64,000 bases of DNA from Terebella lapidaria. Its lineage: Eukaryota; Annelida; Polychaeta; Terebellida; Terebellidae. Numbering within the stretch: the first letter of the stretch is position 1; every line of letters starts with the position of its first letter. This document shows, one piece after another, positions 1 to 64,000 of the stretch. A model generated the notes under the pieces. The model saw only the letters and a program-made list of their open reading frames with translations, had not been told where the DNA came from and made no database searches. The stretch covers positions 57,246,451 to 57,310,450 of the forward strand of contig OX424556.1 in the NCBI GenBank assembly GCA_949152475.1, given 5' to 3'. Made by a program: the position numbers and the translations under genes.

Positions 1-450
1 ATCTGGCGAATAAACTGGAGGCGGGGTAGAACTGTTATTCTCAGTATGATTGGGGGGGATCTTCCAATCTGGGGACTAAGCTGGAGGCGAGGTAGAACTG
101 TTATTCTCAACATAATTAGGGGAGATCTTCCAATCTGGGGAATAAACTGGAGATGAGGTAGAACTGTTATTCTCAACATAATTAGGGGGGGTCTTCCAAT
201 CTGGGGAATAAACTGGAGATGAGGTAGAACTGTTATTCTCAATATAATTAAGGGGGATCTTTCAATCTGGCGAATAAACTGGAGGCGAGGTAGAACTGTT
301 ATTCTCAACATAATTAGGGGGGATCTTCCAATCTGGGGACTAAGCTGGAGGCGAGGTAGAACTGTTATTCTCAACATAATTAGGGGGGGATCTTCTAATC
401 TGGGGACTAAGCTGGAGGCGAGGTAGAACTGTTATTCTCAACATGATTCT
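1..450. repeat. 66-bp tandem repeat, about 7 copies
   Basis: Seven near-identical 66-bp units begin at 1, 67, 133, 199, 265, 331 and about 398. Each contains AATCTGGGGA, GAGGTAGAACTG and ATTCTCAACATAATT. The array ends near 450 and runs off the left edge of the window. If the exon at 584 is real, the array lies in the intron before it. No coding capacity is apparent. Confidence 0.95.
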
Positions 451-583
451 CAATTTTGCACCTCGTGTATGATTTTGTGGGACAAACTAAAGATTGAGGT
501 CAGTTAGCGTTCGATAGCTAGTGACAGTAACAAGCCTATAACTGTTATGGTACTATCATGACACGTGTTCTCGCTTTGAGCAG

Positions 584-745
584 GGTGTACTTGCGTCACT
601 TGCAGCGAAGGGCCACATCCTGAGCGAGTCGGGACACCTGGCCGTGGTGTGTGGCACGGCGCGAATGTGTGACGAAGCTGAGAGATGTGTGTACAAAGCC
701 GTCGGGGACCACCGCAGACACTCAGTGCCGCACGGCTGGAGCTAG
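584..745 (+). CDS. Terminal exon of a gamma-glutamyltransferase-like gene (partial)
   Basis: A pyrimidine-rich stretch ending in CAG at 581-583 is followed by an open frame of 53 codons and a TAG at 743-745. There is no start codon, so this can only be a last exon; the rest of the gene lies to the left of the window. The peptide has KGHILSESGHLAVV, then VYKAVGDHRRHSVPHGW. In gamma-glutamyltransferases the last residues likewise run from a helix ending in GH, through an AVVQ strand, to a D-x-R-x-G...GY tail. That layout is the basis of the call. The family cleaves the gamma-glutamyl bond of glutathione at the cell surface. The match is short and divergent (AVVC for AVVQ, GDHRR for SDSRK), so the family is likely but not certain. 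The 66-bp satellite precedes the exon, and a large foldback element begins 63 bp after the stop. Confidence 0.5.
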   Translation, partial: GVLASLAAKGHILSESGHLAVVCGTARMCDEAERCVYKAVGDHRRHSVPHGWS

Positions 746-808
746 CAAGACCACCGGTTCCTCTAGATATACTTCTGAAACTGTCACGCTCGGATTTACA
801 GTGTCATT

Positions 809-3650
809 TACGGCGGCCCAATGCTGCCATTATTCATGCCTGAGTTAAGAGTAGTTTTGAAATCAGTTTCATAGTTAGTAAACATTTATTTTCAGTTATG
901 AAACTAGTTTCTAGCAAGGCACAAACCCTTTACACCCGGCACAAACGTTTTTAGCAGGGTGCAAACCTTTCTAGCATGGCGCAAACCTTTCTAGCACGGC
1001 ACAAACCTTTATAACAGGGCATAAACCTTTATAACACGGTACAAACCTTTTTAACTTGGCGCAAACCATTTAGCATGGCACAAACCTTTTTAGCATGGCA
1101 CAAACCTTTATAACAGGGCACAAACCTTTTTAACACGGCACAGACCTTTATAGCAGGGCATAAGCCTTTATAACATGGCACAAACCTTTTTAACTTGGCG
1201 CAAACCTTTTTAGCACGGCACAAACCTTTTTAGCATGGCACAAACCTTTATAACACGGCACAAACCTTTATAGCAGGGCGCAAACCTTTTTAACACGGCA
1301 CAAACCTTTATAGCAGGGCATAAACCTTTATAACACGGCACAAACCTTTTTAACTTGGCGCAAACCTTTTTAGCACGGCACAAACCTTTTTAGCATGGCA
1401 CAAACCTTTATAACACGGCACAAACCTTTATAGCAGGGCGCAAACCTTTTTAACATGGCACAAACCTTTATAACAGGGCACAAACCTTTTTAACACGGCA
1501 CAAACCTTTATAGCAGGGCATAAACCTTTATAACATGGCACAAACCTTTTTAACTTGGCGCAAACCTTTTCAGCACGGCACAAACCTTTTTAGCATGGCA
1601 CAAACCTTTATAACACGGCACAAACCTTTATAGCAGGGCGCAAACCTTTTTAACATGGCACAAACCTTTATAACAGGGCACAAACCTTTTTAACACGGCA
1701 CAAACCTTTATAGCAGAGCATAAACCTTTATAACACGGCACAAACCTTTTTAACATGGCACAAACCTTTATAATGGGGCGCAAACCTTTTTAACATGGCA
1801 CAAACCTTTATAGCAGGGCATAAACCTTTCTAGCAGGGCGCAAACCTTTATAACATGGCACAAACCTTTATAGCAGGGCATAAACCTTTTTAGCAGGGCG
1901 CGAACCTTTATAGCACGGCACAAACCTTTATAGCAGGGCATAAACCTTTTTAGCAGGGCGCAAACCTTTATAACATGGCATAAACCTTTTTAACACGGCA
2001 CAAACCATTATAACAAGGCACAAACCTTTATAACATGACACAAACCTTTTTAACACGGCACAAACCTTTGTAGCATTGCACAAACCTTTGTAGCATGGCA
2101 CAAACCCCATGTTTTAAAGGTTTGTGCTGTGATAGATAGGTTTGTGTCATGCTAGAAACTAGTTTCATAACTGAAAAAAACTGTTTACTAACTAGGAAAC
2201 TAATTTCAAACCTACTCTGTTATAAAGGTTTGGGCCCTGCTATATAGGTTTGCGCCGTGCTAAAAAGGTTTGTGCCCCGTTATAAAGATTTAGGCCCTGT
2301 TATAAAGGTTTGTGCTGTGCTTAAAAGGTTTGTGCCTCGTTTTAAAGGTTTATGCCCTGCTATAAAGGTTTGTGCCGTGTTGAAAAGGTTTGTGCCTTGT
2401 TAAAAAGGTTTGTGCCGTGTTAAAAAGGTTTGTGCCCTGTTATAAAGGTTTGCGCCATGTTAAAAACGTTTTGTGCCCTGTTATAAAGGTTTGAGCCATG
2501 TTAAAAACGTTTGTGCCCTGTTATAAAGGTTTGAGCCATGTTAAAAACGTTTGTGCCCTGTTATAAAGGTTTGTGCCCTGTTATAAAGGTTTGCGCCCTG
2601 TTATAAAGGTTTATGCCCTGTTATAAAGGTTTGTGCCGTGTTATAAAGGTTTGTGCCACGCTAAAAAGGTTTGTGCCGTGCTAAAAAGGTTTGCGCCAAG
2701 TTAAAAAGGTTTGTGCCGTGTTATAAAGGTTTATGCCCTGCTATAAAGGTTTGTGCCGTGTTAAAAAGGTTTGTGCCCTGCTATAAAGGTTTGCGCCATG
2801 TTAAAAACGTTTGCGCCCTGCTATAAAGGTTTGTGCCGTGTTATAAAGGTTTGTGCCATGCTAAAAAGGTTTGTGCCGTGCTAAAAAGGTTTGTGCCAAG
2901 TTAAAAAGGTTTGTGCCGTGTTATAAAGGTTTATGCCCTGCTATAAAGGTTTGTGCCGTGTTAAAAAGGTTTGTGCCCTGTTATAAAGGTTTGCGCCCTG
3001 CTATAAAGGTTTGTGCCGTGTTATAAAGGTTTGTGCCGTGTTGTAAAGGTTTGTGCCATGCTAAAAAGGTTTGCGCCAAGTTAAAAAGGTTTGTGCCGTG
3101 TTATAAAGGTTTGTGCCATTTTAAAAAGGTTTGCGCCCTGCTATAAAGGTTTGTGCCGTGTTATAAAGGTTTGTGCCATGCTAAAAAGGTTTGTGCCGTG
3201 CTAAAAAGGTTTGCGCCAAGTTAAAAAGGTTTGTGCCGTGTTATAAAGGTTTATGTCTTGCTATAAAGCTTTGTGCCGTGTTTAAAAGATTTGTGCCCTG
3301 TTATAAAGGTTTGCGCCCTGCTATAAAGGTTTTTGCCGTGTTATAAAGGTTTGTGCCATGCTAAAAAGGTTTGTGCCATGCTAAAAAGGTTTGCGCCAAG
3401 TTAAAAAGGTTTGTGCCGTGTTATAAAGGTTTATGCCCTGTTATAAAGGTTTGTGCCGTGCTAGAAAGGTTTGCGCCATGCTAGAAAGGTTTGCACCCTG
3501 CTAAAAACGTTTGTGCCGGGTGTAAAGGGTTTGTGCCTTGCTAGAAACTAGTTTCATAACTGAAAATAACTGTTTACTAACTATGAAACTGATTTCAAAA
3601 CTACTCTTATATAACTCAGGCATGAATAATGGCAGCATTGAGCCGCCGTA
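809..3650. mobile_element. Foldback-type DNA element with satellite arms
   Basis: The ends are inverted copies. The left starts TACGGCGGCCCAATGCTGCC at 809; the right ends with the complement at 3650. Both ends are flanked by GTCATT (803-808 and 3651-3656), a 6-bp target duplication. Inside each end lies a module of about 65 bp (GAAACTAGTTTCATAAC and flanks), then long arms of a 20-bp satellite with consensus GCACAAACCTTTWTARCANG. There are about 60 units in one orientation (about 905-2110) and about 66 in the other (about 2113-3540). The centre of symmetry is near 2113. No transposase is present, so the element is non-autonomous. Short open frames here are satellite artefacts. Confidence 0.9.
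2151..2218 (+). repeat. Extra internal copy of the foldback end module
   Basis: The module that should sit only at the element ends (GAAACTAGTTTCATAACTG ... CTGTTTACTAACTA ...) occurs a third time here, in the orientation of the right end at 3541-3603. Satellite units in the right-arm orientation lie on both sides of it. It marks an internal join, either from insertion of a related copy or from duplication of the right end. Confidence 0.8.
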
Positions 3651-3681
3651 GTCATTGCAACGAACGTAGATATTTTGTTAC

Positions 3682-4079
3682 ATTCCCATTACGAACCGCG
3701 AGCTACGACCTGCGAGCTGCGACCTGCGTACTACGAGCTGCGACCTGCGAGCTAGTATAGAAACGAGAAATGACATTGTAGGCTATATATGGCTTATTCT
3801 ATAGTAAACCATGGTTTAATACGGAAAATGTATATAGACCTACCAAATATTTAAGTTGTATTTTGTTGCACACAGGTCGCAGTTTGTAACGTGAGCTCGC
3901 AGGTCGCAGTTTGTACCTCGCAGGTCGCAGTTTGTACCTCGCAGGTCGCAGTTTTACCTCGCAGGTCGCAGTTTTCACCTCGCAGGTCGCAGTTATAGCT
4001 CGCAGGTCACATGTCTATATCAATTTATAGCTCGCAGCTCGCAGTATGCAGCTCGCAGCTCGCGGTTCGTAATTGGAAT
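3682..4079. mobile_element. Small foldback/palindromic element with about 20-bp subrepeats
   Basis: The left end reads ATTCCCATTACGAACCGCG and the right end carries its complement (CGCGGTTCGTAATTGGAAT). The arms are made of alternating GAGCTGCGACCTGC-like units on the left and GCTCGCAGGTCGCAGTTTG-like units, in inverse orientation, on the right. The AT-rich middle (about 3760-3870) is unique. No clean target duplication is seen. It lies 32 bp beyond the larger foldback element. Confidence 0.75.
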
Positions 4080-4790
4080 TCCATACATTTGTTATATTTC
4101 TGCAGGTTTCCTGCCAAAGAAGCAAGTGTGTCCATTAATCCTCGAGTGTAGACGTACATATATAATTTATTATCTAAATATTTGTACCACCGTCTTAATG
4201 TTTACATGAATGATTTATTTATACCTTTTGTTGATACTTACACCTTCAAAGATGACGAGACATATGTTTTGCCCAAATATTATACCAAAACATTTGGGTA
4301 TCACTCCATGAATTACATGCGTGTTAAATTAGGGGGATTCGTGATACTAAATTAAGACATTATCATGCGTGAACAATTCTAATGTAAAAATTAAGGATTT
4401 TTTTTTACCAGAGAAGCCTCTATTTTTAATATGCGCTAAACGTTGTCTTAGGAATGCAACGTCTTTTAGTCACACGTATCTGCTGATATTTTTTATTTTA
4501 ATGCATGTTACTTGTCCTATGTATCTTAGGGTAATTATATATGTCGTGCAGAAGTCTACGAGCTTTTATTGTGTATTATTCTCAATATCATACATACGAG
4601 ATCAATACGACAATACATAGTTCAAACATACAAAGTGTGCTGTCCATTCTATACTATTGTTAATTAAGCTTTATTTATTTTACAATAATTGACGAACGAG
4701 CAGCTTTGCTTATATCAGGCAAAAAAAAAATTCTGGTTATCGCGCGCGTGCATCGCTCATTACCGCCAATTTTTATATTCGTGCATTTCT
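4080..4790. other. AT-rich intergenic stretch
   Basis: No gene, RNA or repeat structure is recognised. Short open frames here have no protein-like composition. Confidence 0.6.
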
Positions 4791-5258
4791 CACCCCATCT
4801 ATAATTATCACCTCACAATATTCACCGAATTTATAATATCCACCCCATCTATAATTACCACCTCAGAATTATCACCGCGTTCATAATTTCCACCCCGTCT
4901 ATAATTATCACCTCACAATATTCACCGAGTTTAAAATATCCACCCCATCTATAATTATCACCTCACAATATTCACCGAGTTTATAATATCCACCCCATCT
5001 ATAATTATCACCTCATAATATTCACCGCGTTCATAAATTCCACCCCGTTTATAATTACCACCTCAGAAATATCACGGCGTTCATAATTTCCACCCCGTTT
5101 ATAATTACCACCTCAGAATTATCACGGCGTTCATAATTTCCACCCTGTTTATAATTACCACCTCAGAATTATCACCGCGTTCATAATTTCCACCCCATCA
5201 ATATTTATCACCTCACGATATTCATCGAGTTTATAATATCCACCCTATCTATAATGTG
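4791..5258. repeat. 50-bp tandem repeat, about 9 copies
   Basis: Units carry CACCCCATCTATAATTATCA, then CCTCACAATATTCACCG and a TTYATAATWT tail. Copies vary by substitution (CCCCGTTT for CCCCATCT, AGAATT for ACAATA). No coding capacity is evident. Confidence 0.95.
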
Positions 5259-6189
5259 GCGATTTTGCCCATAGATTGCGGCAGGTGTCTTTGCTAAACA
5301 TTAACCAGTTTTACGGTCTATTTTTGGACGCTTCAGCTCGAAGCACGTGTTGCCCCGGCAACGCCCTATAATCTTCTCTCGCCCAGTAAACTATACCAAT
5401 GGTTTGACCTAGATCTCCTTCGTGTCTCGTGTATTGGGCTATGTATACTCTGGCACCGTTTTGATCTGGGAAGTTGTCTCAGAGCAAGGCGAGAGAGACG
5501 ACGGGGAGCTCAGCCATAACCTCTACATCCTCGCTCCGTGGCTAAGGCCCTCGCGGGCCCTGGGGACGACTTCAATAGGGGGCACGGGCTGGGGTAGACC
5601 TTGATGACTCGTAGCGCATGCCCTCTGGATCACCGGTCTTCTCCACCCGGGATGGTGCGACACAGGCTCTGGCAGACTGTCGGGCTGTCCGGGGTTCCAT
5701 CCCCGAGGCGGACAGCGGCGAGCCAAGCCTCACAGTTGACACCACGGTGATGATCCTGTATCTGAGTGGTGTCCGCATGTTTGGGCTCGTTGGGCGGGCT
5801 GCTACCTAGTTAATGTTCTAATGATAGAGTAATGACTGCGCCCGCAGTGACCCTCGGTGAGCAGACTTCCGCGAGGATCTGAGGATAGCGGATGCGCGTC
5901 CGCGATGACCTGTGGTGAGAGGACTATCCTCGAGGATCCCGGATAGCGGACGACGTTAAAACTTTACATTGGTGCCGTGACCAGGATCAGTCCGACGGCT
6001 TTCCATTGCAGCCTACTGTCGCAGTGTTTTGCTCCCTCATCCCTGGGGACCTCTTGCCTCTCCCGGGACAGCTTGGAAAGATATAATGAGCGAGAAAGAG
6101 AAAGAGATAGTCAATGGGAAAGGTAGTCCGATTTACAGCGGCTGATTTCCATCGCGCTTGACCAGTACAAGCGGAACCAGCCTGCTGCT

Positions 6190-8430
6190 ATGCGTGTCGA
6201 TCCGACGATCCCCTACAGTCCGGGGATGACTGGGCCAGTGTCCCCTCCCCCAGTCCTACCAAGTCCGCAGGCGCCAGTGGTCTCAGCAATGGGATACGTG
6301 CCTGCTCCGCGACTTGGGGGCACCACGCTGGCTACCGCTTCGACCATTCCTATGGCCGGAGTGTCCGCCGCGTGGTCAGCTTATTCTGGCAATCAGGGTG
6401 TGTCGGGCATGCAGTGGCAACCGGTGGCTCCGGCCCCTAGCTACGTCAGCTATGCCGCCCCGTCTGGAACCTACCCAGTAGGATCGACGGGAGTCTCGAT
6501 CGCACCAAGTCAGGGTGGGCAATTTGTGGGTATGTACCCGGCAGCGAGCGTGAACTTCCCAGCTCCCATGCCCGCGACGTACGGGTCCGCTCCGGTAGAC
6601 TCTGCTGCAGGAGGTACATGGACTCTGCCGTCCTATATCAACCGAAGGCCAGACCAAACGTCTTGGCGGAAGAAGTTTAACGAGGATAACGCCGATCTGG
6701 AGGATTACTTACTCCAGGTATGGCGGACGGTGGTATACAAAGGATGGACCCAGGAGGAAGCTGTGCACATCCTCTCGGGGAGCCTGGAAGGAAAGGCCCT
6801 CCAAGTTATGCAGTGTCTGCCGTTGGGGACGGCTACGTTCGGCGAGGTTGCCCAGCAACTTCGCTTGCTGTTCACGCCGACAACAAACAGGCGGATGTTT
6901 GAACGAGAGTTCAAAGCGCGGATCCGCCTACCGACTGAGTCCGTAACTGAGTACGATGGCCAGCCATACCACATATCATACGGGCTGGCCATGCACGAAA
7001 AACGATCGATGGAGGAGGTAATTAACTCCGCCCTTGCAATAGAGGTAGCTGTCCGCTCCAGACAGATGCCTCCGGCCCCGGCTTCGGCCCCGGCTGTTCC
7101 CTTGCAAGTGGTGGCACCTTTTCCGGTCAATGCATCGCAGATGGCCCCATGGCCTGCCCCGGCTCCCCGGGAACCAGCCATGGAGCCCAACCCTCAGCGG
7201 GTTGGTACACCGGCACCCTCCACAGGGATGCCCATACAAGCGGCACCGGCTGTCGCGTCGTGCTCATCCTCGGAGGAGTACGACTTAGAGGAATACGATT
7301 TCTCTGCGGCGCAGATGATTGCGCACTGCGCAGGAATCGAAGCTCCGGGACCCGCGGACTGCTGCGTGTTCACCTCCGGACCAGCTCAGAACCGTTCCAT
7401 GCTACTTCTGCGAAAACAGGGACACTTCTGGCTTAAGTGTCCGGAATTACTGTAATGCCTGCGGACACGCGGATATCATGGGAGTCTCCCTGATCCGCGC
7501 CGGAGAAATTCCTCCTTTCGGTTTGGTCCTTGGGACAGCAGAACCGTCCTTCGCGTGAGGGAAACTGAAACCGGACGTGGTGGTGACCAACATTACGTCC
7601 GGGGACAGTTGTTCTGAGACTGCCCCCTCTACGGACAAGCCAGACGATTCTCAAGTAGATATAACTTCTCTGGAAGTGGTCCTTGAGGATCCGTCTAGCT
7701 CGTCCACGGCCGAGGTAGACAAAGAAGACGCTGACAACAAACAGGCGGATGTTTGAACGAGAGTTCAAAGCACGGATCCGCCTACTGACTGAGTCCGTAA
7801 CTGAGTACGCTTTTAACTTTCGCGTACTAGGCCGGAGAGCTTATCTGGACATGGAAGCCAGTCGGTTTGAACCGATGCTAATTGACCAATTCATCGATGG
7901 CCAGCCATACAACATATCATACGGGCTGGCCACGCACGAACAACGATCGGTGGAGGAGGTAATTAACTCCGCCCTTGCAATAGAGGTAGCTGTCCACTCC
8001 AGACAGATGCCTCCGGCCCCGGCTTCGGCCCCGGCTGTTCCCTTGCAAGCAGTGGCATCTTCTCCGGTCAATGTATCGCAGATGGCCCCATGGCCTGCCC
8101 CGGCTCCCCGGGAACCAGCCATGGAGCCCAACCCTCAGCGGGTTGGTCCACCGGCACCCTCCACAGGGATGCCCGTACAAGCGGCACCAGCTGACGCGTC
8201 ATGCTCGTCCTCGGAGGAGTACGACTTAGAGGAATACGATTTCTCTGCGGTGCAGATGATTGTGCACTGCACAGGAATCGAAGCTCCGGGACCCGCGGAC
8301 TGCTGCGTGTTCACCTCCGGACCAGCTCAGAACCGTTCCATGCTACTTCTGCGGAAAACAGGGAAACTTCTGGCTTAAGTGTCCGGAATTACTGGAACGC
8401 CTGCGGGCACGTGGATATCATGGGAGTCTC
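6190..8430 (+). pseudogene. Gag region of Gypsy element A (fossil)
   Basis: Pro/Ala/Ser-rich N-terminal part, then a capsid-like part (WRKKFNEDNADLEDYL, RRMFEREFKARIRLPTESV) and a CCHC-type knuckle (CYFCG...). A segment of about 850 bp around the capsid and nucleocapsid part occurs twice in tandem (about 6880-7560 and 7735-8520), a duplication internal to this copy. Broken. Confidence 0.8.
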
Positions 8431-8739
8431 CCTGATCCATGCTGGAGAAATTCCTCCTTTCAGTTTGGTCCTTCGGGACAGCAGAACCGTCCTTCGCGTG
8501 AGGGAAACTGAAACAGGACGTGGTGGTGACCAAAACTATGTCTGGGGACAGTTGTTCTGTGGCGTCTGAGGCTGCCCCCTCCACAGACAAGCCGGACAAC
8601 TCTCACGTAGATATAACTTCTCCGGAAGTGGTTCTTGAGGATCCGTCTATCCGTCTGTCGAGGCAGACAATGAAGACTCCGTTGCCGAGCCCAGTGCTCT
8701 GGATGATGCCTGCTGGTACCCCTGCTGGTACCTGCCTCT

Positions 8740-10760
8740 GTCTTGCAGACGGCCCGGTCCCTCGTAAACTCTGGCTCAAAGGTTACCCTCGTAGCCATGG
8801 GAACTTTTAAGCGCGAGCCAGCGCTCCGCGACATCGTATTGCGGGATCCCAGACGTTACACGCTCCACGGAGCGGGTAACAATAGCATCCCTATCCATGG
8901 TGTCATCGATCTGCCTATTACTCTTGGAGACAAGATATACATAACAGAGGCAATCGTTGCGGATATTATAGCGCCCGGGATCATTGGAATAAAATTTCTC
9001 CAGATCCACCGGGTGATCGCCAACTTCAGCGCCGGCGAACTCCGGATGGGAGAGGACACACATTTCCTCTTCCACGCGGGTCCGACCCTTTCTTTCTTTC
9101 CAACTGCAGGCGGCGCGCACAACCATTGTGCTGCCTTTGAGCGAGATGATCATTGAGGCGAGGCCACGGCGTCCGTGCATGTCCCTTGATGGTCGTCCGT
9201 GTAGAGTGCAACTGGTAAGTAATTTTGCCCGAGGAACGGGACTCGTGCTGGGTGGGGCTCTGGTCAAGTCCGACATCCGCGCGATGCCTATCCTCGTGGT
9301 GAATCCCATGGATGCTCCCGTTGTCCTGCGACGCTACTGCTACGCTCGCGTCGTCTAGCCGGGTTATCCCTGACGACCCTGTGTGTTGTGCTGCGTGCGC
9401 GGCAGCGTTCGCTGGAGATGATCCGTTCATCCTGCCAGACCATCTGGAATGGTGCGGTTGGCAAGACAGACGTGGCCAAACACCGCATCAACCTCCTGGA
9501 TGAGCGTCCTATTAAACAGCATCTACAGCGAGCAGCGATAGTGCACCAAGAGGTCATAGACAAGGAGGTGCAAAAGATGCTCGAGCTAGACATCATCGAA
9601 CCCAGTGATAGCCCTTGGGCAAGTCCTGTGGTTATGGTGAAGAAGAAGGACGGCTCGTGGAGGTTCTGCATGGATTATCGTAAACTCAACGATGCCACGC
9701 GGAAGGACTCATATCCTCTTCCGCACATCGAGGACACTTTCGATGCCCTGGCCGGATCGCACTACTTCAGTGCTCTGGATCTGGCCTCCAGGTATTGGCA
9801 GGTCGAGATGGACGAGAGTGATACGTCGAAAACTGCCTTTGTTACCAGGAACGGGCTCTACCAATTTAAGGTAATGCCGTTCGGGCTCTGTAACGCACCA
9901 GCGACGTTCGAGCGCCTCATGGAGATGGTCCTCAAAGGGTTCCTCTGGAAGCGATGTATGGTTTACATCGACGATGTCGTCGTGTATGGCCGTTCGTTTG
10001 AGGAAACCCTCACCAACCTCCAGATGGTGTTTCATCTCATCCGCGAAGCAGGCCTTAAATTGAAGCCTAGTAAGTGCGAACTTTTCGCGCAGGAGATCCT
10101 GTACTTGGGCTTCATGGTAACAGGCACCGGAGTTAGACCAGACCCTGCAAAGATAGAGGCAGTACAGAACTGGCCTCGGCATTGTATCATGGCGGACGTG
10201 AGGTCCTTCTTGGGCTTCGCGAGTTATCACCGCCGGTTTATACGAGGCTTTGCGGAGATCGCGCGCCCCCTTACTATCCTCACGGAAAAGGGCGCCGATT
10301 TTGTCTGGCAAGCTGGGCAAGCCATCGCCTTCTCGGAACTCCGGCAAGCTTTAGTAGCTGCCCCGGTGCTGCGGCACCCTCGGCCGGATTGTGAGTTCAT
10401 CCTTGCACTCGGCGGTGTCCTCTCACAGATCGTGGATGGACAAGAGCAGGTAGTAGCTTATGCGAGTGTGGCTTTGAGCCGCTCTCAAATGAACTACTGC
10501 ACCACTCACCGTGAGCTCCTCGCGGTGGTAACCATGACCAAGTGTTTCCGGCACTATTTGTTGAGACGCCATTTCCGCTTGCGGACTGATCACAGTTCGC
10601 TGAGATGGCTCCTAAACTATAGTGAGGCCGATGGCTTGGTGGCCCAGTGGCTCGTCAAACTCCAGGAGTATGACATGCAAATTGAGCACCGCGCCGGAAA
10701 GTTGCACGGCAACGCTGACGGACTGTCACGTTGTCATAAGTGCAAGAACCCTGACTGTGC
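8740..10760 (+). pseudogene. Protease, reverse transcriptase and RNase H region of Gypsy element A (fossil)
   Basis: A protease-like stretch comes first. Then come RT motifs: SPWASPVVMVKKKDGSWRFC, the DYRKLN block, LDLASRYWQV, the FGLCNAP block and the catalytic YIDD. RNase H follows with HRELLAVV, RTDHSSLRWL and HGNADGLSR. This is a typical Ty3/Gypsy order. The element is a broken fossil. Confidence 0.9.
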
Positions 10761-10974
10761 CGGGATGACTCCATTCCAGCGTGTCGGGGATTCTTCCTCA
10801 GACTCGGAATTGGACCTTCCAGGAAGGCCGCAGGCCGCCACCCCCTCTAACAACACAGCAGCCGGAGCCACAAGAGTCCACCCCTGCGCGAGGACCCGCC
10901 GTTACCGGCGTTGGCGTCCCGCATTTGAAGCGGAGGTATGACTCAGCTCCAGTGAGTCTTCCTCGAGTCCGGCG

Positions 10975-12623
10975 GTGTACTCCTCGGGTGAGTCTGAGTA
11001 CGAGCGGTCCTTGCTGCCCGTGGTGATGGCCGCTGGTGCGCAGTCAGATGATTCGGATGAGGAATTGAACTACTTGGGCAGTTACTATCCGGCACAACTG
11101 GCTGCAAAGCAGAGAGCTGACAGTGCTCTGGCACCGGTAATAAAAGCCCTTGAGGCCAGCCAGAAACCCTTCAAGGATGAGCGGAAAACCTACAGGGAGG
11201 AGACCCAGTCTCTCATCTCCCAGCGGGAAAGACTCTCCTTGAGGGATGGCCTTTTGTACCGGCGCTATGAGCCACCGAGCCCACTGCCCCCTATTTGGCA
11301 GTTGGTGCTTCTGGCGGAGCTGCGGAAAGAAGTGTTCCATCAGTTGCATGACCTCTGGGTGACCGGTCACCTGGGAATCCGGAGGACCGTCCAAAAGCTA
11401 CAACAGCGCTTTCACTTGCCTGGTAGCAGTTTGGACGTGCAACGATGGTGCGCAGCTTGCTCTCAGTGTCAGGCTCGCAAAGGAGTTCCGGCTCCTGGCC
11501 ACCACCCCTTAACCACGGTTAAGGCTGGCGCGCCTTTTGACCGGATCGCCCTGGACATACTGGATACCCGTCGGGTCACCCCGCATGGTTTCTGGTACAT
11601 CCTGGTGATCTCGGACTATTTTACCAAATATACCAACACCTACCCACTACGCCGCCGGACTGCGGACGAGGTACCTCGGTTGCTGGTGAATAGGTGGGTG
11701 GTTCACCATGGTGTACCTAAGCAGGTACATTCGGATCAGGGCACGCAATTTGAAAGCAACCTGTTCCAGAACCTAGCACAGATGCTAGGTAGTACCAAGG
11801 TGCGGACCACCCTTACAGGCCCCAGTCGGACGGACAGGTTGAGCGCTTTAACCGGTCTATCCTGAACATGCTGACGGCCTTTGTAAATGATCGTGCGAAT
11901 GATTGGGATGACCACCTATGTTGTACGGCCGGGAACTCAATCTGCCCATGGATATTATGTATCCAACTGCGGCGGAAACCGGTGAAGTACCCCCAGTGCG
12001 GTCCGGAGTACGTTGAGTGGGTTCGCCGCGCCCTCACGAACGCCTATGATTTCCGACTGGACAAGTCGGCCATCCAGCAGAAGCGTGGCTATGACGCCCA
12101 TGCTAAGGGCAGGCCTGCTTTTGCAGAAGGCGACAAGGTGCACTATTAATATCCACCGCTGAAGCAAGGTAACAAATTTGCTAAGCCGTGGATAGGCCCG
12201 TTAACCGTGCTGAAACAGGTGACAGACGTGGACTACCGGATCGGGAGGGATTCTGATCCAGATAGGGTTCTGGTGGTCCATATCGACAACCTGAAGAAGT
12301 ACGAGGGCCCTCTCGTCATGGATCCGCTCATACAAGATGCGGAACCGGATGATGCTCCTCTTTTGGACACTTCCGGTCAGCATCCGCGGACTCCGGACGA
12401 ACGTGTGCGCCGTATGGTGGGTCTTCCGGACCTCTCTGATCTGTCAGATGACGGTCCGGACGACATTACACCTGATCTCGGCGATCCGCAGGTACCACCA
12501 ATCCCTCCAACACCTGCAGATGATGGGCAGCCATGCCGGAAACCCTGTGCGCCGACCCGATATTGGTGGGATTATGCGAATGTGTATGCGGTATCCATCT
12601 ATCACACCAGGGATGGATTTTAG
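10975..12623 (+). pseudogene. Integrase region of Gypsy element A (fossil)
   Basis: A zinc-binding HHCC region (HQLHDLWVTGHLG ... CAACSQCQARKG) is followed by a catalytic-core-like part (FDRIALDILD, VHSDQGTQFESN) and a C-terminal part with FAEGDKV and the LTVLKQVTDVDYRI region. The integrase of element B is clearly related. Broken. Confidence 0.85.
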
Positions 12624-13280
12624 GTCGTTCCGTAGGGATACGCACGACTTTCCTCCATGAGCAGTCACTTTGTGGCTATCTCCGGAGTTGAGGTCCGCGG
12701 GTATCTTTACGTCGTAACGCCGCCGCTCTGCATCCGCCCTCCCGTAGTTTCTAGCGCTAGGGACGTGCGGCAAGCCTATCCGCATCATGTGGACTGCTGT
12801 CCGTCGTAGTTAACCCAACGCCGACGCTGGCCGGACCACTTTTGTGGATAAGCCGGACGCCTCTTGGTCCCGGGACAACCTCTTATATGGCCAGACTGAG
12901 GTTGGGATTTACGTCCGCTACGGGGGAAGCGCCTTCCCACGGAATTGGGGAACCGGCATACGGACGCGGGGAATGTGTCCGGATGTGAGGACTGATGTCC
13001 GCGGTTCGTCCACGTGACTCGTCCGTTGCTCCGGACGCTTTCAGACGACGCATTTCGGTGCGTTGTCAACCGTGAGCCACTACTGTAAGGTTGTTCATTG
13101 GGCTAAGATTTCTACCGGCAGGAAATCGTTTAACCATTATTTTTAATGGACCGGCTGTTAAGTCCGCACGTGCGGACCAGCCGCGGCAGCTGGTGACGTC
13201 CATTTTCGTCTGGATCGTACCTGCCAATACACAGTCTGGCCAGAATGACCGGAACCCCGGCCCCCTTCTAAGAAGGGGGT
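12624..13280 (+). other. 3' non-coding part of Gypsy element A
   Basis: GC-rich sequence dense in TCCGGA motifs, ending in the purine-rich tract AAGAAGGGGG near 13270. In this family such a tract primes plus-strand DNA synthesis next to the 3' LTR. No gene is seen. Confidence 0.5.
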
Positions 13281-14488
13281 CGTATTCTACATGCGCAGCA
13301 TACTTTGTGGTTTCTAATCCCCATCACTACCATGGGATAAGGTCAATATGCCATCTTATGGTGCTTGTTTGGTTCTGGACTCTGTTCGCAGGCAGTTCCG
13401 GACGAGCGCCGGCTATTGATTTCATCATGTTTGGGATTCTCTTGATTGGGCGCCGGCATGAAGGGTTCGGCCCCTAACCATTGAGGTTATGGACCTGCCG
13501 GCACCGCGTCTAAATCTATTGGATCCGTGGTCCGGTGGTCGTTGTATGGGCTCTGGGCTTGACCGTGGCATTGCTCCGTGGCTTTACTGTACGTTGGGGT
13601 TGCTAGTGGGCGCGTCATGAACGCCTACAGGGCGCCCAATTGTCTGTAGGGCTACAATGGGCATGCTCGATCACCTTGTTAGCGTACCAGTGGCTATGGG
13701 GAGTGTTTATATTCATTTATCCATCTCATGTTATTATTTACTGAGTGGATTATATAAACCACAAGTATGCATGCATTCCGTGGAAACGCTATTCTTTCTC
13801 ATCTGATCATACATTGAGATGAGTTTAGTGATATATATTTTTCCTGGTGCAATAGAGAGTGAGAAATTTTTCCTTTCGTTAGAGGGGTGTAGGAGATTGT
13901 GTGCTGTGTATCAGAAGTTTGTTGGCCGTGATCTATGAAAAGTAGGCAAACGGTGGTGAATTTATTTTCATTACTGTTTGAGTGGTGGTGAATGTATTTT
14001 ATCGCTGCTGATAGTTGGACATAATCGTAAGATCCACAAGTAGATCGACTTTTGATACATTGTATACAATCTCTATCCTGCTGTGGTGATTAATTTCACG
14101 TCATTTACCGCCAGTGCGGCAGCTATAGCTAATGACTGATTTTGAATACTGTATCTGATTGCAGGATCCCCCGGGATGGCCTGTATTTAGGCCACCCGTA
14201 TACATGGCATGATAAGGAGTCACCGGGTGTGGGGGGGGGGGGGAGATGCGTGTGTATGTATGAGCCTGCAGAGAAAACGTAATTCGTTTGTCGGCCTGTA
14301 TCGATCGATGCTATAAATAGACGTTTCCATGGAGACGCGTTATACTGCTGTGCGTGCAGAATAACTGCCAGCCTCAATGCTGTAAAAACAATGTAACTGG
14401 CAATCGCTCGTCATTCGAGCACTCGGCACTGGTGGAGACAGATCTGCGGATCTGACTCCCAGTGTTTAGGCGTCTTAGAGCGCTCGAA
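13281..14488 (+). other. Uncharacterised stretch, possibly LTR or leader sequence
   Basis: Starts just past the purine tract of Gypsy A and runs to the acidic ORF. It holds a good TATA motif (CTATAAATAG, 14311-14320) and a G-run (about 14230-14242). It could include a terminal repeat or a separate element's promoter. I found no second copy in the window to prove it. Confidence 0.3.
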
Positions 14489-15145
14489 TATGTCTGAGCA
14501 AAGTGACGGGGAAAGTACGGGAGGGAAGGTGGACAGTGATCGCGAGATCCAGTCTGGAGATGAGTCCTTTGAGAGCGATAACTAGCTTTCGGGACCGGCT
14601 CGGAGGATGATGGCCGCGAACCCATCTCCGAGAGCCAGCACACGGGTTCTGAGGAATCCAACTCCGGCAGCGATGTCGAGAGTGTGATTAACAGGCAGGA
14701 ACGCGCTGTAGAGAGCAACTTGGCCGCTATAGGTGCCGAGGAGCTCCTCAATCCGTCTTCGCTTCCAAACATGGAAGAGTTGATGGACTACAGCGAGGCG
14801 GGCCCTGTTGGTGTGGATATCGAGTTGCATCCGCCTGCGGAGATGCTTGCATCTTTGAACGTCGATGAGAGTACTCGTCCGGAAACCCGTCCGGATGACC
14901 GCGGTCGTCCGGATACCATACCCGGCGAGAACTCCTCGAAGTCCACACCTGCGGAGCCTGTTCCGCCTGTTAAAGGGAAGTCTGCGAGTTGGTCAGACCA
15001 GGTCGATGCGGAACTGTCTGCATCCCAGTTCCAGCCGGACTTGCAGCCGCCCGGCTCGGAGAAGTCCGCGGAGGAGGACGACGAGTTCGTCTCGCCCGTC
15101 TCCGAGCCCAAAAGATTGCCGAGAAGCAGTGGGAGGCCCAGATGA
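14489..15145 (+). pseudogene. Acidic Ser/Glu-rich gag-like ORF of an unidentified retroelement (fossil)
   Basis: An acidic, Ser/Glu/Pro-rich reading region opening MSEQSDGESTGGK. It is GC-rich like Gypsy A and unlike host intergenic DNA nearby. The composition resembles the N-terminal part of some retroelement gag proteins, but no diagnostic domain is visible. It is broken and abuts the DIRS fossil at about 15150-15165. Confidence 0.35.
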
Positions 15146-15159
15146 AACTGCTTGCAATG

Positions 15160-16662
15160 GCACTTCATTACAAAACTCAACAGAGTAACTAAATTGTACA
15201 ATATCCAATATGAATGGATAATTTGTTATGTGATTCCATGCTTCTATTTTCCCCAGAATACCACATGCTGTGAAGTATGGCTCAGAGTTTCTACTCGTTT
15301 GCAAAGACTCATCTACATCATGCGAAGTTAGTCCTTCTTCTGCTGGGATTTGGCTTGGCTCTTGCCGGAAGACTGCCAGTTCGGCTTGGGCCACTGGTAC
15401 TGGCCTCCCTGATAGTTTGGGTGGAATTTGCCTCTTCCTCGGAACCCCCGGCCGCGACCACGAGAAGGGAAAGGCTGGAAGCGACCTCTCGATCCAGACT
15501 GGCCTCTACGGACCATCTTCTTAATACGCTCCATGTCCTTGATATCTTTGACATTTTTGGAAACATCGTCGCCAAACAAGAAATTTGTGTACGACACAGA
15601 AGGGGAGCAAAGATGCCCAACCCTAAAAGATTGGATAGCTGGCTTGAGAGCATTCCTGCGATAGAGAACCAGCTGCTTGTTAGCATATCCTAGAAGCGCC
15701 AAGGCATCCAATCCTTGCTCAACCATAACCTGGTCTGACCTAGAAGCAAGAGTGTCAACGAGCTTCGTAATGACAGAAGCTGCCTTAACAAGCGACACTT
15801 GGAGATTCTGGAAGGCAACATCTCCTGAACGGAACTGAGAGGACAGGATATTCCAGACAAGCTGATTAACTTTAATCTTTGAAAGGCCATCACAATTCTG
15901 TGGCCTGTCAACAGCTTTGACCAGCTCCTGAGACTGAAAAAGTTGATTTACCATATCGGCCAGACCCTGATTAACAGCATCAGAATATTTCTCATCCAAG
16001 GAGTACCTCCTTGTTAAGGCAGCGAAAGGATCTTGAGGTTGTGTCTGTGGCTGTGAGCACTGAGAAGTCGAACCCTCACAATACTGAGTTTCCTCCACTG
16101 ACTCAGAGTCTGGGTCAGCTTGCCCACAGGGCAAAGCATCTTCAAAATCTTCTTCATCACACTCGTCTCCCTCATCATATGGCATAGACACATAATCTTC
16201 TGAGGCCTGCTGCCTAGACTGAATTTCATTCAGCTTCGAGAGTATCAACTCTAGTGTTTTATCACTCGTATTTGTTTTGCCTTTACTGACCGGTTGTTTC
16301 CCCGAGCCCGAGGCTGAGGGCGTGGAGCCAGAACTCAAAACCGGTGTCTTACATGCACTAGTGTTGACAACACGCGCACTACTACTAGCATTAGCCACGC
16401 TAACAACTGAACTTTGTGTGCAATTACCGTCAGAAACAGCCACGCTGCTCGTGTTTTCCTCAAGCGGAATCAATTTCATTGTATTCTTGTTTGTTTTCGA
16501 GCGAGTTTTCTCAGCCACGCTCGCCTGCGCCATCTTCGTATCACACGTGCTCCGCAGCGAATAAAGCTGAACCGCAGTGTGCAAAATATGTAGAATAAAA
16601 TTAATTTGTTCTGCCCTACTAAAAACCAACAAAGGCTTTGATAATGTGTACCACGTACACAA
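15160..16662 (-). mobile_element. DIRS-like retroelement fragment: gag and the start of RT (fossil)
   Basis: On the minus strand a long gag-type ORF (15328-16662) has an acidic middle (DEGDECDEEDFEDALP), a conserved block (VNQLVWNILSSQF, LVKAASVITKLVDTLAS, FRVGHLCSPSVSYTNFLFGDD) and a basic RGRGRGFRGRGKF tail. That block is characteristic of DIRS gag proteins. A short piece resembling the beginning of the DIRS reverse transcriptase (FILDIVQFSYSVEF) follows, after which the element is lost. It is an incomplete fossil; the good gag frame suggests it is fairly young. Confidence 0.75.
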
Positions 16663-17332
16663 AGGACAACAAAAAATATCTGTTCCACGAACAGAGAAAA
16701 GTTGAATTTTTCAGTAAGTACTGACAGGAGAGGGCAAACCACGTCCACACCTCTCGCTTGTAGGCAACGAACTGACACATGCATGGGCAATGAAATCTCA
16801 GGTAATCCCGGAAGCTGCGTATGACGTAATAGAACTAAACATTTTTCCGGTAACCTTTCTTAGCCTTTGAACTAATTTTTTTATTCCGTACTGACAGTTC
16901 CAATATTTCGACAAAATTTTGTCGTGTCCATCAATGATGAAAATATGTGACCTTTCACCTCCGATGTTAGAGAGAAAGTTCGACTCAAACCACATTTTGG
17001 TGATTCCTTGCCGCTCACTTGACAACATTCCTCTGGCCCAGGCAGCTCTCTTCCAACACGTGAAAATATCCTTGCTTCAAGCAAGCTTCATCTGGAATCC
17101 GTCAGTCACCTGTCACCAGACGATCCCTACCGTTCATCAGTGGGATGGGAACAGGGTGCGAACAACCAGGGTGGCTCAGTCTGTGGACCACGCTTGCTGA
17201 CGCCAGTAAGACATCATTCGATTGATTTGGAACTTTATTATTCAACTTCCCTATGTATTTGTTTTGTAGGATTGGCAAGTATTTGCTTTATCATTACTTA
17301 GTAAATCTCAATACAATACAAGAAGAGCAAGA
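16663..17332. other. No gene recognised
   Basis: Sequence between two DIRS fragments. GTACTGACAG-like words recur near 16719 and 16893 and might belong to DIRS ends. Nothing else is supported. Confidence 0.4.
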
Positions 17333-17660
17333 AGATTGATGTCTTGCGATTTGGCCCAATCCATCATTCTGCACGTCAGGGCACTTAGTTCCCTTGACTG
17401 TGTCCCCTCCTGGTTTTGATGTAACCAATCATGGGGGTGTTGGCAGATATGGTAAGAAGCATGAAGCCAGTGACTGTCTGCTGGAAGTCACGAAGGCGTA
17501 GCCATGCCGCCTTGAGCTCTAGCCAGTTGACGTTCTGCATTAGGCCTGATCAAAATCCCGAGACCTGGCTCTTGCAGAGACAGGCAACCCAACCATAGCG
17601 AAATGCGTCCGTGATAAGGAGATGTTCTGGATCCAACTTTTGGATGGGATGACCCCGGAG
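17333..17660 (-). mobile_element. DIRS-type RNase H fragment (fossil)
   Basis: The minus strand reads pieces of an RNase H domain: EHLLITDAFRYGWVACL, then NWLELKAAWLRLRDFQQTV, then a THSRELSAL-like segment. This pattern is typical of DIRS polyproteins. It is a separate broken scrap and not continuous with the gag at 15328-16662. Confidence 0.6.
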
Positions 17661-17744
17661 AAAGCTGCTGTCGCTGTTTCACCACTGGTGATTGGCCAGG
17701 AGAGCAGGTGGCACCAAGATTGGAACCAAGATTGTGAGATCTAT

Positions 17745-18590
17745 AAGGCCCAGTCACACTGAGTCGTACGATTTCATGGTCGCACGATCAGGTTCAAATT
17801 TGCTGAGTTACGACTGATCACCAGTGATCGCCACTGCAATCGCAAGTAGCGACTGTTCATACGATTGTTTGTACGCTTGGTGGCACGATCGCGGAAAGAA
17901 TGGAAAAGATTGATAGCAAGCAGTCGTACGACCAGGTCGCAGCGACCACCGACCTGTCGTGCCTTCAGTCGTAGCGATCACCGACCTGTCGTACAACCAG
18001 TTGTTGCAATCATTGACCAGTCGTACGATAAATCGCGACCTGACGCACGACCGTCCGTCTGATTAGAGAGAAGGGCACAAAACTTGAACAGAAACCATAT
18101 TTTGCAGTTTTATAGTTTAGAAAAAATGCTGAAAATTTTTGTTGTATTGGGTAAAATAGTTTTCGCTGCGCGTTTTATCCTCCTTTCGGGAAGCTTCAAA
18201 TGGGTGCTACCACCAATCGTAAGGTCGTACTACCAGTCGGCACAGGTCGTGAATAATCGCACCACTGATCATGAAGTTGTACGACTGATTGCACCACTAG
18301 TCGCCAGGTTGTACGACTAGTAGCACGACCATTTTGGCTAGTCAGTAACGTGCGACAATGTCCGATTGGTGGTCCCACCTTTCCCGAATGGTGGCACGAT
18401 TGTGCAAGACCGCCCAGAGATCGTAGGTTGGAAGTTTTGAACATGTCCATCGACCTTGCTGCGACTAGCATCTTGTTTGCGACCATTCACGACCAGTCGT
18501 ACGTTCTTGTCACGATTTGTCCACGATTACAAAAATTTTAGGTCGCAGCAAGGTCGTATCTTGGTCGTATCGTCAGTGTGACTGGGCCTT
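17745..18590. mobile_element. Palindromic MITE rich in TCGTACGAC
   Basis: The left end AAGGCCCAGTCACACTGA is repeated inverted at the right (TCAGTGTGACTGGGCCTT). The interior is packed with variants of the self-complementary word GTCGTACGAC and of GACCTGTCGT. Length is about 846 bp with no ORF. The target duplication is unclear; TA is possible. Confidence 0.8.
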
Positions 18591-19527
18591 TAGAGGCGTC
18601 CACATTGTCCTTTGCCCCCGACCTCCACAGACTGTACGCCAGGGGTCGATGCAGGAGCAGACAAGTTGGAAATCGAGGAATTTTCTAACTTAATGTTCCA
18701 AGAAATCCATCCTAGAAGATGATGGAGAGCGAAATGTGTGTTGAGCTCGCCAAAAAGTGAATATAGGGGCAGCATAGCATCAGTATGATTCAATTACACA
18801 GAAGGTGAACTGCTCAGGTAACTTCCTAACCAGCCCATGGTCCCAAGAGACTGGCTAAATTGTATTTTAGTTCAACCAAATTCCATATGTGGTTGGCGAA
18901 TGAGGTATCGCTAATTACACAACCCCAAAATCAGAGGTAAGTATCGTTTAGCATAACAATTAAGATTTGAGACTTGTCACTCACACATATCTTCGTAGTG
19001 ACTATGAACCAATGCATATAATGTATGCTATATTAAATTTTGTTGTTATTGTGTACCGTATACATAACATCCAGCATGTAAATTTTTTTACTTGCTCGTC
19101 AAGCAAGTAATATTCATGTTCCTTATGAATGCATGTATTTGTGATTTGGCTACTTACTTCATGCATCCAGCGTAGTCCGCTATCTTCAATCTGGTTTCTG
19201 GCAACAAGTATATGTACTGTTAGTGAGCTAGATGCATAGTGGGAGCTCCCTAGTACATACCCCATTGAATATTGAATATCGCATTGAATAAATACTTGGC
19301 TCAAAAATGTCACTCGGCCGCCTGAAAATGTGTCACTTTGATATAGATTTGGATTTAGATTTTTTAAAAAAAGATTTGGATTTAGATTATATATATTATA
19401 AATTTAGTTCCTATAGGGCAGAATTCCTTGACCCAACGCACATACATTTAGTCTGAATTAGTAACAAGGTTATGAATACTAGCAATATTTTCGTCAACTG
19501 GTGTTTTTCGGCCTTGAAAAAAAATTG
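18591..19527. other. No gene recognised
   Basis: AT-rich intergenic DNA with a short direct repeat GATTTGGATTTAGATT (about 19343-19388). Nothing else is seen. Confidence 0.5.
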
Positions 19528-19666
19528 ACCTATCGCCAAAACCCCAAAAAGTTGTCCGAGTTGCACATATTACGTCGGCAAACTTCTCTTTGGCCAATAA
19601 TAACGTTTTGCAAAATTCGTCGAGAATGACGTAAAAAGACTCGGACAAACTGGTTTGGCGATAGGT
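19528..19666. mobile_element. Short palindromic MITE (139 bp)
   Basis: Begins ACCTATCGCCAAAAC and ends with the complement GTTTGGCGATAGGT. Further inside, GTTGTCCGAGT and ACTCGGACAAAC also pair. No ORF. Confidence 0.75.
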
Positions 19667-20524
19667 TAATTCCTGAAGGGTGCCAAGCTTGCACCAGTCT
19701 GATTTCAATTCAGGATATGTCAAATATGACAAATGAACGATAAAACGTTGTACGGCAAACACGGTTGCCTAAGAAAACACTATTTGGCAGGTGGACTATA
19801 CCCCCTATTTGTTACAGATACATGATGAACAATTACCCAACAAACAAGATTTATTGTTATTGATGTCAGAATAATGTTTCGCATTGCGCGTAAATCACTA
19901 CTGAAATAGCGTGCGAGTTGGTGTTCTGCTTGAAAACTCAAAATTTACGACCATTATATAAACAAGATAAAGATAAGGTTTCTGTTCGCATACGAAGCTG
20001 AACCCTTGACGAAAACAGAACTAGTTGGAAGCGATGTTATATGCAGGATATTGAGTGTGTTAAGTAGCGACTAAAGTATAGCGATTATTAAATAGTTATT
20101 CGGCGGAGACTATTAGAGTGGACGGAAGAATACAATTCTAACTTCGTTTTAAGGCGACTTATTCAGGAAAATTGAGTTAGGTGCAAACCGGAGATACAAT
20201 GTACAGTAACGCTGGACATTAAGAAATGTGATCGTCTCCTGGGTCAGACATTCTATTCTGACCTCTACTGTGGGCAGCACGACCTCCGGAAACTCAGATC
20301 AGCTCCGCCATCTGTGTGTGACTTCCCTCTGGTATTCCTGCTCATGTGTATCCTACGTGATTCACTGGAATACCACTGTATACTGTTTGCATAAAACATG
20401 TGAGGATATCACAAATCACGCAATATTAAGTATTTACATTCTGGAGTGTTCACACAACAAGATATCCTCATGCCATACTAAAAATCATGCTTGAATATAT
20501 ATTATTACATTCAGTAGTGAAAAC
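19667..20524 (+). other. Upstream region and probable 5' UTR of the GPCR gene
   Basis: No coding exon is recognised. The last few hundred bases before the GPCR start are presumably 5' UTR or promoter. No TATA box is convincing. Confidence 0.4.
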
Positions 20525-21736
20525 ATGGAGTGTGAAATGAACCTTAGTTTGGATGTTTTAGCTAGGTCTGATGGCGGTAGTAACTTTAGTTTTGAGGACC
20601 TGGCTGGTCACAATGTCTCACTGTATGACGGGGACTGGCGGCGGACTGCACGAGCCGGAGATTGTATCAACACCGTACTCATACCGACTGTTTTAGCCTT
20701 CGGCGTCCTCGGAAACCTGGCGAATATCGTCGTACTGACGAAACACAACACCAGGCTGGGACTAAATCACATAGAAGGCTCCACTTTGCAAGGATTCATC
20801 ATGTTATCAATCTCTGATCTGCTGTTCTGTATCATAGGATTCCCGGCAGCATTTCTGCCAATAGAGGCATACGCTTTTGGGAATAACACACTCCAGTTGG
20901 TCGGATTTTTCTACGGAGTTTACCGGACACCTTTGTTGAATGTGTTTATCTTCGCGAGCACGTGGCTAATCACGTGGGTTGCCATAGGGAGATACATTGC
21001 AGTTTGCCATCCGTTTAGAGCCAGAACCTTGATCAGACCACGAACGACGACATGTGTACACGCTGCCGTGGCCATCTCAGCCATTGTGATCAACATACCA
21101 TCCTTCCGGACGTATTCGATAGGGAAAACTCAGTGCAGTTCGATGTGTTCTTGTTATTTTCGCCAAGTGAGACTGATGTCTGGCGCTGGTGCCGTCTTTT
21201 TGACAGTTCACAAAGTGACGTGGGCGGTGTTAGGCACCTTGCTGCCCCTGGTTCTGCTGGTGTTCTGTAACGTGAACATCCTGCGAGTGGTGTGTCGGAC
21301 GAGCGCCGGGGAGTCGACAGACCGGAGGGACAGCAGTCTGGTGCCTCGTGTCACGTGTACTCTGGTACTGATGGTCTTCCTGTACCTGGCGCTAGTCACA
21401 CCCTCCATGGTGCTGGCGCTCCTGGCACAGACTCTCACACACATGTCCAGACAACAGTTCCTCGGCTTCACACTCGCCGTCCATGCAACCAATCTCTGTC
21501 AGGCCATCAAGTTCTCCTCAAACTTTATCCTATACACTGTCACCAACGAGCGGTTCAGGACAAGACTCCAGATGATCTTCTGTCGAGCCAGTTTTGGTTC
21601 ACAGAACAGCCAGCGGGCGGATTTAGGACACAGGCGCTACCAGTTACTGGGGCTGGGTGGTAGGCGTGACACACGTGCGGACTTCAAACCTGTCCTGAAC
21701 ACTATCAATATGGTCAACATGACAATGCGGGTATAA
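20525..21736 (+). CDS. Class-A (rhodopsin-like) orphan peptide-type GPCR, intronless
   Basis: A 403-residue single-exon receptor. The extracellular N-terminus has three N-glycosylation sequons (N6, N20, N30), with another at N120. Seven hydrophobic segments lie near 48-72, 88-112, 135-158, 176-195, 232-256, 276-302 and 314-340. GNLAN (63-67) in TM1, LSISD (94-98) in TM2 and RYIAVCHPFRAR after TM3 are class-A hallmarks. The CHPFRAR stretch and overall shape resemble invertebrate FMRFamide or myosuppressin-type peptide receptors. Several hallmarks are altered: the DRY motif is GRY (155-157), position 3.25 is Gly131 so the usual TM3 disulphide Cys is absent, TM6 has VTP (291-293) without the CW before it, and TM7 has NFILY (333-337) in place of NPxxY. 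The ligand cannot be inferred. The start follows AAAAC and is the first Met of the frame. Confidence 0.9.
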   Translation: MECEMNLSLDVLARSDGGSNFSFEDLAGHNVSLYDGDWRRTARAGDCINTVLIPTVLAFGVLGNLANIVVLTKHNTRLGLNHIEGSTLQGFIMLSISDLLFCIIGFPAAFLPIEAYAFGNNTLQLVGFFYGVYRTPLLNVFIFASTWLITWVAIGRYIAVCHPFRARTLIRPRTTTCVHAAVAISAIVINIPSFRTYSIGKTQCSSMCSCYFRQVRLMSGAGAVFLTVHKVTWAVLGTLLPLVLLVFCNVNILRVVCRTSAGESTDRRDSSLVPRVTCTLVLMVFLYLALVTPSMVLALLAQTLTHMSRQQFLGFTLAVHATNLCQAIKFSSNFILYTVTNERFRTRLQMIFCRASFGSQNSQRADLGHRRYQLLGLGGRRDTRADFKPVLNTINMVNMTMRV

Positions 21737-21905
21737 TGTGTATGGGATAAACAATTGGATGGAGGTGTAGAGATTTGTATAACTGCATATAGCAGGATTT
21801 ATTTCATCATTTATATACATTAATGAAAAGAGATACAATCGGGTTCTGTAACGGTGTGTGAATTTACTATGTTCCTATGTGTCTCTCAGTAAACTGGAAC
21901 AAAAC

Positions 21906-21911
21906 AATAAA
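21906..21911 (+). promoter_or_regulatory. Poly(A) signal of the GPCR gene
   Basis: AATAAA lies 170 bp after the GPCR stop codon, the first canonical signal downstream. Confidence 0.5.
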
Positions 21912-22817
21912 AACAAAATAATTCTCTTTTGAGATGAAACCATTGACCCAGTACCCTCTCGGCTTGTGGTCGGTTACTTAAATGTACTTGTTATACACTT
22001 ATTAGATTGGGTTCGTTTTGGATCTCTAAATTGTTAGAATCAATTGTTGGGCAGTTTCATTCTAATTCAATAAGTGTACAGTGGCAACATCTCAAACAAT
22101 TTGTCCACGATGTATGTCGGTCCATAATTATGAAAATTATAGTTTATTTCATTGTCGGCATCTTGCGGCATTGGCGTTGATATGGTGATAAATCATTTCA
22201 TTATGGTAGGTTTTATTTAAGATCAAGTAGAAGTGTGCACGGTCCCAGAAATGTCCAGATCGAAGCCGTTCAGTGTCATTGAAATTGGATTCGATTGGAT
22301 TAGTGCAGTACAGTTGATCGAGGGGTTGATCGATACATACAATATCTTTCTGAATTTATATTTTGGCGTCACACACGTCGAACCCGAACATGATACGACA
22401 AGTAGATATCGTTTTCAGCAGTTAGTTTCATTTTCTCGTCCTAAAGATGGTCTGATAGTATCAACAACATCCAACAGTTTACTCTTGTTAATTATGTCAC
22501 ATCAAAGGGTCTCCTATGTATGTGAAGCCTCTTCAACTCCTTCTCCCTTTGACGTGAGGGAAATATCTAATTTTCTCCGAGGCACAAGCAGCTGTGATGA
22601 TGTTTGAATCATAACAACGCGAAGGTATTTACTCTGTTCATTTCTATTTGAATTTGTGCAGAAAATGGTGGCAAGGTTCTTGTTCATAGCCAAATATATG
22701 AAATATGTGAGTGATCCACAGAAAACTCTTATTTTTCCACAATACCAATATATAAAAAAAATTGTAATGAATAATAAGCCCCGCATGGCTGGGGAAAACT
22801 CTTAACCGAAACCCAGT
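21912..22817. other. No gene recognised
   Basis: AT-rich intergenic DNA. An open frame at 22233-22607 shows no recognisable protein features. Confidence 0.5.
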
Positions 22818-22823
22818 CAAGTC

Positions 22824-23492
22824 TACGGTGGCTCCAATATGACATAATAAATATTTTTTTCTAGAATAATAAAAATTTTGTTGGGGGCCTTGGGAACAAA
22901 ATATTAAATAATCTAATTGACGGGGAAAACATTTCTCCCGCGAGGTAAACTATTTTCCCTGCAGGGGAAATGTTTCCCTCACGAGGGAAACATTCCCCCG
23001 CGGGTTAAACTATTTTCCCTGCAGGAGAAATGTTTCCCTCGCGAGGAAAACATTTCCCCCGCGAGGTAAACTATTTTCCCTGCAGGGGAAATGTTTCCCT
23101 CGCGAGGAAAACATTTCCCCTGCGAGTTAAAATATTTTCCCTGCAGGAGAAATGTTTCCCTCGCGAGGAAAACATTTCCCCTGCGAGTTAAACTATTTTC
23201 CCTGCAGGGGAATTGTTTCGCTCGCGAGGAAAACTAATTCCCCCGTGAGGAAAACATTTATCCCGTGAGTTAAACGGGGAATCTATCAGTGTCAAGGGGT
23301 AAACGTTTTCCTCGCGGGGTAAACGTTTTCCTCGCGAGGGAAACATTTCCCTCACGGGGGAAATAGTTTTTCTCGTGGGGTAAACGTTTCCCCCGCCAAT
23401 TAGATTATGTTAAACCTTCTCGGTAAAGTCCGTCAGAAAATTTTTATTATCGCAAATAAAAAAATTTATTATGTCATATTGGAGCCACCGTA
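22824..23492. mobile_element. Foldback-type DNA element B
   Basis: The ends are TACGGTGGCTCCAATATGAC and its complement, with about 60 bp of inverted repeat continuing through CATAATAAA. They are flanked by CAAGTC (22818-22823 and 23493-23498), a 6-bp target duplication. The interior (about 22920-23395) is a satellite of self-complementary words such as TTTCCCTCGCGAGGAAAAC and TTTTCCCTGCAGGGGAAAT. The terminal TACGGYGGC and the 6-bp duplication match the element at 809-3650. No ORF. Confidence 0.9.
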
Positions 23493-23498
23493 CAAGTC

Positions 23499-24012
23499 AG
23501 TTTCATTTCGTACGTTATGATTTTAGTGTGCGCATCCTTCCTCCCCCACCACCTTTCTCCAGGATTCTCTAAGATATAGAAGCTGACTGGAAACATTAAA
23601 ATGGTTTTACCAGTGCAACTGAATAAGTCTGACTGGGTTCCGATTCAGCGCTTTCCAATGGAGGCTGGAGGGCTAACCATCAATTATTTTGCCAGCCAGT
23701 TCGAATGACAACACGTTTAGCTGCTCTCCTGCAACATTGAAAGACTCGAGCTTGATGCATATCAATGGCAAAACTCTGAGGTAGATGGCACGACTAAACA
23801 CCTTTCTCCAGGCAATGTGTCCGCTCAGAAGTGGTAGGGCCCATTCTCATCAAAACAATGGTGTCACTGGGATGATTACTCATTGGGCAATACATAAATG
23901 GTGGCGCCACTTCACTTACACTATGTCACTGACACAGTGCTGCCACATGTTGGAACATTGGAGCTTGATGCATATACATCCATGTCTATCGAAGTGCCCA
24001 GCTAGTCTCTAA
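23499..24012. other. No gene recognised
   Basis: Intergenic DNA. The word GAGCTTGATGCATAT occurs twice (about 23750 and 23961), hinting at a decayed duplication. Nothing else is supported. Confidence 0.4.
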
Positions 24013-24240
24013 ATAATGTTTTACCAAGACTTATAGCTGCGTTTAAGAACTTCTATGGACGTCATCATGATCTGGTTGATAAATACAACAAATCCATGTC
24101 TGCCATGCAACTAGCATGTCTGCCATGCAACTAGATCTATTTTCATGTTAATTTTGGGGAATTCATGACGGGTGCCACTAGTGGGGCAGGAAATGCTCAC
24201 TCTTTCCGGAACACCTGATTTCACCTCCTAATGGCCATTT
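24013..24240 (+). mobile_element. Tail of a reverse-transcriptase-type retroelement (fragment)
   Basis: The plus strand reads LIAAFKNFYGRHHDLVDKYN at about 24022-24081. It resembles a C-terminal motif (FYGRHHDLVDKYN) that I recall recurring in non-LTR-like repeats of marine invertebrates. The following GACGGGTGCCACTAGTGGGG is a plausible 3' non-coding tail of the same repeat. Only this scrap remains and the family is uncertain. Confidence 0.35.
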
Positions 24241-24675
24241 TGGGGGGTTCATGAGTTTCCCTGTCATTTTTGTTTTCTCTCACTTCGTATGCCTGATATG
24301 ACTTCCTGTCCCTGGACTATGAGATTGGATAACGGACCCTGTTTTGTTTGCTCGGAATACTTAATACTGGGTATTGATTCCACGACTGTATCCATTGCAC
24401 CATTGGAAAATTCGGTATTTTCACCCATTGTTTTTCCACCAACTTGGCATCGACATTGCTCGAAGAGCCTTTGAGATCATTTTCAACTCATCTCAGCAAC
24501 TGGACAAAGTGACGTTCCAAACGCATTGCTTACATTACATCAAGAACACCTGGTTTTGTTGTGCAACTCGGTCTTCTATATTCAGTACATTTAAAATGAA
24601 GTAAGGCTTAGTATTAAGGAGTTATAAACACCCTATGGCCGCCCTCTGGACGGCCCAAACAATGTACACCGCTCC
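24241..24675. other. No gene recognised
   Basis: Intergenic sequence up to the TTAA-flanked element. Open frames here lack protein-like features. Confidence 0.4.
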
Positions 24676-25568
24676 TTAAGGATTTATTGCATGTAACAAG
24701 CATGAACCTGGAATTGACAAGCAGTCCATTCACTTATAATGTAAATATAAAGGTAACAAATTCATAATTTTACATACTTCTAATCGAGGTTTTGCCTTTC
24801 TGATTGTTAGCCATCAAGGAATACCAACCGAGATTCCGTTTCTTATTAAACAATGTTAAATTTGTTAGAATCATCGTTTTCATATGTCATTTTCCGACCT
24901 ATTTCTCAGTCCACAAAATACACTCACAACAGGGCGAGCGAAAGGATTATGCTCTACAGCAAATAGCTAGTGATGCTAGTAAAACTCACTAGTGATATGC
25001 ACTCGGGTGCACCGAGGTGTTTGGGATTATGAATGTTCAGCTCATTGTATTCATCTAACAGAAAGTATAGCTCTAGATATTCTCATTACTTCGATCACAA
25101 GAAAGTATACTTATACGCAGCAACCAATGTTTGTCAAGCAGAAGACACGAATGTTCGTTTTGGTGAAACGTATAAAAAGATTTATCACATGCTATGAATT
25201 TATTCAAACTACAAACAGTAGGAACACACAGTGATTTCCGACAGTGTGATAACATTTGTCGGAAACATCATGTTTGCACTTTTTTTCACATTTTTGCTTC
25301 ACATTTCACATAATTCACATGCACTTTTCTTAATGTGAAACAACAATGAAAGCACGAGTGTTCTATGACGTGACAATGTACTCATCAGTAGAAGGGGTCC
25401 TTGAGTACAATAAAAAAAAGAAGTTATTGCAATCTTTGGTACAATTTCACTTTAATTTACAGGGGTGGGATTGTTTTGGTGATTTTGTTACCTTTACTTT
25501 CACATTATAAGTCAATGGGAAAGTGCCTCACTGCAGTCACTGGTATGTTACATGCAATCAGTCCTTAA
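24676..25568. mobile_element. TTAA-type palindromic MITE, copy 1
   Basis: Bounded by TTAA on both sides (24676-24679 and 25565-25568). The left inner end GGATTTATTGCATGTAACA pairs with TGTTACATGCAATCAGTCC at the right. The inverted similarity continues with ACTTATAATGTAAATATAAA against the region near 25500. A second copy lies at 61746-62468. TTAA targets are used by the piggyBac and Kolobok superfamilies. No transposase. Confidence 0.8.
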
Positions 25569-25744
25569 TACTGCTCGTCCACTGAAAACATACGTGACGG
25601 GAGTTCGCGACAGGACGTGCCCCCTCCCCTCCAGTGGTTTCCATCCATGGTTGCCTCGTCTTCACAGTATTACCAGACCTGTTCAACTTCGTATTCTTGT
25701 ATCAGTTACAAATCCTAAACAATGACAAGATAGCGCTAGGTTTT

Positions 25745-26500
25745 TAAGTTATTTTAACGTAACTTTAAACGTCTACATAAGTTTGGGCTTCGTTTGGTAG
25801 CAAATGATACTACATTGCAACACTGCTTGAAACGTGATAATCGCCAATATGAGCAGGATGACCGAGTTAAGGCGCTGGCCACGATCTCATGAAATTCTGA
25901 CACGCGGCAGAAATACCGAATAATGCTCGGAAAAACGGCGGTAAAATGCATCATTGAAAGCGACATCAGTTTGTCCACTTTTCCAGTGAATTGGACATGA
26001 AAAAGTGCCACTTTTGGGCCAGTTTGTTCCTGACAAGTTTATCCTATCTGTACAAAGCTCATGAAAATCAACTGTCAAAAGGTCCAGATAAAATCCCTAA
26101 CTGGATATTCCGTGACTGAGATCCTTGCTGATCCAATATTATGTTGCGTTTTCAGCGGTAAAGTGCAACAAGTATAGGCTTATGTACATGACATGCGGCG
26201 CATGGCTGATGTGATCCCGCTACCCAAAGTGATACACCTAAAGGATGATCCGTAAGGACCTGCGGCTTATATCCCTAACTCCTGTATTGAGCTTAAGTGT
26301 CTAGAAAGTTTCCTTTCCTCCTGGATATGGGAAATTCTCGGCCGTAACCCGAGGAAAATCAAGTTTGGAGGCATCAAGTGGTCTTCACCAAAACAAGCTC
26401 TGATCTCCTTCCTACACCAGGTAAACAACAGACAAGCTTGGTCAATACAGAGCCGTGCTTTTCCAAGACGTTCGATCACATCGATTATGGCCTATTGTTG
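25745..26500 (+). mobile_element. Degraded LINE reverse-transcriptase fragment
   Basis: Scraps in shifting frames read KIPNWIFRD, then a GAWLM-type segment, then KDLRLISLTPVLS, FGGIKWSSPKQALISFLHQ, and SKTFDHIDYGLLLKK. These match the ordered RT blocks of CR1/L2/Jockey-like LINEs (PD.IPNW, DLRPISLTP, QFGGIKGSST.HALI, FSKAFDHID). Upstream sequence from about 25745 reads as possible earlier ORF2. It has several frame changes and stops and is not functional. Confidence 0.65.
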
Positions 26501-26529
26501 AAAAAAAAAACAATTCTTGGAGTAGGCCT

Positions 26530-26995
26530 ACCGGTTCACACGTGGAAACATTATATGCTTTCACGTTCGCACATGGAAATTTTAAAACTTACCACGTTCG
26601 AACGTAGAATGATGTAGGTTTCCACGTTCACACATAGAAAGTTTCGAAGCTACCACGTTCACACGTGGAAGCATATACCTTTCCACGTTCGCATGTAGGA
26701 AGATTTAGGTTTCTACGTTCACACGTAGAAAGATTCAAAGCTACCAGGTTCACACGTGAAAGCATTTGATGCTACCACACCGAAATCTTTGCACGGGCAA
26801 ACGGGGTAGCTCCTGAAGTTTCCACGTGCGAACGTGAAAGCGTTAAATGTTTCCACGTGTGAACGTGGTAACCTCAGACTTTCCACGCGTGAACGTGGTA
26901 ACCTCAGACTTTCCACGTGTGAACGCAATAGCCTTAACTGTTTCCACGTGCGAACGTGATAATGTTAAATGCTTCCACGTTCGAACGTGCTAGCT
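26530..26995. repeat. Cluster of short palindromes CCACGTTCGAACGTGG-like
   Basis: About 14 copies of a roughly 30-bp unit, each with a self-complementary core such as CCACGTTCACACGTGG, TTCCACGTGCGAACGTG or CCACGTTCGAACGTG, joined by short linkers. The orientation of the linkers changes around 26790. It may be the interior of another foldback element, but no clear outer inverted ends are found. Confidence 0.8.
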
Positions 26996-27884
26996 TTTTG
27001 CTGGAAAAGACATAGAACATTTTTACGCGCATGTCACCTATGGGAGTTTCGCCAGTACGAGCCGAATAAAAACCCGGATCTTGCGCGTGGGCCTAGGATT
27101 GACTCGTATACATGTATGGACGATCTCGGTTCGGAGGCAGAAGAGCAAATAGAGAGAAGGTGTCGTGTGTTGAACCATGTTGAAACGCCCACAAATTTGA
27201 ACATCCATCAATTTGATAACATATTTTGAAAATCACCCCATAAATGAGAAAAAAAACTCTTCACCCACAAATATTTTTACCGACCCGTCAAAAGAAAACC
27301 GCCCCGTGCAGACCGGCAATTTCATAGTCAGAAATTAGTCGTTTTATTCCAACGAAAACGGCTGCCCTTTTGAAAAATATGCAAAAATGAAATTAAAAAT
27401 ACTAAGAAAACACCCCTCTTCAAAATATTTACAGGCATTTCTATGCATATATTCAGAAAAATTCGATCATAAGCTTTAAAGATAAAAATGTAGACGGACG
27501 ACGACGACGGACGTCGGACGCAACCCCATGCCAATATCCCAATGCCAATATCTCAGTGCCCAATATCTCATGCCTGAATATCGAGAAAATTTCACAATCT
27601 ACCACAATGTTAAATTCAGGCTCAAAGCAGAATTTCAGTAACCAGTAATCTGGGCATATTCCCGTGTTTGGTCGTGTTTACATCCACCATGGATGGAAGT
27701 TTCGTTGTAATTTGCACGAGAGAACACATTGGGGTGTATCTTACACAAACACAATGCTCTCAATCCAGTGGGTCACAAGTGATTCCTCCAAGGAACAAAA
27801 CAACAGCAACTCTTTTCAATAATTCTTAACAACTCATTGGAAATATATAATGTATTCAACAGAAACGGAGGAGATATTAATATA

Positions 27885-27938
<54 letters not shown>

Positions 27939-28955
27939 AGCGAGGCGTGTGGACTTACTCAGGCCATACATATGTGGCAAATTGAAAAGTGGTTCGTTGG
28001 ATTCGTCGCTGACATGTGTAAATGTGTGTGTGACTTGTTTCTGTTTCATGGAGTATTATTGTGCCAACAAGTATAACCTATCTAATATTAATTGATATTC
28101 GAAGAATAAACGATGTGGTGGGCGCCGCATGAGTCTTGCATGAGTGAGGGTAGCCTTCGCTTGTTACCACTGTTTCTTTAAAAAAACACACACACACACC
28201 AAGTCCACTCCAAATAAAGATGGGAGGGCTTGTACATTTTACATCTAAAAAACCTTTGCTTGCATGCTTTATTGACAAGAAAATCCAGATCACTAGTTTT
28301 AAATTTGGTATGTCCTCGAGTCATGTCGGGGGTTCGGTTCATTCTTTGTGTGATAGGGCGTGGTGGGCGTGCAGGAGAAAGCACCACTCCTGTAGGCCTA
28401 GGCTCCGGCTCGACAGTCACCCAAGGTAAAAAAGACAGGCCCTCCGCCCCGAGAGCGCGACAATCTTCTTTTATCATTTCATACAACGACTGAGCCAGAC
28501 CCGTTTGCCCTTACTGAAGGGTGTGTACGCCTGTATACAGAACGGCTGAGGTGTGACCATATTTCGACGTCAGGGTTCTCGAACTTCTCGCCCGACCATT
28601 CTATTTCGCATCCATATCTCATAACATAATCAAAAGTTTTGGAATAATGAAGTTGGACGGATTACATTAATGTAAAGTGGCATTGGATATGTAATTGTCG
28701 ATGGGGATATTAGTAATACATTTGCGTTGGATAACATTTCTATAAAATATGTATATAGTTTGTAGCCATAAACTATGTTTAGAATGAAAGTTCGAAGAGA
28801 CGTTTCGAAAACGTGTGTCCATTATGTTGTTAATAATACCATTTCAGAAAACATACCACAAGTGACAAGAACAACACGTGAATATATTGAAATATCGAGA
28901 GCCGGAATATACGATGAGTGATCAGGATACTGCGTTGTATTGATAAGCAGGCAAG
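26996..28955. other. Region upstream of the eight-span gene; microsatellite inside
   Basis: No coding exon is recognised. It contains a (GA)n microsatellite at about 27889-27938, a short (CA)n near 28188-28198, and fragments of the GACGGACGACGACGGACG repeat tail near 27494-27520. Part of it must be promoter and 5' UTR of the following gene. No core promoter is clear. Confidence 0.5.
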
Positions 28956-31900
28956 ATGGCGGAGTGGACGGACTCGCTCAGGATTCCGCCGAGACCGCTC
29001 TACGGGAGCCACAGCGACATCGGCTGGTACGTCATACTGTCCGTGGTCACCACTCCCAAACTTAACCCAAAGGCACGGGGCAATCAAATTTGAACCTGTC
29101 ATATCTGACTACAAGCGCAATACAGCAACGCGATAGACGAAGGGTTGATATCTCATCTACGGGTTCAAACCTGATTCATGAAAACCTATAGTCTAAACCA
29201 ATTCTAAACTAGGTTTTAAACGGATTTCTCATCTTGCTACCACCATATTTATTCAAACCAGGTTTTCATCGTATAACCAGGTTTAAACCAAGGCTTAAAA
29301 CGTATTTCACATATTCTATAGAGCCATGTTTATCTAAACCTGGCTCACGTCATGTCGCACGCCTGACAGCAATAACAAATGATGTAATGATGATATAACT
29401 TTGAAACTTATCGCTGTACAGCATGTGATACCTGAACCACGATATAACCATGAAGATGAGAGATGCGGTTTAAATTTAAAGGAATTGGTTTAAACCTGGG
29501 TTAGGATTAAACTGGGTTTGAACCGCAGGCGAGAAATCCGCCAGAAGGGTTAAGTTCTAAATGATATTTGCGAGCATTTCGAATGACCTTTTCTATGAGA
29601 AGGAATTGTGACGTGTTATCTCGTAAGGGAGACCGGTCTTCGTATCCGCACGGAACGACAGGCATAGAATCATTGTTTGATATTGTAGGCCCAGAGCAAA
29701 TATTACTTTGGCATTCCATGTATTCGGAGACAGCGCCCAATTCTTGACATTTCCACGAGTCACGCTGTAGTGTGCGTAATAATATACATGCCGAGTCAAC
29801 CATCAAAACTCAGAAAATGTCTCAGAGAGGTTTTGAATGTCGATGAAAGTTATTCGAAATTTGATCCAAGTTATGTGCTGACACAAAATTGCCTAATACT
29901 ATGTGTAGTTTTGTCGACATCTGTTGTTAAGGATTCAGATTATAAAATAAGGATAAATTTACAAGAAAGTTTCGCTGATAGGCCATGTCCTATCCCACCC
30001 AGGGCAGAGATATATTGAACACCAGCACGTAAGTTCTCAGTCCAGAGTCCTAGGCTGAACGATAAAGCGGACATCAATTTCTACGCAGTCTCACTTCCAT
30101 CTGCTAAAACGCACATGAATGCCCATGCTCAAACAGGGTGTTATGATATTAGTACATCAATTATGTTTAAAATGAATCTGTAATCCCTCTTAATTGCAAT
30201 AGTTTTTGTTTCTTTTTACCGTTTCACGTGAGTTTTGTCTGTACAATATGAATGTAGCGACTAATAATAACCCATGTGAGGCTGGAGGTACTTTGTTTCA
30301 TACTTCTGTATTTGCATGCTTTCTGTATAATACCTTGGTCACTATAATAAATAATACAAAATACAAATATATATATCGTGCTATTGAAATAATTTTCAAT
30401 TTTCAAAGGATGGAATGACAGTGAACGCGATACTCTATCAGATACTTCATATTATCAATTAGTTAATCACTAATTACTATTAGTATTACACTATTTAGAA
30501 ACATCAAATTTTGTACCATGATTTTGAATATCTGGTTTTATTCGAAAACGAGGGAACAGGCGTAGCAACTACATATGGTATTTTAAGTTTGTCGAGAACA
30601 ATCCACAGCGTGCCTATGAACTCTTTCTGAGGAACCATTCAAAATGTCCGCGGCGAATTATAATGTGAAGTTAGATAAATAGATCGGCTGACATTTATTT
30701 GGTGGTAGTAGATTTTGTAGCCTGTCCTGGCTCTAGTACAGATAGGTGTTGGCCCCCTAGTCTGTGTATGTATGCTCAGTCAAGTGTGCTATGTTAGGTG
30801 TCTCATTCACCTGGGTGTGGTGACAGAAACCATCACCTCTGCCGCGCCCAAGCCTATGAACATACACCTTCAAGTTTTTATAACCTATACTTGTACACAC
30901 GCGCACATACATGTAATTCAGCGACGCTAAAGGTACCGTGACGTAAATTGAAACAATTCATCTGGGAGTCGAGTGAAAAATAAGTTTGAAATTGCTCGCT
31001 CAAAAATTTTTAAAATATGATAAATTTGTCACCAAAGCCTAATGTCGGCCTTGTTACGCTTGACGGCACTACAATCCACACTCTCTTAATATACATACTA
31101 GATTTATATTCTGATTTTACTAACTCGTTTACATCGTTTGTGTTGTTAATATTTTTGCGATTCTGAAATGTATCGTATTATACCTTGGCACACTTCATCT
31201 AGTAACCCAACGGCAACTTCTCACCGAATTTCAGACTTCTATCGCGAAAATTGAAAAACTTGGCAATCTACTCTGAAGTTAAATTTCAGCCCAAAACGGG
31301 ATCACGGGGAATTTGAGCATATTCGGGGACTTGATCGAGTTCACATTCATCAGGATTTAACGTTTTTTTTTAATTTTGGACCAGAATACACATTGGGGTA
31401 GGCTATATCCTACATAAATGTGTTGATTTCGAAAAAATGCACCACTACAAAAGTGATCAATTTCATAAAACCATGTGCGCATCCAGAATTTCAGTGCATA
31501 TGGCCAAATTTAACATTGGGGTAGATGCCAATTTCTTCAATTTTTGCGATAGAAGTCTGAAATTCGGTGAAAAGTTGCCGTTTGACTATCAGATGAAGTG
31601 TCAAGCTATGTGTGAGAGAATTCACTGATACATGAGAAGGGTTATCACGCACTACCTGACCGAGGCGTACCATCAAACCACTAGAGGTTTAGGTGTATAC
31701 TACGTCGATATCATTTAGCATCGCCAAAATATCCACAACAACAAAAAACCGTGTAAACGGGTTAGGAAAATCAGACTATGAATACAACAGCTAATGATGA
31801 TATATCTAGGGCCTACGTATGTAAATTCTATTAATATTATGCAATACGAATAATCACGGAATAAAATTGAAGATTTTTCAATGTCTGACCACTACGTGTT

Positions 31901-34900
31901 CTCAACAGGCCGAGCACGCGAGGCGCTGGCGGCGTGGTCCGACAGGGTAATCCAGGCGTGTACTACGACGACAACGGCCGATTGTACTACCAGGAGCCGG
32001 GACCCGGCCCGCAGCAGACCGGCTCCCTGCCCCGCGACAGCCAGTGGCGCCGGGATCTACGTCCCGACGACACGCTGACCTACGATCCGCGCAAGGCCGA
32101 CTCGGAATCCCGCGGCCCGCGCTCTTACGAGCTGAGTCGCGACACACCTCGCAGCAGCGGCCGCTCTCTCGGCACCAAGCACTACGACGGCTATCGGCGC
32201 AGTCCGCTCATGGAGTACCGCGGCGACCGCCCTCCGCCGGCCGCGCCTGTACCCGTCGGCTACATGCGTGCCGGACCCACTCGCTATGTCAGGGACGGTA
32301 GCGTCATCGTAGAAGAGCGCATCATCTCACACGAACGCCCCTGGATCTGGCCGCTGTTCATGATCACGGGTCTCTTGATGCTGGCCGCCGGCATCGTCAA
32401 CGCCCTCTTCTGTGTCGACAACCACTTCTACGCCTACCTCTGGACACCACTGTTCGTGAGTAGTCCTTCTTAGCCGCTAGTCTCGAATCTGCTGAAACCG
32501 TGTATATTTGTAATGTTTATACGGGATTAAGGTGATCACAAACATACAAGTTCCAATAAATCCATGGTCCTAGCGACATCGGAATATTTTTGCTCTGAAA
32601 ACTAGGAGTGCATAGGAGCTAGGAGAACAGTCACTTCCTTACTTAAAATGAGGACATTTCACCAGAAAAGGTTTCACTATTATATACGGATATTATATAC
32701 AAATCATCTGGATTTGACCTGGTAACCTATCGGTGGGCTGCAGAGTTATTGGTCATAAGATTTGATTTGGCATCGTACATTCCATTACACTGTACAATCA
32801 TCCACTGAATTTCATAGTCCTTGAGCTAATTCTGGTTATACCCTGATGTTTATGTTTCTTTGCTATTTATTCCTGGGCAAACTTGATCAATAGACCCAAC
32901 CTACCTAACATTTTTTGTTGTAGCTGGTGATTTTCGCAATCTTCGGTGCAGTGCACAAGGGAGTCTACAGGGGGCGTGGCGGCAGGTGGCGGGTAGGTAC
33001 ATTGCTTGCGATCGAGAGTTGTGTGATGTGATCTTAATCCGAGCCGCTCTTATCTACGAGTACCAGGGTACATGTGAATGTTACGCGAATCGTTGTAGAA
33101 CTGCGGCTACATTGTGATGGGGGTGCTGACGGCAATCGTGGTCTTTGTGTGCTGTGCGCTGCTCCAGATCCGCCTCAACCACGTCACAATCCAGATATCG
33201 GAGCACGGGCCCGGGGACTACATCGCGTTTGAGATAAACAGAATGAACACCCTCAACCACTTGTAAGTTTCTGAATTTCTCGAAAAATGTGTTGATTTTG
33301 ATGTTGCTGGATGGTTACTTTTTTGTTGACGAGCCCTCGTGTTGTTCCTCACAGCCCGCGAGTGAACCTGACATCGAGCTTGGAAGAGAACGTGTGGGCC
33401 TGCTACTCCATCGACTGGGTCGGACTCATTCTGACACTTGTCGCTTTCGCAGTGCTGCCCTCTGTTGTCGTTATCGCAAACAACTACTACAATTCCAACC
33501 ACCAGTACAGCAGAGAGGTAAACAATACAATCACGACAGTACATTCATCAACCACCAGTACAACACCGAGGTAAACAATACAATCACGACAGTACATTCA
33601 TCAACCACCAGTACAACACAGAGGTAAACAATACAACCGCGACAGTACATTCCTCAACCACTGGTACAACACAGAGATAAACAATACAATCACGACAGTA
33701 CAATCATCAACCACCAGTACAACACCGAGGTAAACAATACAATCACGACAGTACATTCATCAACCACTGGTACAACACAGAGGTAAACAATACAATCACG
33801 ACAGTACAATCATCAACCACCAGTGCAACACAGAGGTAAACAATACAATCACGGCAGTACATTCATCGACCACCAGTACAACACAGAGGTAAACAATACA
33901 ATCACGACAATACATTCATCAACCACTGGTACAACACAGAGATAAACAGTACAATCACGACAGTACATTCATCAACCACCAGTACAACACAGAGGTGAAC
34001 AATACAATCCCGACAGTACATTCATCAACCACCATTACAACACAGAGGTGAACAATACAATCCCGACAGTACATTCATCAACCACCAGTACAACACAGAG
34101 ATAAACAGTACAATCACGACAGTACATTCATCAACCACCAGTACAACACAGAGATAAACAATACAATCGCGACAGTACACTCGTCACCACCAGTACAACA
34201 CAGAGATAAACAATACAATCACGACAGTACATTCATCAACCACCAGTACAATACAGAGGTAAACAATACAATCACGACAGTACATTCATCAACCACTGGT
34301 ACAACACAGAGATAAACAATACAATCACGACAGTACAATCATCACCACCAGTACAACACAGAGGTAAACAATACAATCACGACAGTACATTCATCAACCA
34401 CTGGTACAACACAGAGATAAACAATACAATCACGACAGTACATTCATCAACCACCAGTACAACACAGAGGTAAACAATACAATCACGACAATACATTCAT
34501 CAACCACCAGTACAACACAGAGGTAAACAATACAATCACGACAATACATTCATCAACCACCAGTACAACACAGAGGTAAACAATACAATCACGACAATAC
34601 ATTCATCAACCACTGGTACAACACAGAGATAAACAATACAATCACGACAATACATTCAATAACCACCAGTACAACACAGAGGTAAACAATACAATCACAA
34701 CAATACATTCATCAACCACCAGTACAACACAGAGGTAAACAATACAATCACGACAATACATTCATCAACCACCAGTACAATACAGAGGTAAACAATACAA
34801 TCACGACAATACATTCATCAACCACTGGTACAACACAGAGATAAACAATACGCTCCGAAATTGCAAACCCTCTCCCTCAAAACTTTTTTTTTTACTAAAA

Positions 34901-37900
34901 TTAAAGCTGGTGACCCTTACGTCTTCGGCGTTGGGTGATAATAGGGAATTCTTGATGCTGACCTCCAAAATTTTATATATATATATATTTATTTATATAT
35001 ATATATATATTACGTTTATTAATATATTGGTTTGAATATCGTCATTGGTTTTGGAATAACAACTACTTGAAATATCGCAAATCAGTGATTTCAGATGATG
35101 ATCTTTACATTTTCTTCCTTGGAAGATAATGAGGATTTTTGTTCGTACAACCGTCGGTCACATAGCAAATAATATGGAATTGTTCATAGAGAAATACAAA
35201 AATATCAAGGATTTTTCATGAATATTCTCGACTTTGACCTTCACTGTGACCTTGATCTTATTGTTGATTTTGAGCTTTAAAATTACACAGTATTGTTTTC
35301 ATGATCTGAACAGATCTCCTGCATGAAAACATATAGAATATTGAGAGAATATTGAGAGATCGTGGCTTCACAGCATGCAACTGAATGTCGGAACAATTGT
35401 AAGACCGTGACTCTCAATTCCCAATTCTCAATTTCGGGCGATAATGGGGTTTTCAGGTCGAGGATTGACCATAAAACATACAAAAATAGTTTTAAAATAA
35501 ATTTAATGTTGATTATGTCATGGCAACTGTTATTATTGATTGTTGCTTAAAATTGAGGATCATGAAGCCACTACCATACCGCTCCAAAGCTATGAGCCCA
35601 GACGAACAAACATACATACAGACGGACCCAAATGCCATACGCTCGCAATACCAGGGTGAGGGTAACAATACAATCGCGACAATACATTCATCAACCTCTA
35701 GTACAACACAGAGGTAAACAATACGACGGTATATTACAACAGGCAAGAGAACATTCACCACATTGCACCATATCTTTGACATTTATGAAAAAAAAATTCT
35801 ACCATGTAGGTGGAGCCGTTCTGTCGACCGGCCTTGTTCAACCCCTACGGTCAGGTATCACAAGGCCAGGCCATGGCATTCTTTGGTATCGTCATAGCAA
35901 CGGCTGTTCATGGCAACCTGCAGATTCGTTACCAGGACTACTGGCTGCCTGTGTGGATGTCCATCATTGTATGTACATGTATTCAAAAGCTGTTTTTCAT
36001 GCATATGTATTTCTGTCGGTCTTTCTGATGTATCATACCTATTTTATTGGCGTTGCGTCCGTTGTCCCCATTTGTATATTCAAAAAAAGTCCAAGTCGGA
36101 TTTCTCAAATTAAACAGGGGTTTATTTTTGGATTTTAGCGTATTTTTCTGTAACTTGCACTCTCGACTTTGATGGACATTTTCCAAAATATTAATTTTAC
36201 CTTTATGTATTGACCTCCCCAGTCCCCACGCCCCCTTTTAACTTTCCTAGTGCTTTGAATCGCCAGTCTGTGCAAGGCGACCATTTTGATTTAAATATTG
36301 CGTGTTTTATGCCATTATCAGCCATTGGAACGTTTCTTTCAAAACCTATTCTACATAGAAACATGAATAAAACTGTTTTCTAAGTAGTCACTTTTACTCG
36401 GGTTATATCAATATAGATACATATCTATACCTGCACTAATATGGCGGTCTAATACCACAAACCCACTCATATTTGATGATGTGCACGTGAATAACAAATC
36501 TAAAACACTTTTGGAATAAAAGTGAAGCCCGACAATATATTTACATTAAGGATACAAACATATGTAGAGGTCCTGAAGGGGACATTTCACTCTATTTTAC
36601 TCTATATACAATATAAAATAAATATATATTACCAGTATACATATATCAATACGCTCCCATATTGACATATTCAAAATGTTTGAACGAGGAGTTATATGAC
36701 GATTTCTGATCTCGAATTCGCCCTGTAATGATCTTAGAAAATTTGTTTGAAAACTTCTCCGGTAACCTTTATAGCCGTTGAGCGATGAACGTGTGAAATG
36801 ATGCATCCAGTTAATTCGTGTATTTTGGTTTACAGCCGATGGTTGCTGGGGTCGTTACAGCTTTCGCCTTGAAAAGAATAGGACTGAGAAATGGCAAAGC
36901 CTTGGTAATTTAGTTACATTTAGTTTTTGTGAAGTGTATGCTATTGCCGCTGATTTCCACCGATTATGGCAAGCAGCCGAATAACATTTTAACGTTAAAA
37001 CGTGATAATATCGAGTTATCTTGCGTTATAGCGTGATAACATTGCGTTATCAAAGAGCTCTCTGGTGTTATAACGCAATGCCATAGGGTTATTAGAAAGC
37101 TCTCTGGCGTTATAACACATTTGTTTCCGTACTGTCACATGAAACGTATTAAAACTTCAGTCTCCTATAAATATATGGTAAATTTCTCGTAGTAATACAA
37201 CGAATAACATGCGATATTACGAAAATAATGTGTAATAACGCGATGCCATCAAGTTATAATGCGGTAAAAGTGTTCGGGTGCTTGCAATGCGTCATAGAAG
37301 TTTCTCCAAACTATCATAACATTTCATATATATTGTTTGCGGAAGTTATAATAATCATTTAGTTTGTTATTGTGCGTGATATCGACATGTTTCAGCTGTA
37401 TGCCCGGTGCTGAATTAATACAAACTGTTCAGTTGTTCCTTTTCAGTTGCCCCTCGCAGTTTACGTCATTAATACTCTAGATATATCTGTTTTGCAGCTC
37501 GTTGCAGGCATCATACTACAGATGATATCTCTGCTGGTTATGGCCGGTATGATCGGCATAACGTCTTTTGCAATGTATGAAAACATACTTTCTTCAGTTC
37601 CCGGTGAGTCACGTGACATCACGCGAAACCTTCAAAACGTGACGCAGCTAACGTCCTAACGACCACTCCTCGGTGTCGGCAAACTAATTACGTCCTGTTT
37701 GTATACACCAGAAACTGGTTTCGTAAAGATACATGGTTCGAAGTGTGCAGAAACTAAATATTTGTTTTCAAATTATAGAACTATTTCTCTTGTAAAAGAA
37801 AACATTGAATTTTCGTTGACAGCTGATTTCTGGTGAACACATTATCTAGCAAGGAAGATGATTGGTTGTTTGGCTTCATTATTTGGCTCTAAGTGGACGG

Positions 37901-39967
37901 ATCACGCAATCCTTAAAACCTCCACTCAACCTTCCAGGAATGGTGTTAATATTGATATTTGAGTGTCAAACTTGTCCAATAACGAAGTACAAACTATGTT
38001 CCCATTAGTGTTAAGGCACCACACCTGCCTGGTTCTCCCAATAATGATCAAACAAACAACATATCCTTCAGTATCTGATATATACCAAAGCCTTATTTTC
38101 GGAATGTTTTTTTTTTTTCATTTCGTAGACAGTATGATGGCATTTGAGAAATATGTTATTTTCGTTAATATTCTCAGTGTCAACACACATTTTAATATTG
38201 GATTTAATCCGGATTTGATGGATGCATTTTTCGGGATTCTTTTCACACACACTTGCAAAAACACATGTTCATATATTATTTATACTAGTATATGAAATAG
38301 ATTGGTGTTTTCGAAACTGGTGGGAACATGTTTCGTCGTGTCCATTTGACGTACATTGTACATGTGTGTTTTTTTTGAAAATAAAAATGCCATAGTTTCT
38401 CGTCGAGCGGCTCTAACATACCAATGTTCAATGGACGATGCATAGTTTAACAATGTGAATATATCCAACAGATATATTCACCGAATAATAACAATGTAAT
38501 ATACATTTGGTGCATAACCATATATGTATATTATACCGATTGCTATGTACGTTGTAATTTAACGTGTGCAACACATGTGTATGTGTATCAACTTGTTATA
38601 TACGTACACATGGATGAATCTTATCCTGTTCCTACAAAATACTAATTTACTAAGCTTCTGTCACTGACCAGTTGGTGGCCGCCGCCATCTTGGAGGTGCT
38701 CTCACTCCTGGTGAGCGTCTTGTGTATCGTCATCTTGACGCTCGCGCTCTATGAGAACATACAGAGCACAGACAACGGTAATCCTCGCTAACATATAAGA
38801 AAAATATTAGTCTGCAGAAGTTTGTCGTCAGATTCTTAAACATACACTGTATGTATTACTATCATGTAGGCTGTCGAAAACATGCTGGTTAAATACAACG
38901 CTAACTCAGTGCCATTATCGCTCGGGCCTTCCTGTGTTTATCAGATATTTATGTGTCGTTTGGACAGAAATACATCTTTTTCCAGTAGATATTTTATATG
39001 TAATATTTCGGGTGGTTGTAGGTCCGATAGCGACGTCGTCCTATAGCGAACGCTTGCTGACGGCGTCGATCGTGCTGTTCGTGGCCATGGACCTCGTGCT
39101 GCTGGTGGGACTTGTGTACGCCCTGGCTCTACTCATCCGCCTCGTCAGCGAGGGATGTCGTACCGACCGGGCTCAGCAGCGGTAAGCTCAATCCCCGTAA
39201 ACCAGCTAGCACCTCATAATTCAATAGTATCTTATTCAAATCAAGAAATTTCCATGGGTTGATTGCACGTAAGGATCCCGGAATTGGGACGCTTTCGATT
39301 CACTTTTGGAACATATGCAAACATGAAGATAACAAGCTATCGATTTTCACACGCCAAATTAGACTTGTATGGGCCGGACAACTATTGTTTCATATAATCA
39401 TATTCCACTAAGCTGAAGCAGAAAAGTAGACACTTGTGATTGCACATGTTTTGTTCTGGGCCTGCAAACAGCCCTGTAGACATCTGTGATTGCACATGTT
39501 TTATCCCGTGCTTGCAAACAGCCCTGTAGACATCTCTGATTGCACATGTTTTGCCCCGTGCTTGCAGACAGCCTTGTAGACATATGTGATTGCACATGTT
39601 TTATCCCGTGCTTGCAGACAGCCCTGTAGACATTTGTGATTGCACGTGTTTTGTCCCGTGCTTGCAGACAGCCCTGTAGACATATGTGATTGCACATGTT
39701 TTGCCCCGTGCTTGCAGACAGCCTTGTAGACATATGTGATTGCACATGTTTTGCCCCGTGCTTGCAGACAGCCTTGTAGACATTAGTGTTTGCACATGTT
39801 TTGTCCTGTTATTGCAGACAATCCTGTAGACATATGTGGTTGCACATGTTTTGTCCTGTTATTGCAGACAGCGCTATGCCGAGGACAAGTATGCCGTCAA
39901 GTACCCGGATGCTGAGCCGGACTTTGTGGATGCCGTCAGAGACACTCGGGACCTACAGAGGTTCTAG
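28956..39967 (+). CDS. Eight-span membrane protein made of two CD20/MS4A-like four-span modules
   Basis: Exons: 28956-29026, 31909-32455, 32924-32992, 33099-33262, 33355-33517, 35810-35968, 36836-36904, 37498-37603 or 38672-38777, 39022-39181, 39868-39967. All borders are GT/AG and phases close, giving 535 residues. The start is MAEWTDSLRIPPR. Residues 24-165 form a hydrophilic Arg/Pro/Tyr-rich cytoplasmic region. Predicted spans: 170-193, 198-220, 231-255, 305-326; then 356-377, 383-405, 415-440, 461-488, and a short charged tail. A sequon (N288) lies in the loop before span 4. The second four spans repeat the first, exon by exon: exons 3 and 7 are both 69 nt with phase-0 borders, each finishing the second span of its module. 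A small exon finishing span 2, then one exon each for spans 3 and 4, is how I recall MS4A genes. Family is an inference from topology; the gene model itself is strong. Confidence 0.75.
29150..29530. repeat. GGTTTAAACC-rich intronic repeat
   Basis: Within intron 1 of the eight-span gene. The words GGGTTCAAACC, CCAGGTTTAAACC and GGTTTTAAACG recur in both orientations, and the ends (GGGTTCAAACCTG and GGGTTTGAACCG) are loosely inverted. It may be a decayed palindromic MITE. Confidence 0.4.
30921..31724. mobile_element. Palindromic MITE in intron 1 of the eight-span gene
   Basis: Starts GCGACGCTAAA and ends with the near complement TTTAGCATCGC. Inner segments also pair: CTTGGCACACTTCATCTAG and CGGCAACTTCTCACCGAATT near 31190-31230, against AATTCGGTGAAAAGTTGCCG and AGATGAAGTGTCAAG near 31560-31605. 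Related arms occur at 48242-48550 in the xylanase gene. No ORF. Confidence 0.7.
33496..34850 (+). repeat. 53-bp minisatellite that amplifies the exon 5 splice donor
   Basis: About 25 units of 53 bp. The first unit is the real end of exon 5: 22 exon bases (CAACCACCAGTACAGCAGAGAG) followed by 31 intron bases beginning GTAAACAATACAATC. Every later unit repeats both parts, so most carry a copy of the donor CAGAG|GTAAAC (a few read ATAAAC). Units differ by few substitutions, so the array is young or homogenised. Confidence 0.95.
34974..35020. repeat. AT-rich simple repeat
   Basis: TATATATA runs with short interruptions in intron 5. Confidence 0.8.
35653..35735 (+). repeat. Detached copy of the donor minisatellite
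   Basis: About one and a half units of the 53-bp repeat (GTAACAATACAATCGCGACA, then CAACCTCTAGTACAACACAG and AGGTAAACAATACGACGG), 800 bp beyond the main array and 75 bp before exon 6. Probably moved within the intron. Confidence 0.85.
36969..37285. mobile_element. Palindromic MITE in intron 7 of the eight-span gene
   Basis: Left end GCAAGCAGCCGAATAACATT; right end is its near complement AGTGTTCGGGTGCTTGC. The interior is rich in the self-complementary word CGTTATAACG and relatives. No ORF. Confidence 0.65.
37498..37603 (+). CDS. Alternative exon 8a of the eight-span gene
   Basis: A 106-nt exon between TTTGCAG and GTGAGT. It encodes span 7: LVAGIILQMISLLVMAG, then MYENILSSVP. The entry border is phase 0 and the exit leaves one base (G), which joins GT of exon 9 to give Gly. 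A longer form starting at 37447 after TTTTCAG would stay open and add 17 codons. Confidence 0.75.
38672..38777 (+). CDS. Alternative exon 8b of the eight-span gene
   Basis: A 106-nt exon between CTGACCAG and GTAATC, the same length and phases as exon 8a. It encodes LVAAAILEVLSLLVSVL, then LYENIQSTDN. It is identical to 8a at 17 of 35 positions, without gaps, so it is a tandem exon duplicate encoding the same membrane span. Confidence 0.8.
39428..39877 (+). repeat. 50-bp minisatellite that amplifies the exon 10 splice acceptor
   Basis: Nine units of 50 bp (GCACATGTTTTGCCCCGTGC, TTGCAGACAGCC, TTGTAGACATATGTGATT). The last unit runs into exon 10, whose first bases ACAGC follow the true acceptor TTGCAG at 39862-39867. 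Most upstream units carry the same TTGCAG|ACAGC; the first few read TTGCAA or CTGCAA. Confidence 0.95.
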
Positions 39968-41984
39968 GATCGCCACACAAGGGCTGCTTCATGACAATAG
40001 CTGAAGGAGTCGACATTGTCTCTATTGTTTATGTATCTGCGCTGTCGACGATTTTTTAAACAACAATATCGATGACTTCTTCATGCCAAGGGGCCCGGTA
40101 AAACTTACTTTCGGTGTTATTTAAAGATCATATATATCTGTATAATGTGACCATTGTTCTGTGTAGAAATTTAGAATTTCATGTGATCCGATGACCCATT
40201 GCATTCGCCGCCCGTCCGCCTTTACATTCAGTTAGCAGTCGAGTTTTGATGAATTCTTGAACACAAATTCTTTAAAATAATTTACGAAGCAGGCTTTACT
40301 TTTGCATTTTTCAAATGGATTTTGATTCTCTGGTGGATTTGATTCTCTAAATTCTCGTCATTTTGATTCTCTGATGGGTCGGCGTTAAAACATTTTGGGC
40401 CGAAACCCAGTTACTAAACAAATCAAATGAATCAAGTTTTTTTTTAAACTTTACTCATCTTTTCCCATCATAATAGGAACTGTATAGAATAACCTCCTAG
40501 AACACTTCAGGATAAAGCTTAAATGTCCGTACAATCAAATCGGTAAGCATATATTATAGTGGTTTCGGTGGTGACCTTGATCTTTTATGACCTTACAATA
40601 TCATAACGGCAATTTTAGTTAAAAGAAGACAGTTTTGTGGTTTAACACTGTACATGGCCCCAGTAACTTTTATTAGCCCTTGGTCTATTTTTAAAGACCA
40701 CATGTGTCGTTAATACTGTCACCGCCGGTCTGCCATCAAACCTTTACTTCACGTATGACCACAAATTGATCGATAATTCGAACCACTCGTCCAAAAGTGA
40801 AATGTTCTTGTTAACCAGTACAAAATATTTTCATAAATTAAAATTTAATAAAACACTTCGGTATTTTTACAGCGATGGCGTTGATAGCCCGGACGTTAAT
40901 ATGTTGTTTCATTGAGTTGCTAAGTTAAATGGCTAGAAAATGTGGTACCTCTTGTCCTAAATACAAGTACTTGTAAAATCTCCACGCGTAAATACGCCAG
41001 GATTCTTTTGTTATTGTACTCGCTTTTGATATATAGCCTACTGTATGTATGTACATAAACGCTTGGTACGGTAAACTTGTGATAAATTATTAACATAAAA
41101 AAATGTTATGGAAACTACAAGCTGGGCTTTTGTATTTAACAGGTTTGAATATCCAGCATAACTGACATACATGGTGCAATATTCCACTTTTGTTGTGGTG
41201 AAAGGTGTATAATGTATGAAGTATAACACCACGAAAATCCCGTAATGACACCTACGTGAAAACCATGTAAATTAATTTGGTATTTTTGTTCATGGATAGC
41301 CATTATGCAGCAGTAGGAAATTGCTTTGAATTACAGATAATTGATACTACAGCCGAATACTTGTGTTCATTACCAATTTAAATTGAAGTATATTTCAGTT
41401 ATACACGTGTTAGTGTTTACAAAGATACGTTATTCCTGTGATTAAGATGTCGGAATAAACATTCTGTATAGTGATGGAAGTGGGTTTTTTTCGATTATTT
41501 TTCATACAAAATCAATTATATTTGCCTCATATGCAGCTTTCGGTTGGGTACTTGTATGTATTTGCATACACTGTTTCATGGTGTTTGTTCATAGCTCACC
41601 GACTGAACGCCGTTGAGCTACAATGCTGGGGTGGAGTGACACATGTCTATCCCATGTTTTCCTAACTTCAATCTGTCAGAGACTTCTAGGACGAAAGTAC
41701 TAGTCACCAGACTCGGTATACTGCTTGGTTATTGTATATTCTCCAAAGTTTGTCTGAGATTTACAGAAATTCAAAGGATATCTAATAATTTTTTTTAGAA
41801 AAAAAACTCTATACATACGGGTTACGAGATCACGTTAGCGCATGCGTGCGAATGAAGATTGTTTACCTTTGCATATCGATCAAGGAAGACGATTATTGGG
41901 TCATGACAGCAGTTTTGTTATATTAACTGTTATTGCTTTCTAAAATCCACTGTATTACACTGTCTACTGTAGCTCAGAGATCAA
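39968..41984. other. 3' flank of the eight-span gene; no further gene
   Basis: Presumed 3' UTR, then AT-rich intergenic DNA. Candidate poly(A) signals exist (for example AATAAA near 40848) but none is decisive. No coding exon is seen. Confidence 0.5.
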
Positions 41985-42365
41985 TTGTGGACATGTAGGA
42001 CATGATATATACCGAATATTCTGATGACCTTGAATTTGATTTTTGACCTCATTTCAAGGTCACAATACAAATGGCTAATTTCTCGCTTATCATCGACTTT
42101 ACAGCCTAGGAATCACTTGTGCACATATAGAAAATGATACATGCTGGATTTTATCATGACCTTGAGTTTGACATCTGAACTCATTTCAAGGTCTTTACAG
42201 CTCAGCAATCACATCTTGGACATATAGGAAATATGCTGAATATTCTCGTGACTTGAATTTGACCAGTGATATTACTTTCAAGACCAGGGGACAAAAAGGT
42301 CAATACATTTTACCTAAAATATACAACATGAATTTTCCGGTTACCTATTTCAGCCCTTTGGCTAT
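41985..42365 (-). repeat. Dispersed AGGTCA-bearing repeat, copy 1
   Basis: About three 120-130-bp subunits with TGACCTTGAATTTGA, TCATTTCAAGGTCA and ATCACTTGTGCACATATAG, ending in GGTTACCTATTTCAGCCC. That end is the complement of the head (TTAGCCCAAGGGCTAA ... GGTTACCGG) seen in plus-strand copies. Confidence 0.7.
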
Positions 42366-42369
42366 TTTC

Positions 42370-43280
42370 TCAAAAACTATCTGATCAGTTTTGACATTAT
42401 CGTTTCAAAACATGCTAATGGGAGTCCTTGTGTATAAATTTGGGGTCCTTGGTCCAAAATCTAGGCTCAAAGGCCTAAAAAAAATCCCGAAAATTAGTTT
42501 TTGCCTGTTTTCTCGAAAACTATTTTACCATATCTGAGATCATTCAAATCTCAGATATATGAAATTATATATGGTCCGATATGTGGGCTTGGAAGGCCTC
42601 AAAAAACCCGATATGTACGAGTTGTCTATGAGGCAGAAACGTTTGTACACAGGGCTCGAGTTTGTATCATAAGCACATGGGAAGTCATATATGTCACAAC
42701 CTTTAGTGACTTTGAGGTAGATCTCAGACGACCTTGAAGGCTAAGTCTCAAGGCAACGAGGACCTAAAATATGTAGATTGGCCTCTACACACTAAATACT
42801 TGTAGATAGAGCTTATGTTTATATGATGAGCATATAGGAACTCATATATAGTCGTATAAATTATAAACGGATGAACCAAATTTCGGTTAATTGGATGAGG
42901 GTTAACAGGGTTTTTCCTCTATATCACATCGTGAATTTGACCTCAAATGATCTTGAGTGCTAAATCTCAATGTCATGTCTGACTGGAAATGTGTAACTTG
43001 GCATTTAAAACTAACACACTTGCATATATAACATATTATTGCATTATACACATATAAATTGGCCTCCACACTCAAAATACTTCTAGAAAGAGCATATGTT
43101 CGTATTATTAACATATAGAAAGTCATATGCATCACACCTTTTTTTGATTATAAAATGTTTGTTTGTTTATTAAACAAAAATGCCATCGACTGGTAAATCC
43201 CAAGGTCATGTCTCATCTGTGGTGCTTAAATATGTTAAACCAAAGTTGTTCGGTTACCTATCCTAGCACTTGGGCTAATC
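42370..43280 (-). repeat. Dispersed AGGTCA-bearing repeat, copy 2 (divergent)
   Basis: The region has weaker versions of the subunits (GAATTTGACCTCAAATGATC, CTCAAGGCAACG) and closes with GGTTACCTATCCTAGCACTT near 43251-43270, the head motif in reverse. No gene. Confidence 0.5.
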
Positions 43281-44749
43281 ATATTCTATTAGATGGAACA
43301 ATCAAACAGATTGTGATCTGCACACAATCTGTCGTGAAAGGTACCAGAGTAAATAATTGATTTATATATATTAATAATTATTAGGCCTAATCTATGATAA
43401 TCACATAGGAGGCCCAATAGAGCAAACATTTACCATATAATGAATAAGTTATACCACGTAGTAAACAATTTTATAGATAGAAAACAACTATTTAAAAAAA
43501 CAAAGGAACGTGAAGCAAGTAAACTTTCATACTGATGTTTATCAATGGCTTCTGATTAATACTCTCCTCAGTTACAGCACTACAGACCTAGACCAGTCTG
43601 TTTTTCCAGCATGCGCTAGCAGCTCATTTTAACAAATTATCGTTTCTTTTTCCTCTTCGAGAAAACTCAATGGAATGACGCCGGTAAACTACTGGGTTCA
43701 AAATTTTGTTGACTTTCTTCTTTCTATCGGAGAATCAACGTTTATTCATGCTGCCACTTTCTGTCATGCGAGAGAAAGTGTATGTAGCTTGTGCAGCCTA
43801 AATGATTGCATACGGTTGAAGTTTGTGTTATGAAGGTATATAAAATTTAATGCAAGGTTAACAGTGGTTTGAACAAAACGTTTGACGATCTTGAGTGGTC
43901 GACATTGAGGTATAGATTTATAAATATCATTATACATGTATATGGGAAATCATACAACATATGTATGGTGCATCTTTTGGTGACTTCGCGAAATATGTAA
44001 ATCGATTCCTTTGGAGACAATTCCTGAAAGTTTTGTAGTATATCATTATATAGTACATATAATTGTGACCTTGAACTTGACCCAAGTGACATTGAATGAA
44101 TGTTAAGTCCACCTGAAATGTGGGAATTAGTCCATAGCGACAATACAAAACTCTTGATGATCGATATATCCTAATGTTCATATTGTATTATGAACATATA
44201 TACATGATATAGCAAACCATATGCACCACATGCATACATATAGGAAATATCTAAATCCTTTTGATGGACTATTATGGTCGTATTCCGGTGAACACAGGGC
44301 TTTTGGCACTGTGTTGTATTTAGAATTTGAGAAGAGCGGAAATACACTCGGATTGTTGATATTGCACTATACACTCATCGCCATATGACTGTTCTTCATC
44401 TGCAAAATGGGACAGTCTGCGATTTCATTCTGGTCGAGTACGCCCATCAAAAACACCAAGGTAATATGAAACTCAACACCGTTTCGAATTTGGTCCGAAA
44501 TTCAATATATTCCTAAAATTGATCATGGTATATTGTACACATAGTAGATATTATATAACCATATGAGAAGTGTCCACAGAATTGGAATGATGTCGGAATA
44601 TATATAAGCACCGAAATATCACTGTGGGAGCCGTGGGTATCCTACTGTTACACATTGTCAACCATCAATACATGAATACCACGGTACTCAACATGCCGCG
44701 ATCTGCGAGCGAGAAAGTACAAGTAGCTCGTTGTGGGACAGCGAATATT
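43281..44749. other. No gene recognised
   Basis: AT-rich intergenic DNA with scattered fragments of the same dispersed repeat (for example TGACCTTGAACTTGACC near 44066). Nothing coding. Confidence 0.5.
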
Positions 44750-45330
44750 AATAGCCCAAGGGCTTAGATGGGTTACCGGACAATTTTGGTTTTAAGCATT
44801 GCATGTGACATATGGTCTTGAGATTTACCAACCAAAGTCATCTTCGTGAACTTCAATGTCACCATTGGGTGTGTTGCATATAAGTTATATTAACAAACAT
44901 GTTATTCTGTCTGTAGAAGCCAATTTACACATCTCAGGTCAAGCGAGACTTCGAGATTCAATCTCCAAGGGCGTCTAAGGTCAAGCTCAAGGTAACCAAA
45001 TGATGTGCCATATACAAATGACTTCTTTTAAGCATATAATACAATACTAACTTCAAGGTACAAGCGTTTAAACCTCGGCGGCCAATTTGCACATTCCAAG
45101 TCAGACATTTAGCACTCAAGGTCATCTGAGGCCAAGCTCAATGTCATCATGACTTTTCCCATACACAACTTCTTATATGCTCATAATGTAAACATAAACT
45201 ATATCTACGAGCTTTTCATTTGTAGTAGCAAATCTGGGTATTTTCTTGTCAGAGAAATGGCTGTTTTAACATTTCAAGGTCATCAAAGATCGAATTCAAG
45301 GTAACCACACAAACTGACATATATGACTTC
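44750..45330 (+). repeat. Dispersed AGGTCA-bearing repeat, copy 3
   Basis: Head AATAGCCCAAGGGCTTAGAT and GGGTTACCGG at 44750-44780, followed by subunits with CAAGGTCATCTGAGG and CATTTCAAGGTCATC. Confidence 0.65.
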
Positions 45331-45403
45331 CTGTTTGGAAGTGCCAATATCTAAGCTCATCTTCAGGCGTTCTTTTTGGGTAGCAGCTCCCATTATGAAG
45401 GAA

Positions 45404-45624
45404 GAAAAATAATAATCAGATTTATTTAACGACGGTCCATAATGATAGGCAATTCTGTCTGTCCTCCCCATCCCCCGTCGTGTGACCATTTTGAATTTAG
45501 GATGAAAACACCACCTACTCCACCTCTACCCCGGTGTAGGGATTCGAACCCGCGTCAACGACCGCCTTTGAGCTTCGTTGCTTCAAGAGCTATCAGTTCC
45601 ATCCAATCGGCCACAGAGGCGGTT
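45404..45624 (-). mobile_element. tRNA-derived SINE
   Basis: On the minus strand the head has an A-box-like TGGCCGATTGG (45603-45613) and a perfect B-box GGTTCGAATCC (45540-45550). The spacing of about 53 bp suits a tRNA with a long variable arm, such as Ser or Leu. The body ends in GTTAAATAAATCTGATTATT, a tail type I recall from other invertebrate SINEs. It does not fold as a sound tRNA, so it is not a working tRNA gene. Confidence 0.65.
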
Positions 45625-45689
45625 GAAAGGAGTAATTTTCTTTTTGCTTAGAAAATGGCTCAAAATGTTTCACAATGTTTCATATTTTA

Positions 45690-46600
45690 GATATTAGACA
45701 TTTTGTCCCTTGACCTTGAAGATGAGGTCGAAGGTCAAATACAAGGACAGGAGAATATCCAGCACATATTACTTCGAAGTCCACGATTGATTTCTAAGCT
45801 AGAAAGTAAATAATAGGCGAGATATTAGCCATTTCGTGCTCGGATCTTGAAATTGAGTTCAATGGTCAAATTCAAGGTCATTACTAGGCATACATCATTT
45901 TCTATCTGTGCATAATTTATTCCCAGGCTGTAAAGTTGATAATAAGCGAGACCATTTTGAGCTCTTGCCTTGAAAATGAGGTCGAAGGTCAAAATCAAAG
46001 TCATCGGAATATTCGGTGTATATCATTTCCTATATGTCCACAATTGATTCCTAAGCTGTAAAGTCGATAATAAGCGAGATATTAACCGTTTTGTTCTGAC
46101 CTAGAAAATGAGGTCGGAGGTCAAATTCAAGGTCACGACAATATTCAGCATATATCATTTTCTATGTGTTCACAATTGATTCCTAAGCTGTTAAGTCGCT
46201 AATAAATGATATATTAGCCGTTTTGTCCTGTGACTTTGAAAATTGGGTCAAAGGTCAAAGTCAAGGTCACGACAATATTCATCATATATCATTTCCTATA
46301 TATCCACAATTGATTCCTAATCTCTAATCTCATTGAGATATTTGGAATAATGCGTTCCATTACAGGGAAAACCTGTAATGGTCACCCGTTTAACCGAAAC
46401 CCGATTAACCGAAGCCGTCGCCCGATTAATCGAAATTATCCGTAATAAAATCATGTCCTCCAACCTTTTCTTTACAATTTTCCAAAAATTGTGGCAATAT
46501 TCCATATTCGATATGTACATTTATTGTAAACTACAGCCGACGACGACGAACGCAACGCTACGGCAATGGATTATCGGACCTAAGGGCCGGTAACCTAAAT
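45690..46600 (+). repeat. Dispersed AGGTCA-bearing repeat, copy 4 (five subunits)
   Basis: Five tandem subunits of about 125-140 bp, each with TGACCTTGAAAATGAGGTC, AAAGGTCAAATTCAAGGTCA and CACAATTGATTCCTAAGCTG. A short CCGAAACCCGATTAACCGAA array (46380-46440) and the end GGGCCGGTAACCTAA (46584-46598) close it. DR1-like GGGTCAAAGGTCA lies at 46245-46257 and TCAAGGTCA at 46261-46269. Confidence 0.8.
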
Positions 46601-46681
46601 GCACATGAATATTACGGTTCTGGAAATAACAGTAAGTCGTAATAGGAAGTAACGATGCAGTCAGAAAATGAGACGAAACAA

Positions 46682-47060
46682 ATAGCCCAAGAGCTAAAAA
46701 TGGTTACCGGAGAAACATAGTGTCAGACATTGATTATTTTCAGTAAAATTTCTGCTTTGACATATCAAATCCACTAAAGGTCAGATCCACAAAGTCATTA
46801 TAAGAACCACCCGATGTGACCGATGCCTACAGTACATATGCTCATAATACAAATCTATGCTCCGTCTATAGCCATTCTATTAGTATCTGCCAATTTACAT
46901 TACTCACGTAGAATATTACCTCGACGAATACCACTCAAGGTCAAATTAGTTCAAGGTTGAGATCACCAAAAGATGCTCCATATACGACTTTTTTCATCAC
47001 AAACCTGATGTTTATGTGCAAGCGTATTAATTGGTCACAGAGGCCAACTCTGTGATCATG
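46682..47060 (+). repeat. Dispersed AGGTCA-bearing repeat, copy 5 (short)
   Basis: Head AATAGCCCAAGAGCTAAAAA and GGTTACCGG at 46682-46710, then diverged subunits (CACTCAAGGTCAAATTAG). Confidence 0.6.
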
Positions 47061-47476
47061 CCCTACTGGGACATGCCCTACTGGGACAATCGATATCAAT
47101 TAAGAGATAACGATGTTTCTTTGCTTGTCGTAGGGATCGTGGAGAATTCGTTGATATTTCAACGTCTGTGGTTGATTCATGTTAATATATGCACAGGACA
47201 ATGAATTTTATTTCGTATGACATAATCGTCAGTGGTCTGACACCTTCGCATTAGTTGCAGTGAAATATAATGTTAAGTTGGTTGAGAGATTAAACATGAA
47301 AACCCTGACAATCATGATCATTGTCTGCTGATAGCGAAGATCTTGTTATCTCTCGCTGCATTTAATATTTACGGTGATTATGTTTGATGAAAGTAATTCA
47401 AAACATTTCACGCAATACGCCAAATTATCTAGCTTTATGTAACAAATAAACAAAATACTGTCCATATGATCGCATG
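47061..47476. other. No gene recognised
   Basis: Intergenic DNA before the poly(A) site of the xylanase gene. It has one small duplication, CATGCCCTACTGGGA, near 47067-47090. Confidence 0.5.
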
Positions 47477-47482
47477 TTTATT
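47477..47482 (-). promoter_or_regulatory. Poly(A) signal of the GH10 gene
   Basis: AATAAA on the minus strand, 53 bp past the stop codon at 47536-47538. Confidence 0.6.
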
Positions 47483-47535
47483 GAGACTACTAGATGGTTT
47501 GAACACAGTGTCGACCGTCGCCGGCTGTTTTGTCG

Positions 47536-50500
47536 TTAGATGGAGAAACTGACCCGGTTGGTGCCTTTTTTCACTTCGAACTCTTTGTACAGCTTCTGGA
47601 CGCCGCCCACCTGTACGGAGAGACTGTACTTGCCGCGGAAGGCCGACACTGTCTTGGAGAAGCTCCGGCTTGACGGGGTGTATGTACCTTGTGTGTGCCA
47701 CTGGTCAAACAAGCCCAGCAGCCGGTTACCAGCAGGCGTCGGCTGTAACGGTATACACGGTGGTATATCGATACGTATAAACCACTGAATCAATAATAAC
47801 ACTAGAATGTTGCTTACTTAAGCCCATAAATTCTACAGATGCACATATATGGGTGGTATCAGGGAAAGGGATATCCACTATTTCTGCCCTAGGCTACAAC
47901 AATTAAAGGTTTTATGTCAAACTGACGTTGAAATTGGTGCCTGTTGTCAGGTAGTAGTCGTTTGCGAATGGGTTGAACTGGTCTGCGAATCCCCACAAGA
48001 TGCTGGCCGTCGAGAGAGGATGGGCGAAGTAGGTACGGAAAGCAAGCTCTATGCCGTCAGCGCGGACATAGTTGTTGGGCGAGTGGGCACTGATCTCAGT
48101 GAATGTCATCGGCAGTCCCGCTTGGGCCAACACCTTCACTCGGTGCTGCGAAATAATAACCGCATCAAAATAGAGCGAAACAGTATTCTGTACACTATGG
48201 AAAAGGATTACGGCCAACGTTTTTTCCTACTTTTATCAAATTTTTGCAAAAGAAGTGTGAAATTTTGTAGAACATTGCCGTTTGACTCTCATGTGAGATA
48301 TGCCAAGATATAATATAATACGATTTAGCATCGGCTATGGCTGTCACAATGGTTTTAGGGTATGTGTTTGATTATTTCTATTCAAGATGTAATACATCGG
48401 TTGCAAGTGTGAATAACGTACATGATGCACTACACCATTGTGACAGCTATAGCCGATGCTAAGTAAGTTGTATTATAATATATCTTGGCATATCTCACAT
48501 GAGAGTCAAACGGCAATGTTCTACAAAATTTCACACTTCTTTTGCAAAATGCATGACCTGTACCTTCTTTACTACACTCCTGTAGTACTACATGTCCGCG
48601 ATCAATAACCTACATATACGGGTCGATTTTTAGAGATGTTTAGTTATGTAAACAACTAAACATACCTCAAGGCATTCTGGATCGACGGGCAAGTTTCTCA
48701 GATGACTCTGTGAGCCGATACAGTGCACAGGGACGTTCTTGTCCAGCAGCTCCATGGCCAGGTTTGCTTGGTTCTGTTCATTAATGAAGCATAATGATGA
48801 AGTAACGGACATTTGTAACAAAACACGAAACGAAAGAGTCACAGACCGTCATCAGGTGACGCACATGTCGGCTGTGGAACAATCAGGTAATTCTTGCTAG
48901 CCCTGGTTTGGTCAGGTCAGTATATACTAGGTCGTGATTTTTCGTGATCACTGGCTATGGCTTGGTGAACATTAATGAGTAAGTAGCCTACAAGACTCCG
49001 GCGCGCATCACGAGGTAATCAAACAGCCTACTAACCGATGTGAGCAAGCCACCAGCGCGCATCACGAGGTAATCGTTGAGGCAAAGCTTGGCGTTGGGTG
49101 CGTACTGGTGTGCTTTTCTAAACTCTCTCTCTACCATGTCCATTCTCCCGGTCTGTTCAACGAAGTAATGTTTCTGCAGGAATTCGTTATCGATATCCCA
49201 TTCCTTTACCCTGAAAAGACGATAACAACAGTGTATCAGTTAGTATGTTATTAATAATTGTTGAAAAAAATGAGAGCTACACAATTATGACCTCTTCTGT
49301 TAAGCGGTCCCTTATTCCTACAGCTTTCACTCTAAACAAACTTCCGAGTAGATCCGAGGTGCGTAGAGCATCTGACCGGACTGTACCGATGTCATGAACA
49401 AATACAAAAATTAGCCCAAAGGCTAAGACAGGTTACTGAACAATATTTTTTTTTTATATTTTAGATATTAGCCATTTTGTAACGAGACCTTGAATATAAG
49501 GTGACACTGGTCAAATTCAACTAAGTTCACAAGAATCCAGCATACAGGTTTGCCATTCCCCATATCTCCACAATTATTTCTAAGCTGTACATTCAATAAC
49601 AATGAAGATATTAACATTTTTTCCTATGACCTTGAAAATGAGATCAAAGGTCAAATTGAAGGTCATCAGAAAATTCGGCATATATATCAATTCATGTATG
49701 TCCACAATTGATTCTCAAGTTGTTAAGTCGTTAATAAGCGAAATCAGGTCGAAGGTACAGGTCATGAGAATATTCAGCATATATAATTCCCTATATGTCC
49801 ACAATTGATTCCTAAGCCGTTACGTTGATAATGAGTGAAAATAAATAAATAAAAAATACAGCCCTCTTGAAATATTTTTAGGTATTTCTGTGGAAAAAAT
49901 TTTTGAAGATAAAAATGTAGACGGACGACGGACGCCGGACGTCGACGGACACCACGCCACTGCAATAGGGTATCGGACCGAAGGTGCGGTAACTTAACAA
50001 GTGCCCTTCCAACCTCCCTCCGTTCACTACATTTAGATCTGAACCTGATACACCCACACGCGACTAACGAAAATAATAATACCTATCATATTTCCGTAGC
50101 GTAATTGTAAATGCATTGGTGCTGAAATTAATCCCTTGAAAATGACGGCGAGTGATTGATGTGGGATGCACATATCCTCGAAATGTTTTCGAACGCGTTC
50201 CAAATCATGGTTTTGTCACACCATCATTATTACATGTTTATCCATCTCAAAATGGTAACTATTCGACACTCGCCTACAAGGCATCGATCGACCTTCGTTC
50301 CGGGATACAATAACGATTACCTGCTGCCGTATCTGCTCATGATGTATTGAATCCGCCTGTTGATCTCGTTTTCCATATTCTGTCCCGTCTTGCCGAGCAC
50401 CCAGGTGGGGTTTGTAGCCGGGACTGACCACAACACAGCGTGGCCTCGGGCGGTGAAGCTGTCAGCAAAATCAAACGTCCATCATTGTTTTTATCCAAAA

Positions 50501-53500
50501 TCTACCACTGCATGTCATCTTGTGTTTGCCATTTATTACTGTTACTTACTTGTAGTTATCCACCAGATCAGTTAATGCCCGATCGATTCTGTCGTATTTA
50601 ATCGCGCCCTAAAAATCGTAGAGAATAAATTGATAACTAGACGCTTTCCGGTCGCCGAAGACTCCAACAAACCATGCAGGTCTACAGTGTCATGAGACAC
50701 AGGGTTGTATCTCTACAGTGTCTTGAGACATAATGCTTTAATCTCTACAGTGGCGCAAGACACTGAGCTGTATATGACATCGCTACAGTTGCGGTACCTT
50801 CGATTTCTCCATGGGCTTCCATTTCATAGCGTTCTCAAAGACAAACCAGTTGAAATGTTGGCGGATGAAGTTCTTGTAATTCATGTTGACTGGCGCCTCC
50901 CGATTATAGTGGTCAGCCTTGATGGCCGTGCCGAATCCATACTCGTGATTCATCAGGTTAATCTACGAGATGAGTAGAGCACGTGTGGTCAGCATGCCAC
51001 TGTGGTCAGTGTGGTCAGCACACATGCCTGAAAGTGCTAGTATTCGTAATTTTAAAACCAAAATCTAATCATTTACCTTGATTCGCGTGTTTGCCAAGGC
51101 GTGCTGATTGGAAATCGTACCACTGAAACATTTGTAAGTGCAACTTGTAAGTATGGTATATTAAAGCTGCTTTTTTCAAAACCAATTTTTTGTTAAACAC
51201 ATCATGCAACATAACAAAAGCAGTGCTCAATAATTTTGACGATTACAGTCCGTCCGAGTTGTCTTTTCATCTGTTTTAGGGCCCGTTTTGTACCGGTTTT
51301 GTAAATAAACAAACGAAGTGTATCCATCAAACCCGAATGTAAACAAATGCTCAAATTGCGCTTAAAAGTCCACATTAAGTTCATTTTCCAGTTCGTTTGT
51401 GCATATATAGTGCAGTTTGGAGAGAATAATCAGTGATATACCATGATGTGCGTGGAATTGTCAGTCTATCTCGCACTACTATGCTTTGTTTACATCTGCG
51501 TGTGATGGATACAGTTCCTGTATTTACGCGAGAACCGCCTGTTCAAATGAGCAAAATTTCCCTGAGGACTGGTTTTTTTCATTACATTTTATGTAAGTAT
51601 GTTTCATTCAGTTAGTTTAGCATGTTTAGTATGACATATAGTTTTCAAAAAGTATTGACTGGAATCGAAGGCAGCTGCTTTAACAGAGGTAATACATTGT
51701 GTGTGTCGGAAGTAATATAGTTTAATGTATCAATATTGGTGTCATGCAGATTGCACGAGGATATGATGAGGGGACCAATGCTAACCTGATCACGACGTTG
51801 TTTTTCCTGTGTTGAGCGATCAGCTGGTTGTTTCTCGCCTTCCAGTTGGCGTCTCTCTTGAGTTCGTGTAGAGCGGTGGTGTCGACAGAGTACACCACAT
51901 TGACCGGGTCCACCGTCAAGTAAAGCTCGATATATTGGAAGCCTGCTCGGCACAAATAGCTACCACATCACAGTTGATATATGTAAAATAGCGAAAGGGC
52001 TATAATCGGGCAATTGATTCAAATTAATAGTTGATGAGAAGTGACCAGTAAATATTGCAATACTTTCTGAGAAACCCATGGGGAAAATACTCTCAAAATT
52101 ATTTTTTCCCGAGTCCGGTTTATTTATCACGGCATTTTTCGGTCTTACTATATTTTAATTATATTCTGATGACATTGTTCTGCGCAGTTGTAGACCTTTT
52201 ATGTTCAGCTGTCCCTTCGTGAAATATATAAGTCAGCATATATGTTGTAGGAATAAATCATTCGCTATGACCTGAACTTACACTTGAACTGAAACTCGGT
52301 GAATACCTCGACAAACACACGTCAAAATAAAGGGGCGATTAACTCAGTTGTGCCTCCTCCTAGTGAAAGCTTATCCCAACTTGAAACCCCACATATAGGA
52401 ATGGGAATGTTTGTTCTACAAGGATTCAAATCAAAGAAGAGTTGTCCTACCTGTGCATTTTGAGGAAAAACTTTTTTTCAATAATATAGTAACCTTATAA
52501 ATGCTCCGTTTTGACCATACAAGGAAAATCGAAACCGGCGTGTATCCTTGCACACCATTCTACAGTGCCCCTGATAGGGCATGATCGAAAAAAACACTTA
52601 CTTCGCTCGCACGAAGTAGTAACACTCTTTTTTCGAATACGACAGGGCTTACCTTCATTGGGGGTTTTGAAGTCACCACCGATCTGTTTCCATTTGTTGT
52701 CGGCAACCTGCCACCTCAAAAACCCATTTTTCAGGGTCTTTACTGTCAACAATAAAATTTTACATTAAATATTGACATTAAACAATCATTCATTATCTGT
52801 CAGTCATCTTGTTTCCTTGTTTTCAGCTTCGTTTTGTCTAGTGAAATTGGTTCGTCTTGTTTTATGTTAAACGTGCGTTCCTTGGCAAAAATTTTACTAG
52901 GGTTCAAGCTACAGATGCCGGATTGGTTCGAGTTTTGGGGGTACAATCAGCTGTTGATTAGTGCCTAGGACTTACTCGCTCCAGTGTTGGTTTTGACCCT
53001 AGCGAAGGAAGTCACCGTTATATAGGGGTTGCCGCCTTGCTCCAGTCGGATGAACATGGACATGTAGTAGTTGGTGTTTTTTTTCAGTCCCTTTGCCGAG
53101 GTGTACACCTTCTGATATGGTCCGCCGAACTTTGAGCCTCTACAAAACGTAAACAGTTATGTATGCCAACCTAGTTAGTGTGCTTCGATTCCATATTCTG
53201 AATAAGCCTGCACCCCTCCCCCCCAAAAAAAATTCGGGCAGACTTCAAATCATTTCTTGAAAAAGACCTGGAATATGACTGAGATCCAAACACATATTAG
53301 CAGAATTTGGGCAAATTTCCCACCAGCCCCTTCAAACATGATTGTAAGTATGCTAGCCAAGTTTTAGGTCAGGGATTTGTATTGTCACGGTGATATTGTT
53401 TTCACATTTTTACATTTAAAAATGTCTCACTGCAGTCACTGGTGAACGATATGATAACGTTTTCGGTCCAGTGTCCTCACTTGATGTGCGTTATGGCGTG

Positions 53501-53911
53501 TTGGAACTAAATTTAGGTAGTAACACCACGGATATCGCGCACGTGCGCTGGTCTCAAACTTATGAGACAGTCGGCGTCTCTGAGTAAAGGGGATAAAATA
53601 TGCTTCTTCATCGTTGTTGATGAACTTGGTTGATGATCTTGTACCAGTCACCAATGGACTGTTAGTTGGCAGGCGAGAGATGTTGCGCACCTGTTGCTGA
53701 CTCTCAGGGCTGAGCTGCCCGTGTTGCCGCCCGCGACCTTGGTACCTCTTGCACCCGTCATCACCCAGTCGTTACTGCTGATCGCAGACTCCATGTCCCA
53801 GTTGTTCACCAAATTTTTGGTTCGGTCCTCATGACCGTATATGACTTCGACGCCATTTACTCTGTAGAAGGTGGCCAGAAACAGCAGCACCAGTGGTCCG
53901 ACACGAGCCAT
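47536..53911 (-). CDS. Secreted GH10 endo-1,4-beta-xylanase-like enzyme with CBM
   Basis: Twelve exons on the minus strand: 53691-53911, 52976-53139, 52653-52742, 51786-51942, 51077-51122, 50798-50962, 50550-50608, 50321-50458, 49036-49210, 48666-48773, 47927-48145, 47536-47742. The total is 1749 nt, 582 residues, with no internal stop and GT/AG borders throughout. The signal peptide is about 1-20 (MARVGPLVLLFLATFYRVNG). Residues about 21-195 form a CBM4/9-type binding region (NLVNNWDMES ... YYMSMFIRLEQ). The GH10 domain runs from about 205 to 515: FGTAI and VFENAMKW (exon 6), RGHAVLWSVP (exon 8), WDIDNE with the acid/base Glu356 and LNDY (exon 9), IGSQSHL (exon 10), and FTEIS with the nucleophile Glu458, then ILWGFAD (exon 11). 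About 68 C-terminal residues follow. It should hydrolyse xylan or a related beta-1,4-glycan outside the cell. Both catalytic Glu are present; the usual WGFWD is WGFAD. Many introns argue for a true animal gene. Confidence 0.9.
48242..48550. repeat. Near-perfect hairpin in intron 10 of the GH10 gene
   Basis: Arms at 48242-48352 and 48434-48550 are inverted copies (TTTTGCAAAAGAAGTGTGAA, TTGCCGTTTGACTCTCATG, TTTAGCATCGGCTATGG) around an 82-bp spacer. The arms match the halves of the MITE at 30921-31724, but with its outer ends turned inward. Confidence 0.85.
48983..49074 (-). repeat. Tandem duplication across the exon 9/intron 9 border of the GH10 gene
   Basis: On the minus strand GATTACCTCGTGATGCGCGC occurs in exon 9 and again just past its donor. 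The flanks also match (TGGTGGCTTG against CGGAGTCTTG, and TAGGCT after each). The second copy lacks the stretch holding the donor. The unit is about 50 bp. Confidence 0.8.
49411..49995 (+). repeat. Dispersed AGGTCA-bearing repeat, copy 6, in intron 8 of the GH10 gene
   Basis: Head ATTAGCCCAAAGGCTAAGAC and GGTTACTGAAC, then subunits (GAGATCAAAGGTCAAATTGA, CACAATTGATTCTCAAG). The tail carries GACGGACGACGGACGCCGG and ends GGTGCGGTAACTTAA. It looks like a full-length copy of about 585 bp. Confidence 0.8.
53352..53450. repeat. Fragment of the TTAA-type MITE in intron 1 of the GH10 gene
   Basis: GCTAGCCAAGTTTTAGGTCA and CTCACTGCAGTCACTGGT match the right part of the elements at 24676-25568 and 61746-62468. 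Confidence 0.6.
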
Positions 53912-53957
53912 CGTTTGCTGTGGAGGGCTTGTGCTGCCCGGCTGAGCCGAGCGCGCC

Positions 53958-53964
53958 TTTTAAA
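53958..53964 (-). promoter_or_regulatory. TATA-like element of the GH10 gene
   Basis: TTTAAAA on the minus strand, 47-53 bp upstream of the ATG, in otherwise GC-richer sequence. The position allows a short 5' UTR. This is inference only. Confidence 0.35.
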
Positions 53965-54879
53965 CCCGAGACAGCACGCTCCTGTTACATCACGCCTTGT
54001 CCACAGTAATTGTTGTGTGTTTGTGGAATCATAACCTGCCTTTGATATCGACTCGGATCACTCAGCTGATTATATCAGATGATTGAATTTAAGTCAGAAA
54101 CATGAATTATTTGTTGTACAATGCAGATGTTGAAGACATATGAATCTGGCAGTCGCAAGAACAAATAACCCACAACTGCTATACTCATAACCAGATTTTG
54201 TGGTTGATTTCGCAACCTATTACATTTACAAGTACACAGCTGCTCAGGTTTGGGCTACGCATAGTAAAACGCATACACAACCAATGCTTGCAAGCATTAT
54301 TTGCATATGTATTGTATTACGCATGCAATCTCATAGGTTGATCGATTATTTAATCTTGTATGAATAGTCTTGTATTATTATTGATGTATGTACTGGAAAT
54401 TACAAATTCAGCGAAAAAGAAAATATATGTAGCATATTTATCCAGATCTCACTCCCCCAGAACCTAACTGCACCCGTAGGCCTGCTCAAGCAAACATACA
54501 CACGCCGACCTACACCGACACGTCACAGATTTATACGACACTTTCTTTCCACAGTATATTTCCCCATGCACGCGCATAACAACCAACTTAGCAACACATG
54601 ACGCACGAATATTACAACCAATCACGACATCACATTCACATCACATGACACCCAGGAAACTTGCCCCCACCAACACCCTCCCACCCCCCCCCCCCCCCCC
54701 GCGAAGATCTAGATCGACAAGAAACACATGGTTTTAGAGTTGCTGAATGAGCAAGAATGCAGAAATGTCCGCCATTGAAGTGTAATCGTTTATAGGCCAA
54801 GTTAATTAAGAATAATGAGAGAAATATTGTAAAAGGACTATCGAAGATCATATAAAAGACTCAGTGAATATAATTGTGA
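53965..54879. other. No gene recognised; poly-C tract
   Basis: Intergenic DNA upstream of the GH10 gene. A C-run lies at about 54681-54702. Part may belong to the 5' end of Gypsy element B. Confidence 0.5.
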
Positions 54880-55168
54880 CGATATTACGTGGGAAAGACT
54901 CTTGCTTGTTAGATAATAAACATTGTGAAAGCACGCTACGAGTTGGTTTAAAATAACGAACTAGACCTTACGATCTGACAAGGGTTAGTATTTGACCCGA
55001 AGCAAAAATATATCACATTGGCGCCGTTGACCAGGATCGGATCAGTCTCGGCTTTGTGCAAGCATTGACTTGAATGACCGACCGTACGCCATCCCATTCA
55101 GTAACAGGAGCTGAGCTCCCTGTGATCGCATCGTCTAATGGAGTAGTGACATTCCCGCGATTGGTCTA

Positions 55169-56130
55169 GTGTTACGCTCCTGCTGTCACGCGACACGCCA
55201 CCAGGGTTCAGACTGTACGAGATGCCTCATGACAACACATCGTAACAAGGTGTGTCAGCCACATCGCAGGATGTGGATGACGACAGGAAGCCTTGACGAA
55301 GACGCATTGTTACAAGCAGCACAGGCAAGCTGTGCGTCAGGTGACTCTTACATTGTGGATGTAAGCCCGGTTACCTTGGCAACAGCCCACCAACCGGAAT
55401 CGGAACAGTTGCTACGCTATTCCGATACGACAGAAGACCTCCTGACTAGAATCCAACACAGTGTGCAATTAACCCGGGGCATGATGGGAGCTAACCCGTA
55501 TACGGCCAGGACCAGAGCATCGACGAGCATGCTGCTCGCTCCTCCAGACAGTTTCGCCCAGATGTCACCACCGGCATACTCAGCGTCGTTCGACCTGAAC
55601 GCGATACAGTCGCGAATGTACCATGAAACTACGATACGTGAAGGACCCTCAGTGTTTGTTCCACCTTACATATACACTATGAATCTAGTACATACATGCG
55701 AACAGTACGATTACCACAGGCTCCCATTGCTACGACTGTGCCACCGACTTACGGTACGACATACATCGGAGTACCGATCTACATGACAATGCCGAATCGC
55801 TATGCTGCACCCGATACCGGAATACGGATCGGTCCAACGGCACTAATAGGATATCCAATGCCATATGCTACTAGTAGTGTGTGTCACACCCCCAATGGCC
55901 CTGACATGACATGCACTGCGCCATATCGGTGTACCGATCTCATCACAAGTCGCTTCCCCAGCAGTTCGGTACTATGAGCGACAGCTACTCCTCATGGTGA
56001 TAGGCCTCCCCCGTTGGGTGCTACAATGAAGTGCTTCTTCTGCAAACGACCCGGACATCGATGGGTAAAGTGTTTTCGGTTGAGAGACATTCTCATAAAG
56101 AATGGTATGAAGCCCTTCATGTCGAAACCT
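55169..56130 (+). pseudogene. Gag region of Gypsy element B (fossil)
   Basis: Thr/Pro/Tyr-rich gag-like sequence, ending in a CCHC-like knuckle (CFFCKRPGHRWVKC at about 56032-56073). Broken. Confidence 0.6.
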
Positions 56131-56134
56131 CTGT

Positions 56135-56761
56135 TTGGTAACTCTGATTGAAGGACAGACCAGTCAAATTGCCACCAGTGAACAATTTGACACCGACACT
56201 GCTGGCGCCAAACTAAATGTGGGAGATGCTGCGGAGCAAGCGTCTTCCTCGAAACATGATCATACCTACTCCAAACCCATTGTCGTGTACGTGCCCAGTC
56301 ACCCGCCTCCAGCAACGCAAGCACAGTCACCTGTTTCAGGGCCACCTCCGGTCACTGCCCCCACTCCGACTAGGAAACAATCCACACCGAAAAAACGCCA
56401 GTTTCACCAAGTACGCCTCTGCTCTACAAAGGGGTGTCAGTACCACAACCGGTATTGTGGTACAGGCGAAAGTACCTCACAGGCCGAGGGGATTTCGGAC
56501 GACGGAGGATTGTTTGTCTACCCAAGCAGACCAGACCCGCCAGCGTCGCGGCCAACAATGCCACCACTGCCAGATCCGCCAGAATGGTACGCCAGTGAAC
56601 CGCTAGTGATAGACGTTTGTCGACCAACAGTGGAGTGTTGGAGACTGCCAGTACAGTACGGGGGTTATTCCAGCAAGGCTATCTTGGATACCGGAGCTCA
56701 GATATCATTTCTGCGACATGATCTGTTGTGCCATGTGCCCGAGGACCAGCGACAGCTCTGA
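56135..56761 (+). pseudogene. Protease region of Gypsy element B (fossil)
   Basis: A linker followed by AILDTGAQISFLRHDLL, the active-site motif of a retroelement aspartic protease. Confidence 0.75.
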
Positions 56762-57159
56762 GTGACTAGTGCTTCAATACGAGATGTGAACGGTAATATT
56801 AGCCCTATCGATGGAGTAATATAACTTACTGTGAAAATTGATACGAAACTCATGGCACTTTCTGTGTAGCCCAGATTCACGACGAACAAGGTCAAGGCAG
56901 TAAGGGAATGGCCGATACCTTGTGGAATCACAGAGGTCAGATCATTCTTAGGATTCGCTAACTACCACCGGCGATTCACCAAAGACTATGGCGAGATAGT
57001 AGAACCCTCACCGAGTTGACACACAACGAATGCCAGTTCACATGGGGCCCTCGACAAAAGAGAGTGTTCCAACATCTCCAAAACGCTCTGATTTGAGCTC
57101 ACAACCTCGCACATCCCACTGCATCGGAAGAGGACTACTGAAAACCGATTCTGGAAACC

Positions 57160-58870
57160 GATGCAAATGAGTTTGCGATTGGAGGTGCCTTGTATCAAGT
57201 ATTCAACGGCAATGAAGTTCCCATCGGATTTGGGAGCAAGACTCTGTCCAGAACGCAAAAGAATACTGCACGACGTATCGTGAATTGTTGACCGTGGTCA
57301 GAATGGTTGAGCACTATCAGCTCTACCTGTGGGATAGGCACTTCCTCATCCGCACCGATCATAGCTCGCTTCGATGGCTCAAAAACTACAGTGATGCCGA
57401 TGGGATGCTCGCTCGGTGGTTAGCCAAATTTCAACAATATGATTTCCGCATAGAACACAGAGCCGGAAAACAACACTGCAATGCCGATGGTTTGTCCAGA
57501 TGCCATAATTGCAAAAATCATAACTGCCCAGGATGACTACAAATACCCAGTACTGAGTCAGAAACCAGTTCAGGAGTGTTACCAGTTCGCTGACTACAAA
57601 TAGTAACGACCCAAGTCGAAAGAAGTTTTCAGGTCGATGAGACCATCAAACTTCTGGTCTCAAGGGAAATGTTGTCGCCACGACAATCGGCTCGAGTTTG
57701 TCAAACGGATAGTACTCTGGACGGGCAACGCTGGTTATCTGACTATACGATACAGGACATTGTGGCTGCTCAGAAAGCAAACCCAAGCGTCGGAAAGGTA
57801 TATCAGTGGGTTCAGTCTGGAACGAAACCCACCACTGAAGAAATCGCCAGGGAAGGCAAAGAAATCAAAACGCTTGTCGCTAGATGGAGTTGGCCCTGTC
57901 GGTCGACCCGTAATGCAAGTCGTGTTACCCACTACGCTGAGATCAGTGGTTCTACATCAGCTCCACAATTTACGAATCGTAGGACACTTGGGAATACAGT
58001 GCATGGTGGAACGTGTGAAACAGCGATACTATTGGCCTGGTTTGGCTCTACACGTCACGCGTTGGTGCACGCGATGCCTGCAATGTATGACACGGAAAGG
58101 TAAACCCACTCCCAGACATGTACCACTCACACAGTTGCCGACGGGAGCTCCATTCGATAATATCGCAATGAACATTCTCGATACGCACAAGGTGACGAGT
58201 CGGGGACACCAATACATACCAGTCATGTCAGATTACTTATCGAAATACACAGACGCCTTTCCGCTAAGAGGCCACACCGCAAAGACTGTCGCTGATGTGC
58301 TGGTGAATCGCTGGATTGTGTACCATGGGGTACCAAAGGTGGTTCATAGCGATCAAGGAGCAGAATTCGAATTGGGTCTGTTCCAGAACGTGATATGACT
58401 CCTAGGCGCTAAAAAGATCAGGACGACTCCATATAGACCTCAAAGCGATGGACAAGTGGAATGGTTTAACCGGACTCTCTTGAACATGTTAAATGCTTCG
58501 TCTGTGACAGTGGAAATGATTCGGACGTTCATCTTCCATTCGTCCTCATGGCCTATCGGACATCTGTACACTCATCGACTGGATGCACACCGTATCTCAT
58601 GATCTACGGACGTGAGTGTAATCTCCCGTTCGACAGTTCGACAAAAGATGGGTTACGATGTCCAAACCAAAACGAGACCACATTTCCTACCTGGTGACTT
58701 GGTGAGGTATTACTACCTAACGTTGACATAAAAACAAACAAATTTGCCCGTCCATGGACAGGACCGTGGCGAATTCTAGAACATGTCACCGACGTAGAAA
58801 ACCGCATCGCTAGAGAATCCAATCCACATCAAACTCGAATAGTTCACATGGATGTTCTTAAGTTATATGA
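57160..58870 (+). pseudogene. RNase H and integrase region of Gypsy element B (fossil)
   Basis: RNase H motifs (RTDHSSLRWLKNYS, EHRAGKQHCNADGLSR), then an integrase zinc region (HQLHNLRIVGHLGIQ ... CTRCLQCMTRKG) and core motifs (MNILDTHKV, VHSDQGAEFELG). Related to element A throughout. Broken. Confidence 0.8.
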
Positions 58871-59137
58871 AGGAGATGCTCAGTTACATCCTTTGTATGT
58901 AACCTCAACGCTAATCGTCCCAGCACCACACTGGAAAGAGATAGTGACGATGATCCCGTGGAGCAACTCCAGAACTTGTATCATCCATGGACTGTCGTAG
59001 TTGAAGACACATGGGAACGCACAAGTTCATCCACTGATGAAGCCCAGTTCCTCTTGGAACATCCTTTGGTCCGCGTCAACCCAGAAGAACAAAACGGAAG
59101 CGCACCCCTGCTAAAAACAGTGACTTTTTCGATTGCC

Positions 59138-59161
59138 CCCCCCCCCCCCCCCCCCCCCCCC
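59138..59161. repeat. Poly-C tract
   Basis: A run of more than 20 C within the 3' part of Gypsy element B. Confidence 0.9.
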
Positions 59162-59643
59162 ACCCACACGCCCGCGACACCAATCCCCTTCCGGTCCCTC
59201 TCTTTGCAGAGATCCGCCTAGACGTGGTTCAGACCAGACCGATCCGCCTCTGAGACGTTCCGCTAGGAAGCGCCGCAGACCCGCACGCTTCAGATAACGA
59301 TAGTGAAAAGATGGGACTGAAAACTCTACTGATGAAAAATGAACGTCTATGGACCCTCTTGTGTCATAACATATTCATATATAACAATTATATGTACATA
59401 TTTTTAATCATTTAAAAATGATTATATGTTTGAATCAGTTTTTGAAAAAAAAAATTTATATTTTTGTATATTTGATGAAATCTCCGTGAGGTCTGTATGT
59501 GCCCTGTCCGTCATAATGTTCTCCTCTGCATTCATCCCGCACAGATTACAGTCATGAAGTATGTTGTTTGATCCCGCCCTGCACCGGGGACAGTGAAATG
59601 AAGTATGAAAGGCTACCTAGTCGTTGAATGTGCGCCAGGGTGT

Positions 59644-59895
59644 TCAACTCCAGAACAAGTTTGCAGCAAAGGACCTCTGCTCGCCTGAAGAAAAATTCCG
59701 GGTAACGCCATGAAGTGGGACGAAACCATGTATAGCTTTACATGAACCAAAACGAAGCCTGTCATCAAATACATTAAATAATATCTCATCGCGGTACGTC
59801 ATGGCTGACCAGTCATTCCAATGAAACCCCTCTTTGAATAGTAACGTGTCGCCCCCTGAGTTAACAGGATGAAAATGAATGGAACGTAACGACAC
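59644..59895 (-). CDS. Possible coding stretch of unknown identity
   Basis: A minus-strand open frame of 83 codons with protein-like composition (FHWNDWSAMTYRDEILFN, VFDDRLRFG, HGFVPLHG). It is preceded by GCTCTCAG, a possible acceptor. I recognise no family and found no convincing donor. It may be a host exon, a transposon remnant or chance. Confidence 0.2.
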   Translation of the reverse strand: MSLRSIHFHPVNSGGDTLLFKEGFHWNDWSAMTYRDEILFNVFDDRLRFGSCKAIHGFVPLHGVTRNFSSGEQRSFAANLFWS

Positions 59896-60735
59896 TGAGA
59901 GCCTGGCATTTATGTCATGTCAAATACCCCGCGTGTCATCTCATTCGTCAATTTGACCTTCCGTTTGCAGCACGTCACTGGTCGAGAAGGGAACTTGAAA
60001 ATTAGCCCAAGGGCTAAGATCACTGTCCGGAATCCGTTTCGGCAGAGGATATTGGGAAACGATATTTTTCGGTTGGGAAACGATATGTTCGATTGGGAAA
60101 CGTCAAGCTGCAAGGAGGTGTGTGGCGTCTTCCTCAATAAAGTATGAAAAAATGAGTGTAATCGTTAATCTAAAGAAAGGCAAACATGCGCTAATGTTGA
60201 ATAAAGTCTTCAGTGTCGACCAAACCTGCTATACTTAATGTAATACCGTTTTTGTGACGTAAAATGCGATGAAAATAACACCGTTTACAACAAATGAACA
60301 CTGATTAATAAATATATGTCTGATGCACACAAAAAGTAACACGAGTCAAGAGAAAGGTGTATTACATGATCTCCATCGAAAAGATACATTTTACATCGTC
60401 TCATTAATAAATATTTGCGGATTTTCTGAACCACTGATGTTTTGGTGGGTAAACGATACTGTTCCGATTGGACAACAGTTCTGATATGGGTGCCTCGATT
60501 ACTAAACGATATTTTATTGGAAATTTATGGCTTGTTAAGGCTCGTTTTTGGCTATTATTCATTCATACTTATTAATTATTCCAAGAGATGGCGTCTCGCG
60601 GCTTCAACGCCAGGTGTTATCACTGTCATTCCAAGTTTGAAGACTCTAGCCACATAGTGAAGCACTTATTTGACAAACACCAAGAAAAAGCCTTTTCACT
60701 ACTGAGACCCGTTGTGGATGAGGAAACAGGGGAAA
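59896..60735. other. No gene recognised
   Basis: Intergenic DNA containing a head fragment of the dispersed repeat (ATTAGCCCAAGGGCTAAGAT, 60001-60020) and a GGGAAACGATATKTTYG duplication (about 60054-60092). Confidence 0.5.
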
Positions 60736-61310
60736 ATTAGCCCAAAGGTTAAAAAAGGTTACCGTAGAAATATTCAGTGTTAAGCTCTCAAAATCTGCAT
60801 TGGTAATTTTTCAACAATGTCTGCCCAAGGGGAACATTGTTTTCTATATGTTTACAATTGATTTCTAAGTTGGAAAGTCGATAATGAGCGTGCTCTGACC
60901 TTGAAATAAGGTCAAAGGTCAATTTCAAGCTCATGAGATTATTCGGCATATATTAATTATTATGTCCACAATTGATTCCTGAGTTGTAAAGTTGATAATA
61001 AGCGAGGTATTGGCCACTTTGTTGTCTGACCTTGAAAATGAAGTCAAAGGTCAAATTCTAGGTCACGAGAACTTTCAGCATATATCATTCCCTATATGCC
61101 CACAATTGATTCCTCAGTTGTGAAGTCGATGATAAGCGAGATATTAGCCCTTTTGTCCCGTGACCTTGAAAATTAGGTCGAATGTGAAATTCAAGGTCAT
61201 GAGAATATTCAGCATATATCATTTCCTTTATGTCCACAATTGATTCCTAATCTCTAATCTCAAAATTAAGTGAGATATTAGCAATAATGTGTCCCATTAT
61301 ATAGCATAAG
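60736..61310 (+). repeat. Dispersed AGGTCA-bearing repeat, copy 7
   Basis: Head ATTAGCCCAAAGGTTAAAAA and GGTTACCG at 60737-60765, then three to four subunits. A perfect DR1 word AGGTCAAAGGTCA lies at 60909-60921. It runs up to the adjacent TTAA-type element. Confidence 0.8.
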
Positions 61311-61315
61311 AGAAT

Positions 61316-61749
61316 TTAAGGTAGTCCGCTCCAAACAATGAGGAGATGGGCTAAAAGAGTTTTTTTTTTTTTTTTTTTAAATAACTATTAACATAATCTA
61401 GAGCTTTCAAAACGACATATTTTATAGAGTAACTGTTCAGCATCCTAAAACTGAAAAGAAAATAGGAGGATCACCATATCCGTTCGCATGGGAAACACGA
61501 TGCAAGATGTGGATATGGATAAAACAAAGGTGCAAAAATCCCATAATTTATGTCCTTTTTAGTTAAATATTTGTGATTTTTATCGAATATTTCGAAGAAA
61601 CCAGCACGGTGACGTCCTATTTTCTTTTCAGTATTAGAATGGTGACCAATTACTCTATAAAATAGGACATTTTGAAGAGATAATATTCAAGAAATAACTT
61701 TTAAATTTGGACTCTTCTTTACCTCACTGTTTCTAGCGGACCACGTTAA
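61316..61749. mobile_element. TTAA-type palindromic MITE, second family
   Basis: Bounded by TTAA at 61316-61319 and 61746-61749. Ends GGTAGTCCGCTCC and GGACCACG pair, as do inner parts ACATATTTTATAGAGTAACTG with AATTACTCTATAAAATAGGAC, and ACTGAAAAGAAAATAGGA with TCCTATTTTCTTTTCAGT. Arms are about 170 bp. A poly-T run sits at about 61361-61379. Confidence 0.8.
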
Positions 61750-62468
61750 GGATTGATTGCATGTGGTCGTCATGAACCTGGCATTGACCAGTTGTCCATT
61801 CACTTATAATGTAAATATAAAGGTAACAAATTCATGAATTTACACACTTCCAATCAACGTGAAACTTTGCCTTTCTGATTGTTAGCCATCAAGGATTACT
61901 AACCGAGACTCTGTTTCTTACTAAGCGATGTTAAATTTGTTAAATTAATCATTTTCATATGTCATTTTCCGACCTATTTCTCAGTCAACAAAATACACTC
62001 ACAACAGGGCGAGCGAGAGGATTATGCTGTGCAGCAAATAGCTAGTGAGGCCAGTAAAACTCACAGGTGATATGTACTCGGGTGCACCGAGGTGTTTGGG
62101 ATTATGAATGTTCAGCTCATTGTATTCATCTCGCAGAAAGCATAGCCCTAGATATTCTCATTATTTTGACGACAACTATGAATAAATATATGCAACAGCC
62201 AGTGTTTGTCAAGTAGAACACGAATCTTCGTTTTGGTGAAACGTATAAAATGATTTATCTAATCATCAAATTGCACAGCTTCCGTGATATCATTTATGAA
62301 ACCATGCCTCGGTTCATCATCCATGAGTATATCTGTGTGTGCTAGCCAAGTTTTAGGTCAAGGGATTGTATTGTTTTAGTGATTTTGTTACCTTTACTAT
62401 CACATTATAAGTCAATGGAAAAGTGCCTCAATGCAGTCACCGGTAAGTTACGTGCAATCACACCTTAA
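61746..62468. mobile_element. TTAA-type palindromic MITE, copy 2 of the 24676-25568 family
   Basis: Begins TTAAGGATTGATTGCATG and ends TGCAATCACACCTTAA. Most of its length aligns with 24676-25568, including CTCGGGTGCACCGAGGTGTT. It shares its left TTAA with the right TTAA of the neighbouring element. Confidence 0.85.
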
Positions 62469-63211
62469 CATGGGAAAGTCCCATTTGGGCCAAGTTTGTC
62501 GTGAAGGTTATACATGTCGTAAAGGTACATAAGGGGGATCTTCTCAAACCATAATCTGAAAACCGTCTGAACAGTTTTTGAGCAAATGGCCGCCAAAGTC
62601 CAAAATTGACCGTTTTTCTGACAAGAAAGGGCGTTTTGACCTTTCAAGGTCATTGAAGGTCAAGTTCAAGGTCACCACCAAAACCACACTATATGAATTC
62701 CTATTTGAATCGATTCAAGGCATTCCATCTTGATACACAATGTCAAGGACCCAAATTAGCATCATGTTTTGAAACAAAAATCTCAAAACTTTTTCTATTA
62801 TGTCAAGTCCGGGCACATGATTCACCTTATTTCACACCCAAAATATTATGCACACATTCATATAATTAATAATTCACTCGAGGTAACCTTTCATTAAAAA
62901 CCACACAGTACTGCTCGTGTATAACAGTTGATATCGCATTTCATTTGTAAACAACTTTCCGTTTCCCAATCGAAACAGCATGGATTACCAACCGGCGCCT
63001 TCTCTATACGTATCGTTTAGGCCTAAAAAAATTAATTTTCTGTTTCTCGTCCCCGCCCGCCTGTGTTCAAAAGCAGCCTCCCGGATTTTTTTATTGGCGA
63101 TTCTCAAATAAAAAATAAAAAGTGTTCCCGCCCCTATTCTGAGGATAGTGAATGATCGAAACACTGAATCACAGCATGCAACATTGGCATACCTATTGTC
63201 CAGCATATCTA
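62469..63211. other. No gene; repeat fragments
   Basis: Contains a fragment of the dispersed AGGTCA repeat (CCTTTCAAGGTCATTGAAGG, about 62640-62659) and otherwise unremarkable AT-rich DNA. Confidence 0.5.
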
Positions 63212-63812
63212 GCGCATGCGCCTATAAGTGAAACAAGGCCTTTTGAGAAGTTGTGAGAATATTAACTGATTTCATTTATAAGCGCATGCGCCTATAACTG
63301 AAACTAGGCGCATGCGCTTATAATTGACACATGCTTCAATATACATTTTTTCATAGACATCTATAGCTAGGTGTCTACACATCTCCTGATTTTAAGGCTG
63401 AGCTGAAGTAACATTACACACAAACATTAACTTTGACACACAATCCGTTTTAAAACGTAAAAGCCCACGTGTAATATCAAAAAAAACTATAGTTTGCATT
63501 ATATTCATCCCGATAAAGCCAGCGACTGACGTCAGCAGGGTTTGTAGTTACTGTGATACACGTGAACTCTCTCGAATGCTATAGCTACAACTTAGCCACG
63601 AAAAACTCAATCAGATTCGAACAATCGTCTGTGCTTTGCATACATTTTCGGTGGCACACACGCTAATGAGCCGCCGTACTTATCAACAGTCTGAATCAAG
63701 TTTCATTTACAGGCGCATCCACTCGTGCAAAATGTAACCAACTTCATTTACAGGCGCTTGCGCCTATGAATGAAGCTTAATGGTGCAACTTCACTTATAG
63801 GCGCATGCGCCT
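63212..63812. mobile_element. Palindromic element with GCGCATGCGCC repeats
   Basis: Left end GCGCATGCGCCTATAAGTGA; right end CACTTATAGGCGCATGCGCC, its complement. Further copies in both orientations lie near 63280, 63307, 63710 and 63753. A foldback or MITE structure of about 600 bp with no ORF. Confidence 0.7.
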
Positions 63813-64000
63813 TTAGGCGGGGTAATACGGTATATTTAACTTACCTCCTTGTTTTCACTCTCCGCCAAATGAGACAAAGAAGGTACCAGTTTTCAAAAAC
63901 AGTTATTCCATAGGTGGGAACATGTATGTAATAACACATAAAATTGTGATCACGAACTTGTTTACTATATTCCTCATGTTATACTTCAATGGACATATTA
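63813..64000. other. No gene recognised
   Basis: AT-rich sequence to the right edge of the window. Confidence 0.4.

Follow-up and report, generated by a model that had tools for sequence, protein, structure and literature searches.

Which splice donor is used when the border between an exon and its intron stands 26 times in a row? The question arises at a 53-bp minisatellite in a CD20-like gene of the annelid Terebella lapidaria, lying in a stretch of 64,000 nucleotides that is referred to here as the window. The model of the host gene has the following features, in window positions.

31909-39967, plus strand: CD20-like gene, from open exons joined at GT-AG borders and a Pfam match
31909-32455, 32924-32992 and 33099-33262, plus strand: exons 2, 3 and 4
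33355-33517, plus strand: exon 5, entered in phase 2 and left in phase 0
33517|33518, plus strand: predicted true donor of exon 5, GAG|GTAAAC
35810-35968, plus strand: exon 6, where the second four-span module begins
36836-36904, plus strand: exon 7
37498-37603 and 38672-38777, plus strand: tandem exon pair, 8a and 8b
39022-39181, plus strand: exon 9
from 39868, plus strand: exon 10, with the stop TAG at 39965-39967

The joined frame is free of stops from 31909 to the TAG; an exon 1 was not found in building the gene model. With exon 8b the product matched the Pfam CD20 family (PF04103) at 29.5 bits, passing the cut-off of 27.9, and with exon 8a it remained below (15.2 bits). The two versions of exon 8 are both 106 nt long, with 18 of 36 residues identical, and are probably mutually exclusive, since inclusion of both shifts the frame. 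An origin of the two four-span modules by internal duplication is weakly suggested by the sequence: the test for module duplication gave a score reached in 2 of 500 shuffles, and the similarity of exon 3 to exon 7 was not above chance (187 of 1000). No second copy or array-free paralogue was found in the assembly, where all nine matches fell in this same gene, and no related solved structure was found at E values up to 1.

Other parts of the window contain a large inverted minisatellite pair at 908-3537, whose long 20-bp arrays run in opposite directions (GGCACAAACC... followed by ...GGTTTGTGCC). By eye, retrotransposon gag-pol-like frames with reverse transcriptase and integrase-like parts were recognised at 6127-12623 and 56111-59000, and an intronless open frame of 413 codons resembling a seven-span receptor at 20495-21736.

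The repeats of intron 5 and its border are these.

33496-34851, plus strand: 53-bp minisatellite, 25.6 copies (TRF, unit listing and copy counts)
33572-33574, plus strand: TAA within the second GAG|GTAAAC (donor-by-donor translation)
34870-35650, plus strand: middle part of intron 5, with a dispersed repeat at about 35024-35330 (assembly search)
about 35658-35727, plus strand: remnant with a 27th border copy (GAG|GTAAAC), separate from the array (unit listing and assembly search)

TRF returned a single array at the border, with a period of 53 bp, 92% matches and a score of 2285 (33496-34851). It is a tandem minisatellite whose unit spans the border and copies the splice signal, the border being that of the gene model (open multi-exon frame, GT-AG borders, Pfam match). 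The last 22 bases of exon 5 (33496-33517) belong to its first unit, which continues with 31 bases of intron 5 (33518-33548); this composition had been proposed from the sequence-only reading and was confirmed by TRF and the unit listing. Between the 26 consecutive border copies the distance is 53 bp in 23 cases and 52 bp in two. GAG|GTAAAC is exact in 15 of them, the real donor included, and GAG|GTGAAC stands in two; GT is kept in 17 copies and lost in nine, which read GAG|ATAAAC and are dead donors. The same reading was slightly too strong in giving most units CAGAG|GTAAAC, a string present in 12 of the 26, the first, real donor being GAGAG|GTAAAC. Its row of near-identical donors is present and the predicted border is straddled, but a row in which nine of 26 members are dead is less uniform than described.

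More than half of intron 5 is occupied by the array. For the 53-bp unit, all seven matches in the 761.6-Mb assembly (438 contigs) lay at this locus in a search that omits very common words. The remnant, 70 bp at 90% identity, begins about 800 bp downstream of the array, and its border copy lies 873 bp past the 26th. Between the two is the dispersed repeat, with at least 44 matches besides itself in the assembly, mostly at 71-81% identity, a lower bound from the scoring of 40 of 1070 candidates with 34870-35650 as query. An older, longer array was probably split here by an insertion. Unit subtypes are interspersed along the array and, together with the two 52-bp units, suggest past turnover.

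The exon-derived half of the unit (1.18 variants per site) varies about as much as the intron-derived half (1.10), and few events may lie behind the variants, since they are common to subtypes. The donor GT is not conserved within the array (absent from nine of 26 copies): 8 of 25 full units carry a base other than G at +1, which ranks among the unit's two most variable positions. Predicted pairing with U1 was -6.9 kcal/mol for the GTAAAC copies, equal to the real donor, -7.0 for the GTGAAC copies and -0.6 to -0.9 for the dead ones. The same nine bases stand in 15 of the 26 copies, counting the real donor. By predicted strength the intact copies are therefore indistinguishable from the real donor, and only position and context discriminate.

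The consequences of each choice were followed by translation on the gene model. The first donor gives the full protein, and the second lengthens the message by 53 nt and puts exon 6 out of frame, with a stop 85 nt into it, so that the product retains the first four-span module intact followed by a tail ending in exon 6. Both outcomes had been anticipated in the sequence-only reading. The third and all later copies, as well as full retention of the intron, stop at the TAA at 33572-33574, 18 residues past exon 5. A premature stop thus follows from each of the 26 later border copies (nine of them without GT) and from intron retention. Among the alternatives, translation enters exon 6 only from donor 2; they therefore amount to one of two truncated messages, not to a graded series. 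The stop is given by the GTRA donor itself when the unit length modulo 3 equals 2 at a phase-0 border; the 44-bp unit of a myosin-I gene, described below, yields a donor-derived stop in the same way on translation. Premature stops upstream of exon junctions, from alternative sites, are the pattern of poison splicing. Under the 50-55 nt rule such messages are subject to NMD, and since each stop is followed, at a distance of more than 50 nt, by at least one exon junction, NMD of the alternative messages is expected; messages from later donors are probably degraded.

A second border array was found in the same gene, on the acceptor side.

39426-39872, plus strand: acceptor-border array, 50 bp x 8.9 (TRF)

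In it, the last exon's acceptor (...TTGCAG|ACAGC) recurs eight times upstream, and AG is kept in six of these copies. Five of these six exchange the last 33 residues of the protein for 6-7 others, and the nearest copy exchanges them for 62. The exonic overlap is about eight bases and, on a 20-base criterion (16 of 20), three copies score, which makes this the weaker border case. The 50-bp array has one match in the whole assembly. With both arrays, 2 of 18 borders of the CD20-like gene are straddled, above the survey rate given below, for a gene that was chosen for one of them.

Three further donor-born arrays were found in conserved genes of the same genome, two in one myosin-I gene and one in a kinesin gene.

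L037:1965-9321 and L038:6390-7760, contig C6, minus strand: two donor-born arrays of the myosin-I gene (TRF)
L052:380-1215, contig C7: degenerate 20-bp donor copies in a kinesin intron (TRF)

The larger myosin-I array has a 44-bp unit in 157 copies, fills almost the whole intron, and contains GCATGTGAGT 156 times; this gene is more striking than the CD20-like gene with its 53-bp array. The second has 26 copies of 43 bp with TCAG|GTCAGAG, in an intron that splits the P-loop GESGAGKT. The kinesin array is possibly a decayed mirage, the name given in amphioxus to such border minisatellites. When the myosin fragment was joined at donor 1 and aligned with myosin-Ib, the join across the 157-copy intron was gapless, a short gap lying elsewhere; the P-loop, by reading, is intact across the 26-copy intron when joined in the same way. 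The kinesin fragment joined at donor 1 aligned with KIF13B without gaps. By reading, translation from donor 2 of the myosin-I array would end in the following exon, and that from later donors at the TGA of donor 2. In these three cases the first donor is the one predicted to make the conserved protein, a measure outside which minor isoforms fall.

These cases come from a survey of two conserved families, the myosin-head and kinesin genes, in which exon ends in 33 loci were examined. For myosin, 93 of 100 matches were used, the omitted rows being three on contigs C150 and C186 and four on C15, C16 and C17; for kinesin, 37 of 151 were used, picked for compact loci. Of these 130 matches 129 were located (one myosin match crosses a locus boundary), and 128 were tested per side. 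A copy within 1.5 kb was found downstream of 3 of 128 donor ends and upstream of 0 of 128 acceptor ends, numbers too few for a preference for donors over acceptors to be claimed. A downstream copy was also found for 78 of 1262 random intronic points, points within one locus not being independent of each other. Donor ends were therefore no more affected than other intronic places. Leaving L037 and L038 out on both sides gave about 1 in 122 donor ends and 31 of 1185 points. Within these small numbers, the seeding of arrays looks blind to position.

A first version of the survey scored splice sites with hand-set weights, which left 59 donors and 82 acceptors out of 129 each; it gave 2 of 59 donors, 0 of 82 acceptors, 67 of 1051 random intronic points and 18 of 1109 exon-interior points. 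In the first 20 loci, arrays made up 28,672 of 170,013 bases, a large share of which came from a few long ones; in the 13 short later loci the figure was 535 of 33,494 (at slightly different settings). With a density this uneven, the description of the genome as repeat-rich rests on part of the sample. Three weaker TRF repeats near exon ends were discounted as border copies, at L043 (36 bp x 1.9, 20 bp from a match), L053 (12 bp x 1.9, adjoining a donor) and L054 (15 bp x 1.9, within an exon).

Several small contigs of the assembly, such as C34, C110, C150, C186, C414 and C417, carry kinesin or myosin frames full of in-frame TAA and TAG; their reading frames suggest a ciliate-type code, and they probably derive from a ciliate cobiont. 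On C417 (61.4 kb) COX1 lies in a frame of 703 residues in which TGA is read through, and this contig is perhaps the mitochondrion of the ciliate cobiont. The mitochondrial contig C438 (15,973 bp) has 22 tRNAs predicted by ARAGORN and the recognised protein genes all on the same strand. Their order is F-E-P-T-nad4L-nad4-C-M-M-(rrnS)-V-(rrnL)-L-A-S-L-nad1-I-K-nad3-S-nad2-cox1-N-cox2-D-(atp8)-Y-G-cox3-Q-nad6-cob-W-atp6-H-nad5, where protein genes were named from their translations by reading and the bracketed rrnS, rrnL and atp8 are assumed from gaps. ARAGORN did not find trnR on this contig. The order is presumably the conserved annelid one. Single-strand coding and two adjacent trnM genes fit sedentary annelids as described in passages of PMC8245539. 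An amphioxus origin of the assembly is rejected on this evidence; GFP, a protein that amphioxus has, gave no match in a search that likewise missed its controls and so carries no weight.

The 53-bp array is very probably a minisatellite of the mirage type, and probably a by-product that splicing tolerates, with the first donor in use. A tandem duplication would by chance have spanned the border of exon 5 and intron 5, and the array would have grown through unequal exchange or slippage, the usual turnover of minisatellites. The spliceosome would almost always take the first, exon-defining donor, and the simplest mechanism would be exon definition, in which this donor, transcribed first, is paired with the acceptor of the short exon. 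Later donors would rarely be used, and their messages, which carry premature stops, would be degraded; the array would have no regulatory job, mainly lengthening the intron. The same architecture in the myosin-I and kinesin genes, with proteins fitting donor 1, points to tolerance, and by analogy with the continuity of those proteins the first donor is probably used regularly in the CD20-like gene as well.

Alternatively, the array could act as a copy-number rheostat of decoy donors, in which more intact copies send more messages to NMD and array length sets the output of the gene. The identity of 15 of 26 copies to the real donor in nine bases and in predicted U1 pairing is what such decoys would need, and every alternative is unproductive, as in poison splicing. 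The loss of GT from nine of 26 copies speaks against it; the 156 exact donor copies in the myosin-I intron, whose protein fits donor 1, suggest that decoys are cheap; and RT-PCR in amphioxus gave regular splicing, according to passages of PMC3087553. A rheostat is accordingly regarded as clearly unlikely. The wider proposal, that donor-born arrays of 26-157 copies (in two genes, with a third decayed) are length-variable decoys setting the fraction of unproductive messages, is given a similarly low chance; if it were true, gene output would vary genome-wide, both heritably and somatically, through minisatellite instability.

An intermediate of intron gain, with units recruited as new exons or as split introns, would parallel the model proposed for amphioxus globins in passages of PMC3087553, and human tandem repeats at borders can create introns (PMC2812944, in part). 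The units of the 53-bp array, by reading, lack a polypyrimidine-AG acceptor before their exonic half, and this route is very unlikely. Recursive splicing was rejected on a similar reading: the units have AG|GT but no polypyrimidine tract.

That donor 2 or a later copy makes a regulated one-module membrane protein is extremely unlikely. Donor 2 does keep the first module with a tail ending in exon 6, and later copies add 18 residues to it, but NMD is expected from the positions of the stops and the tail is a translated repeat unit. Although copy number is the least reliable part of any assembled tandem array, a false expansion or collapse in assembly would hardly produce interspersed unit variants, two 52-bp units and a remnant behind a dispersed repeat, on a chromosome-scale contig (61.9 Mb) and in an array of 1.35 kb that is short relative to long reads, so that an artefact is extremely improbable.

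On the preferred reading of a tolerated mirage, the phenomenon is extended from cephalochordates to an annelid. Choice among equal 5' splice sites is usually studied with few copies in artificial minigenes, and 157 near-identical donors, with a protein that fits the first, constitute a natural experiment on it, in a myosin-I intron made up almost entirely of repeats of its own donor. For gene annotation, introns with donor arrays can mislead the prediction of exon ends. A search for annelid or donor-array reports found no annelid case in the open-licence literature, in part among the best 15 of 174.

Several known systems resemble the Terebella arrays in part. The available passages on intron 1 of earthworm metallothionein (PMC12783039) describe large minisatellites in an annelid intron, as here, and, unlike here, no copies of splice borders. 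In a potato RdRp gene an intragenic tandem duplication is likewise linked to splice sites; PMC4974935 reports that a new intron was created there, whereas in Terebella an existing donor was multiplied within its own intron. In human segmental duplications, tandem repeats at exon-intron boundaries were associated with 27 intron modifications, according to passages of PMC2812944. These too are minisatellites at exon-intron borders and can change splicing; they differ in having units of 30 bp x 4 on average, in residing in recent primate paralogs, and in that some of the novel introns are supported by transcripts (PMC2812944, same passages).

The closest precedent is that of the amphioxus mirages, which the sequence-only reading had suggested and which is real (PMC3087553, in the part available). 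Passages of PMC3087553 and PMC3902484 describe mirages in Adh3, troponin C, the globins BflGb6 and BflGb9, and PGBD5, and report that they do not disturb splicing. The units of the Adh3 mirage measure 10-72 bp in these passages, and the two BflGb6 haplotypes carry 6 and 3 units, each of 150-160 bp (PMC3087553). As far as these passages go, amphioxus mirages share with the Terebella arrays the tandem copying of a border, the retention of many splice signals and the involvement of both donor and acceptor sides. On the same basis the differences are the phylum, the copy numbers (26, 26 and 157, versus 6 and 3 in BflGb6) and the occurrence in several genes of one genome, here considered with a chance control. 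The mirage is an already known kind of minisatellite, and the present case is notable for its phylum, its copy number and its recurrence.
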